Shown here: in pieces, positions 1-64,000 of the stretch | How positions within the stretch are numbered: the first letter of the stretch is position 1 | Layout of the letters: each line of letters begins with the position of its first letter | Source of the DNA: Apium graveolens | Lineage: Eukaryota > Streptophyta > Magnoliopsida > Apiales > Apiaceae | DNA length: 64,000 nt | Assembly: GCF_009905375.1 (NCBI RefSeq) | Contig: NC_133648.1 | Coordinates: 310,512,565 to 310,576,564 of the forward strand | Reading direction: 5' to 3' | Program-made: the position numbers and the translations under genes | The notes under the pieces: generated by a model | Database searches by the model: none | The model's input: the letters and a program-made list of their open reading frames with translations, nothing else | Told to the model about the DNA's origin: nothing

Positions 1-315
1 AATTAAATTTTTGAGTACTCTATTTGTTATCTTCAAAATAAACTAATTTGAGCCTTTTTCTAAATGAAGTTAACGGTAACCGCATAAGTATATTTTTTTG
101 GCAAAAGTTACCATTTTTTGTAATACTATGTTCCAGAATGGACCCTTAAAAACTAGTTCAAGAAAGTAGAGATTTATGATTTATTTGTACTTTATTTACA
201 TGTTTTGTTCTTCTGCACATCTTTATTAATAATTTATTTAATTTTTAAAATAAATTTTCCTATAATAATTGTAATTATACTACTTTAATTTTCTTAGGAA
301 AAATTAATCTCCTTT

Positions 316-346
<31 letters not shown>

Positions 347-356
347 TTATCAAAAT
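1..356. other. Left flank of the tandem array, non-coding
   Basis: AT-rich DNA with no coding signal that I recognise. It is present once only: the equivalent position at the unit 1/2 and unit 2/3 borders is replaced by LTR sequence, so this is the original left neighbour of the duplicated block. It ends in an alternating AT stretch at about 318-360, and the left breakpoint of the tandem duplication lies in that stretch at about 357. Confidence 0.7.
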
Positions 357-418
357 ATATATATTTCAAATGTTTTTAAGAATAATAATAAGACATTTTG
401 ATTCAAAAAAGATAATTA

Positions 419-419
419 C

Positions 420-459
<40 letters not shown>

Positions 460-460
460 T
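419..460. repeat. (TAA)n microsatellite
   Basis: An uninterrupted AAT/ATA trinucleotide run. The same run is at 12224-12262 and 24026-24063, one triplet shorter in unit 2, and a diverged equivalent is at 42708-42750 in unit 4. Length variation is expected for such runs and accounts for the 3-base change of offset between units 1 and 2. Confidence 0.9.
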
Positions 461-1428
461 AGCGTGTATGCATAAATTTTAATATAAAATACAGTTCAAA
501 TTTGTTAATGAGAAATATATAAAATGTGTTGAAGAATACTTTTTTAATAACTTTTAAAATACATAAAAATTTAGTGCATTTCTATGTCTATTAAATATTT
601 AAATTATGTTAATTTAAAAATCTATACGTGACACTAATTATGATTCAGATATAAACTATATAATATAAAACGAAAAAGAAAAAGAATGGTATTTAGGTGA
701 ATTTACACAAAATACTATTAGTTTCATCAACTTTTATAATTATGTAGGAACTTAACTTTGTGAGTTCAAATTACAAGTTTCAAGATAACTAAATATATGT
801 GTTTGGTTTATTGATATGCAACTAGAGGTTAAGTTATTAATTTTGGTAAGTAACTAATATTTTTATATTAAATAGGTAGTTAACTTGTAATAATCACTTT
901 GGAGTTTGATAACACCCTTTTTGTGTTAACTACAAAAGTTATGTAAGTTGAAGTTAGTAGTTTAAAATACAGTAAACCTATCATACACCAAATCTAACAC
1001 TATAACTTATTTTAAATTCAAAGAACTTTAAGTTACTTTAGTAGAAAGAAAGGAGGCCTACAGCAAGTTAAATTTAAATTAAAAATACATATATATTTTT
1101 ACCAATCTAAATATAAAAATAGTAATGTAATTCAAAGTGCTTATTTCTCAAAAAGTCTATCTATATATTTCCTGCATTTGTACGAAAAATATTGATAAAC
1201 ATTAGAATATTAATAAGTACACGTTGCTGCAAGGTCAAAACACTAAGTACCGGCCTAATTATATCATCTTATCATTGAGTTTTAGCAACAATTACATTTT
1301 ACCATGATGTATTTGTAATTAAGTAAATATAGTACACCAGTTGTACTTTTTCAGCTAATGAGAGCTCCTTTAGTTGCACATGTCTAGATTTGGCCTTGTA
1401 GTCTTTAGAGCAATGAGATCGAGCTGCT
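461..1428. other. Non-coding AT-rich stretch of unit 1
   Basis: No exon, RNA gene or transposon terminus recognised. The same sequence is in units 2 and 3, and a diverged version in unit 4 is split by the CACTA element. The TATATAATATAAAAC stretch near 655-670 is the uninterrupted version of the CACTA insertion site. The last ~130 bases (1299-1428) flank the WD40 exon and may be its 3' untranslated region. Confidence 0.6.
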
Positions 1429-1682
1429 TTAGTTCGACCAAACATGGACCAAGCCACCCTGTTGACCAGGGTATATCTCACCGCGTTCTTCATCATAAAA
1501 GACATAAGTGATGTCTTTTAGTGCACCTTCAACAGTGCTCTTGATTTTAGTACCTTTGATTGGCTTGCTTAAGTTGCACCTTCTACCACTGCACTTGCAT
1601 TCTTTTATCACACTGGTGTTACGAGCATTGATCTTGGCAAGGCATTTACCGGTCAAGATACTGCTGATCTTTATTGACCCAG
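1429..1682 (-). pseudogene. WD40-protein gene fragment: last exon (unit 1)
   Basis: On the minus strand a splice-acceptor-like TTTTTGTGCAG precedes an open exon ending in TAA at 1429. The peptide has the WD40 signatures ISSILTGKCLAKI and DITYVFYDEERGEIY and ends GLVHVWSN, which fits the C-terminal blades of a conserved plant WD40 (beta-propeller) protein. I recognise the family pattern but will not assign a gene name. A Cys-rich basic insert (KECKCSGRRCN) lies between the two signatures. The frame is open, but no upstream exons in working order are nearby: the sequence upstream is a MULE-type piece, and other exons lie 5-9 kb away in separate fragments. It is therefore a gene fragment, not a gene. 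The copy in unit 4 shares most residues. Confidence 0.7.
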
Positions 1683-1763
1683 CTGCACAAAAACACATGA
1701 AATGCAATATATATAATTCATATGTTAAGAATTAATCCGCAGTGTGTGCGTGCGAACGTGGTG

Positions 1764-2974
1764 GACCATCATCTTCATCTTCATCAAGCACTACAGGAGT
1801 GTCAACAGTATTCTTGAACAAGCCCTGTTAGGAAACAATGCACCATATTTGAAAATGCACCATCAAGCAGAATTTATGAAAATGCAATAATTAAAAATTG
1901 ATAAGGAGAGTTAGATATTACCCTTAGCATTGAGTATCTTCCTCTTTTCCTGTTTCTGAAAGGAGGATTGGGAGGTGGTATTCTCTTCTTCTTCTTTTTA
2001 GGACTAATTTCAACCTCACTCTCACTGGAATCCATATTTGAACTATCTCCATTAAAACTCACATCATCTTTCTCTTCATCCCCCTCACAGTCATCTTTCC
2101 CCACTTCTTCATGTTTTCCTTTTGCTTGACACTCTTCAATCATACACTCAACTCTTTGTATTCTCTCATCAGTGTTAAATTGAGTGAAATCAAAGTCAAG
2201 CAAGTCACTGTAATTATCTTTGGCAGTGGTATAAACTTGAAGGCACTTAGTGTAAACTAACATATCCAACATGGTCCCAACATCATCATCGAAATCTAAT
2301 GGATTTATAGTATCAACACATAACTCTCTCTCAGGAAGGGAAAACCACAGATCATATGAACCCTCTCCTATGCCTATTTCCTTACACATTGAGTCCAAAT
2401 CAACTATTCTAAAATTTCTAAGAGAGCACATATCAAAAAATTTGCATTCCCCGTCAATGTACGCAGTAAAATCTTGACTAAACTCTCCCCCATATAACAG
2501 TTTAATGGAGAAATTAAGTGAATAATCTGAAATAAAACCAATTTTGTATACATGTAAACAATAATATCACAACATAAACACATTGTCACAGTTAAAAAAG
2601 ACCACGAATTGGACAAAAAAAACCCTAAAAACTCAGATGACAAAGTAACCCCACTTGTATAACTTATAACTGAAATTGCTAGATGACAAAGTATTTAGGG
2701 ACCACCAATTGTTCAATAAACAATAGAAACCCTAAAAATCATGCATGCAAACATATTGGGTTTAATCGATACCATACAAACACTATAACCAGACTTGGAA
2801 TAGAAATTAACCCCCATATTCTGGTATTTCAGCATCATCTTCCATTATTGGTGCTTCAATCACCGGGATTTCAACTCCTTTGTCCAACACTTGTAGCCAA
2901 TAATCCTCTGGAACTTCATTCCAACTTATTGTTCTCAAGTTATCATCACTTACTACTCGCATACGGCCTCGCAT
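1764..2974 (-). pseudogene. PB1-like N-terminal part of a MULE-type gene (unit 1)
   Basis: Three exon-like blocks on the minus strand. (i) 2974-2807 is a 55-codon frame starting MRGRMRVV, rich in acidic residues, of unknown role. (ii) 2526-1922 is preceded by TTTTATTTCAG and followed by a GTAAT donor. It reads FSIKLLYGGEF, then YIDGECKFFDMCS, then DLWFSLPERELC and DDDVGTMLDML, as in the PB1-like domain found at the N-terminus of many plant Mutator-like transposase proteins. An acidic Ser-rich stretch and a KKKKKR basic patch follow. (iii) 1824-1764 is preceded by TTTCCTAACAG and is acidic (LDEDEDDGPP). The catalytic MULE transposase and SWIM zinc finger are absent: the gene stops at the insertion edge. 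Confidence 0.55.
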
Positions 2975-3301
2975 TTTCTCACAGATGTCTAGGGTTCACA
3001 AATTAGGGGTTTCAATTAGGGGTTCACAAATTAACGTAAATGAGAGAGTGGTTAGGTTTAATTGATATGGAGTTTGGTTTCCTGTTTTGGTTTATTTTAC
3101 TCTGTTTTTTGTTTTTAATTAGTAATTGACTAAAATGCCCTCATTCCCGTTAACGTTAACGGCACAGTTGGATGGAAAAGCGCCCATGGCGTGCAAAAAG
3201 AAGCGAAAATAATTGTTCGGGGTGCAAACTGACAGAAAAAATAATATAGGCCCAAATCGAAAAAATGAAAATAATAGTAGGGTACAAACTGCCAATTACT
3301 C
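1764..3301 (-). mobile_element. MULE-type insertion, partial (unit 1)
   Basis: Units 1-3 have about 1.54 kb here that is absent from unit 4 (52487-52490) and from the second WD40 block (6845), so it is an insertion into the WD40-derived block. The right end resembles the outer part of a plant MULE terminal repeat: on the minus strand it starts GAGTAATTGGCAGTTTG and runs about 180 bp into a GTTAACGTTAACGG stretch. No matching left terminal repeat and no 9-bp target duplication are visible, so the left end appears to be lost. It carries only the start of a MULE-like gene and no transposase core. Classification rests on the gene piece and the style of the right end; other DNA transposon families are possible. 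Confidence 0.5.
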
Positions 3302-3720
3302 TAATATTTAGTATCAGGTATTGAAAAGGATGTTTACCATTTTGTCCCAACCATAGGTCATCTAAATGAGCCTTGCAGAAAAATATAATAAGATCCTGGC
3401 TAGCTGTGACATAAATGTTCTTAAAGCTTCTACCAGGAGACCCATAAATTATATTTTAAGAAATATCTCTTGAAAATAGGTGTTAGACAACTGCAAGGTG
3501 TATTGTTATAAAGTTCATTACTATATTTTTATATAAATGAATGGTGTCTATGACTTGTGTACTGTCTACATAAAGATCAAGGACTTTGAGTAGCACCTTC
3601 ATAGTCATGCATTTTAAAGGGCTTGAGCAGCAGAGTCAATGTCTTAGACACAAGCCATCCAAAGCAAGTTAATTAGGCTCTACATATATACTCCAAGATA
3701 GACAAATAGAGAATGGCAGT
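3302..3720. other. WD40-block flank (unit 1), related to 7440-7740, 10680-11410 and 52500-53230
   Basis: Continues the WD40-derived block beyond the MULE-type insertion. On the minus strand 3330-3380 can be read as a short WD40 exon piece (KAHLDDLWLGQN), not well supported. The rest matches the intron-like DNA of the other blocks, with motifs such as GGTGTTAGACAACT and GACACAAGCCATC shared between blocks. No intact exon. Confidence 0.5.
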
Positions 3721-6597
3721 GAAAAAAACCTAGCTAGCTAACCTCTTCTTCAATTTTTTTCTCCCATATACAAACATAAATATGACAATTCACATAATCT
3801 GAATGATTTCAGTGAAAAAACCTAGATAATCTCTTTTTCTAGTTTTTTTCTCGAATATACAAACATAGACAAAAATATTTATAAAATTGAATTACTTTCG
3901 GATCACATCAGTTTTCGGTTATCGTATAATTACATCAAGTTCATATTATATTGAATTAGGTTAGGTTCAGGTTTAACTCGTAAACAAAATTATCAGAAAA
4001 AATTTCGATTAAGTTATTTTTATACAGAAATATCATCTTAAATACAAAATTTTCTGATGAAAAGATAATTTATTAACTTAAACATAGTTTAATTAATATG
4101 AAATATAAGTTATGACTCTTTAAAATTATAACAACTAAACTAAAATTCAGTTTTATTCAATTTTTAAAATTCAGATATAGATACATATTCGATCTCGTAC
4201 TTTGAGTCATATTCTGTTCAAACAATTTATTATTTGGTTTTGATCGGTTTCTGGTTACAATTACATATAATACTTCAAATTATTTTCTCTTAAATTTTCG
4301 GTTTAGATGATTTTTAGATTGTGGATCAGATTGAATTTTGGATCAGTATCGTATAATATATATCGAATAGTTTTATGAATTTTCATCTGGTTCTTCAAAT
4401 CTGGACATAATTTGTTAAGCCTATTTATACACGCCTACATGATTTTCCATGTGGATTGAGGTGTGGGCTCCATTGAACTTTTCCTCCTAACAAATTTCTT
4501 GTTTATGTTTTATCCTCTAAGTAAATTCGCACTATCCTAGCACAACATGCAGGTGGAGCAAATTTCTCTTCAATAACTACGCTGTCTCTTGTATGATGAG
4601 GCTATTTTATATTTTAGACACATATAAGTCACCTTTATTTCTTATTGGGTTATAATATTGCTTTTATTGATTCTACAAGTTGTTTGACCTTCATGATTAA
4701 TTTCGTTAATTAATTTTAATTGCATATTCTTGACTTGTTATTTAAATTTAATTTATTTCCATCTAGTTGTGTGTGACATTTTTTTTAGTTTTACCAAGGT
4801 ATACCCTAGTATACTTGGATATAAGGGATATATATATTTGAAGTATGGAGATATTGAATATTAACCCATTTTTTAAAAAAATGAATGTGAAATGATATAT
4901 ATTTAGGGGTTAATTAGTGACACCCCTTAATTAAAATCAGAACTAATAACTTATTAAAAATCACTAAAATTAAAATCAAACACCAAAAAATTAAACATAG
5001 ATAATGACCATCCACAACCACTATTAATACTATCAATGATATCAATGTCGACCCCACCTACCCATCCGTCAACATGCCACCATCACCACCCCGTTCACCA
5101 CTATCAAACCACCATAACTACCACCCACTGCCACGAAAATTACCAAATTTAATTAAACTATACCACATCACAAGTTGTTGAATCACTAAAATAAATGTCA
5201 ATCATAAAAAATTTATCCAAATTACAAAATTTTATGTGCAAGTCACTAAATTTATCATACTATAATGATGAAACCACATCATAAAATAAAAATAACCGTA
5301 TATTTATGCCCTTAATGAATATAAGATATATATGGTGTATTTATAAAATAATGATGACTTTTTCGGAACTCTGGAAAAATGACGATTTTGAATGACATTT
5401 TGCGCAATTTGTGGTGTTGGGAGATGAATGTGAAGAAACAATATACGTAAATTTACACATATGTATTATATATATGATGAGATGAAATGAAGGTTAGAGG
5501 TGATGTAAAAATAAATATTTAAATTTGATGTTGATGTGCACTTGATACTAATTCTAGACATGACAAATTTGATTAGAATATATATATACCTAAGTTACAC
5601 AAAAATTTTATTTAAAAATCATTTAACATTAATGAAATAGTTTAAAATGATTATGTAGTAGAATCACATTTATCCAAAATTATTCTACAATGGTATTAAA
5701 GTTAAAATCAATAGTTTTTTTTATCAGATTTTAAGTGATAAATATTTTATAATATTCTAATATAATTATCATTATACAGTACTATGAAATTTTATAAATT
5801 TTGAATAAATTTTTACATTTTGGGATTGCATTCTATAAGAAGGAAACATGGATAGAATTATATGGGTTCTCGATGAAATTCTGTAAAAGAGGGTTCTCTG
5901 ACCTACACATAACAATAAATTATATTATAACTATTTAGGGCCTATCAATAAGTTACACATAAATAATTACTAAATTACCGAGAGTCGTAAAATTATATAA
6001 TGTGATCACTAAATGAGTAAATGAGTGTGTTGTCATAAATATATATGTAAGTGCATTATTTAATATTAATCAATAATTATACCTATACCGATCTCGGTTG
6101 TTAGTTTGAGTTATAATATTGATTTTTATTTAATCACCAGCCCATCCAATGGAATTTGTTGTTAGTAACTAATTTCATAATTGAGGAATTAGGTAGTATT
6201 TATTGGTTAAATATGATTCTACTTATTGATTGTGCTTATTATGTTCTTGAGGTGGGTGGGAAACTCTTTTTAATATATTTAGGAGGGGTAATGAATTGGA
6301 AAATTAATTATAATTCTAGTTGATTATATTATGAAATAGAATTTTACTTGGATTTAGCCGTTTATAGTTATATATTGACTGAAAGCAATATTTTTAGGAA
6401 AAATTAGACTTGATTTTCACTTATTGACAAATATAATAGATTATAAAATTTTACAAATATATTTTCTTTTGAAATTTTTCGTATTTATTAAAATTTTATA
6501 TATGATTTAATAAAAGATGGTGATCAACACAAGTTAGACCATGACCGAAGCTTCAGATGAAAGCATTGTTACAAGTCAGTAGTGTGTTTATATCACT
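3721..6597. other. Non-coding AT-rich stretch of unit 1
   Basis: About 2.9 kb without a coding signal. The first part (to about 5012) is also in unit 4 (53260-54542), where the homology ends. A CA-rich, ACC-repeat patch lies at about 5006-5140. Otherwise there are only long A/T runs, and no transposon termini are recognised. Confidence 0.6.
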
Positions 6598-7318
6598 AAG
6601 CTTCTTTAGTTCGACCAAACATGGACCAAGCTACAACGTTGAGCAGTGTATATCTCACGACTGCGTTCTTCATCATAAAAGATAGAAGTGATGTCTTTTA
6701 GTGCATCTTTAACAGTGCTCTTGATTTCAGTTTTTTATTGGCTTGCTTAAGCTGGACCTTCTACCGCTGCACTTGCATTCTTTTACAACACTGGTGTTAC
6801 CAGAATTTATATGTTAAGAATCGGCAGTGTGTGCGAACGTGGTGTATTCATATTTAACATCAAGTATTTAAAAGGATTTTTATTACCAATTTGTGCCGAC
6901 CATAGGTCAAACTAGCCATGCAGAAAAAATAATAAGATCCTGGAATGTGTAAAAATAATAAGTTTTTACCAGGAATAATCGGGTGTTGTGAAGAAAAATG
7001 AACATTGATGGTGTCATAGATCAGCTCAGACGTCAGAACCTGTACATTAAAATTTCCAACTATTACAAGTTACAAAGGGAAATAGAGAAGAGAACATGCA
7101 TGTTATTATAAAGGAAATAAGTATATACATCAAGAATTAGCAGATTTTCGTTCTCCTGCTTGACCAGCACCTTTTCTTCGAACACTCCAATAAAATTTAC
7201 TCTTTTGTGAAGTAGGTATAATTGAAGGATTTAAGAACACATCCATCTTTTAGTGAATGAAACTTAAGAGGGGCATGTCTTCTGGCTCTGGTGTAAATCA
7301 ACATCATTAATCCCCGGT
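6598..7318 (-). pseudogene. WD40-protein gene fragments, second block (unit 1)
   Basis: Diverged copies of the same WD40 exons, minus strand, in gene order. An exon piece at about 7318-7129 reads LKDGCVLKSFNY and later FEEKVLVKQENENL but has a stop and frame changes. A piece of the next exon is at about 7052-6985 (VLTSELI). The last exon is at about 6805-6598, missing about 110 bp at its start and carrying stops. The acceptor before the first piece is destroyed: CATACAA where the third block has CATACAG. A non-functional remnant older than the 11.8-kb duplications. Confidence 0.6.
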
Positions 7319-8588
7319 TGTATGTCAAGAAGATGTGTCAAAGTGTTATTGGTGGCAGTTACAGCACCAAATTATTCAAAAAAGTGTACTTTACTAGTAC
7401 ATATACATAACATTTATATTCTATGAAATATCTGTTGAAAATAGGCGTTAGACAACTAAAAGGTCTTGTTATAAAGTTCATCCAAGATGTTGTTAAACAA
7501 GCTGTTTGATACGGTAATAATACTTAGGGTAGGGCAGTAGATTTAAACCAAGTTAATACCTTCCACGTGGATAATTTATTAATTTCATTTAGTTTATTAC
7601 TATATTTATATATAAATGGATAGTGTATATCTTATGTATTCCAAGATCAAGGACTTGGAGTTACTCGTTCAAGGTCATGTGTTTTAAATGGGATTAAGAG
7701 AAAGTTCAAGAGTGTCCTAGGAGAAATCCTATAAATATTATAAAATATAATCTCTTGATGATTTAAAACAAGGTTTTTGCAAATCAAATCCAACAACATG
7801 CCTTCTTTCTTGCCTTATTATTAAAATAACAATATATTAAAATAATAATGGGGGGCAAATGAAAATGGTGAGAAGGAAGTGATGTTCGAAAAAAGGGGGA
7901 AACAAATATTTTATTGATAGAAATAGTATAGGGCATGTAAAATGGTGATTTATAAATAAGGGCCGATACAAGCCCTAATTTAGGCAACCATTAAACAACT
8001 TCTTAATCGAGCAAGAAAGATTAACCTGTAGCCCTCAAAAGTGTTATACAACTCGAATCCAGCCAAGTTTTACACCAACCGAGCCTTATTTTACACAAAT
8101 TGAACCCTAAATTTGTAACTATATTTTCAATTAAATTTGAGTTTTTTCATCTTTTGATTCATGTGTGTGTGTATTTGACAGATTATTTGTGCACTTATGT
8201 ATCTTTGTGAATTTAGGTGTATAAATTGTTCGTTATTTATGTGATATGTGGTTTTGCCGATATATTTGTGCTAATATTCTCGCAAATCTTTTAGTAATAT
8301 TGTTTTAAATGATTTATGAGGACTAATATATGAGGTAGTTGTGTAATTTCTGAAATACAGTTGAGTGCGCGACTGCAATTTTAGGTGTATATGAGTTTTA
8401 CCTGATCTAAATAAATTCTCGAGAACAAATACATTTCGCTTCTTCATTTCGACTCTGTTATTTCTTTCCTTGACACAAAAAAAGAAGAAAGGATTATATA
8501 ATGTAAAATAATAAAAAGATCAGTAATTTTATTTGTAGGTATTTGTATACCGAGGTTCGTAAGAGAAAAAAGAAGAAAGGATTATATA
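7319..8588. other. Non-coding stretch of unit 1
   Basis: Intron-like DNA shared with 10614-11100, followed by about 700 bp without recognised features. A 28-bp segment ending GGATTATATAATGTA is present twice, near 8478 and 8566. The equivalent of 8188-8238 is deleted in unit 3. Confidence 0.55.
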
Positions 8589-9200
8589 ATGTATGCATTT
8601 ATTGATCCAGCGGCCATTTGTAAGCTCAATGATGATTTTCAAGCTTATATTTTCGCATATTCAAAATGTCTCATAATAATAAGTAAGTTCTAGCGTTTTC
8701 ATAAGTACATATTATATTAGTAGAACATGTCTCTATATTTTTTAAATTCTAATTTTTATTTATTTAAAATTAAAACAATTATCATTGGATTTTGATAATG
8801 ATTTGGGAATCGGAAATCTTCATTCTCAACCCTTGGCTCATCTGACAAATTTTCCAAAATTGGTGCAGCATTAACGCGGTAATATTTATTAAACTATTTT
8901 TTATATATGTATGATGTCTATTTTATTTAGGATTTTTTAGATTTGACGCTACTGCATACTAATTCCAAGGCGGTTAGATCTTATAATGCTAAAAAGGGAT
9001 TGGTCAACAATAACCCCAAGGTTAAGAACCTTAGTTTAACTATTAATTTATGCACATTTCTATTTAGTAGGTTTTTGTGTAAATTCTTTCTATTTTGAGA
9101 ATGATTGATTGTTAATTTTTTGTTGAATTAGGGATCCCCGAAACAACCGGGTGATGAAGTGCAATTCGAGGCTCTTCAATATGTCCAAGAGTTTGTTTAA
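8589..9200 (+). pseudogene. CACTA second-gene remnant, Ulp1-protease-like C-terminus (unit 1)
   Basis: Three exon-like pieces on the plus strand: from 8589, YAFIDPAAICKLNDDF; about 8950-9030, AVRSYNAKKGLVNNNPKVKNL; and after an AATTAG acceptor at 9132, PKQPGDEVQFEALQYVQEF and a stop. This is the order and wording of the Ulp1/C48-type region of CACTA second genes, also seen at 44120-45228. In the family the QPG segment leads into an ECGYY catalytic cysteine motif. Here the position reads VQFEA, so the nucleophile is gone. The rest of the transposon's coding region is absent. Confidence 0.6.
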
Positions 9201-9278
9201 TTTTCATCTGTGACAAGGGAACAATATTTGATCAGTACATTGTTGGATAGTTGGTCTTTTGGCTGGTTACTGTTTTGC

Positions 9279-9333
9279 AGGTACTTGTAGTCTGGTACTT
9301 GTAGTCTTGATCTGGTACTTGTAGTCTTGATTT
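9279..9333. repeat. Short tandem repeat GGTACTTGTAGTCT (unit 1)
   Basis: Three imperfect copies of GGTACTTGTAGTCT, the last two followed by TGAT. They lie just after the Ulp1-like remnant and a TTTTGCAG acceptor-like sequence. Also in units 2 (21081) and 3 (32842). Confidence 0.85.
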
Positions 9334-9695
9334 GCTTCTTTAGTCTTCTACTACGTATTGTTGGTTGGTGTTTGATATGGACACATTATGGATGGATTGT
9401 TGATATGTAAGAAATAATTTACGTAATTGGACTAGTTATGGAAGATGAAGTATGTAAGGTATTGTTGAAATGATAGTTAACGCGCTAATTATGCTTTTGA
9501 GATATATGCGACCATATTATGGATACTTTGCAATGTTTTAACTTTTGTTTTATGTTAGTGCTAGTTTTGGAGCTTGTTAGCTTTAAATTTTTTTGTACTT
9601 TTGTATCTTTGGAAAGTTTTGGTTTATGATTGGTGAATTTCAGTTTTGGTATGGATCATTTGTTAATTTGGCTAGTTGAATATTTAAATATTACA

Positions 9696-10030
9696 CATCA
9701 CTTAAAATGTGCAAACCGATGTCTATGATAAGAAAAACAACAATTACAATGTGTTATTTTGTGCCGAAAACGGATGTAAGTAATAATCAATAACATCGGG
9801 TAAAAGAATTACAGATTGATGTTAAAGCTAAAAGACTACGGCTCTGAACCGATGTTTTTGTTAATTAAAAAAAATCCAATCTTTTTTACATCAGTCATGC
9901 ACCGATGTCTATTATAATCAATATAACATCGCTCATATTAGACAACTGTTGTAAAAGACCAATATATACATCACATTTTTTAGGAAACTGATGTCTATAT
10001 AGCCATTTCATATCGGCTCTCTATGGGCAT
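9696..10030. repeat. CACTA subterminal repeats (unit 1)
   Basis: A cluster of short motifs in both orientations (ACCGATGT, ACATCGG, ACATCAGT), the usual transposase-binding subterminal repeats of plant CACTA elements. They follow the Ulp1-like remnant on its 3' side, as in an element whose 3' end lay here. No clean CACTA terminus remains; CATTTTTCTGAAATA at 10057 may be its eroded end. Confidence 0.65.
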
Positions 10031-10214
10031 GACGTGAATTCTTATTATAAATATCATTTTTCTGAAATATACCATGTAACAGGTTATAATCACAGTGTGT
10101 ATGATATGTTTAAATTGTTTATAATCTCTTAACTATGCACAATTAAAAAGCTATAAAAACCTTATTTAAGGTGAAATACATCAGTTTTTAATAAATAAAT
10201 AATGTGTGTAAGGT

Positions 10215-10613
10215 CCACACACTTATTGTTTCGTTCCTTAATGTCAGGAATAATATGGTGTTGTGACGAATAATGAACATTGATGGCGTCATAGATTTAG
10301 TTCTCTTCACCTCTATCAGCTCAGACGTGAGAACCTGTACATAAAAATTTCCAACTATTAGAAGTTACAAAGGGAAATAAAGAGGAGAACATGCATATTA
10401 TTATAAAGGAAATAAGTATATACATCAAGAATTCACAAATTTTTGTTCTCCTTCTTGACCATCACCTTTTCTCGGAATACTTCAATAAAATTCACTCTTT
10501 TGTGAAGTAGGGGATAATTGAAGAATTTAAGAACACATCCATCCTCTATGAAATGAAACTTAAGAGGGACATGTCTTATGGCTTTGGTATAAATTAACAT
10601 CATTAATCCCCAG
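10215..10613 (-). pseudogene. WD40-protein gene fragments, third block (unit 1)
   Basis: Two consecutive exons on the minus strand. Exon 10613-10424 follows CATACAG and reads GLMMLIYTKAIRHVPLKF, then IEDGCVLKFF, HKRVNFIEVFREKVMVKKEN, with a stop just before its GTATAT donor. Exon 10334 to about 10215 follows TGTACAG and reads VLTSELIEVKRTKSMTPS, then ILFLTLRNETISVW. These fit successive central segments of the same WD40 protein whose N-terminal exons are at 55326-54846 and whose last exon is at 1429. The splice frame is coherent but the internal stop and missing neighbours make it a remnant. Confidence 0.65.
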
Positions 10614-11529
10614 CTGTATGTCAAGAAGATGTGTCAAAGTGTTATTGATGGCAGTTACCGCAACAAATTATTCAAAAAAGTGTATTGTATTAGTACATAT
10701 ACATAACATTTATATTCTAAGCAATATCTGTTGAAAATAGGTGTTAGACAACTATAAGGTGTTGTTATAAAGTTCATCCAAGTTATTGTTAAACAAGTTA
10801 TTTGATAGGGTGTCAACACGTAGCGCAGTACATATAAACCAAGTTAATACCTTCGGTTTGGATGATATATTAATTTCATTGAGTTTATTACTATATTTAT
10901 ACATAAATGGATGGTGTCTATGACTTGTGTATTCCAAGATCAAGGACTTGAAGTTATTGGTTCAAGGTCATATTTAAAGGGATTAAGAGAAAGTTCAAGA
11001 ATGTCCTAGAAGATATCATATAAATATTACAAAATATAATGTCTTCGTGATTTAAGGCAAGATTTTTGCACATCAAATCCAACAACATGCCTTATTTTTT
11101 TCCTTACTATTAAAAACAATATATATAAATAATAATTGGGGAAAAATGAAATTGGTGAGGAGGAAGTAATGTTCAAAAAAAGAGAGAAACAAATATTTTA
11201 TTGATAGAAATAGTAGAGGGCATGCAAAGTAATGCTTTATAAATAAGGCACATCATAAATGTCCTAGTATTTTAAGGCACCACTAGGACATTGTTGGAGA
11301 ATGCCTCAAAATTTAGTTTAGGACAACAATTTAGACCACTCTTGGACTTGCTCTAACATCAGAGTCAATGTATTAGACACAAGCCATCTAAAATAAGTCA
11401 ATTAGGCTCTACATATACTTATATAAATATATAAATAAAACTTCTATATAAATATATATACATATATAAATAATACTTATGTAAATATACTTATCTAAAA
11501 ATTTGGTTCTAAAATATATGTGTATATGA
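10614..11529. other. Non-coding stretch of unit 1 with a MITE-like terminus
   Basis: Intron-like DNA of the WD40 block, then AT-rich DNA. On the minus strand from about 11356, TTAGAGCAAGTCCAAGAG resembles the end of plant Harbinger/hAT-type MITEs. I could not find a convincing second end. The last bases, TATGA at 11525-11529, are the left half of the copia target duplication carried along in the unit copy. Confidence 0.45.
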
Positions 11530-12155
11530 TGTTAGAAAATTAGGATTTTAGAGCTTAATTTAATTATGTTCTTGATGTTAATCCTAAAATCTAATGATTG
11601 GAAATTGTTCAATGATATTTGAACTTAAATTTTCATGTATGGTTTTAAGAATTTTCTTAATGAAATCCATATGAAATGAGAGTTGAAAGTAGCTTGGAAA
11701 AGCTTGGAAAAATTTGAGAATGTTTGTCCCACATTGAAATAAATAAAGGAGGTTGTGTGCTTTATATGGTATTACCCACATAAGTAGTATACAACTACTA
11801 AGGTGTATGATGGTCCATTGTGTTGTTGTGTGCTTCACGCGCACACACACACGCGCGCGCCCCGCCCCGCCACGCCACGCCACACACCGGACCGGACCGG
11901 GTCGAAGGGCGATTTGGGCGAACGTCTCGGCGTCTCGCGTACGCGATGCGACCTGGGCGAGGATTTTATTTATTTGAGAATTAATTTTAATTCGAATTTA
12001 TTTATTAGTGATTGGATTATTATAAATTGTTGGGCTTAGTCTAAATACCTTGAACCTGGACAAATAATATAATCTGATCTGTAACTGATGAATAAAATCA
12101 GAACTTAAGTTCTGATATGATATCTCAGAACTTAACTTAAGTTCTGATATCAGAA
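11530..12155 (+). mobile_element. Truncated copia LTR (unit 1)
   Basis: Starts TGTTAGAAAATTAGG and matches the first 626 bp of the complete 5' LTR at 35092-35717; I saw no difference by eye. It stops within the third palindromic AGAACTT repeat and is joined, through six filler bases, to the start of unit 2. It lacks the LTR's TATA box and transcribed part. It is a by-product of the tandem duplication, not a separate insertion or a solo LTR. Confidence 0.93.
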
Positions 12156-12224
12156 ATAATAATATATATTTCAAATGTTTTTAAGAATAATAATAAGACA
12201 TTTTGATTCAAAAAAGATAATTAC

Positions 12225-12261
<37 letters not shown>

Positions 12262-13230
12262 TAGCGTGTATGCATAAATTTTAATATAAAATACAGTTCA
12301 AATTTGTTAATGAGAAATATATAAAATGTGTTGAAGAATACTTTTTTAATAACTTTTAAAATACATAAAAATTTAGTGCATTTCTATGTCTATTAAATAT
12401 TTAAATTATGTTAATTTAAAAATCTATACGTGACACTAATTATGATTCAGATATAAACTATATAATATAAAACGAAAAAGAAAAAGAATGGTATTTAGGT
12501 GAATTTACACAAAATACTATTAGTTTCATCAACTTTTATAATTATGTAGGAACTTAACTTTGTGAGTTCAAATTACAAGTTTCAAGATAACTAAATATAT
12601 GTGTTTGGTTTATTGATATGCAACTAGAGGTTAAGTTATTAATTTTGGTAAGTAACTAATATTTTTATATTAAATAGTTAGTTAACTTGTAATAATCACT
12701 TTGGAGTTTGATAACACCCTTTTTGTGTTAACTACAAAAGTTATGTAAGTTGAAGTTAGTAGTTTAAAATACAGTAAACCTATCATACACCAAATCTAAC
12801 ACTATAACTTATTTTAAATTCAAAGAACTTTAAGTTACTTTAGTAGAAAGAAAGGAGGCCTACAGCAAGTTAAATTTAAATTAAAAATACATATATATTT
12901 TTACCAATCTAAATATAAAAATAGTAATGTAATTCAAAGTGCTTATTTCTCAAAAAGTCTATCTATATATTTCCTGCATTTGTACGAAAAATATTGATAA
13001 ACATTAGAATATTAATAAGTACACGTTGCTGCAAGGTCAAAACACTAAGTACCGGCCTAATTATATCATCTTATCATTGAGTTTTAGCAACAATTACATT
13101 TTACCATGATGTATTTGTAATTAAGTAAATATAGTACACCAGTTGTACTTTTTCAGCTAATGAGAGCTCCTTTAGTTGCACATGTCTAGATTTGGCCTTG
13201 TAGTCTTTAGAGCAATGAGATCGAGCTGCT

Positions 13231-13484
13231 TTAGTTCGACCAAACATGGACCAAGCCACCCTGTTGACCAGGGTATATCTCACCGCGTTCTTCATCATAA
13301 AAGACATAAGTGATGTCTTTTAGTGCACCTTCAACAGTGCTCTTGATTTTAGTACCTTTGATTGGCTTGCTTAAGTTGCACCTTCTACCACTGCACTTGC
13401 ATTCTTTTATCACACTGGTGTTACGAGCATTGATCTTGGCAAGGCATTTACCGGTCAAGATACTGCTGATCTTTATTGACCCAG
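13231..13484 (-). pseudogene. WD40-protein gene fragment: last exon (unit 2)
   Basis: Copy of the unit 1 fragment; open frame from the GTGCAG acceptor to the TAA stop, ending GLVHVWSN, with no differences seen. Confidence 0.7.
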
Positions 13485-13565
13485 CTGCACAAAAACACAT
13501 GAAATGCAATATATATAATTCATATGTTAAGAATTAATCCGCAGTGTGTGCGTGCGAACGTGGTG

Positions 13566-14776
13566 GACCATCATCTTCATCTTCATCAAGCACTACAGGA
13601 GTGTCAACAGTATTCTTGAACAAGCCCTGTTAGGAAACAATGCACCATATTTGAAAATGCACCATCAAGCAGAATTTATGAAAATGCAATAATTAAAAAT
13701 TGATAAGGAGAGTTAGATATTACCCTTAGCATTGAGTATCTTCCTCTTTTCCTATTTCTGAAAGGAGGATTGGGAGGTGGTATTCTCTTCTTCTTCTTTT
13801 TAGGACTAATTTCAACCTCACTCTCACTGGAATCCATATTTGAACTATCTCCATTAAAACTCACATCATCTTTCTCTTCATCCCCCTCACAGTCATCTTT
13901 CCCCACTTCTTCATGTTTTCCTTTTGCTTGACACTCTTCAATCATACACTCAACTCTTTGTATTCTCTCATCAGTGTTAAATTGAGTGAAATCAAAGTCA
14001 AGCAAGTCACTGTAATTATCTTTGGCAGTGGTATAAACTTGAAGGCACTTAGTGTAAACTAACATATCCAACATGGTCCCAACATCATCATCGAAATCTA
14101 ATGGATTTATAGTATCAACACATAACTCTCTCTCAGGAAGGGAAAACCACAGATCATATGAACCCTCTCCTATGCCTATTTCCTTACACATTGAGTCCAA
14201 ATCAACTATTCTAAAATTTCTAAGAGAGCACATATCAAAAAATTTGCATTCCCCGTCAATGTACGCAGTAAAATCTTGACTAAACTCTCCCCCATATAAC
14301 AGTTTAATGGAGAAATTAAGTGAATAATCTGAAATAAAACCAATTTTGTATACATGTAAACAATAATATCACAACATAAACACATTGTCACAGTTAAAAA
14401 AGACCACGAATTGGACAAAAAAAACCCTAAAAACTCAGATGACAAAGTAACCCCACTTGTATAACTTATAACTGAAATTGCTAGATGACAAAGTATTTAG
14501 GGACCACCAATTGTTCAATAAACAATAGAAACCCTAAAAATCATGCATGCAAACATATTGGGTTTAATCGATACCATACAAACACTATAACCAGACTTGG
14601 AATAGAAATTAACCCCCATATTCTGGTATTTCAGCATCATCTTCCATTATTGGTGCTTCAATCACCGGGATTTCAACTCCTTTGTCCAACACTTGTAGCC
14701 AATAATCCTCTGGAACTTCATTCCAACTTATTTTTCTCAAGTTATCATCACTTACTACTCGCATACGGCCTCGCAT
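13566..14776 (-). pseudogene. PB1-like N-terminal part of a MULE-type gene (unit 2)
   Basis: Same three exon-like blocks as in unit 1. One base differs in the PB1-like exon (13754) and one in the first exon (14733). The frames remain open. Confidence 0.55.
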
Positions 14777-15103
14777 TTTCTCACAGATGTCTAGGGTTCA
14801 CAAATTAGGGGTTTCAATTAGGGGTTCACAAATTAACGTAAATGAGAGAGTGGTTAGGTTTAATTGATATGGAGTTTGGTTTCCTGTTTTGGTTTATTTT
14901 ACTCTGTTTTTTGTTTTTAATTAGTAATTGACTAAAATGCCCTCATTCCCGTTAACGTTAACGGCACAGTTGGATGGAAAAGCGCCCATGGCGTGCAAAA
15001 AGAAGCGAAAATAATTGTTCGGGGTGCAAACTGACAGAAAAAATAATATAGGCCCAAATCGAAAAAATGAAAATAATAGTAGGGTACAAACTGCCAATTA
15101 CTC
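13566..15103 (-). mobile_element. MULE-type insertion, partial (unit 2)
   Basis: Same insertion at the same place as in unit 1, duplicated with the unit rather than inserted again. Confidence 0.5.
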
Positions 15104-18100
15104 TAATATTTAGTATCAGGTATTGAAAAGGATGTTTACCATTTTGTCCCAACCATAGGTCATCTAAATGAGCCTTGCAGAAAAATATAATAAGATCCTG
15201 GCTAGCTGTGACATAAATGTTCTTAAAGCTTCTACCAGGAGACCCATAAATTATATTTTAAGAAATATCTCTTGAAAATAGGTGTTAGACAACTGCAAGG
15301 TGTATTGTTATAAAGTTCATTACTATATTTTTATATAAATGAATGGTGTCTATGACTTGTGTACTGTCTACATAAAGATCAAGGACTTTGAGTAGCACCT
15401 TCATAGTCATGCATTTTAAAGGGCTTGAGCAGCAGAGTCAATGTCTTAGACACAAGCCATCCAAAGCAAGTTAATTAGGCTCTACATATATACTCCAAGA
15501 TAGACAAATAGAGAATGGCAGTGAAAAAAACCTAGCTAGCTAACCTCTTCTTCAATTTTTTTCTCCCATATACAAACATAAATATGACAATTCACATAAT
15601 CTGAATGATTTCAGTGAAAAAACCTAGATAATCTCTTTTTCTAGTTTTTTTCTCGAATATACAAACATAGACAAAAATATTTATAAAATTGAATTACTTT
15701 CGGATCACATCAGTTTTCGGTTATCGTATAATTACATCAAGTTCATATTATATTGAATTAGGTTAGGTTCAGGTTTAACTCGTAAACAAAATTATCAGAA
15801 AAAATTTCGATTAAGTTATTTTTATACAGAAATATCATCTTAAATACAAAATTTTCTGATGAAAAGATAATTTATTAACTTAAACATAGTTTAATTAATA
15901 TGAAATATAAGTTATGACTCTTTAAAATTATAACAACTAAACTAAAATTCAGTTTTATTCAATTTTTAAAATTCAGATATAGATACATATTCGATCTCGT
16001 ACTTTGAGTCATATTCTGTTCAAACAATTTATTATTTGGTTTTGATCGGTTTCTGGTTACAATTACATATAATACTTCAAATTATTTTCTCTTAAATTTT
16101 CGGTTTAGATAATTTTTAGATTGTGGATCAGATTGAATTTTGGATCAGTATCGTATAATATATATCGAATAGTTTTATGAATTTTCATCTGGTTCTTCAA
16201 ATCTGGACATAATTTGTTAAGCCTATTTATACACGCCTACATGATTTTCCATGTGGATTGAGGTGTGGGCTCCATTGAACTTTTCCTCCTAACAAATTTC
16301 TTGTTTATGTTTTATCCTCTAAGTAAATTCGCACTATCCTAGCACAACATGCAGGTGGAGCAAATTTCTCTTCAATAACTACGCTGTCTCTTGTATGATG
16401 AGGCTATTTTATATTTTAGACACATATAAGTCACCTTTATTTCTTATTGGGTTATAATATTGCTTTTATTGATTCTACAAGTTGTTTGACCTTCATGATT
16501 AATTTCGTTAATTAATTTTAATTGCATATTCTTGACTTGTTATTTAAATTTAATTTATTTCCATCTAGTTGTGTGTGACATTTTTTTTAGTTTTACCAAG
16601 GTATACCCTAGTATACTTGGATATAAGGGATATATATATTTGAAGTATGGAGATATTGAATATTAACCCATTTTTTAAAAAAATGAATGTGAAATGATAT
16701 ATATTTAGGGGTTAATTAGTGACACCCCTTAATTAAAATCAGAACTAATAACTTATTAAAAATCACTAAAATTAAAATCAAACACCAAAAAATTAAACAT
16801 AGATAATGACCATCCACAACCACTATTAATACTATCAATGATATCAATGTCGACCCCACCTACCCATCCGTCAACATGCCACCATCACCACCCCGTTCAC
16901 CACTATCAAACCACCATAACTACCACCCACTGCCACGAAAATTACCAAATTTAATTAAACTATACCACATCACAAGTTGTTGAATCACTAAAATAAATGT
17001 CAATCATAAAAAATTTATCCAAATTACAAAATTTTATGTGCAAGTCACTAAATTTATCATACTATAATGATGAAACCACATCATAAAATAAAAATAACCG
17101 TATATTTATGCCCTTAATGAATATAAGATATATATGGTGTATTTATAAAATAATGATGACTTTTTCGGAACTCTGGAAAAATGACGATTTTGAATGACAT
17201 TTTGCGCAATTTGTGGTGTTGGGAGATGAATGTGAAGAAACAATATACGTAAATTTACACATATGTATTATATATATGATGAGATGAAATGAAGGTTAGA
17301 GGTGATGTAAAAATAAATATTTAAATTTGATGTTGATGTGCACTTGATACTAATTCTAGACATGACAAATTTGATTAGAATATATATATACCTAAGTTAC
17401 ACAAAAATTTTATTTAAAAATCATTTAACATTAATGAAATAGTTTAAAATGATTATGTAGTAGAATCACATTTATCCAAAATTATTCTACAATGGTATTA
17501 AAGTTAAAATCAATAGTTTTTTTTATCAGATTTTAAGTGATAAATATTTTATAATATTCTAATATAATTATCATTATACAGTACTATGAAATTTTATAAA
17601 TTTTGAATAAATTTTTACATTTTGGGATTGCATTCTATAAGAAGGAAACATGGATAGAATTATATGGGTTCTCGATGAAATTCTGTAAAAGAGGGTTCTC
17701 TGACCTACACATAACAATAAATTATATTATAACTATTTAGGGCCTATCAATAAGTTACACATAAATAATTACTAAATTACCGAGAGTCGTAAAATTATAT
17801 AATGTGATCACTAAATGAGTAAATGAGTGTGTTGTCATAAATATATATGTAAGTGCATTATTTAATATTAATCAATAATTATACCTATACCGATCTCGGT
17901 TGTTAGTTTGAGTTATAATATTGATTTTTATTTAATCACCAGCCCATCCAATGGAATTTGTTGTTAGTAACTAATTTCATAATTGAGGAATTAGGTAGTA
18001 TTTATTGGTTAAATATGATTCTACTTATTGATTGTGCTTATTATGTTCTTGAGGTGGGTGGGAAACTCTTTTTAATATATTTAGGAGGGGTAATGAATTG

Positions 18101-18399
18101 GAAAATTAATTATAATTCTAGTTGATTATATTATGAAATAGAATTTTACTTGGATTTAGCCGTTTATAGTTATATATTGACTGAAAGCAATATTTTTAGG
18201 AAAAATTAGACTTGATTTTCACTTATTGACAAATATAATAGATTATAAAATTTTACAAATATATTTTCTTTTGAAATTTTTCGTATTTATTAAAATTTTA
18301 TATATGATTTAATAAAAGATGGTGATCAACACAAGTTAGACCATGACCGAAGCTTCAGATGAAAGCATTGTTACAAGTCAGTAGTGTGTTTATATCACT

Positions 18400-19120
18400 A
18401 AGCTTCTTTAGTTCGACCAAACATGGACCAAGCTACAACGTTGAGCAGTGTATATCTCACGACTGCGTTCTTCATCATAAAAGATAGAAGTGATGTCTTT
18501 TAGTGCATCTTTAACAGTGCTCTTGATTTCAGTTTTTTATTGGCTTGCTTAAGCTGGACCTTCTACCGCTGCACTTGCATTCTTTTACAACACTGGTGTT
18601 ACCAGAATTTATATGTTAAGAATCGGCAGTGTGTGCGAACGTGGTGTATTCATATTTAACATCAAGTATTTAAAAGGATTTTTATTACCAATTTGTGCCG
18701 ACCATAGGTCAAACTAGCCATGCAGAAAAAATAATAAGATCCTGGAATGTGTAAAAATAATAAGTTTTTACCAGGAATAATCGGGTGTTGTGAAGAAAAA
18801 TGAACATTGATGGTGTCATAGATCAGCTCAGACGTCAGAACCTGTACATTAAAATTTCCAACTATTACAAGTTACAAAGGGAAATAGAGAAGAGAACATG
18901 CATGTTATTATAAAGGAAATAAGTATATACATCAAGAATTAGCAGATTTTCGTTCTCCTGCTTGACCAGCACCTTTTCTTCGAACACTCCAATAAAATTT
19001 ACTCTTTTGTGAAGTAGGTATAATTGAAGGATTTAAGAACACATCCATCTTTTAGTGAATGAAACTTAAGAGGGGCATGTCTTCTGGCTCTGGTGTAAAT
19101 CAACATCATTAATCCCCGGT
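18400..19120 (-). pseudogene. WD40-protein gene fragments, second block (unit 2)
   Basis: Copy of the degenerate unit 1 block, with the same lost acceptor and stops. Confidence 0.6.
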
Positions 19121-20390
19121 TGTATGTCAAGAAGATGTGTCAAAGTGTTATTGGTGGCAGTTACAGCACCAAATTATTCAAAAAAGTGTACTTTACTAGT
19201 ACATATACATAACATTTATATTCTATGAAATATCTGTTGAAAATAGGCGTTAGACAACTAAAAGGTCTTGTTATAAAGTTCATCCAAGATGTTGTTAAAC
19301 AAGCTGTTTGATACGGTAATAATACTTAGGGTAGGGCAGTAGATTTAAACCAAGTTAATACCTTCCACGTGGATAATTTATTAATTTCATTTAGTTTATT
19401 ACTATATTTATATATAAATGGATAGTGTATATCTTATGTATTCCAAGATCAAGGACTTGGAGTTACTCGTTCAAGGTCATGTGTTTTAAATGGGATTAAG
19501 AGAAAGTTCAAGAGTGTCCTAGGAGAAATCCTATAAATATTATAAAATATAATCTCTTGATGATTTAAAACAAGGTTTTTGCAAATCAAATCCAACAACA
19601 TGCCTTCTTTCTTGCCTTATTATTAAAATAACAATATATTAAAATAATAATGGGGGGCAAATGAAAATGGTGAGAAGGAAGTGATGTTCGAAAAAAGGGG
19701 GAAACAAATATTTTATTGATAGAAATAGTATAGGGCATGTAAAATGGTGATTTATAAATAAGGGCCGATACAAGCCCTAATTTAGGCAACCATTAAACAA
19801 CTTCTTAATCGAGCAAGAAAGATTAACCTGTAGCCCTCAAAAGTGTTATACAACTCGAATCCAGCCAAGTTTTACACCAACCGAGCCTTATTTTACACAA
19901 ATTGAACCCTAAATTTGTAACTATATTTTCAATTAAATTTGAGTTTTTTCATCTTTTGATTCATGTGTGTGTGTATTTGACAGATTATTTGTGCACTTAT
20001 GTATCTTTGTGAATTTAGGTGTATAAATTGTTCGTTATTTATGTGATATGTGGTTTTGCCGATATATTTGTGCTAATATTCTCGCAAATCTTTTAGTAAT
20101 ATTGTTTTAAATGATTTATGAGGACTAATATATGAGGTAGTTGTGTAATTTCTGAAATACAGTTGAGTGCGCGACTGCAATTTTAGGTGTATATGAGTTT
20201 TACCTGATCTAAATAAATTCTCGAGAACAAATACATTTCGCTTCTTCATTTCGACTCTGTTATTTCTTTCCTTGACACAAAAAAAGAAGAAAGGATTATA
20301 TAATGTAAAATAATAAAAAGATCAGTAATTTTATTTGTAGGTATTTGTATACCGAGGTTCGTAAGAGAAAAAAGAAGAAAGGATTATATA

Positions 20391-21002
20391 ATGTATGCAT
20401 TTATTGATCCAGCGGCCATTTGTAAGCTCAATGATGATTTTCAAGCTTATATTTTCGCATATTCAAAATGTCTCATAATAATAAGTAAGTTCTAGCGTTT
20501 TCATAAGTACATATTATATTAGTAGAACATGTCTCTATATTTTTTAAATTCTAATTTTTATTTATTTAAAATTAAAACAATTATCATTGGATTTTGATAA
20601 TGATTTGGGAATCGGAAATCTTCATTCTCAACCCTTGGCTCATCTGACAAATTTTCCAAAATTGGTGCAGCATTAACGCGGTAATATTTATTAAACTATT
20701 TTTTATATATGTATGATGTCTATTTTATTTAGGATTTTTTAGATTTGACGCTACTGCATACTAATTCCAAGGCGGTTAGATCTTATAATGCTAAAAAGGG
20801 ATTGGTCAACAATAACCCCAAGGTTAAGAACCTTAGTTTAACTATTAATTTATGCACATTTCTATTTAGTAGGTTTTTGTGTAAATTCTTTCTATTTTGA
20901 GAATGATTGATTGTTAATTTTTTGTTGAATTAGGGATCCCCGAAACAACCGGGTGATGAAGTGCAATTCGAGGCTCTTCAATATGTCCAAGAGTTTGTTT
21001 AA
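20391..21002 (+). pseudogene. CACTA Ulp1-like remnant (unit 2)
   Basis: Copy of the unit 1 remnant, with the same replacement at the catalytic cysteine position. Confidence 0.6.
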
Positions 21003-21497
21003 TTTTCATCTGTGACAAGGGAACAATATTTGATCAGTACATTGTTGGATAGTTGGTCTTTTGGCTGGTTACTGTTTTGCAGGTACTTGTAGTCTGGTAC
21101 TTGTAGTCTTGATCTGGTACTTGTAGTCTTGATTTGCTTCTTTAGTCTTCTACTACGTATTGTTGGTTGGTGTTTGATATGGACACATTATGGATGGATT
21201 GTTGATATGTAAGAAATAATTTACGTAATTGGACTAGTTATGGAAGATGAAGTATGTAAGGTATTGTTGAAATGATAGTTAACGCGCTAATTATGCTTTT
21301 GAGATATATGCGACCATATTATGGATACTTTGCAATGTTTTAACTTTTGTTTTATGTTAGTGCTAGTTTTGGAGCTTGTTAGCTTTAAATTTTTTTGTAC
21401 TTTTGTATCTTTGGAAAGTTTTGGTTTATGATTGGTGAATTTCAGTTTTGGTATGGATCATTTGTTAATTTGGCTAGTTGAATATTTAAATATTACA

Positions 21498-21832
21498 CAT
21501 CACTTAAAATGTGCAAACCGATGTCTATGATAAGAAAAACAACAATTACAATGTGTTATTTTGTGCCGAAAACGGATGTAAGTAATAATCAATAACATCG
21601 GGTAAAAGAATTACAGATTGATGTTAAAGCTAAAAGACTACGGCTCTGAACCGATGTTTTTGTTAATTAAAAAAAATCCAATCTTTTTTACATCAGTCAT
21701 GCACCGATGTCTATTATAATCAATATAACATCGCTCATATTAGACAACTGTTGTAAAAGACCAATATATACATCACATTTTTTAGGAAACTGATGTCTAT
21801 ATAGCCATTTCATATCGGCTCTCTATGGGCAT
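21498..21832. repeat. CACTA subterminal repeats (unit 2)
   Basis: Copy of the ACCGATGT/ACATCAGT cluster of unit 1. Confidence 0.65.
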
Positions 21833-22016
21833 GACGTGAATTCTTATTATAAATATCATTTTTCTGAAATATACCATGTAACAGGTTATAATCACAGTGT
21901 GTATGATATGTTTAAATTGTTTATAATCTCTTAACTATGCACAATTAAAAAGCTATAAAAACCTTATTTAAGGTGAAATACATCAGTTTTTAATAAATAA
22001 ATAATGTGTGTAAGGT

Positions 22017-22415
22017 CCACACACTTATTGTTTCGTTCCTTAATGTCAAGAATAATATGGTGTTGTGACGAATAATGAACATTGATGGCGTCATAGATTT
22101 AGTTCTCTTCACCTCTATCAGCTCAGACGTGAGAACCTGTACATAAAAATTTCCAACTATTAGAAGTTACAAAGGGAAATAAAGAGGAGAACATGCATAT
22201 TATTATAAAGGAAATAAGTATATACATCAAGAATTCACAAATTTTTGTTCTCCTTCTTGATCATCACCTTTTCTCGGAATACTTCAATAAAATTCACTCT
22301 TTTGTGAAGTAGGGGATAATTGAAGAATTTAAGAACACATCCATCCTCTATGAAATGAAACTTAAGAGGGACATGTCTTATGGCTTTGGTATAAATTAAC
22401 ATCATTAATCCCCAG
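22017..22415 (-). pseudogene. WD40-protein gene fragments, third block (unit 2)
   Basis: Copy of the unit 1 block. One coding change: a T at 22262 gives Ile where unit 1 has Val (EKVMIKKEN). Internal stop retained. Confidence 0.65.
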
Positions 22416-23331
22416 CTGTATGTCAAGAAGATGTGTCAAAGTGTTATTGATGGCAGTTACCGCAACAAATTATTCAAAAAAGTGTATTGTATTAGTACAT
22501 ATACATAACATTTATATTCTAAGCAATATCTGTTGAAAATAGGTGTTAGACAACTATAAGGTGTTGTTATAAAGTTCATCCAAGTTATTGTTAAACAAGT
22601 TATTTGATAGGGTGTCAACACGTAGCGCAGTACATATAAACCAAGTTAATACCTTCGGTTTGGATGATATATTAATTTCATTGAGTTTATTACTATATTT
22701 ATACATAAATGGATGGTGTCTATGACTTGTGTATTCCAAGATCAAGGACTTGAAGTTATTGGTTCAAGGTCATATTTAAAGGGATTAAGAGAAAGTTCAA
22801 GAATGTCCTAGAAGATATCATATAAATATTACAAAATATAATGTCTTCGTGATTTAAGGCAAGATTTTTGCACATCAAATCCAACAACATGCCTTATTTT
22901 TTTCCTTACTATTAAAAACAATATATATAAATAATAATTGGGGAAAAATGAAATTGGTGAGGAGGAAGTAATGTTCAAAAAAAGAGAGAAACAAATATTT
23001 TATTGATAGAAATAGTAGAGGGCATGCAAAGTAATGCTTTATAAATAAGGCACATCATAAATGTCCTAGTATTTTAAGGCACCACTAGGACATTGTTGGA
23101 GAATGCCTCAAAATTTAGTTTAGGACAACAATTTAGACCACTCTTGGACTTGCTCTAACATCAGAGTCAATGTATTAGACACAAGCCATCTAAAATAAGT
23201 CAATTAGGCTCTACATATACTTATATAAATATATAAATAAAACTTCTATATAAATATATATACATATATAAATAATACTTATGTAAATATACTTATCTAA
23301 AAATTTGGTTCTAAAATATATGTGTATATGA

Positions 23332-23957
23332 TGTTAGAAAATTAGGATTTTAGAGCTTAATTTAATTATGTTCTTGATGTTAATCCTAAAATCTAATGAT
23401 TGGAAATTGTTCAATGATATTTGAACTTAAATTTTCATGTATGGTTTTAAGAATTTTCTTAATGAAATCCATATGAAATGAGAGTTGAAAGTAGCTTGGA
23501 AAAGCTTGGAAAAATTTGAGAATGTTTGTCCCACATTGAAATAAATAAAGGAGGTTGTGTGCTTTATATGGTATTACCCACATAAGTAGTATACAACTAC
23601 TAAGGTGTATGATGGTCCATTGTGTTGTTGTGTGCTTCACGCGCACACACACACGCGCGCGCCCCGCCCCGCCACGCCACGCCACACACCGGACCGGACC
23701 GGGTCGAAGGGCGATTTGGGCGAACGTCTCGGCGTCTCGCGTACGCGATGCGACCTGGGCGAGGATTTTATTTATTTGAGAATTAATTTTAATTCGAATT
23801 TATTTATTAGTGATTGGATTATTATAAATTGTTGGGCTTAGTCTAAATACCTTGAACCTGGACAAATAATATAATCTGATCTGTAACTGATGAATAAAAT
23901 CAGAACTTAAGTTCTGATATGATATCTCAGAACTTAACTTAAGTTCTGATATCAGAA
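23332..23957 (+). mobile_element. Truncated copia LTR (unit 2)
   Basis: First 626 bp of the copia LTR, ending at the same base as in unit 1 and joined to unit 3 by the same ATAATA filler. Confidence 0.93.
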
Positions 23958-24026
23958 ATAATAATATATATTTCAAATGTTTTTAAGAATAATAATAAGA
24001 CATTTTGATTCAAAAAAGATAATTAC

Positions 24027-24063
<37 letters not shown>

Positions 24064-25032
24064 TAGCGTGTATGCATAAATTTTAATATAAAATACAGTT
24101 CAAATTTGTTAATGAGAAATATATAAAATGTGTTGAAGAATACTTTTTTAATAACTTTTAAAATACATAAAAATTTAGTGCATTTCTATGTCTATTAAAT
24201 ATTTAAATTATGTTAATTTAAAAATCTATACGTGACACTAATTATGATTCAGATATAAACTATATAATATAAAACGAAAAAGAAAAAGAATGGTATTTAG
24301 GTAAATTTACACAAAATACTATTAGTTTCATCAACTTTTATAATTATGTAGGAACTTAACTTTGTGAGTTCAAATTACAAGTTTCAAGATAACTAAATAT
24401 ATGTGTTTGGTTTATTGATATGCAACTAGAGGTTAAGTTATTAATTTTGGTAAGTAACTAATATTTTTATATTAAATAGTTAGTTAACTTGTAATAATCA
24501 CTTTGGAGTTTGATAACACCCTTTTTGTGTTAACTACAAAAGTTATGTAAGTTGAAGTTAGTAGTTTAAAATACAGTAAACCTATCATACACCAAATCTA
24601 ACACTATAACTTATTTTAAATTCAAAGAACTTTAAGTTACTTTAGTAGAAAGAAAGGAGGCCTACAGCAAGTTAAATTTAAATTAAAAATACATATATAT
24701 TTTTACCAATCTAAATATAAAAATAGTAATGTAATTCAAAGTGCTTATTTCTCAAAAAGTCTATCTATATATTTCCTGCATTTGTACGAAAAATATTGAT
24801 AAACATTAGAATATTAATAAGTACACGTTGCTGCAAGGTCAAAACACTAAGTACCGGCCTAATTATATCATCTTATCATTGAGTTTTAGCAACAATTACA
24901 TTTTACCATGATGTATTTGTAATTAAGTAAATATAGTACACCAGTTGTACTTTTTCAGCTAATGAGAGCTCCTTTAGTTGCACATGTCTAGATTTGGCCT
25001 TGTAGTCTTTAGAGCAATGAGATCGAGCTGCT

Positions 25033-25286
25033 TTAGTTCGACCAAACATGGACCAAGCCACCCTGTTGACCAGGGTATATCTCACCGCGTTCTTCATCAT
25101 AAAAGACATAAGTGATGTCTTTTAGTGCACCTTCAACAGTGCTCTTGATTTTAGTACCTTTGATTGGCTTGCTTAAGTTGCACCTTCTACCACTGCACTT
25201 GCATTCTTTTATCACACTGGTGTTACGAGCATTGATCTTGGCAAGGCATTTACCGGTCAAGATACTGCTGATCTTTATTGACCCAG
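25033..25286 (-). pseudogene. WD40-protein gene fragment: last exon (unit 3)
   Basis: Copy of the unit 1 fragment; frame open to the natural-looking stop after HVWSN. Confidence 0.7.
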
Positions 25287-25367
25287 CTGCACAAAAACAC
25301 ATGAAATGCAATATATATAATTCATATGTTAAGAATTAATCCGCAGTGTGTGCGTGCGAACGTGGTG

Positions 25368-26578
25368 GACCATCATCTTCATCTTCATCAAGCACTACAG
25401 GAGTGTCAACAGTATTCTTGAACAAGCCCTGTTAGGAAACAATGCACCATATTTGAAAATGCACCATCAAGCAGAATTTATGAAAATGCAATAATTAAAA
25501 ATTGATAAGGAGAGTTAGATATTACCCTTAGCATTGAGTATCTTCCTCTTTTCCTGTTTCTGAAAGGAGGATTGGGAGGTGGTATTCTCTTCTTCTTCTT
25601 TTTAGGACTAATTTCAACCTCACTCTCACTGGAATCCATATTTGAACTATCTCCATTAAAACTCACATCATCTTTCTCTTCATCCCCCTCACAGTCATCT
25701 TTCCCCACTTCTTCATGTTTTCCTTTTGCTTGACACTCTTCAATCATACACTCAACTCTTTGTATTCTCTCATCAGTGTTAAATTGAGTGAAATCAAAGT
25801 CAAGCAAGTCACTGTAATTATCTTTGGCAGTGGTATAAACTTGAAGGCACTTAGTGTAAACTAACATATCCAACATGGTCCCAACATCATCATCGAAATC
25901 TAATGGATTTATAGTATCAACACATAACTCTCTCTCAGGAAGGGAAAACCACAGATCATATGAACCCTCTCCTATGCCTATTTCCTTACACATTGAGTCC
26001 AAATCAACTATTCTAAAATTTCTAAGAGAGCACATATCAAAAAATTTGCATTCCCCGTCAATGTACGCAGTAAAATCTTGACTAAACTCTCCCCCATATA
26101 ACAGTTTAATGGAGAAATTAAGTGAATAATCAGAAATAAAACCAATTTTGTATACATGTAAACAATAATATCACAACATAAACACATTGTCACAGTTAAA
26201 AAAGACCACGAATTGGACAAAAAAAACCCTAAAAACTCAGATGACAAAGTAACCCCACTTGTATAACTTATAACTGAAATTGCTAGATGACAAAGTATTT
26301 AGGGACCACCAATTGTTCAATAAACAATAGAAACCCTAAAAATCATGCATGCAAACATATTGGGTTTAATCGATACCATACAAACACTATAACCAGACTT
26401 GGAATAGAAATTAACCCCCATATTCTGGTATTTCAGCATCATCTTCCATTATTGGTGCTTCAATCACCGGGATTTCAACTCCTTTGTCCAACACTTGTAG
26501 CCAATAATCCTCTGGAACTTCATTCCAACTTATTGTTCTCAAGTTATCATCACTTACTACTCGCATACGGCCTCGCAT
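25368..26578 (-). pseudogene. PB1-like N-terminal part of a MULE-type gene (unit 3)
   Basis: Same blocks as unit 1. One difference lies at the splice acceptor of the PB1-like exon: the base next to the AG changes, so TTTCAG becomes TTTCTG on the minus strand near 26131. If the exon was ever spliced, this copy has lost that acceptor. Confidence 0.5.
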
Positions 26579-26905
26579 TTTCTCACAGATGTCTAGGGTT
26601 CACAAATTAGGGGTTTCAATTAGGGGTTCACAAATTAACGTAAATGAGAGAGTGGTTAGGTTTAATTGATATGGAGTTTGGTTTCCTGTTTTGGTTTATT
26701 TTACTCTGTTTTTTGTTTTTAATTAGTAATTGACTAAAATGCCCTCATTCCCGTTAACGTTAACGGCACAGTTGGATGGAAAAGCGCCCATGGCGTGCAA
26801 AAAGAAGCGAAAATAATTGTTCGGGGTGCAAACTGACAGAAAAAATAATATAGGCCCAAATCGAAAAAATGAAAATAATAGTAGGGTACAAACTGCCAAT
26901 TACTC
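25368..26905 (-). mobile_element. MULE-type insertion, partial (unit 3)
   Basis: Same insertion as in units 1 and 2. Confidence 0.5.
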
Positions 26906-29900
26906 TAATATTTAGTATCAGGTATTGAAAAGGATGTTTACCATTTTGTCCCAACCATAGGTCATCTAAATGAGCCTTGCAGAAAAATATAATAAGATCC
27001 TGGCTAGCTGTGACATAAATGTTCTTAAAGCTTCTACCAGGAGACCCATAAATTATATTTTAAGAAATATCTCTTGAAAATAGGTGTTAGACAACTGCAA
27101 GGTGTATTGTTATAAAGTTCATTACTATATTTTTATATAAATGAATGGTGTCTATGACTTGTGTACTGTCTACATAAAGATCAAGGACTTTGAGTAGCAC
27201 CTTCATAGTCATGCATTTTAAAGGGCTTGAGCAGCAGAGTCAATGTCTTAGACACAAGCCATCCAAAGCAAGTTAATTAGGCTCTACATATATACTCCAA
27301 GATAGACAAATAGAGAATGGCAGTGAAAAAAACCTAGCTAGCTAACCTCTTCTTCAATTTTTTTCTCCCATATACAAACATAAATATGACAATTCACATA
27401 ATCTGAATGATTTCAGTGAAAAAACCTAGATAATCTCTTTTTCTAGTTTTTTTCTCGAATATACAAACATAGACAAAAATATTTATAAAATTGAATTACT
27501 TTCGGATCACATCAGTTTTCGGTTATCGTATAATTACATCAAGTTCATATTATATTGAATTAGGTTAGGTTCAGGTTTAACTCGTAAACAAAATTATCAG
27601 AAAAAATTTCGATTAAGTTATTTTTATACAGAAATATCATCTTAAATACAAAATTTTCTGATGAAAAGATAATTTATTAACTTAAACATAGTTTAATTAA
27701 TATGAAATATAAGTTATGACTCTTTAAAATTATAACAACTAAACTAAAATTCAGTTTTATTCAATTTTTAAAATTCAGATATAGATACATATTCGATCTC
27801 GTACTTTGAGTCATATTCTGTTCAAACAATTTATTATTTGGTTTTGATCGGTTTCTGGTTACAATTACATATAATACTTCAAATTATTTTCTCTTAAATT
27901 TTCGGTTTAGATAATTTTTAGATTGTGGATCAGATTGAATTTTGGATCAGTATCGTATAATATATATCGAATAGTTTTATGAATTTTCATCTGGTTCTTC
28001 AAATCTGGACATAATTTGTTAAGCCTATTTATACACGCCTACATGATTTTCCATGTGGATTGAGGTGTGGGCTCCATTGAACTTTTCCTCCTAACAAATT
28101 TCTTGTTTATGTTTTATCCTCTAAGTAAATTCGCACTATCCTAGCACAACATGCAGGTGGAGCAAATTTCTCTTCAATAACTACGCTGTCTCTTGTATGA
28201 TGAGGCTATTTTATATTTTAGACACATATAAGTCACCTTTATTTCTTATTGGGTTATAATATTGCTTTTATTGATTCTACAAGTTGTTTGACCTTCATGA
28301 TTAATTTCGTTAATTAATTTTAATTGCATATTCTTGACTTGTTATTTAAATTTAATTTATTTCCATCTAGTTGTGTGTGACATTTTTTTTAGTTTTACCA
28401 AGGTATACCCTAGTATACTTGGATATAAGGGATATATATATTTGAAGTATGGAGATATTGAATATTAACCCATTTTTTAAAAAAATGAATGTGAAATGAT
28501 ATATATTTAGGGGTTAATTAGTGACACCCCTTAATTAAAATCAGAACTAATAACTTATTAAAAGTCACTAAAATTAAAATCAAACACCAAAAAATTAAAC
28601 ATAGATAATGACCATCCACAACCACTATTAATACTATCAATGATATCAATGTCGACCCCACCTACCCATCCGTCAACATGCCACCATCACCACCCCGTTC
28701 ACCACTATCAAACCACCATAACTACCACCCACTGCCACGAAAATTACCAAATTTAATTAAACTATACCACATCACAAGTTGTTGAATCACTAAAATAAAT
28801 GTCAATCATAAAAAATTTATCCAAATTACAAAATTTTATGTGCAAGTCACTAAATTTATCATACTATAATGATGAAACCACATCATAAAATAAAAATAAC
28901 CGTATATTTATGCCCTTAATGAATATAAGATATATATGGTGTATTTATAAAATAATGATGACTTTTTCGGAACTCTGGAAAAATGACGATTTTGAATGAC
29001 ATTTTGCGCAATTTGTGGTGTTGGGAGATGAATGTGAAGAAACAATATACGTAAATTTACACATATGTATTATATATATGATGAGATGAAATGAAGGTTA
29101 GAGGTGATGTAAAAATAAATATTTAAATTTGATGTTGATGTGCACTTGATACTAATTCTAGACATGACAAATTTGATTAGAATATATATATACCTAAGTT
29201 ACACAAAAATTTTATTTAAAAATCATTTAACATTAATGAAATAGTTTAAAATGATTATGTAGTAGAATCACATTTATCCAAAATTATTCTACAATGGTAT
29301 TAAAGTTAAAATCAATAGTTTTTTTTATCAGATTTTAAGTGATAAATATTTTATAATATTCTAATATAATTATCATTATACAGTACTATGAAATTTTATA
29401 AATTTTGAATAAATTTTTACATTTTGGGATTGCATTCTATAAGAAGGAAACATGGATAGAATTATATGGGTTCTCGATGAAATTCTGTAAAAGAGGGTTC
29501 TCTGACCTACACATAACAATAAATTATATTATAACTATTTAGGGCCTATCAATAAGTTACACATAAATAATTACTAAATTACCGAGAGTCGTAAAATTAT
29601 ATAATGTGATCACTAAATGAGTAAATGAGTGTGTTGTCATAAATATATATGTAAGTGCATTATTTAATATTAATCAATAATTATACCTATACCGATCTCG
29701 GTTGTTAGTTTGAGTTATAATATTGATTTTTATTTAATCACCAGCCCATCCAATGGAATTTGTTGTTAGTAACTAATTTCATAATTGAGGAATTAGGTAG
29801 TATTTATTGGTTAAATATGATTCTACTTATTGATTGTGCTTATTATGTTCTTGAGGTGGGTGGGAAACTCTTTTTAATATATTTAGGAGGGGTAATGAAT

Positions 29901-30201
29901 TGGAAAATTAATTATAATTCTAGTTGATTATATTATGAAATAGAATTTTACTTGGATTTAGCCGTTTATAGTTATATATTGACTGAAAGCAATATTTTTA
30001 GGAAAAATTAGACTTGATTTTCACTTATTGACAAATATAATAGATTATAAAATTTTACAAATATATTTTCTTTTGAAATTTTTCGTATTTATTAAAATTT
30101 TATATATGATTTAATAAAAGATGGTGATCAACACAAGTTAGACCATGACCGAAGCTTCAGATGAAAGCATTGTTACAAGTCAGTAGTGTGTTTATATCAC
30201 T

Positions 30202-30929
30202 AAGCTTCTTTAGTTCGACCAAACATGGACCAAGCTACAACGTTGAGCAGTGTATATCTCACGACTGCGTTCTTCATCATAAAAGATAGAAGTGATGTCT
30301 TTTAGTGCATCTTTAACAGTGCTCTTGATTTCAGTTTTTTATTGGCTTGCTTAAGCTAGACCTTCTACCGCTGCACTTGCATTCTTTTACAACACTGGTG
30401 TTACCAGAATTTATATGTTAAGAATCGGCAGTGTGTGCGAACGTGGTGTATTCATATTTAACATCAAGTATTTAAAAGGATTTTTATTACCAATTTGTGC
30501 CGACCATAGGTCAAACTAGCCATGCAGAAAAAATAATAAGATCCTGGAATGTGTGACATAAATGTTCTTAAAGTTTTTACCAGGAATAATCGGGTGTTGT
30601 GAAGAAAAATGAACATTGATGGTGTCATAGATCAGCTCAGACGTCAGAACCTGTACATTAAAATTTCCAACTATTACAAGTTACAAAGGGAAATAGAGAA
30701 GAGAACATGCATGTTATTATAAAGGAAATAAGTATATACATCAAGAATTAGCAGATTTTCGTTCTCCTGCTTGACCAGCACCTTTTCTTCGAACACTCCA
30801 ATAAAATTTACTCTTTTGTGAAGTAGGTATAATTGAAGGATTTAAGAACACATCCATCTTTTAGTGAATGAAACTTAAGAGGGGCATGTCTTCTGGCTCT
30901 GGTGTAAATCAACATCATTAATCCCCGGT
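30202..30929 (-). pseudogene. WD40-protein gene fragments, second block (unit 3)
   Basis: As in units 1 and 2 but seven bases longer near 30554-30575, where it keeps the GACATAAATGTTCTTAAAG version also present in the first block at about 3409. Confidence 0.6.
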
Positions 30930-32148
30930 TGTATGTCAAGAAGATGTGTCAAAGTGTTATTGGTGGCAGTTACAGCACCAAATTATTCAAAAAAGTGTAC
31001 TTTACTAGTACATATACATAACATTTATATTCTATGAAATATCTGTTGAAAATAGGCGTTAGACAACTAAAAGGTCTTGTTATAAAGTTCATCCAAGATG
31101 TTGTTAAACAAGCTGTTTGATACGGTGATAATACTTAGGGTAGGGCAGTAGATTTAAACCAAGTTAATACCTTCCACGTGGATAATTTATTAATTTCATT
31201 TAGTTTATTACTATATTTATATATAAATGGATAGTGTATATCTTATGTATTCCAAGATCAAGGACTTGGAGTTACTCGTTCAAGGTCATGTGTTTTAAAT
31301 GGGATTAAGAGAAAGTTCAAGAGTGTCCTAGGAGAAATCCTATAAATATTATAAAATATAATCTCTTGATGATTTAAAACAAGGTTTTTGCAAATCAAAT
31401 CCAACAACATGCCTTCTTTCTTGCCTTATTATTAAAATAACAATATATTAAAATAATAATGGGGGGCAAATGAAAATGGTGAGAAGGAAGTGATGTTCGA
31501 AAAAAGGGGGAAACAAATATTTTATTGATAGAAATAGTATAGGGCATGTAAAATGGTGATTTATAAATAAGGGCCGATACAAGCCCTAATTTAGGCAACC
31601 ATTAAACAACTTCTTAATCGAGCAAGAAAGATTAACCTGTAGCCCTCAAAAGTGTTATACAACTCGAATCCAGCCAAGTTTTACACCAACCGAGCCTTAT
31701 TTTACACAAATTGAACCCTAAATTTGTAACTATATTTTCAATTAAATTTGAGTTTTTTCATCTTTTGATTCATGTGTGTGTGTATTTGTTCGTTATTTAT
31801 GTGATATGTGGTTTTGCCGATATATTTGTGCTAATATTCTCGCAAATCTTTTAGTAATATTGTTTTAAATGATTTATGAGGACTAATTTATGAGGTAGTT
31901 GTGTAATTTCTGAAATACAGTTGAGTGCGCGACTGCAATTTTAGGTGTATATGAGTTTTACCTGATCTAAATAAATTCTCGAGAACAAATACATTTCGCT
32001 TCTTCATTTCGACTCTGTTATTTCTTTCCTTGACACAAAAAAAGAAGAAAGGATTATATAATGTAAAATAATAAAAAGATCAGTAATTTTATTTGTAGGT
32101 ATTTGTATACCGAGGTTCGTAAGAGAAAAAAGAAGAAAGGATTATATA

Positions 32149-32761
32149 ATGTATGCATTTATTGATCCAGCGGCCATTTGTAAGCTCAATGATGATTTTC
32201 AAGCTTATATTTTCGCATATTCAAAATGTCTCATAATAATAAGTAAGTTCTAGCGTTTTCATAAGTACATATTATATTAGTAGAACATGTCTCTATATTT
32301 TTTAAATTCTAATTTTTATTTATTTAAAATTAAAACAATTATCATTGGATTTTGATAATGATTTGGGAATCGGAAATCTTCATTCTCAACCCTTGGCTCA
32401 TCTGACAAATTTTCCAAAATTGGAGCAGCATTAACGCGGTAATATTTATTAAACTATTTTTTATATATGTATGATGTCTATTTTATTTAGGATTTTTTAG
32501 ATTTGACGCTACTGCATACTAATTCCAAGGCGGTTAGATCTTATAATGCTAAAAAGGGATTGGTCAACAATAACCCCAAGGTTAAGAACCTTAGTTTAAC
32601 TATTAATTTATGCACATTTCTATTTAGTAGGGTTTTTGTGTAAATTCTTTCTATTTTGAGAATGATTGATTGTTAATTTTTTGTTGAATTAGGGATCCCC
32701 GAAACAACCGGGTGATGAAGTGCAATTCGAGGCTCTTCAATATGTCCAAGAGTTTGTTTAA
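32149..32761 (+). pseudogene. CACTA Ulp1-like remnant (unit 3)
   Basis: Copy of the unit 1 remnant with one extra G near 32632 between exon pieces. The same catalytic-cysteine loss. Confidence 0.6.
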
Positions 32762-33256
32762 TTTTCATCTGTGACAAGGGAACAATATTTGATCAGTACA
32801 TTGTTGGATAGTTGGTCTTTTGGCTGGTTACTGTTTTGCAGGTACTTGTAGTCTGGTACTTGTAGTCTTGATCTGGTACTTGTAGTCTTGATTTGCTTCT
32901 TTAGTCTTCTACTACGTATTGTTGGTTGGTGTTTGATATGGACACATTATGGATGGATTGTTGATATGTAAGAAATAATTTACGTAATTGGACTAGTTAT
33001 GGAAGATGAAGTATGTAAGGTATTGTTGAAATGATAGTTAACGCGCTAATTATGCTTTTGAGATATATGCGACCATATTATGGATACTTTGCAATGTTTT
33101 AACTTTTGTTTTATGTTAGTGCTAGTTTTGGAGCTTGTTAGCTTTAAATTTTTTTGTACTTTTGTATCTTTGGAAAGTTTTGGTTTATGATTGGTGAATT
33201 TCAGTTTTGGTATGGATCATTTGTTAATTTGGCTAGTTGAATATTTAAATATTACA

Positions 33257-33592
33257 CATCACTTAAAATGTGCAAACCGATGTCTATGATAAGAAAAAAC
33301 AACAATTACAATGTGTTATTTTGTGCCGAAAACGGATGTAAGTAATAATCAATAACATCGGGTAAAAGAATTACAGATTGATGTTAAAGCTAAAAGACTA
33401 CGGCTCTGAACCGATGTTTTTGTTAATTAAAAAAAATCCAATCTTTTTTACATCAGTCATGCACCGATGTCTATTATAATCAATATAACATCGCTCATAT
33501 TAGACAACTGTTGTAAAAGACCAATATATACATCACATTTTTTAGGAAACTGATGTCTATATAGCCATTTCATATCGGCTCTCTATGGGCAT
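33257..33592. repeat. CACTA subterminal repeats (unit 3)
   Basis: Copy of the unit 1 cluster with one extra A near 33297. Confidence 0.65.
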
Positions 33593-33776
33593 GACGTGAA
33601 TTCTTATTATAAATATCATTTTTCTGAAATATACCATGTAACAGGTTATAATCACAGTGTGTATGATATGTTTAAATTGTTTATAATCTCTTAACTATGC
33701 ACAATTAAAAAGCTATAAAAACCTTATTTAAGGTGAAATACATCAGTTTTTAATAAATAAATAATGTGTGTAAGGT

Positions 33777-34175
33777 CCACACACTTATTGTTTCGTTCCT
33801 TAATGTCAGGAATAATATGGTGTTGTGACGAATAATGAACATTGATGGCGTCATAGATTTAGTTCTCTTCACCTCTATCAGCTCAGACGTGAGAACCTGT
33901 ACATAAAAATTTCCAGCTATTAGAAGTTACAAAGGGAAATAAAGAGGAGAACATGCATATTATTATAAAGGAAATAAGTATATACATCAAGAATTCATAA
34001 ATTTTTGTTCTCCTTCTTGACCATCACCTTTTCTCGGAATACTTCAATAAAATTCACTCTTTTGTGAAGTAGGGGATAATTGAAGAATTTAAGAACACAT
34101 CCATCCTCTATGAAATGAAACTTAAGAGGGACATGTCTTATGGCTTTGGTATAAATTAACATCATTAATCCCCAG
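33777..34175 (-). pseudogene. WD40-protein gene fragments, third block (unit 3)
   Basis: Copy of the unit 1 block with a few base changes outside the main coding motif (33916, 33997). Internal stop retained. Confidence 0.65.
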
Positions 34176-35086
34176 CTGTATGTCAAGAAGATGTGTCAAA
34201 GTGTTATTGATGGCAGTTACCGCAACAAATTATTCAAAAAAGTGTATTGTATTAGTACATATACATAACATTTATATTCTAAGCAATATCTGTTGAAAAT
34301 AGGTGTTAGACAACTATAAGGTGTTGTTATAAAGTTCATCCAAGTTATTGTTAAACAAGTTATTTGATAGGGTGTCAACACGTAGTGCAGTACATATAAA
34401 CCAAGTTAATACCTTCGGTTTGGACGATATATTAATTTCATTGAGTTTATTACTATATTTATACATAAATGGATGGTGTCTATGACTTGTGTATTCCAAG
34501 ATCAAGGACTTGAAGTTATTGGTTCAAGGTCATATTTAAAGGGATTAAGAGAAAGTTCAAGAATGTCCTAGAAGATATCATATAAATATTACAAAATATA
34601 ATGTCTTCGTGATTTAAGGCAAGATTTTTGCACATCAAATCCAACAACATGCCTTATTTTTTTCCTTACTATTAAAAACAATATATATAAATAATAATTG
34701 GGGAAAAATGAAATTGGTGAGGAGGAAGTAATGTTCAAAAAAAGAGAGAAACAAATATTTTATTGATAGAAATAGTAGAGGGCATGCAAAGTAATGCTTT
34801 ATAAATAAGGCACATCATAAATGTCCTAGTATTTTAAGGCACCACTAGGACATTGTTGGAGAATGCCTCAAAATTTAGTTTAGGACAACAATTTAGACCA
34901 CTCTTGGACTTGCTCTAACATCAGAGTCAATGTATTAGACACAAGCCATCTAAAATGAGTCAATTAGGCTCTACATATACTTATATAAATATATAAATAA
35001 AACTTCTATATAAATATATATACATATATAAATAATACTTATGTAAATATACTTATCTAAAAATTTGGTTCTAAAATATATGTGTA

Positions 35087-35091
35087 TATGA
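35087..35091 (+). repeat. Left target-site duplication of copia (TATGA)
   Basis: TATGA directly before the 5' LTR, matched by TATGA at 42393-42397 directly after the 3' LTR. Five bases is the usual length for copia elements. Confidence 0.95.
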
Positions 35092-35398
35092 TGTTAGAAA
35101 ATTAGGATTTTAGAGCTTAATTTAATTATGTTCTTGATGTTAATCCTAAAATCTAATGATTGGAAATTGTTCAATGATATTTGAACTTAAATTTTCATGT
35201 ATGGTTTTAAGAATTTTCTTAATGAAATCCATATGAAATGAGAGTTGAAAGTAGCTTGGAAAAGCTTGGAAAAATTTGAGAATGTTTGTCCCACATTGAA
35301 ATAAATAAAGGAGGTTGTGTGCTTTATATGGTATTACCCACATAAGTAGTATACAACTACTAAGGTGTATGATGGTCCATTGTGTTGTTGTGTGCTTC

Positions 35399-35525
35399 AC
35401 GCGCACACACACACGCGCGCGCCCCGCCCCGCCACGCCACGCCACACACCGGACCGGACCGGGTCGAAGGGCGATTTGGGCGAACGTCTCGGCGTCTCGC
35501 GTACGCGATGCGACCTGGGCGAGGA
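35399..35525 (+). other. CG-rich island with alternating CA/CG tract in the LTR
   Basis: CACACACACGCGCGCG followed by CCGCC/CACGC repeats and a TCTCGCGTACGCGATGCG stretch, set in otherwise AT-rich DNA. The same island is in the LTR pieces at 11837-11963 and 23639-23765. The 3' LTR copy (41388-41514) has several CG to TG/CA changes, as expected where cytosines are methylated. Alternating purine-pyrimidine runs can adopt Z-DNA; no function is shown. Confidence 0.7.
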
Positions 35526-35659
35526 TTTTATTTATTTGAGAATTAATTTTAATTCGAATTTATTTATTAGTGATTGGATTATTATAAATTGTTGGGCTTA
35601 GTCTAAATACCTTGAACCTGGACAAATAATATAATCTGATCTGTAACTGATGAATAAAA

Positions 35660-35766
35660 TCAGAACTTAAGTTCTGATATGATATCTCAGAACTTAACTT
35701 AAGTTCTGATATCAGAACTTAACTTAAGTTCTGATCTCAGATTAGAAATTAACTTAAGTTCTGATA
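35660..35766 (+). promoter_or_regulatory. Palindromic repeat cluster in the LTR U3
   Basis: Four copies of a roughly 24-bp element whose core is the perfect palindrome AGAACTTAAGTTCT (35662) or its longer form with AACTTAACTTAAGTT (35689, 35714, 35744), linked by GATATC-like spacers. It is about 150-250 bp upstream of the TATA box, a plausible place for enhancer repeats. The tandem-unit junction breaks at the start of the third copy. Equivalent cluster in the 3' LTR at about 41649-41757. Confidence 0.6.
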
Positions 35767-35908
35767 ATAATGTGGGTTTTAATGGGTGTTAATGTGAAAA
35801 GCTGTTACAAGTAATTTAAATTCAAAATCTGATCAGTTTTGATTTTTTTTTAATGAAGCAGTTTAGTTCAGACATTAAGTGTCTGGACAATTTCATTTTT
35901 TCCTCTCC

Positions 35909-35916
35909 TATAAATA
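35909..35916 (+). promoter_or_regulatory. TATA box of the copia promoter
   Basis: TATAAATA with a following AGAGG. Transcription would start near 35938-35945 (ACACAACATTC), placing U3 at about 850 bp and leaving about 460 bp of R plus U5. Conserved in the 3' LTR at 41899. Confidence 0.75.
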
Positions 35917-36129
35917 GAGGTTAAAGTGAATGTATTATATACACAACATTCTCTTCTCTTCTCTTCAACCTCTCTGCATTTCTCTCCCAAAAGTCCCGAA
36001 GTGCTGATATTTTTCGACGACTGAGGTGCTGGTCGAAGTGGAGCTTTTGTTGCTGCTGTTAACATAAACTCCGAGCTGTTTTATCCTGGTGGAGATATTG
36101 TGCGTATCCCAAACGCAGCAGGTAGGGGC

Positions 36130-36145
36130 AATATTCTCTTCAAGA
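36130..36145 (+). other. LTR leader segment complementary to the primer site
   Basis: AATATTCTCTTCAAGA, perfectly complementary to 36405-36420. It lies about 190-205 bases into the predicted transcript, just after a CAGGTAGGGG stretch. The 3' LTR has the identical 16 bases at 42119-42134. A second, shorter complementary stretch (TTCTCTTCAA, 10 bases) lies near the predicted transcript start at 35959-35968, within a CT-rich run. Confidence 0.85.
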
Positions 36146-36404
36146 GCAGCCAGGACTTCGAGCAAGGCCTGGTGACTCAGCTGTGATCATTTTTCTTGGT
36201 ATTTTGTATCTGTGAACATTTATTTCAGTCACTGTTAAAAGCTATGGTTTCAAGCACATCTTTCTTTCTCTCTTCGTTATTTCAGTTACTGATTTTGTTT
36301 ACCTGCATGTTTTGTTTTGTTAACTGTGGTCTTGGCCTAAACTTGCTAAATTCTTTATACACTTGCTTCTATGTTGCTATATTTGTTAGTGAGATTTACA
36401 ACAT

Positions 36405-36420
36405 TCTTGAAGAGAATATT
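36405..36420 (+). promoter_or_regulatory. Candidate self-primer binding site
   Basis: Reverse transcription of LTR elements normally starts on a tRNA annealed just inside the 5' LTR, and that site usually begins TGG. Here, one base after the LTR end (36403), the sequence is TCTTGAAGAGAATATT. It does not begin with TGG and does not match the plant initiator-Met tRNA site TGGTATCAGAGC. It is the exact complement of 36130-36145, and the primer's 3' end would point into U5, the right polarity. Known precedent: the yeast Tf1 element primes with the 5' end of its own RNA. Use of this mechanism here is inference. Confidence 0.55.
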
Positions 36421-36441
36421 AGTTATATAGAATTTAGCATA

Positions 36442-37122
36442 ATGGTTAACGAAAGTGAGGTTATCGTTGGTGGTGGTAGCAGTTCGGGTGCAACTGCTGG
36501 GGCCATTGATTGGACCACCTATAGTTTCCCACAGGCTGTTGAACTAACCGGTTTACCGGAGAAATTCAACGGTGGCATTGGCTTTTCTCGCTTGCAGAAA
36601 AGGATGAAGTTGTGGTTGACTATAAAAGGTCTGTGGCCGGTTGTGGAATATGAGAAACCAGAAGTGGATCAAGAGAAGGCTGACACAGTTAAGGCTTTTG
36701 CGAAGTGGGCTGAGAAGGATGGAGTGGCTAGGGCAGCAATTCTGGCGGCACTAACAAACACTTTGTTTGATGTCTATTCTTTTGATGCCTACTCCGCAAA
36801 ACTCTTATGGGAGAAGTTGGACCAGACACATAATACTGACTCACAAGGTCTAGAAAAGTATTATGTGGCAAGGTTCCTCGAGTTCAAACTGGTGGACAAT
36901 AAGTCCATGACTGAGCAGGTGCATGAGTTCGAGATGATAGTGCATGCTTTGAAGGAGTCTGGAATGAATCTCCCGGAAAAGTTCAAGGTGATGAGTGTGA
37001 TTGAAAAACTCCCGAAGTCTTGGGAAGAGTTCTCTCTCTCCCTGAAAAGACAGAAAGGAGAGATCACCTGGACCAACCTTATGCTGGACATCTCGGTGCA
37101 AGAACAACACAAGTCCAAATAG
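36442..37122 (+). pseudogene. copia gag, capsid part, ending at an in-frame stop
   Basis: Gag starts at ATG 36442 (MVNESEVIVGGG), 38 bases after the LTR. The order is typical of copia Gag: ELTGLPEKFNG, LQKRMKLWLTIKGLW, LTNTLFDVYS, LWEKLDQTH, then the UBN2-type segment FLEFKLVDNKSMTEQVHEF and MSVIEKLPKSWEEF. TAG at 37120 interrupts the frame, which continues unchanged on the other side, so it is a point mutation or, less likely, a read-through stop. An upstream ATG at 36196 inside the LTR is in the same frame with no stop between. I prefer 36442 because the earlier segment resembles no Gag. Confidence 0.85.
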
Positions 37123-40100
37123 GGACATGTGATGCCAACTGAACACTGTACCTCGAAGGTAAACATAGCAACTATAGGACAGAAGAGGAAGGCTTTTGCT
37201 AAGAAAGCTAATAGTAATAAACCTAAGAGTGACAAGGACAAGGCCAAGAAACCCAAGGCAAACAAACCATGCTGGTCTTGTGGGCAGGTTGGGCACTGGA
37301 GTAAGGACTACCCTACGAAGAAAGCGAAGAAAACCGAGGTAGCACAAGCAAATGTTGTGCTTGGAACCACAAGTGGGCCTGTAGTGAACATGGTTGTTGG
37401 TGAGGCTACGGCTTCTGAAACCGACGTTGACCGGTATGTATCCTACAACCCTGTGATATTTTCTACCTATCTGTCAAATGAATGGTTGATAGATACTGGA
37501 GCTAATGTACATATTTGTGCTGATATTAGTTTATTTGTATCTTATCAACAGAGTCATAGCCTGACTGTGAAGATGGGGAATGCTAGTGTTGCTCAAGTAC
37601 ATGGAGTTAGAAACGTGGATCTGAAGTTCCCTCCAGGATGTATTCTATCTCTGACGAGAGTGCATCATGTTCCCAACATGCGTAGAAATATAATAAGTGG
37701 AAGCTGTTTAGTTTCTAGTGGTTTTGAAATTTCGTTCAAGTGTAATAAAGTAGTTCTTATTCACACTCGTACATTCTTTGGCAAGGGTTACTTGTCAAAT
37801 GGTTTATTTGTTATTAATGCGGATCCCGTTTTGGGAAATTTGAATAATAATGTTATTCCTACTGTTAACTGTATTGAATCCTCAAATATATGGCATGCTA
37901 GACTAGGTTATTTAAACTTTGGTGCTCTTAAGACCATGATGAACTTAGAGTTGATTCCAAAATATACCATAGAAAAGAATTCTAAATGTCAAGTATGTGT
38001 GTCTGCTAAACAGATAAGGAAACCTTTTCATAACGTTGTTAGGGATTCAGACTTGTTAGATTTAGTACACAATGATATTTGTGAATTTGGTGGTGTATTG
38101 ACCAAGGACCAGTTTAGATACTTCATTACTTTTATAGATGATAGTAGTAGATACTGTTATGTTTATTTACTTAGACATAAGGATGAAGCACTTAGTAATT
38201 CATTATATATAAAACTGAAGTAGAAAAACAAACTAGTAAGCTACTTAAAAGATTGAGATCTGATAGAGGTGGTGAGTATACGAGTAATGCTTTTAATGAA
38301 TTTTGTGCAAACAATGGTATAGTTCATGAAGTTACTCCACCATACACACCTGAGTCTAATGGGGTTGCTGAGCGAAAGAACAGAACATTTAAAGATATGA
38401 TTAATAGTATGCTTATTAACTCTGGGTTGCCTAAATACATGTGGGGAGAGGCTCTAAATACGGCTTGCCATATTTTGAATAGAGTCCCTCTGAAACACAT
38501 GGATAAAACACCCTTGGAGTTATGGAAAGGCAGGATGACTAGTCTTAAGTATCTTCGTGTGTGGGGGTGCCTTGCTAAGGTGCTTGTTCCTGAACACAAG
38601 AGAAAGAAACTAGGTCCAAAGACTATTGACTGTATCTTTCTGGGCTATCTTGAAACCACTACAGCTATGAGATTTTTAGTGTTAAAATCTGACATAGATG
38701 GTATAGTGGTAAATACGATAGTTGAATTTTGAGATGCGACATTATTTGAGGATATTTACCCTATGAAAACTGGAATACCTGAAATGATTTCTGATGAAGA
38801 TCCTACTCACACATCAAGTTCTATTCCTGATCATGTGGAAAAGATGACAAATGTGGGGGCGGAACCTAGTAGTAGCTCTAGTCCTAAGGAAATAGAGGAA
38901 CCAAGGAGAAGTAAGCGTGCAAAGGTAGTCAAGGATTTTGGAGGTGATTTCATCACTTACAATATCGAGGACGAACCTTTAACTTTCCGGCAAGCAATGG
39001 ATTCTTCTGAGTCAAGGCACTGGAAGGGCGCTATCAAGAGTGAAATTGACTCTATTATTTCTAATGGAACATGGGAGTTGGTTGATCTCCCTCCTGGGTG
39101 TTCTACTATTGGGTGTAAATGGGTTTTTAAAAGGAAGTTGAACCCTGACGACTCAATAGATAAGTACAAAGCTAGATTGGTAGCTAAGGGTTTTAAGGAA
39201 AAGGAAGGAATTGATTATTTTGATACATACTCTCCGGTTGCAAGAATGGTAACAATCCAAATGGTTATAGCATTGACTTCAGTCCATGGTCTTATCATCC
39301 ATCAGATGGATGTAAAGACGGCTTTCCTTCATGGTGAACTTGAAGAAGAGATTTATATGGATCAGCCTGATGGATTTGTTACATCAGGCAATGAAAGGAA
39401 AGTATGTAAGTTGATCAAGTCCATCTATGGCTTGAAACAAGCTCCCAGAGATTGGCATAAAAAGTTTGATGAAACTATATTGCCTTTTAGTTATAAGATT
39501 AATGAAAGTGATAAGTGTGTCTACACTAAAGTTAAATGTAATGAGTGTGTTATTTTATGCCTATATGTGGATGACATTTTATTGTTTGGAACCAATATTG
39601 AGATTATTAACGAGACTAAAGAATTCTTGAAAAGGCATTTTGAAATGAAGGATATGGGTGAGGCAAGTGTGATTCTTGGAATCAAACTGATTCAGTCCAC
39701 TGAAGGAATAACCTTGACTCAATCTCATTATATAGAGAAATCTATACTTGAGAAATATGGTTATTCACAGTGTAGAATCGCTAGTACACCTTATGATTCG
39801 AAAGTTTCCCTTGTCAAGTATACTTCAGGAGTGCCTGTGTCTCAGTTAAAGTAATCTCAGATTATTGGGAGCTTGCAGTATCTTGCTAACTGTACTAGAC
39901 CAGATATTTCATATTCTGTGTCTAAATTGGCTAGATATACAAGTTGTCCAAACAGAACTCATCGGGATGCTCTTGATAGAGTACTTAGATATCTAAAAGG
40001 CACAATGTACCTTAGTTCATACTACAGGAGATTTCCTGGTATGCTTGAAGGGTACAGTGATGCAAGTTGGATAGCTAAGAAGTCTGGTTCCAATGGAGTG

Positions 40101-40553
40101 ACTGGATACGTGTTCACCTTGGCTGGTGGAGCAATATCCTGGAAGTCAAGCAGACAGACTATTGTTACTCGGTCTACTCTTGAGGCTGAGTTGTGTGCAC
40201 TTGACGCCACAGGGACGGAGGCTGAATGGTTACACGGACTTATGTCTGCAATACCTGTAGTAAGCAGACCGCTTCCTGTTATTGCTATTCACTGTGATAG
40301 TCGAACAACTATCGACAAGATTAGCAGTAAAAAGCATAATGCTAAAACTAAGAGACACATCCAAGTTAGACTCAAGTCTATAAGGGGTTTAGTGACTGAT
40401 AGGATCATAGCTATAGAGTTCATAGGAACTCAGAATAATGTAGCTAATCCTCTTACTAAAGGACTGGAACCTGCAGTGGTCCTTAAGTCAAGGTTGGGGA
40501 TGGGACTGTCCACCCATCATAATTCATCAACAGTGGGAACCCAATACACATGA
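37123..40553 (+). pseudogene. copia nucleocapsid and pol: protease, integrase, RT, RNase H (broken)
   Basis: Order seen: a zinc knuckle CWSCGQVGHWSKDYP at about 37270 whose last cysteine is replaced by Tyr; protease WLIDTGANVHIC (about 37480); an integrase zinc region WHARLGYLNF (about 37891) in which the usual second His is Tyr, followed by CQVC; integrase core NDICEF, FIDDSSR and NGVAERKNRT (D, D, E); reverse transcriptase from about 38990 with LYVDDILLFG (about 39560); RNase H YSDASWI, EAELCAL and HCDSRTTI; and the pol stop at 40551. Breaks: a one-base frameshift near 38197 in integrase, an in-frame TGA at 38730 and an in-frame TAA at 39852. All of pol is on one strand after gag. It is recognisable throughout but not functional. 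Confidence 0.9.
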
Positions 40554-41067
40554 GAGGAGATCCCTCGAAGTGTATTCAATGGGTAATAACAAGCTGTAAG
40601 GATGAGTTGGTAGTACCTTTGCTACATAGATGATACTATAGTATCTGAGTCTATCCCCTGTAAACCTAGAAGGTACTGACACTTCCAGAAAAGCAAGAGT
40701 GGTAAAACTCTGAATGGGATCAAGTCATTTGATGAGATAGAGGCAGTATATCTCTGGAGATGCCCAGCTAAGCGAATGTAATTGTGTGGTCGCAATTAGA
40801 GGATAGGGTTAATCCTTGAAGCATTCGATGAACAGGATCGAGACATGACCATTAATGTCTCAAAGCCGTAGATTGGCACCATAACCTTTGACTTGTCGTC
40901 GTCTATGGAATATGGTTATACTAAACGGATTAAGATTCAAGGTGAAACATTCCATCTGAGTCCGATAGCCATTGAAGTAGATGAATTATGAGGGTTCAAA
41001 CCCGGAAGGGTACCGACTCTGAAAAACAAGTCATGATGGGAAATTGATCGCATTTCTGTATGGATTT
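40554..41067 (+). other. copia 3' internal non-coding region
   Basis: About 510 bp between the pol stop and the purine tract, of mixed base composition rather than AT-rich. I see no open frame or third gene. Regions like this occur in several plant copia lineages. Confidence 0.6.
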
Positions 41068-41076
41068 GTGGGGGAT
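41068..41076 (+). promoter_or_regulatory. Polypurine tract of copia
   Basis: GTGGGGGAT directly before the 3' LTR TGTTAG, the usual place and composition of the plus-strand primer. Confidence 0.85.
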
Positions 41077-42392
41077 TGTTAGAAAATTAGGATTTTAGAG
41101 CTTAATTTAATTATGTTCTTGATGTTAATCCTAAAATCTAATGATTGGAAATTGTTCAATGATATTTGAACTTAAATTTTCATGTATGGTTTTAAGAATT
41201 TTCTTAATGAAATCCATATGAAATGAGAGTTGAAAGTAGCTTGGAAAAGCTTGGAAAAATTTGAGAATGTTTGTCCCACATTGAAATAAATAAAGGAGGT
41301 TGTGTGCTTTATATGGTATTACCCACATGAGTAGTATACAACTACTAAGGTGTGTGATGGTCCATTATGTTGTTGTGTGCTTCACACGCACACACACACG
41401 CGCGCCCCGCCCCGCCATGCCACGCCACGCACCGGACTGTACCGGGTCGGGTCGAAGGGCGATTTGGGCGAATGTCTCGGTGTCTCGCGTACGCGAGGCG
41501 ACCTGGGCGAGGATTTTATTTATTTGAGAATTAATTTTAATTCGAATTTATTTATCAGTGATTGGATTATTATAAATTGTTGGGCTTAGTCTAAATACCT
41601 TGAACCTGGACAAATAATATAATCTGATCTGTAACTGATGAATAAAATCAGAACTTAAGTTCTGATATAATATCTCAGAACTTAACTTAAGTTCTGATAT
41701 CAGAACTTAACTTAAGTTCTGATATCAAATCAGAAATTAACTTAAGTTCTGATAATAATGTGGGTTTTAATGGGTGTTAATGTGAAAAGGTGTTACAAGT
41801 AATTTAAATTCAAAATCTGATCAGTTTTGATTTTTTTATTAATGAAGCAGTTTAATTCATACATTAAGTGTGTGGACAGTTTCATTTTTTCCTCTCCTAT
41901 AAATAGAGGTTAAAGTGAATGTATTATATACACAACATTTTCTTCTCTTCTCTTCAACCTCTCTGCATTTCTCTCCCAAAAGTCCTGAAGTGCTGATATT
42001 TTCCGGCGACTGAGGTGCTGGTCGAAGTGGAGCTTTTGTTGCTGCTGTTAACATAAACTCTGAGCTGTTTTATCCTGGTGGAGATATTGTGCACATCCCA
42101 AACACAGCAGGTAGGGGCAATATTCTCTTCAAGAGCAGCCAGGACTTCGAGCAAGGCCTGGTGACTCAGCTGTGATCATTTTTCTTGGCATTTTGTATCT
42201 GTGAACCTTTATTTCATTCACTGTTAAAAGCTATGGTTTCGGGTACATCTTTATTTCTCTCTTCGTTATTTCAGTTACTGATTTTGTTTACCTGCATGTT
42301 TTGTTTTGTTAATTGTGGTCTTGGCCTAAACTTGCTAAATTCTTTATACACTTGCTTCTATGTTGCTATATTTGTTAGTGAGATTTACAACA
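41077..42392 (+). repeat. 3' LTR of copia
   Basis: 1316 bp, TGTTAG to ACAACA, collinear with the 5' LTR over its whole length. It carries the TATA box (41899), the palindromic cluster and the 16-base segment complementary to the primer site. It differs from the 5' LTR mostly by transitions, many in the CG-rich island. Confidence 0.97.
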
Positions 42393-42397
42393 TATGA
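42393..42397 (+). repeat. Right target-site duplication of copia (TATGA)
   Basis: Matches 35087-35091. Confidence 0.95.
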
Positions 42398-42708
42398 TAT
42401 AATACATACATACTCGAAGATAAACACATACAGAATGTGAGTGAAAAAAACTAGACAACCACTCTTTCTAGTTTCTTTCCCACATATACAAACATGGACA
42501 TGACAGGTATATATTTTACACATTAGGTATAATAGACTGACACGTAGATATTATACATAACATATTGTTAGCATCGGAGATGCTCTTAAACCTTGTGTTT
42601 TGGGTTAAAAATAGAGTGAAGCCCATTTACGTTCCAACATATATATTATATATATTATTCTTAAAGTTCTTTTTAAGAAAAATAATAGGAAATTTTGATT
42701 TAAAAATG

Positions 42709-42754
<46 letters not shown>

Positions 42755-42958
42755 TATATTAGTGTGTATGCATAAATTTTAATATAAAATACATTTTAAA
42801 TTTGTTAATCATAAATGTACAAAATGTGTTGTAGAATACTCTATTAATAACTTTTAAAGTATATAAAAATTAAGTGCATTTCTATGTCTATTAAATATTT
42901 AAATTAGTTAATTTCAATATCTATATGTAAGACTAATTATGATTTAGATCTAAACGAT
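42398..42958. other. Border region and start of the diverged unit 4
   Basis: 42400-42500 matches the tail of the WD40-block flank (compare 3690-3790), so copia landed inside that flank. From about 42655 the sequence aligns with the unit start (366 onward), including a (TAA)n run at 42708-42750. At 42558-42575, GCATCGGAGATGCTCTTAA resembles a MITE end. No exon. Confidence 0.6.
42956..42958 (+). repeat. Left target-site duplication of CACTA (GAT)
   Basis: GAT before CACTATTAG, matched by GAT at 51306-51308. Removing the element and one GAT gives TAAACGATATAATATAAAAC, which lines up with TAAACTATATAATATAAAAC at 652-671. Confidence 0.93.
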
Positions 42959-43037
42959 CACTATTAGAAAAACGTCAATAGACATCGCCTAAAAACCGAT
43001 GTCTATGAATGAAAAAATATCATGTCTTCTTGAGTTA

Positions 43038-43050
43038 TGTTAAAGACCCC
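43038..43050. repeat. Poly-C tract
   Basis: About 13 consecutive C at the CACTA 3' subterminal region; unusual in this AT-rich setting and possibly of uncertain length in the assembly. Confidence 0.8.
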
Positions 43051-44119
43051 CCCCCCCATTTAATATTCCTTTTAAACAGATGTTAAATATGACATATAAC
43101 ATCAGTTCCTTGTTAAAACTTATTTCTGTAACTTGATATTAAATTTCTCATGCATATAATCTTCATATATTATCATAATATGATATTTTTATCAATTTAA
43201 ATATATGCAAGCTAAGAAAAATCTTTCCATTTAACCATTAAACTGATGTTACTAATACCAGTAGCAACAGTTTTCATCTAAAACCGATGTAAACATAACG
43301 TTTGACATCAGTTCTTTATTGGAAACCGATGTCTATTGGTGATCAACTCATGTCTATAAAGCTTAACAACATCAGTTTTCTATTTTAAGATTTTTTTGTT
43401 GTAGTATTTAACATTGGTCTTACTATGTCAATGTTTAACTAAAATTGATGAATTAAGTTTTGACATACATCATTTTTTTATTTTATAACAGATGTTTAGA
43501 GTGTTAAATTAACATCAGTTTTATGTAAAAGAACGATGATAAATGGCTTTGTTTTAAAATCAGTTGCTTTGTATAAAATGATATCTGATCACCTGTTTTA
43601 TCCATGCAAAATTTAAAAACACAGATGCCAAAAAATTGCCAGAAAAACAAGAAATTGTGAATTAACAACCAAATTCAGCTTCTAATATTTACCAAACTAT
43701 CATTTCCTTCCAAACATCTAAATTAACATTCCAATCTTCAAACATCCAAATTAACATCCCAATCTCCTAACATCTAAATTATCAACCTGATATAATACTA
43801 GCTACATAGTTTCAAATCTAAACCACCAAACTTGAACTACTAGAAATCCATAATCTTTTCTAATTACTAGTTACAATCCAAATACATGCAACCAAAATAA
43901 AGGTGTTTTTCAGTTTGTAATATAAATAACAGTTGATAAGCTAGAGTCACCAAGCTAGAGTCGCAAACAGCTACATGATGGATTGGATATAATCAAGCGT
44001 CTCATAGGGAACAACGTCAAGGTCCTCCTTTGTATAAGACCTACGACTCTTGGAGGCCCACTCGAACAGAATAAACCTATGTCATTCCTTAACCAACTGA
44101 AAGGTAAAAAATATATACC
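43051..44119. other. CACTA 3' non-coding region
   Basis: Subterminal GATGT-type motifs to about 43520, then AT-rich sequence with repeated AACATCCAAATTAACAT-like phrases (about 43710-43775). No coding signal. Confidence 0.6.
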
Positions 44120-45228
44120 TTGTCTAGCAGCTTCATCTCCTGGTCCTCAATTAAATCTTTCATATATCGCCTGACAACATATCCATATTTTGGGCCACCT
44201 GGTTGTTTAGGGCATCCCTATACATTCCAAAAAATTGTTGACAATTAATGACATCGAAGATTAACCATAATTCTATAATTTACAAAAATGAAAAATTAAA
44301 AAATTGACTAAATACGCACAACAAGGTTTTTAACTTTGGGATTCTTATTTACCCGTCCTTCGTGAGCATTATAAGATCTCACTGCTTTGTAAATGTTATA
44401 ATTATAAAATATAGTGTCAAATCCAAAAATTACCGATTATATTCTATATATAATTATAAATTGAAGTAAAAAATTACCGCATTAAAGCCTTTTCAAGATC
44501 CTGGGGATAAGGATGATGAGGCAATGGATTAAGGATGAAAGCTTCTGATTTCCAAAGCACGATCAAAATCCAATATAAACTGTTTTCATTATAAATAAAT
44601 TAAAGTGAGCATTTAAATTACATATCCGACAATTTTACATATATTATAATTAATTTACCAACAACTATATGACTAATCAAGGCCATACAATATTTTAAAA
44701 ATGGACACGTAAAAAGAGACGTATTTGTAGTTATAAGGCATAAAGTTCATCCGAAGAACTTCACCTTTTAGCCTTTGCACAACATATTCATTAAATTCAT
44801 CATTCAGCTTGTATGTGGACGGATGAAGAAAAGCAAACATCGCTGATAAATCTCTACTCGGCGTATCCCGAAACACTAAATACAAATACCTAAAAATAAA
44901 AAAAATAAAAAATTACATTTTGTTTAAATAGATCGTTACTATATAAAATGAGACCAGATTTTAAAATAGTATAAAAAGAACTTTACGCCATGTATGTTGA
45001 TATAGCAGACTACCCAATCATTTTAAACTCTAGCAATTCAAGTACGTTCTCATGAAGTAAATATATAGTTCTTTTAATTCCAAAGATTTTAAAATCACAT
45101 GAAACCGGTATCAATTTTCCACTTTTCTTCATCACCGTCGATACAAATCTATACAACAGCCTAAAGCGAGGAGGCACATTGTCCTGCACAGAATTAAATG
45201 CATTATGCATTCTCTGCACCTCACTCAC
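44120..45228 (-). pseudogene. CACTA second gene, Ulp1/C48-like C-terminal part
   Basis: Exon-like pieces on the minus strand: 45228-45010 (PPRFRLLYRFVSTVMKKSGK, then IYLLHENVLELLEFKMIG), 44885-44673 (FLHPSTYKLNDEFNEYVVQR, then MPYNYKYVSF and ILYGLD), about 44560-44480 (AFILNPLPHHPYPQDLEKAL), about 44372-44330 (SYNAHEGRVNKNPKVKNL) and about 44215-44120 (GCPKQPGGPKYGYVVRRYMKDLIED). In Ulp1-type cysteine proteases carried by CACTA elements the last piece normally holds ECGYY with the catalytic Cys. Here that residue is Tyr, so protease activity would be lost. Such proteins act on SUMO-like modifiers in the family; nothing shows that here. Confidence 0.7.
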
Positions 45229-45285
45229 ATTCCGCGCATTTTTCTTTTTCCGTAAATAAATATTTAAGCATATACCCCGTATTAT

Positions 45286-46020
45286 TCACTTTAGTGTAAA
45301 TTTGTAATCTCCTAAAAAAATGACACTTGGTTTATAATTAAATTTATATACCTTGGAACAAGTACTGGAGGTGTATATGATCATGTCTTTAGGGCATTCT
45401 AAATGAGAACCAATGGCTTGCTGGACGGTCTCTATCTCACCAACCACAGGAACAGGCACCAAAGTATCATCCTGGATGCTTCCGTCCACCCCAACACGAA
45501 TAAATCCTGGTTCTAGAGGCAATCCATGAACCGATCTACTCATTCCATCCCCCTCATCAAAAATAACACCAAAAGCTACCTTGTTATCAATGCTCTTCAC
45601 TGCCATTTCACATTTGTGAGGACAAATAGACATTACCGGCTCAAACAATTTAATAACATGCAACATTATCATAGAAATGAATCAAGTATACACTGTAATT
45701 GTATACCTTTTGTCCCGGTGGACCACTAGGAGGAATAATAACAACAAAATATACACCCTCTTTATCCTCATCGTTCATCAATTCATCATCAAATCTTTTC
45801 CAACTTTCCTTCTGTTCTTTTGTTCTTGTTCTTTCACCGCAGGACATCTTGCTTTTTCAGACATTGGTGAGTGTAGTTTTTCCCCAGCAACCAAAGCTTT
45901 CAACTCACCAATTTGCAACTCAAGATTATGAAACAGCTCTTCGAACCCTTCCCGCATGCTCTGAAGTTTCCAATATAGTGGTGAGTACATCATTAGTTCC
46001 ATCCGGCTTGAATTCACCAT
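45286..46020 (-). pseudogene. CACTA second gene, central part
   Basis: 46020-45778 is a Glu/Lys-rich, probably coiled-coil segment (LQSMREGFEELFHNLEL, then EKARCPAVKEQEQK). 45672-45286 reads CEMAVKSIDNKVAFGVIFDE, VHGLPLEPGFIRVGVDGSI and GSHLECPKDMIIY, a block conserved in CACTA second-gene proteins between the PTTA part and the Ulp1-like part. A donor-like GTATAC follows the first segment. Function of the block is unknown to me. Confidence 0.65.
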
Positions 46021-46119
46021 TTCTTTGCTTTTCGAGTAAGGAATCCTATTAAAACCATTAGAGTAATTAGGTATAATTTGGAAAATTTTAGAAGAAAAAA
46101 ATTATAATAAGTCTTACAA

Positions 46120-47069
46120 TTTATTGAATTATTTCTGCCAGTTCTGGGTCAAGAGTCCCATCCTTTGTCATACCGGCATTTTTCCACATAATTGCCCTAT
46201 CTGGCCTTTCATCAGGCTCCAACCTCCCCGAGCGTATCTACAAAAAAATTAAGACACATTCATAAAAATAAAAATGTGAATACTACAAGAAAAATGATCC
46301 GACTCTTACTTCTTCTTCTTCTTCCAATCCAATGTATCGTTTTCTTGACAGTCGGTGTGGATATTTTCGTTGTCCCACTCTTTCACTCTATTTTTTATTC
46401 TCTTCCTTTATACAAATAAATCTTGTTAATTACTGTAATTTTTACAATTAAATCTACTCAAAAAAATAAAAAAAATCGTCTCCACGCTTTCTTGCCGACA
46501 AAAGCATATTACTTTGGTGGCTTCTGTAGCTTCTTCTTTTTTCCAACATAGGGCATCACATGTTCCGCTGTCAATTTAGCCTTAAAATTTCTCCATTTTG
46601 CGCCTTTCGACTGTAGAAACCTCTTCCGACTTTCAGGAATCAGTTCGTAAGTATCTTGAAGCACAAGTTTAACAAGTTCATATAGTATAACTTTTTTTAT
46701 ATAAAAACCATGAGATTAATGTCAATTGCGATTGTAACTGATGTACCTTAAATTCATTCCATATTCCCTCTTTGAAGTTAGGGTCAACCTTTGGCCAAGT
46801 CGGAATGTCAATTAGCACCATTGTCCTTGCCAGCATACCTATGTAGAAATGTAGTTTATGTCATTCGTCTCCAACTGGAACTGCAACTCAATTAAAACAC
46901 CTCGGGCTGCTCCAGATGTCTTGCTTTTGGTAGATTGTGTACTACTTTCAGTGGGTTGTGGAGCTGTCTGTTGGGGAACAATATTGTCCGTTGGAGGAAC
47001 CGGGTCAGGATCTGGTACACATGGTGCATCTTCCGGTACTGGGGAGTCATTTATGTGCTTCTCATCCAA
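46120..47069 (-). pseudogene. CACTA second gene, PTTA/TNPA-like N-terminal part
   Basis: Starts at 47069 with a Pro-rich acidic leader (PVPEDAPCVPDPDPVPPTD). About 46800-46750 reads WPKVDPNFKEGIWNEFK. About 46660-46480 reads YELIPESRKRFLQSKGAKWR and KLTAEHVMPYVGKKKKL. About 46235-46130 reads RPDRAIMWKNAGMTKDGTL. These are the phrases of the plant transposase (PTTA/En-Spm) family, whose TNPA-type members bind subterminal repeats. Pieces are separated by intron-like gaps; I could not verify a continuous reading frame. Confidence 0.65.
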
Positions 47070-47585
47070 TTATTCTTTACACTATTTTTTAGATTTTTTT
47101 TCCTTTCTTTACCATATTTTCTGTATTAACCAAATAGAGTAGGAATAAGAGATAAGATTACCGATGAATATACAGAATGTATACCATCAATATAAATTGA
47201 ATAATGCTATTAACAATGAAAAACACGACAATGATGTAGGCACACAAAAAGATTCAATTTTATATTTATTCCCATAAAACTACTTAACAATCTACAATCA
47301 AAATTCACAAAAACTTATCGATAATCTCAAGTCAACATCAATAATTATATCAGATATTAAATCAGATAATCACAAAAATTTATATTTATTACCGTAAAAC
47401 TACTTAAAACCACTTAGCAAAAAAAAAACTCCAAGTAATTATATCATATATTTCTACATAAAAAGTTGACAAATATACTCCAAGTTTTTTCGATAACATC
47501 CATAATTCTACAATACATCACTTAAATATATATAATTTGAGAAGCCTATTTTTAAACAAAACTATAAATCAAGTGAATATGATTT
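47070..47585. other. CACTA intergenic spacer
   Basis: About 515 bp of AT-rich non-coding DNA between the two minus-strand genes. 47260-47410 holds two similar stretches (TTTATATTTATTCCCATAAA and TTTATATTTATTACCGTAAA). Confidence 0.6.
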
Positions 47586-48345
47586 TTAAGCCTTGGATCG
47601 CTTCTTCAGCCAGATTTCCTCGCCATCCTTGCTTTTATTGCCAACATTAGACTCTTCGTCGTCATCAACACTAGAATCAACTATGGGGATGTTAGAGCAG
47701 AATGAAGGGTTTTCTAGAATTGTATCTCCAAGATCATCATCATTGTATATCTCGTGATAGTCTCTGGTTGTTGAGGTCAATACGACTGACCAGTTAGAAT
47801 CAACAGGATCTTCGACATAGAAAACTTGTTTCACTTGATCAACAGACACATATTTGTCATTCTTGTGGCCTTGTCGATTAAGGTCCACAAGTGTGAATCC
47901 AAGTTCATCAGCCTTGACGCCTCTGTCACATTCTTCCCATTTGTACAAGAACAACGGGGCTTTGAATAAGTTGTAATCCAATTCCCATAGTTCTTCAATC
48001 CTACCATAAAATGCCATATCACTCTCTACGTGATTTAAATCCTTAGCACTACAAACTTGGACAGTCTTAACAACTAAAGAGACTACACTATTTTGAACAA
48101 CCCCAGCATCGTCTCGCTCATTTGTCAAGTATCGGATCCCGTCAACTAGATAACCATCAAAAGTCAAAACAGTCACGATGGTTTTCCTGGTAGCCACTTA
48201 TAGTTTCAGAAATACCTTCGACTTTGTCATTCAATTTAGTCATAACTTTGTTCCCAAACCAATCATCAAATAGCCTATTATGCTCCCTAATCATCCACTG
48301 AATAGTGTTTTTTTCCTTCATAATTATTTTTAAGCAACTCCTTAT
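47586..48345 (-). pseudogene. CACTA transposase gene, DUF4216 part
   Basis: The first open segment on the minus strand (about 48330-48200) reads EHNRLFDDWFGNKVM. From 48197 the DUF4216 signatures follow: FYGRIEELWELDYNLFKAPL, LFLYKWEECDRG, DELGFTLVDLNRQGHKND and QVKQVFYVEDPVDSNWSVVL, then an acidic tail and a Lys/Arg end. This is the usual C-terminal domain of CACTA transposase genes. The 203-residue frame is open, but the frame joining it to the preceding part is interrupted. Confidence 0.75.
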
Positions 48346-48434
48346 GCATCCTTTGAAAACGCATAAATTTTTTGGTTACAAACTAAAATAATGCTTATTA
48401 CAAAATTAATCAAGAAAAGGAAAAGAAAAGTGAC

Positions 48435-49079
48435 TTACTTAATATATGGAAACACTTCACTATTGTTTAAGAGGACGTGTAGATGCGCCTCATCTCGTTC
48501 TTTCTCTTCAACATATTTTACTGTTGTAACCGATAATGGACCAGAAAGTTTGCCTTGGTCCTTCGAAAGACCGGCAGTTGTGAAACTATTTCTAGAAAAC
48601 TCTATGCAAAATTCTACAGATTCTTCTTTCAAGTATGCTTCGGCTATACAACCTTCTGGAAAATAACGGTTTTGCACGTAACTTTCAACACTTTATTAAA
48701 ACGCTCAAATGGATACATCCATCTATAGAAAACTGGTCCATATAAACGCAATTCCCTGACCAAGTGCACTATTAGATGTATCATTATATCAAAAAAAAAG
48801 TAAAAATATTTTTTTAAGCTCACATAAGGTTAATACCACACCAGGTTGCAATTTATCAAGTTTTGATATGTCAACAGTCTTGTTGCACAAAGTGTTGAAA
48901 AAGAAGCAGAGTCTTATTATGCTAACTCTAACATTCTTCGGAAGTACATAACGAATTACGACCGGGAGTAATTGTTGAAGAAATACATGGAAATCATGAG
49001 AATTCATCCCAAATATCTTTAAATTCTCCATGGATACACAATATCGTATGTTTGACGAATGCCCATATGGCAACTTCAT
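48435..49079 (-). pseudogene. CACTA transposase gene, DUF4218 part
   Basis: 49079-48800 reads KLPYGHSSNIRYCVSMENLK, then MNSHDFHVFLQQLLPVVIRY and LPKNVRVSIIRLCFFFNTLC. After a gap that still reads as family sequence (MYPFERFNKVLK-like), 48677-48435 reads NRYFPEGCIAEAYLKEESVE. This is the DUF4218 domain that follows TNP2 in CACTA transposases. Breaks between the open pieces show decay. Confidence 0.75.
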
Positions 49080-49201
49080 TGATTAGAGGGATTTCAACAC
49101 TTTTCTTTTTTCAGTTTTTGTTAGAGTAAAACTGGAAGGAGGCATATAAGTTCATTTTTCTCCTACTTCTTGAGCTAAATCAGTTATAACCCCCATATCC
49201 A

Positions 49202-50120
49202 TCATATCAAGCCGAGATGCCTCACTATCTTGAACTTTAAATTTAGTAGCATCTCAATTAGACTATCGCACACATTTTTCTCAACATGCATAATATTGAG
49301 GCAGTGACAAACGTGATGGAATTTCCAGTTTTCCAACTCAAAAAATACCGACTTCTTCTTCCAAGCACAGTCCATCTTCTTTGACTTCTTTACTTCCTTT
49401 CCATATGAAAATTTAATGTTTTCTTGTTGTGCTAACACCTCTTGTCCGGAAAGGGGTTGCATTGGCAGTCCAAACTCTTGTTCACCATTAAAGGCTGCCT
49501 TCTTCCTCTTGTATGGATTATTCCTAGGCAAATACCGACGATGACCTTGGTAACATATTTTCCCACTATAAGGTAAATAGTTAGCAACGGTATCATCACT
49601 TCACACTAGATAACCCAAATAACCCTTGTTGACAGAGCCAGACAAATTACCATATGCCGGGAAATCATTAATCGTCCATAACAAAGTCGCCCTTAAAGTG
49701 AAAAATGCTTTTGTGAAGGCATCATATACATTCGGTTCACCTTATTCCTAAAGCTTTTTCAAATCATCAACTAACGGTTGTAAGAACACATCAAGGTTGT
49801 TACCTGGTTCATGTGGACCGGAGACCAATATAGTTAACATCATAAATTTCTTCTTCAAACATAACAACGGAGGAATATTATATATTACCAATACTACCGG
49901 CTAACAAGAATACTGATTTGGTCATCCCATTGTTATTTGGGTTAATACCATTAGCTGACAAAGCTAGTCGAAGATTTCTTGGCTCACTTCCGAAGGTAGG
50001 CCACCTGCAATCGATATTCCGCCAAGAAGGAGAGTCGGCAGGGTGGCGCATCTGGGCATCATGGATTCTTTGGTTGGAATGCCATGTCAATAAATCAGCT
50101 GTCAAAGAAGATTTAAACAT
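49202..50120 (-). pseudogene. CACTA TNP2 transposase core, frameshifted and missing its N-terminus
   Basis: 50120-49878 reads FKSSLTADLLTWHSNQRIHD, MRHPADSPSWRNID and EPRNLRLALSANGINP. About 49870-49755 reads PPLLCLKKKFMMLTILVSGP and LDVFLQPLVDDLKKL, then a stop. About 49745-49590 reads AFFTLRATLLWTINDFPAYGN. 49531-49202 reads PRNNPYKRKKAAFNGEQEFG and FELENWKFHHVCHCLNIMHVE. The order is that of the TNP2 domain that cuts and joins CACTA ends. Several frame changes and at least two stops are present. Upstream of 50120 the expected zinc-finger N-terminal part is not found; repeats and non-coding DNA follow instead. Confidence 0.8.
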
Positions 50121-50238
50121 CTGTTTAAATCTTGGGATGATCAGAAATTACCACATAATTTTTGCTGGGATTTAAACATCTGTTTAAATCTTGGGATGAT
50201 CAGAAATTACCACATAAATCTTGGGATGATCAAAACAG
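50111..50238. repeat. 59-bp direct repeat with an inner palindrome
   Basis: ATTTAAACATCTGTTTAAAT, a perfect palindrome around TC, followed by CTTGGGATGATCAGAAATT, occurs at 50111 and 50170. The CTTGGGATGATCA part occurs a third time at 50219. It sits exactly where the TNP2 reading frame is cut off, so it may mark the deletion of the N-terminal part. Confidence 0.8.
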
Positions 50239-51291
50239 GGCATGCATTTTAATATCTACATTATACTGCAAATAGATGAAAGATGTTTACTATATACTAT
50301 AAATTCTACACAGAACCATCTTCTTGTCATTTTATATATGTTTACACAAAAATTATATGTAAACTATATGCTGTAATGGCATATATAGAACAAAAAGAGG
50401 ATTTCGTCTATCATCCAAGTATTTAACTCAAAATAACATGCATTTCCTAGAGAAAACAGAGAAAAGACAAGCAACTCATTTCAACAAAAATCCTATCATT
50501 TAACAAAATAAAATAAAATTAGGGTTTTCTATATGACAAGCAACTCATTTACTTACATTATGTAACAAGCAACTCAAACAAGCAGATGCAAATGCTTAAA
50601 CTAATTAAAAATTAAAAAATTAGCGTTTCAAATTGAAACCCCCAATTCTGAAATTAGGGTTTAAAACTTACCTAATAAAAATGTTAACCTCCAACTTAAC
50701 TTCAATCTCGGACTTAAACTCCAAACTTAAACTCCGAGTTGAACTCCAACTCCGACTTCAACTTCGACTTCAACTTAATGCAATGAAACCCCCAAATTTA
50801 GGAGAAAATGAGAGCAACCTTGATGAGAGCAACCCCCAAAAATATGAGAATATGAGAGAACAGAGAGGGAAATGAGAGCATAGAGAGGGAAATGAGAGCA
50901 CAATGAGCAACCTGTTCTTGGTGAAATGAAGTTTTTTATGAGAGATGAGAGAATACGTTTTTTGTTTTTTGTGTTTTGTTTTTGATTTTAATTTTAGTTT
51001 TTTTTTAATAAAACAGAGGGGGAAGATTTGTGTGAAAAAAAGGGGGGAGAATTTTATCAAGTCAAAAAACAAGGGGGGAAACACATGGAGGGAATGAATT
51101 ATTTGGTTAAGGGGGAAAACAGGGGAAGGTGCGTTGATTAATTTTTTTAAAAAAGACATATAAAATCGGTTGGGCTAAAACACTTATGTTTATAACAACA
51201 AAAGACATCGGTTTCCCAAAATCAATGTATAAAACACCTTTTACATAGGCTCCACAAGCAACCGATCTCAAAGAGGCAGTGTCTATTCTAC
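50239..51291. other. CACTA 5' non-coding region
   Basis: AT-rich DNA upstream of the transposase remnant. 50690-50780 is a run of near-hexamer repeats (AACTCC/AACTTC/GACTTC). GAAACCCCCAAATT-like phrases occur at 50635 and 50783, and GAGAGGGAAATGAGAGCA is repeated at 50864 and 50882. Subterminal ATCGGTT motifs are from about 51150. It probably held the promoter and first exon of the transposase gene; no TATA box stands out. Confidence 0.55.
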
Positions 51292-51305
51292 TTTTTCTAG
51301 TAGTG

Positions 51306-51308
51306 GAT
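51306..51308 (+). repeat. Right target-site duplication of CACTA (GAT)
   Basis: Matches 42956-42958. Confidence 0.93.
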
Positions 51309-52149
51309 ATAATATAAAACAAAAAAGAAGAAATATGGTATTTAGGTGAATTACACAAAAGACTATTTCACTTTTATAATTATATAGAACTTAACTTCCT
51401 CAATTAAAACTACAAGTTTCAAGATAACTAAATATATGTGTTTGGTTCTTGGCAAAAAAAAATATATGTGTTTGGTTTATTCATATGCATCTAGAGGTTA
51501 TGTTGTTAATTTTGGTATGTAATTAATATTTTTATATTAAATAGCTACTTAACTTGTAATAATCACTGTGGAGTTTGGTAACACCTTTTTAACTGGAAAA
51601 GGTATGGAACTTGAAGTTAGTTTACCGGGTATGAAATACAGCAAACCTAACATAGAGCAAATCTAAAAGTAACACTCACTTTCAATATAAGGAATTTTAA
51701 GTTACTTAGTTGAAAGAAATGAGGCCTAGAGCCAGTTAAATTTTACATAAAAATATATGTACATATTTCTAACAATATAAATATAAGAATCATAATGCAA
51801 TGGAAAGTGCTTATGTTTCAAAAAGTTTATCTATGTTAGCTCAATTTGTAGGGAAAATATTGATAAGCATTAGAATATTAATAAGAACAGGTGGATTCAA
51901 GATTTTAGGAAGTAAGAGTACTAGGCCGTTTGACATGCCACGCTGCTGCAAGTTTAAAACACCGAGTACCGGCCTAATATCATCTTACCCATGATAATTG
52001 AGTTTTAGCAACAATTACATTTTACCATGATGTATTTGTAATTAAGTAAATATAGTACACCAATTGTAGTCTTTAAGCTAATGAGATCCTTTAGTTGCAC
52101 ATGTCTAGATTTGGCCATGTAGTTTTCAAAGCAATGAGATCGAGCTGCT
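51309..52149. other. Unit 4 continuation, non-coding
   Basis: Aligns with 662-1428 of unit 1 with many substitutions. A short duplication of AATATATGTGTTTGGTT lies at 51430-51478. No coding signal. Confidence 0.7.
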
Positions 52150-52833
52150 TTATTTCGACCAAACATGGACCAAGCCAAGCCGTTGACCAGTGTATATCTC
52201 ACCGCGTTCTTCATCATAAAAGATAGAAGTGATGTTTTTTAGTGCATCTTCAAGAGTGCTCTTGATTTTAGTACCTTTGATTGGCTTGCTTAAGTTGCAC
52301 CTTCTACCACTGCACTTGCATTCTTTTATCACGCTGGTGTTACGAGCATTGATCTTGGCAAGGCATTTACCGATCAAGATACTGCTGATCTTTATTGAAC
52401 CAGCTGCACAAAGACACATGAAATGCAATATATATAATTCATATGTTAAGAATTAATCCACAGTGTGTGCACGTGCGAACGTGGTGTAATAATATTTAGC
52501 ATCAGGTTTTGAAAAGGATGTTTACCATTTTGTCCCAACCATAGGTCATCTAAATGAGCCTTGTAGAAAAACATAATAAGAACCATAGATTTAGTTCTAT
52601 TCACCTCTATCAGCTCAGACGTCAGAACCTGTAAACAAAAATTTCAACTATTATAAAGAACATGCATATTATTATAAAGGAAATAAGTACATACATCAAG
52701 AATTTGAAGATTTTCATTCTCCTGCTTGACCAGCACCTTTTCATGGAACAGTTCAATAAAATTCACTCTTGTGTGATGTAGGGGATAACTGAAGGATTTA
52801 AGAACACATCCATCCTCTATTGAATGAAACTTA
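52150..52833 (-). pseudogene. WD40-protein gene fragments in unit 4
   Basis: Three exon pieces in gene order on the minus strand. 52833-52695 reads IEDGCVLKSFSY, then RVNFIELFHEKVLVKQENEN, with a GTATGT donor; its upstream part (about 105 bp) is deleted. 52628 to about 52590, after TTTACAG, reads VLTSELIEVNRTKSM. 52403-52150, after GTGCAG, is the last exon (ISSILIGKCLAKI, then ITSIFYDEERGEIYTGQRLG). The last exon keeps YTG where units 1-3 have YPG, closer to the WD40 pattern. This is the most compact remnant of the gene's 3' half and lies downstream of the exons at 55326-54846. Confidence 0.65.
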
Positions 52834-54542
52834 AGTGCCCCACAATATTATTCAAAAAAGTGTAAACATTTATATTCTAAGAAATATCTCTTGAAAATAG
52901 GTGTTAGACAACTGCAAGTTGTTGTTATAAAGTTCATCCAAGGTGTTATTAAACAAGCTGTTTGATACGGTGAGAATACATAGGGTAGGGCAGTACATTT
53001 AAACCAAGTTAATATCTTTGACCTGGACAATTTATTAATTTTATTGAGTCAATTACTATATTTTTATATAAATTAATGGTGTCTATGACTTGTATGACTT
53101 GTGTACTGTATAGATAAAGATCAAGGACTTTAAGTTAGACGTTCAAGGTCATGCATTTTAAAGGGCTTGAACAGCAGAGTCCATGTCTTAGACACAAGCC
53201 ATCCAAAGCTAGCCAATTAGGCTCTACATATATACTCGCAGATAGATAGATAGAGAATGTCAGTGAAAAAGACCTAGCTAGCTAACCTTTTCTTTTATTT
53301 TTTTATCCCATTTACTAACATAAACATGACAATTCACATAATCTATGGTTTTCAGTGAAAAAACCGAGATTATAACCTCTTTTTCTAGTTTTTCTCACAC
53401 ATGCAAACTTAGACATGAAGATCAGATCAATTTTCGATTATCATATAATTATATCAAGTTCATATTATATTGAATTTGGTTAAGTTCCGGTTTAATTGGG
53501 AAACAAAATTATCAGAAAAAATTCGGATTAAGTTAATTTTATACAAAAACATCATCTTAGATATAAAAGTTTATGATGAATATATAATTTATTAACTTAA
53601 ATATAGTTTAATTAATATGAAATATAAGTTATGACTTTTTGAAATTATAACAACTAAACTAAAATTCAATTTTTAAATTTTAGATATAGATACATATTCG
53701 ATTTCATACTTTGAGTAATATTCTGTTCAAACAATTTATTATTTGGTTTTGATCGATTTCTGATTACAACTAGATATAATATTATTTTCGATTATTTTCT
53801 GTTAAATTTTTGGTTTAGATAATTTTTAGAATGTGGATGAGATTGAATTTTGGATCAATATCGTATAATCTATATTGAATATAAATTCAGATCTCAGTTT
53901 TATGAATTTCCATCAGTTCTTCGAATCTCCATACAATTTGTTAGGCCTATATATACACGTCAACATGATTTTCCGTGCGAATTGAGGTGTGGCCTCCGTT
54001 CAAGTTTTCCGGTCATGTTAGATTTCTTGTTTATGTTTTATCCTCGAAGTGAATTCGCACTATCCTAGCACAACGTGTAGGGGAGCAAATTTCTCTTGAA
54101 TAACAACAGTGTCCCTTATATGATCACCCTATCTTATATTTTAGAGACATATAAGTAACCTTTATTTCTTATTGGGGTATAATATTACTTTTATTGATTA
54201 TACAAGTTGTTGCCTTCATGATTAAATTCTTTAATTAATTTTAATTACATATTCCTAACTTGTTATTTGAATTTAATTTATTTCCATGTAGTTGTGTGTG
54301 ACATTTTTTCAGTTTTACCAAGGTATACCCTAGTATACTTGGATATAAGGGATATATATTTGCAGTACAGAGACGTTGTACATTGACTCATTTTAATAAA
54401 AAATGTGAAATGATATATATTTAGGGGTTACTTATGGGTTACTTAGTGACACCCCTTAATTAAAATCAGAACAAATAACTTACTAAAAATCACTAAAATT
54501 AAAATCAATCACCAAAAAATTAAACATATATATAATGACCAT
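52834..54542. other. Unit 4 non-coding part
   Basis: Aligns with 3450-5012 of unit 1. AT-rich, no exon recognised. Homology to the unit ends at about 54542 after TAATGACCAT. Confidence 0.65.
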
Positions 54543-54610
54543 GATGTTGTAATTATTAAAAAAATGATACAATGATTGTATTATAGTTAATTTAAATAAA
54601 TTTAAATAAA

Positions 54611-54799
54611 TATTCTGAGGGATTATCATCTATCTTTAATAATATAGCTGGTCTTTATGCCTTGCACATCTGTACCAGAAATGGAGTACAACATGCTGTA
54701 GTTTCTCAGTTCAAAGACCTTGTAGATGCTGATCTCGACAAGGGAAATAAAAAAAAATTCATATCAGAATTAAGGATCATTCTATGTTTAGAATTATAG
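54611..54799 (+). pseudogene. Unrecognised open coding-like segment
   Basis: 62 codons open without an ATG start, reading SSIFNNIAGLYALHICTRNG, then VQHAVVSQFKDLVDADLDKG. The composition looks protein-like and unlike the AT-rich surroundings. I do not recognise the family. It stands between the end of unit 4 homology and the WD40 exons on the other strand, and is probably an exon fragment. Confidence 0.35.
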
Positions 54800-54845
54800 T
54801 CTTAATTTTCCTTTTTTAAGAATAAACAAAAATAAGTTGTATTCT

Positions 54846-55449
54846 TGCCTATGTTGGGCACAAAAAGTTACTGCTTTAGCATTTACATTATCAATCTGGA
54901 GAGAACTGCACCATTTCAGTAACTCTGATTCAAAAACAAGGAAGCCAGTATCTGGGTGACCATTTTGAATGTATCTGACACCATTTGATGGGATTGCATG
55001 AGTAAAGAAATTACTGAGGAAGTAAAAAACTAAAAATACATGGAAACTTCTGAGAGTACAAGTAATATACGCACTCAATTCTTGTGGTCCTGCATTTCAA
55101 GGAGATGTAATTATCTGATTTGAAAGCTGAGGCAGTGATGACCGAATCATTGAACTTATTGTAAAATATTCTCCCAATATATTCTTCTGAACTCAAATTC
55201 AGAATACATATCCTTTGATTGGTTTCTGAAGCCATGCCATGCATAAAAAGTTTAAAATGAACAGGTCTTTTTTAACATCTTTTTTAACATGTATCTCATG
55301 ATGATCATCTAAGAAAAAAGATTACCTCGGCTAAATGCAACACAAACACCAGACATCAAAAGAGCAAAGACAACGCCATGAGCAGTAATCATAAAAAAGA
55401 ATCGGTCAACTAACAAGGTCAACATATATCGGACATGAAGTCCATATCA
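54846..55449 (-). pseudogene. WD40-protein gene: three upstream exons with matching splice sites
   Basis: Exon a, about 55449-55326: GLHVRYMLTLLVDRFFFMIT, then AHGVVFALLMSGVCVAFSR, ending G at a GTAAT donor. Exon b, 55225-55075: after GGCTTCAG, starts AA and so completes a Glu codon across the junction, then TNQRICILNLSSEEYIGRIF and KCRTTRI, with a GTGCGT donor after GA. Exon c, 54974 to about 54846: after GTGTCAG, starts AT and completes Tyr across the junction, then IQNGHPDTGFLVFESELLKW. Frames agree at both introns and there are no stops, so these exons look less decayed than the 3' fragments. The next exon expected is the one preserved at 10613. No start codon or exon upstream of about 55450 is visible, so the gene is truncated at both sides. 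Confidence 0.65.
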
Positions 55450-55459
55450 TCTGAGGCTC

Positions 55460-55985
55460 ATATTTAAATACATACACATAAATTGTCACCTTCATTAAGA
55501 ATATATATCTACAATAAGAGCGTCTACAATAGAGGCACCATGAGAGGTGCCAATCATGCTCAACACATCATAAATAATAATTAAAAAAATCTACTTCATA
55601 TATGTCGTATTTGGCACCCTTTTAAGTCGAATAGTTGACCTGCACCCTATATAAGATTTCATAGATGATTCCCAAACATATATTGAAAAAACTATTTGGA
55701 TATTATATAATAGGTATGATTAATATAGACTTTTATTACAAATATTTTTGCAAATTTACTTGGCACTGGATGGACATCTTTTTTACTCAAATTTGGAAAA
55801 CACTCAAGATAGTCAAGCCACATAGGAGTGATGGCCATTAATGGTGCTCTATCCGTAGATTCTTAGTCATAAATTCATTGTTGATTAACAAAACCTGATA
55901 TGATACTTGATAACAATTATTCCACGTTACTAGGTTTGCCAGGTAATTAGTACATGAGTGCCCTTCCACAGCCCCAGGTGGTTGC
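55460..55985. other. Non-coding DNA between gene remnant and satellite
   Basis: From about 55518, AAGAGCGTCTACAATAGAGGC resembles a MITE end; TGGTGCTCTATCCGTAGA near 55842 could be the other, weakly inverted end. No coding signal. The region near 55930-55985 is less AT-rich and leads into the first hairpin of the satellite. Confidence 0.45.
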
Positions 55986-56022
55986 CGCATTGAAACATTG
56001 GGGCAACCCATTGTTTCATTGC
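55986..56022. repeat. First, inverted hairpin at the satellite edge
   Basis: GCATTGAAACATTGGGG and CCCATTGTTTCATTGC face each other around a 3-base spacer. This is the boundary hairpin arms in reverse order (arm ends outward), followed directly by a degenerate GCTTGCAGCTAGTACAATGAA. It marks the outer edge of the array. Confidence 0.7.
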
Positions 56023-59000
56023 TTGCAGCTAGTACAATGAATTTATTAAATATTTTTTCTAATTTATTTTTTTCTAATTAATTAAATATTAATTTATTGT
56101 TTATTTTTTCTAATTTATTTTTTTTGTTAAAAATGAATTTTTAAATATTTTTTTGAATTTATATTTTAATATTTTTGAATTAATATTTTAAACTAAAATG
56201 TTTAAATTTAATATTGAATTTAAAATTTTTGAGTGAAAATGTATTTTTTAATTATTTGTTTGAAATAGTATTTTCGAATTTTTATTATAAGGGAATATTA
56301 TAAGTTTTATGTATTTTTAATATTGTGAGTTTTATGTTATTTTTATTTTTCTTGTACTTGTCCAATTTAGTTTATCAATTTTTAATTTATAGTACAATAT
56401 AATGCTAAAAATTGAAAATGTGGAAAACTAAAAAAAATGGAATTTTATCGATTTTTCGTTAACTATAAAAAAATATAAAACAACTTAGCCCCGGAATGCT
56501 AAATATTTTTCGTAACAAATAAAAAAATACATTCTGCCACCTACAACGGTTCCTCCTCGATTTATTTTTTCTACTTTATTTTTTTTTGTTAAAAATGAAT
56601 TTTTAAATATTTTTTCGAACTTATATTTTGATATTTTTGAATTAATATTTTAAACTAAAATATTTAAATTTAAATATTGAATTTAAAATTTTTGAGTGAA
56701 AATGTATTTTTTAATTATTTGTTCGAAATAGTATTTTCGAATTTTTATTATAAGGGAATATTTTGAGTTTTATGTTTTTTTTTAATATTGTGAGTTTTAT
56801 GTTTTTTTTATTTTTCTTGTACTTGTCCAATTTAGTTTATCAATTTTTAATTTATAGTAAACGAATATAACGCTAAAAATTGAAAATGTGGAAAACTAAA
56901 AAAAAATGGAATTTTATCGATTTTTCGTTAGCTATAAAAAAATATAAAACAACTCAGCCCTGGAATATTAAATATATTTTGTAAAAAATAAAAAAAATAC
57001 CATCTGCCACCTACAACACTGTTTCATTGCGGCTAGTGCAATGAAACATTGTCGGAGGACGTTGTTTTAAATGTAACGGTTCGTCCTCGCTTTACTTTTT
57101 CTACTTGATTTTTTTTCTTAAAAATTAATTTTTTAATAATTTTTTGAACTTATATTTTGATATTTTTGAATTAATATTTTAAACTAAAATATTTAAATTT
57201 AATATTGAATTTAAAATTTTTGAGTGAAAAAGTATTTTTTAATTATTTGTTCGAAATAGTATATTCGAATTTTTATTATAACATAATATTGTGAGTTTTA
57301 TATTTTTTTTAATATTGTGAGTTTTATGTTTTTTAATTTTTCTTGTACTTGTCCAATTTAGTTTATCAATTTTTAATTTATAGTAAACGGATATAATGCT
57401 AAAAATTGAAAAATGTGGAAAACTAAAAAAAATGGAATTTTATCGATTTTTCGTTAACTATAAAAAAATATAAAACAACTCAGCCCCCGGAATGCTAAAT
57501 ATTTTTCGTAAAAAATAAAAAAAAATATCATTTGCCACCTACAGCATTGTTTCATTGCGGCTAGTGGAATGAAACATTGTTGTAGGACGTTGTTTTAAAT
57601 TTAACGGTTCTTCCTCGCTTTATTTTTCTAATTTTATTTTTTTGTTAAAAATGAATTTTTAAATATTTTTTCGAACTTATATTTTGATATTTTTGAATTA
57701 ATATTTTAAACTAAAATATTTAAATTTAAATATTGAATTTAAAATTTTTGAGTGAAAATGTATTTTTAAATTATTTGTTCGAAATAGTATTTTCGAATTT
57801 TTATTATAAGGGAATATTTTGAGTTTTATGGTTTTTTTAATACTGTGAGTTTTATGTTTTTTTTTATTTTTCTTGTACTTGTCCAATTTAGTTTATCAAT
57901 TTGTAATTTATAGTAAACGAATATAATGCTAAAAATTGAAAATGTGGAAAACTAAAAAAAATGAAATTTTATCGATTTTTCTTTAACTATAAAAAAATAT
58001 AAAACAACTCAGCCCCCGGAATGCTAAATATTTTTCGTAAAAAATAAAAAAATATATCATTTGCCACCTAGAGCATTGTTTCATTGCGGCTAGTGGAATG
58101 AAACATTGTTGTAGGAGGTTGTTTTAAATGTAACGGTTGCTCGCTTTATTTTTTTAATTTTATTTTTTTTTAAAAATGAATTTTTAAATAATTTTTTGAA
58201 CTTATATTTTGATATTTTTGAATTAATATTTTAAACTAAAATATTTAAATTTAATATTGAATTTAAAATTTTTGAGTGAAAAAGTATTTTTTAATTATTT
58301 GTTCGAAATAGTATATTCGAATTTTTATTATAACGGAATATTGTGAGTTTTATATTTTTTTTTAATATTTTGAGTTTTATGTTTTTTTTATTTTTCTTGT
58401 ACTTGTCCAATTTAGTTTATCAATTTTTAATTTATAGTAAACGAATATAATGCTAAAAATTGAAAATGTGGAAAACAAAAAAAATTGGAATTTTATCGAT
58501 TTTTCGTTAACTATAAAAAAATATAAAACAACTAGCCCCGGAATGATAAATATATTTCGTAACAAATAAAAAAAATACCCTGCCACCTACAGCATTGTTT
58601 CATTGCGGCAATGAAACATTGCCGGGGGACGTTCCTCCTCGCTTTAGTTTTTCTACTTTATTTGTTTTGTTAAAAACAAATTTTTAAATATTTTTTCGAA
58701 CTTATGTTTTGATATTTTTGAATTAATATTTTAAACTAAAATATTTAAATTTAATATTGAATTTAAAATTTTTGAGTGAAAATGTATTTTTTAATTATTT
58801 GTTCGAAATAGTATTTTCGAATTTTTAATATAAGGGATTATTTTGAGTTTTATGTTTTTTTTAATATTGTGAGTGTTATGTCTTTTTATTTTTCTTGTAC
58901 TTGTCCAATTTAGTTTATCAATTTTTAATTTATAGTAAAAGGATATAATGCTAAAAATTGAAAATGTGTAAAACTAAAAAAAATGGAATTTTATCGATTT

Positions 59001-60150
59001 TTCGTTAACTATAAAAAAATATAAAATAACTCAGCCCCCGGAATGCTAAATATTTTTCGTACAACATAAAAAAAAATATCTTTTGCCACCTACAACATTG
59101 TTTCATTGCGGCTAGTGCAATGAAACATTGGTGTAGGACGTTGTTTTAAATGTAACGGTTCCTCCTCGCTTTATTTTTTCTACTTTATTTATTTTGTCAA
59201 AAATTAATTTTTTAATAATTTTTTGAACTTATATTTTGATATTTTTGAATTAATATTTTAAACTAAAATATTTAAATTTAATATTGAATTTAAAATTTTT
59301 GAGTGAAAAAGTATTTTTTAATTATTTGTTTGAAATAGTATATTCAAATTTTTATTATAACGGAATATTGTGAGTTTTATATTTTTTTTTAATATTGTGA
59401 GTTTTATGTTTTTTTATTTTTCTTGTACTTGTCCAATTTAGTTTATCAATTTTTAATTTATAGTAAACGAATATAATGCTAAAAATTGAAAATGTGGAAA
59501 ACTAAAAAAAATGGAATTTTATCGATTGTTCGTTAACTATAAAAAAATATAAAACAACTTAGCCCCAGAATGCTAAATATTTTTCGTAACAAATAAAAAA
59601 AATACCCTGCCACCTACAGCATTGTTTCATTGCGGCTAGTGCAATGAAACATTGTGGGGGGAAGTTGTTTTAAATGTAACGGTTCCTCCTCGCTTTATTT
59701 TTTCTACTTTATTTTTTTTGTTAAAAATGAATTTTTAAATATTTTTTCGAACTTATGTTTTGATATTTTTTATATTAATATTTTAAACTAAAATATTTAA
59801 ATTTAATATTGAATTTAAAATTTTTGAGTGAAAATGTATTTTTTAATTATTTGTTCGAAATAGTATTTTCGAATTTTTAATATAAGGGATTATTTTGAGT
59901 TTTATGGTTTTTTTAATATTGTGAGTGTTATGTTTTTTTATTTTTCTTGTACTTGTCCAATTTAGTTTATCAATTTTTAATTTATAGTAAACGGATATAA
60001 TGCTAAAAATTGAAAATGTGTAAAACTAAAAAAAATGGAATTTTATCGATTTTTCGTTAACTATAAAAAAATATAAAAGAACTCAGCCCCCGGAATGCTA
60101 AATATTTTTCGTAAAAAATAAAAAAAATATCCTTTGCCACCTACAAAATT

Positions 60151-60198
60151 GTTTCATTGCGGCTAGTGCTCATTGCGGCTAGTGCAATGAAACATTGG
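60151..60198. repeat. Boundary hairpin with a partial internal duplication
   Basis: The loop-side CATTGCGGCTAGTGC is present twice here, giving one left arm, two loops and one right arm. At 58597 the reverse has happened: the loop is reduced to GCGGC. Both point to instability at the hairpin. Confidence 0.85.
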
Positions 60199-63100
60199 TG
60201 TAGGACGTTGTTTTAAATGTAACGGTTCCTCCTCGCTTTATTTTTTCTACATTATTTTTTTTGTCAAAAATTAATTTTTTAATAATTTTTTGAACTTATA
60301 TTTTGATATTTTTGAATTAATATTTTAAACTAAAATATTTAAATTTAATATTGAATTTAAAATTTTTGAGTGAAAAAGTATTTTTTAATTATTTGTTCGA
60401 AATAGTATATTCAAATTTTTATTATAACGGAATATTGTGAGTTTTATATTTTTTTAATATTGTGAGTTTAATGTTTTTTTATTTTTCTTGTACTTGTCCA
60501 ATTTAGTTTATCAATTTTTAATTTATAGTAAACGGATATAATGCTAAAAATTGAAAATGTGCAAAACTAAAAAAAATGAAATTTTATCGATTTTTCGTTA
60601 ACTATAAAAAAATATAAAACAACTTAGCCCCGGAATACTAAATATTTTTCGTAACAAATAAAAAAAATACCCTGTGCCACCTACACCACTGTTTCATTGC
60701 CGCTAGTGCAATGAAACATTGCCGGGGGACGTTGTTTTAAATGTAACGGTTCCTCCTCGCTTTATTTTTTCTACTTTATTTTTTTTGTTAAAAATGAATT
60801 TTTAAATATTTTTTCGAACTTATGTTTTTATATTTTTTAATTAATATTTTAAACTAAAATATTTAAATTTAATATTGAATTTAAAATTTTTGAGTGAAAA
60901 TATATTTTTTAATTATTTGTTCGAAATAGTATTTTCGAATTTTTAATATAAGGGATTATTTTGAGTTTTATTTTTTTTTTAATATTGTGAGTGTTATGTT
61001 TTTTTATTTTTCTTGTACTTGTCCAATTTAGTTTATCAATTTTTAATTTATAGTAAACGGATATAATGCTAAAAATTGAAAATATGTAAAACTAAAAAAA
61101 AATGGAATTTTATCAATTTTTCGTTAACTATTAAAAAAATATAAAACAACTCAGCCCCCGGAATGCTAAATATTTTTCGTAAAAAATAAAAAAAAATATC
61201 TTTTGCCACCTACAACATTGTTTCATTGCGGCTAGTGCAATGAAACATTGTTGTAGGACATTGTTTTAAATTTACAGTTTCTCCTCGCTTTATTTTTTGT
61301 ACTTTATTTTTTTTGTCAAAAATTAATTTTTTAATAATTTTTTGAACATATATTTTGATATTTTTGAATTAATATTTTAAACTAAAATATTTAAATTTAA
61401 TATTGAATTTAAAATTTTTGAGTGAAAAAGTATTTTTTAATTATTTGTTCGAAATAGTATATTCAAATTTTTATTATAACTGAATATTGTGAGTTTTATA
61501 TTTTTTTTAATATTGTGAGTTTTATGTTTTTTTATTTTTCTTCTACTTGTCCAATTTAGTTTATCAATTTTTAATTTATAGTAAACGGATATAATGCTGA
61601 AAATTGAAAATGTGGAAAACTAAAAAAAATGGAATTTTATCGATTTTTCGTTAACTATAAAAAAATATAAAACAACTTAGCCCCCGGAATTCTAAATATT
61701 TTTCGTAAAAAATAAAAAAAATATCCTTTGCCACCTACACCATTGTTTCATTGCGGCTAGTGCAATGAAACATTGCTGTAGGACGTTGTTTTAATTGTAA
61801 AGGTTCTTCCTCGTTTTATTTTTCTAATTTTTTTTTTAAAAAATGAATTTTTAAATATTTTTTCGAAGTTATATTTTGATATTTTTGAATTAATATTTTA
61901 AACTAAAATATTTAAATTTAATATTGAATTTAAAATTTTTTAGTGAAAATATATTTTTTAATTATTTGTTCGAAACAGTATTTTCGAATTTTTATTATAA
62001 GGGATTATTTTGAGTTTTTGTTTTTTTTTAATATTGTGAGTGTTATGTTTTTTTATTTTTCGCGTACTTGTCCAATTTAGTTTATCAATTTTTAATTTAT
62101 AGTAAACGAATATAATGCTAAAAATTGAAAATGTGGAAAACTAAAAAAAATGGAATTTTATCGATTTTTCGTTAACTATAAAAAAATATAAAACAACTCC
62201 GCCCCCGGAATGCTAAATATTTTTCGTAAAAAATAAAAAAAAATATCCTTTGCTACCTAGAGCATTGTTTCATTGCGGCTAGTGCAATGAAACATTGCTG
62301 TAGGACATTGTTTTAAATGTAACGTTTCTTCCTCGCTTTATTTTTCTAATTTTTTTTTAAATGAATTTTTAAATAATTTTTTGAACTTATATTTTGATAT
62401 TTTTGAATTAATATTTTAAACTAAAATATTTAAATTTAATATTGAATTTAAAATTTTTGAGTGAAAAAATATTTTTTAATTATTTGTTCGAAATAGTATA
62501 TTCGAATTTTTACTATAACCAAATATTGTGAGTTTTATATTTTTTTTAATATTGTGAGTTTTATGTTTTTTTATTTTTCTTGTACTTGACCAATTTAGTT
62601 TATCAATTTTTAATTTATAGTAAACGAATATAATGCTAAAAATTGAAAATGTGAAAAACTAAAAAAAATGGAATTTTATCGATTTTTCGTTAACTATAAA
62701 AAAATATAAAACAACTTAGCCCCGAAATACTAAATATTTTTCGTAACAAATAAAAAAAATACCCTGTGCCACCTACAACTTTGTTTCATTGTGGCTAGTG
62801 CAATGAAACATTGCCGGAGGACGTTGTTTTAAATGTAACGTTTCTTCCTCGCTTTATTTTTCTAATTTTATTTTTTTTTAAATGAATTTTTAAATAATTT
62901 TTTGAACTTATATTTTGATATTTTTGAATTAATATTTTAAACTAAAATATTTAAATTTAATATTGGATTTAAAATTTTTGAGTGAAAAAGTATTTTTTAA
63001 TTATTTGTTCGAAATAGTATATTCGAATTTTTATTATAACGGAATATTTTGAGTTTTATATTTTTTTTAATATTGTGAGTTTTATGTTTTTTTATTTTTC

Positions 63101-64000
63101 TTGTACTTGTCCAATTTAGTTTATCAATTTTTAATTTATAGTAAACGGATATAATGCTAAAATTTGAAAATATGGAAAACTAAAAAAAATGGAATTTTTT
63201 CGATTTTTCGTTAACTATAAAAAAATATAAAACAACTCAGCCCCCGGAATGCTAAATCTTTTTCGTAAAAAATAAAAAAATATCCATTGTCACCTACAAC
63301 ATTGTTTCATTGGAGATAGTGCAATGAAACATTGCAGTATGATGTTGTTTTAATTGTAACGGTTCTTCCTCGCTTTGTTTTTCTAATTTTATTTTTTTTG
63401 TTTAAAATGAATTTTTAAATATTTTTTCGAACTTATATTTTGATATTTTTGAATTAATATTTTAAACTAAAATATTTAAATTTAAATATTGAATTTAAAA
63501 ATTTTGAGTGAAAATGTATTTTTTAAATATTTGTTCGAAATAGTATTTTCGAATTTTTATTATAAGGGAATATTTTGAGTTTTATGTTTTTTTTAATATT
63601 GTGAGTTTTATGTTTTTTTATTTTTCTAGTACTTGTCCAATTTAGTTTATCAATTTTAAATTTATAGTAAACGAATATAATGCTAAAAATTGAAAATATG
63701 AAAAACTAAAAAAGATGGAATTTTATCGATTTTTCGTTAACTATAAAAAATATAAAACAACTCAGACCCCGGAATGCTAAATATTTTTCGTAAAAAATAA
63801 AAAAAGCATTGTTTAATTGCGGCTAGTGCAATGAAACATTGCCGGAGGACGTTGTTTTAAATGTAACGTTTCTTCCTCGCTTTATTTTTCTAATTTTATT
63901 TTTTTTAAAAAATGAATTTTTAAATAATTTTTTGAACTTATATTTTGATATTTTTGAATTAATATTTTAAACTAAAATATTTAAATTTAATATTGAATTT

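Follow-up and report, generated by a model that had tools for sequence, protein, structure and literature searches.

Paired change between a proposed primer-binding site and the LTR leader in a Ty1/copia retrotransposon of Apium graveolens

The window, a stretch of 64,000 nucleotides of Apium graveolens DNA analysed as a whole, contains a complete Ty1/copia insertion at 35092-42392 that is flanked on each side by the target duplication TATGA. The 5' LTR has the ends TG...CA, and the alignment of the 5' and 3' LTRs shows 96.6% identity. The features of the locus are as follows.

35087-35091, no strand: target-site duplication TATGA, 5' copy (from the flanking sequence)
35092-36403, + strand: 5' LTR, 1312 bp (from the LTR alignment and LTR ends)
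35908-35920, + strand: TATA-like box CTATAAATAGAGG, ~221 bases upstream of the arm
36122-36286, + strand: intron-like segment with donor GTAGGG, pyrimidine tract and acceptor TTATTTCAG
36130-36145, + strand: arm, the proposed self-primer (36132-36145 paired in nearly all sequences)
36144-36178, + strand: hairpin immediately 3' of the arm, conserved with two-sided base-pair changes
36405-36420, + strand: proposed primer-binding site complementary to the arm (from the sequence match and pair counts)
36442-37122, + strand: gag (Retrotran_gag_2), first reading frame, ATG at 36442
37129-38732, + strand: zinc knuckle, Pol_BBD, GAG-pre-integrase and integrase frames, interrupted in the window copy
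38763-39854, + strand: reverse transcriptase, RVT_2 (Ty1/copia type)
41068-41076, + strand: purine-rich tract preceding the 3' LTR (from the sequence), which we take to be the polypurine tract
41077-42392, + strand: 3' LTR (from the LTR alignment and LTR ends)
42119-42134, + strand: copy of the arm within the 3' LTR
42393-42397, no strand: target-site duplication TATGA, 3' copy (from the flanking sequence)

The copia-type gag and the position of the integrase before the reverse transcriptase (RVT_2) assign the element to Ty1/copia. The coding frame of the window copy is interrupted, and relatives with open frames of ~1,470 codons were found. No relative of the element was found in viral contigs, and a search of the 64-kb window for tRNA genes and Rfam genes returned none. 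The U3 regions of both LTRs (35650-35770 and 41640-41760) contain runs of imperfect palindromes of the TTAAGTTCTGATATCAGAACTTAA type. Upstream, a unit of ~11.8 kb is repeated three times in tandem (354-12155, 12158-23957 and 23960-35717) at ~99.7-99.9% identity, and the first two units each end in bases 1-626 of the element's LTR, broken within its palindromic part. Positions 56100-64000 are occupied by a tandem array of a ~520-base repeat with copies ~91-94% alike.

The site at 36405-36420 is separated from the LTR end by a single base (36404) and is the exact reverse complement of the arm at 36130-36145. The preliminary description of this DNA had pointed out this 16-base complementarity and its retention in both LTRs, and both observations hold, with the 3' LTR copy of the arm at 42119-42134. 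The site sequence occurs once in the window, and perfect 16-mer inverted pairs no more than 600 bases apart number three in the 64 kb, the arm and site among them. For comparison, 5,000 pseudo-junctions were drawn elsewhere in the window; after removal of the 635 falling in or next to the element, 4,365 remained, five of which reached a match of at least 16 bases. Therefore, the arm-site match by itself is only moderately strong; it is conservation that decides. A match of at least 10 bases was found at 285 of the 4,365 pseudo-junctions, a caution on the published 10-base criterion discussed below. A second, 10-base match that had been reported near the predicted RNA start (35959-35968) is present, but it is kept in only two of eight aligned cross-family rows and was rejected as the true primer.

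The pairing was followed in an alignment of 42 rows, 41 of them distinct, which comprises the window and relatives found in the same genome (L006-L008, L017, L019-L036, L041-L058 and L060). Near copies of the window (L001-L005), L018 and L059, whose site was recovered only with a relaxed pattern, were excluded. L006-L008 had been obtained by a DNA query containing the arms. The relatives fetched by protein similarity number 40, namely 20 of the 112 reverse-transcriptase places and 20 related-protein places; a recognisable arm and site is present in 39 of them, and the remaining one (L018) lacks the 5' part.

Among the 656 cells of the 41 distinct sequences, which count related sequences, 635 are paired and 21 unpaired. 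Four pairs have changed on both sides, in 20 cells that represent about four independent events shared by clades; none of the 656 cells shows a standard pair with a change on just one side. The arms thus change together in relatives, which is what the preliminary description had proposed to check. All two-sided changes are A-U to U-A swaps or the reverse and lie at 36132-36135 and 36415-36418; the ten core pairs show no two-sided change within the families of the window's element. The failures consist of the two outer pairs, in eight sequences each, and five core cells. Because several families carry one extra base in the site near its 3' end, the common duplex is one of 14 pairs. A first set of 27 sequences had given 98.6% pairing and three pairs with two-sided changes. 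Shuffled controls matched the five pairing measures in 0-1 of 500 cases. When the partner was slid by 1-3 columns, 42-52% of the cells were paired; the +2 shift also gave four pairs changed on both sides, but in 10 cells and with 49% pairing. The tetranucleotide GGGC immediately precedes the arm in 41 of the 42 rows.

A more distant family retains the pairing with different letters. In L084, an arm and a site unrelated to those of the window form 14 perfect pairs at the corresponding place. The LTR end of this element was placed from its CAACA (5' side alone); the pairing begins two bases past it and is the sole match of at least 13 bases in the stretch scanned. L085, a relative of L084, retains 11 pairs, and GGGC adjoins the arm in both. 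No clear donor adjoins the arm of L084. No other arm-site pair beside an LTR end was found among L086-L093, save in the inverted copy L092, and the query P0058 yielded no place recognised as an additional distant family. Together, these comparisons show that the LTR leader has kept its pairing with the stretch of 14-16 bases next to the inner end of the 5' LTR, both through paired changes in related families and through replacement of the whole pair of arms in the distant one.

Plus-strand synthesis of LTR elements copies the primer into its binding site, as in retroviral replication. Were the arm the primer, any mutation in it would be transferred straight to the site, so that one-sided changes would be absent. 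Their absence, as judged from four variable positions, is consistent with such copying in each replication cycle; had compensation been slow, intermediates with G-U pairs should be seen.

The inverted copy L092 lies, with L094 and L095, on contig C10 (144338300-144340500) and is an L084-family LTR copy in which the part following the arm is inverted, with the junction at the arm and site. The LTR sequence following the arm continues through the site into an inverted stretch of LTR whose end is the arm. Seen from the opposite strand, the arm is joined directly to a copy of U5 in minus orientation, which breaks off six bases away from the arm, an arrangement that resembles a primed product. A target duplication of 4-6 bases was sought around this copy and none was found. 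It is possibly a fossil of self-priming or of DNA snap-back. Because the inverted part extends into U3, snap-back of plus-strand DNA explains it equally well, and the copy is not used here as evidence for self-priming.

A tRNA 3' end as primer is not indicated, as the site does not begin with TGG, a feature that had already been noticed. Its longest match to the sampled tRNAs, internal stretches included, is 6-7 bases, which is the level of shuffled primers; sampling covered 28 of 62 places, which gave 27 distinct sequences, some organelle-like, for 10 amino-acid types.

Apart from the exceptions L024 and L047, families A-F have a TATA-like box 203-232 bases upstream of the arm; in family G the boxes are weaker and stand 219-249 bases upstream. 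If the box at 35908-35920 is used, the arm is situated at about +190 in the RNA, as the preliminary description had estimated. These boxes would put the arm well inside the RNA, so that a simple copy of the Tf1 scheme would not fit, and the doubt expressed earlier on this point was justified. When folding is modelled for the 508-base leader that begins at the predicted start, the structure of lowest energy lacks the arm-site helix (probability 0.0006), which can be imposed at a cost of 5.7 kcal/mol. For RNAs that begin at 36100 or 36122, the complete helix is predicted (probability 0.91 and 0.996, respectively). The modelled fold of the whole leader thus speaks against spontaneous arm-site pairing in cis. 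The stability of the leader is no greater than that of shuffles (z -0.40), and a general leader fold was rejected as an explanation. The hairpin at 36144-36178 is kept among relatives, with pairs changed on both sides. Two further stretches are conserved in the leader. The motif TGTTTTATCCTGG and the bases that follow it (36079-36099) are conserved in eight cross-family rows; this stretch pairs with the arm in the whole-leader fold but does not change jointly with it. Downstream of the arm, GACTCAGCTGTG (36174-36185) is nearly invariant across otherwise differing families.

The arm occupies nucleotides 9-24 of a 165-base segment with intron-like ends (36122-36286). GTRRG lies 8-12 bases before the arm in 43 of the 43 sequences scanned, and YAG follows a pyrimidine-rich stretch 108-156 bases past the arm start in all 43. 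Both the donor-like and the acceptor-like signal persist, even though what separates them has diverged from one family to another; for family F, the chosen acceptor is tied with another candidate. The two signals predict a spliced junction, which was afterwards searched for. Two places, ~5.5 kb apart, matched the predicted junction with one mismatch and eight with three mismatches, and a reversed junction used as a control matched at none. At six of the eight three-mismatch places, no site of the window's element family was found in the matched orientation. The junction corresponding to family C-E was found at no place.

Both one-mismatch places belong to a single recent element, L069, of which they are the two LTRs; it has the target duplication GGATC, LTRs that differ at 5 of 900 positions, and an intact site. 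Both of its LTRs lack precisely this segment, within the ambiguity left by a CAG repeat. Of the 40 matches with the best scores, 38 break at the junction and two, the LTRs of L069 itself, run across it; 37 second pieces are among the matches, lying ~160 bases further on in the pairs checked. The aligned siblings of L069 carry the same segment, except L075, which diverges inside it. The donor context, with no more than one mismatch allowed, was counted at 1,371 places, against two junctions of the spliced type. Splice signals and a segment-less copy in genomic DNA, that of the single element L069, thus point to an intron in the leader, and L069 looks like a product of reverse-transcribed spliced RNA. 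With an intact site but no arm in its LTRs, L069 would have been primed either by a second RNA molecule or by the 3' end of the RNA being copied.

Based on these sequence comparisons, we propose that minus-strand DNA is primed by the element's own LTR-encoded RNA and that splicing removes the primer from the mRNA, a reading to which we assign a probability of roughly 0.8. The leader RNA would be cut after 36145, and its new 3' end would anneal to 36405-36420 and be extended into U5 by reverse transcriptase. Should the template be cut at the arm, a poly(A) site beyond 42134 would be needed for first-strand transfer. Judging from the one genomic product, the arm would lie near the 5' end of a 165-base leader intron. 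Unspliced RNA, carrying both primer and site, would then act as the genome, and spliced RNA, whose leader is devoid of the primer, would act as mRNA and allow no priming from its leader. That spliced RNA was apparently copied nonetheless (L069) may be explained by a primer from another RNA or from the arm copy at the 3' end. The preliminary description had arrived at self-priming as a candidate mechanism from the window alone; the relatives support it, the intron-like segment and a published prediction for the TAR lineage had escaped it, and priming itself is what we infer.

A stricter version would have the only primer in the LTR-leader intron, so that splicing converts a replicable genome into a non-replicable mRNA; the primer RNA, perhaps the excised intron, would also act in trans. 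We hold this version tentatively, at somewhat less than even odds. If the only primer is intronic, splicing would directly, and testably, separate the translated from the replicated RNA.

Several other explanations were weighed against priming by the element's own leader RNA. Chance complementarity in an AT-rich LTR could account for the window copy, given the pseudo-junction matches of at least 10 and at least 16 bases (285 and 5 of 4,365), but the conservation and paired change across families and the independent arm pair of L084 disfavour it so strongly that its probability is almost negligible. It is also improbable that the duplex serves, as a structural or regulatory fold of the RNA, in packaging, dimer formation or translation control and that the true primer is a host tRNA fragment fitting the conserved core. 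The core of ten bases hardly varies in the window's families, whole-leader folding does not favour the helix, and the tRNA sample was a partial one (27 sequences, 10 amino-acid types, 28 of 62 places), all of which would suit such a combination. Against it, the site lies directly inside the LTR, the place required of a primer site, in the families examined, the sampled tRNAs match no better than shuffles, the site has no TGG, and L084 keeps the pairing with a completely different core. Transcription from ~36130, with the arm as the RNA 5' end in true Tf1 fashion, would explain why the pairing stops at 36130 or 36131 beside a CA dinucleotide and why the sequence immediately upstream is conserved, and RNAs from 36100 or 36122 do fold into the helix. 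The TATA-like boxes, at 203-232 bases upstream in A-F (two exceptions) and 219-249 in G, together with the lack of a visible TATA box ~30 bases ahead of the window element's arm, make such a start distinctly unlikely.

Two alternatives concern the intron-like segment. The excised intron, or a piece of it, might prime spliced genomic RNA in trans; the arm at intron nucleotides 9-24 and L069, which shows that segment-less RNA can be copied, would agree with this. A spliced template as the rule, however, predicts that segment-less LTRs are common, and two junctions against 1,371 donor-context places leave the idea with a low probability. The loss of the segment in L069 could also be a deletion between its two CAG repeats, spread to both LTRs by reverse transcription. 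The repeat at both ends permits deletion by microhomology, and L069 is the single such element found. We consider this unlikely, as the junction had been predicted from splice signals before the search and was matched with one mismatch, and the splice-like signals are kept in 43 sequences despite the divergence between them.

Self-priming in plant Ty1/copia elements has been predicted before. In the available part of PMC6317226, self-priming is predicted for 12% of the elements analysed, on the criterion of a match of at least 10 bases to the element's own 5' LTR that starts 0-5 bases inside the LTR; within Ty1/copia, the TAR lineage is predicted to be self-primed, and an earlier proposal is cited for Houba and Osr-1. 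The idea of self-priming therefore has precedents, and the novelty here lies in the comparative evidence for it. With the paired changes, plant Ty1/copia self-priming moves from a similarity-based prediction to one with evolutionary support. As described in that part of PMC6317226, TAR elements resemble the window element in being Ty1/copia with a 5-base target duplication and in having a site complementary to their own 5' LTR in place of a tRNA-type site. The window element has 16 such bases starting one base inside the LTR, and the likeness concerns this primer-site criterion rather than a phylogenetic placement. Unlike the present analysis, the same part of the TAR report contains no covariation test, intron or position of the self-primer in the RNA. 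Titles and abstracts searched for a self-primer inside an LTR intron, mostly in non-subscription literature and partly with narrow phrases, gave none on the subject; PMC2206039 and PMC4659654, as far as their available parts show, deal with PCR and repeats and not with self-primed elements.

Tf1 requires complementarity to the first nucleotides of its RNA, according to the available part of PMC5445492. The Tf1/sushi elements are like the window element in having an own-leader primer, as proposed here, and a site just inside the 5' LTR; Tf1 is a Ty3/gypsy element in which the RNA 5' end pairs, whereas the window element is Ty1/copia and its arm lies ~190 bases past the predicted start. The primer pairing of Tf1 spans 11 bases, and in self-priming of the Tf1 type the element's RNase H cuts the RNA at the primer end. 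BARE1 of barley is primed by initiator-Met tRNA. How LTR elements separate translated from replicated RNA is called an open question in the available part of PMC3735527, which describes for BARE1 a splice junction two bases past the gag domain that yields a Gag-only RNA. BARE1, as presented there, is likewise a Ty1/copia element of plants, and its RNA pools are separated by splicing, a scheme similar to the one proposed here; its junction lies just past the gag domain, whereas the intron-like segment of the window element lies in the LTR leader and contains the proposed primer.
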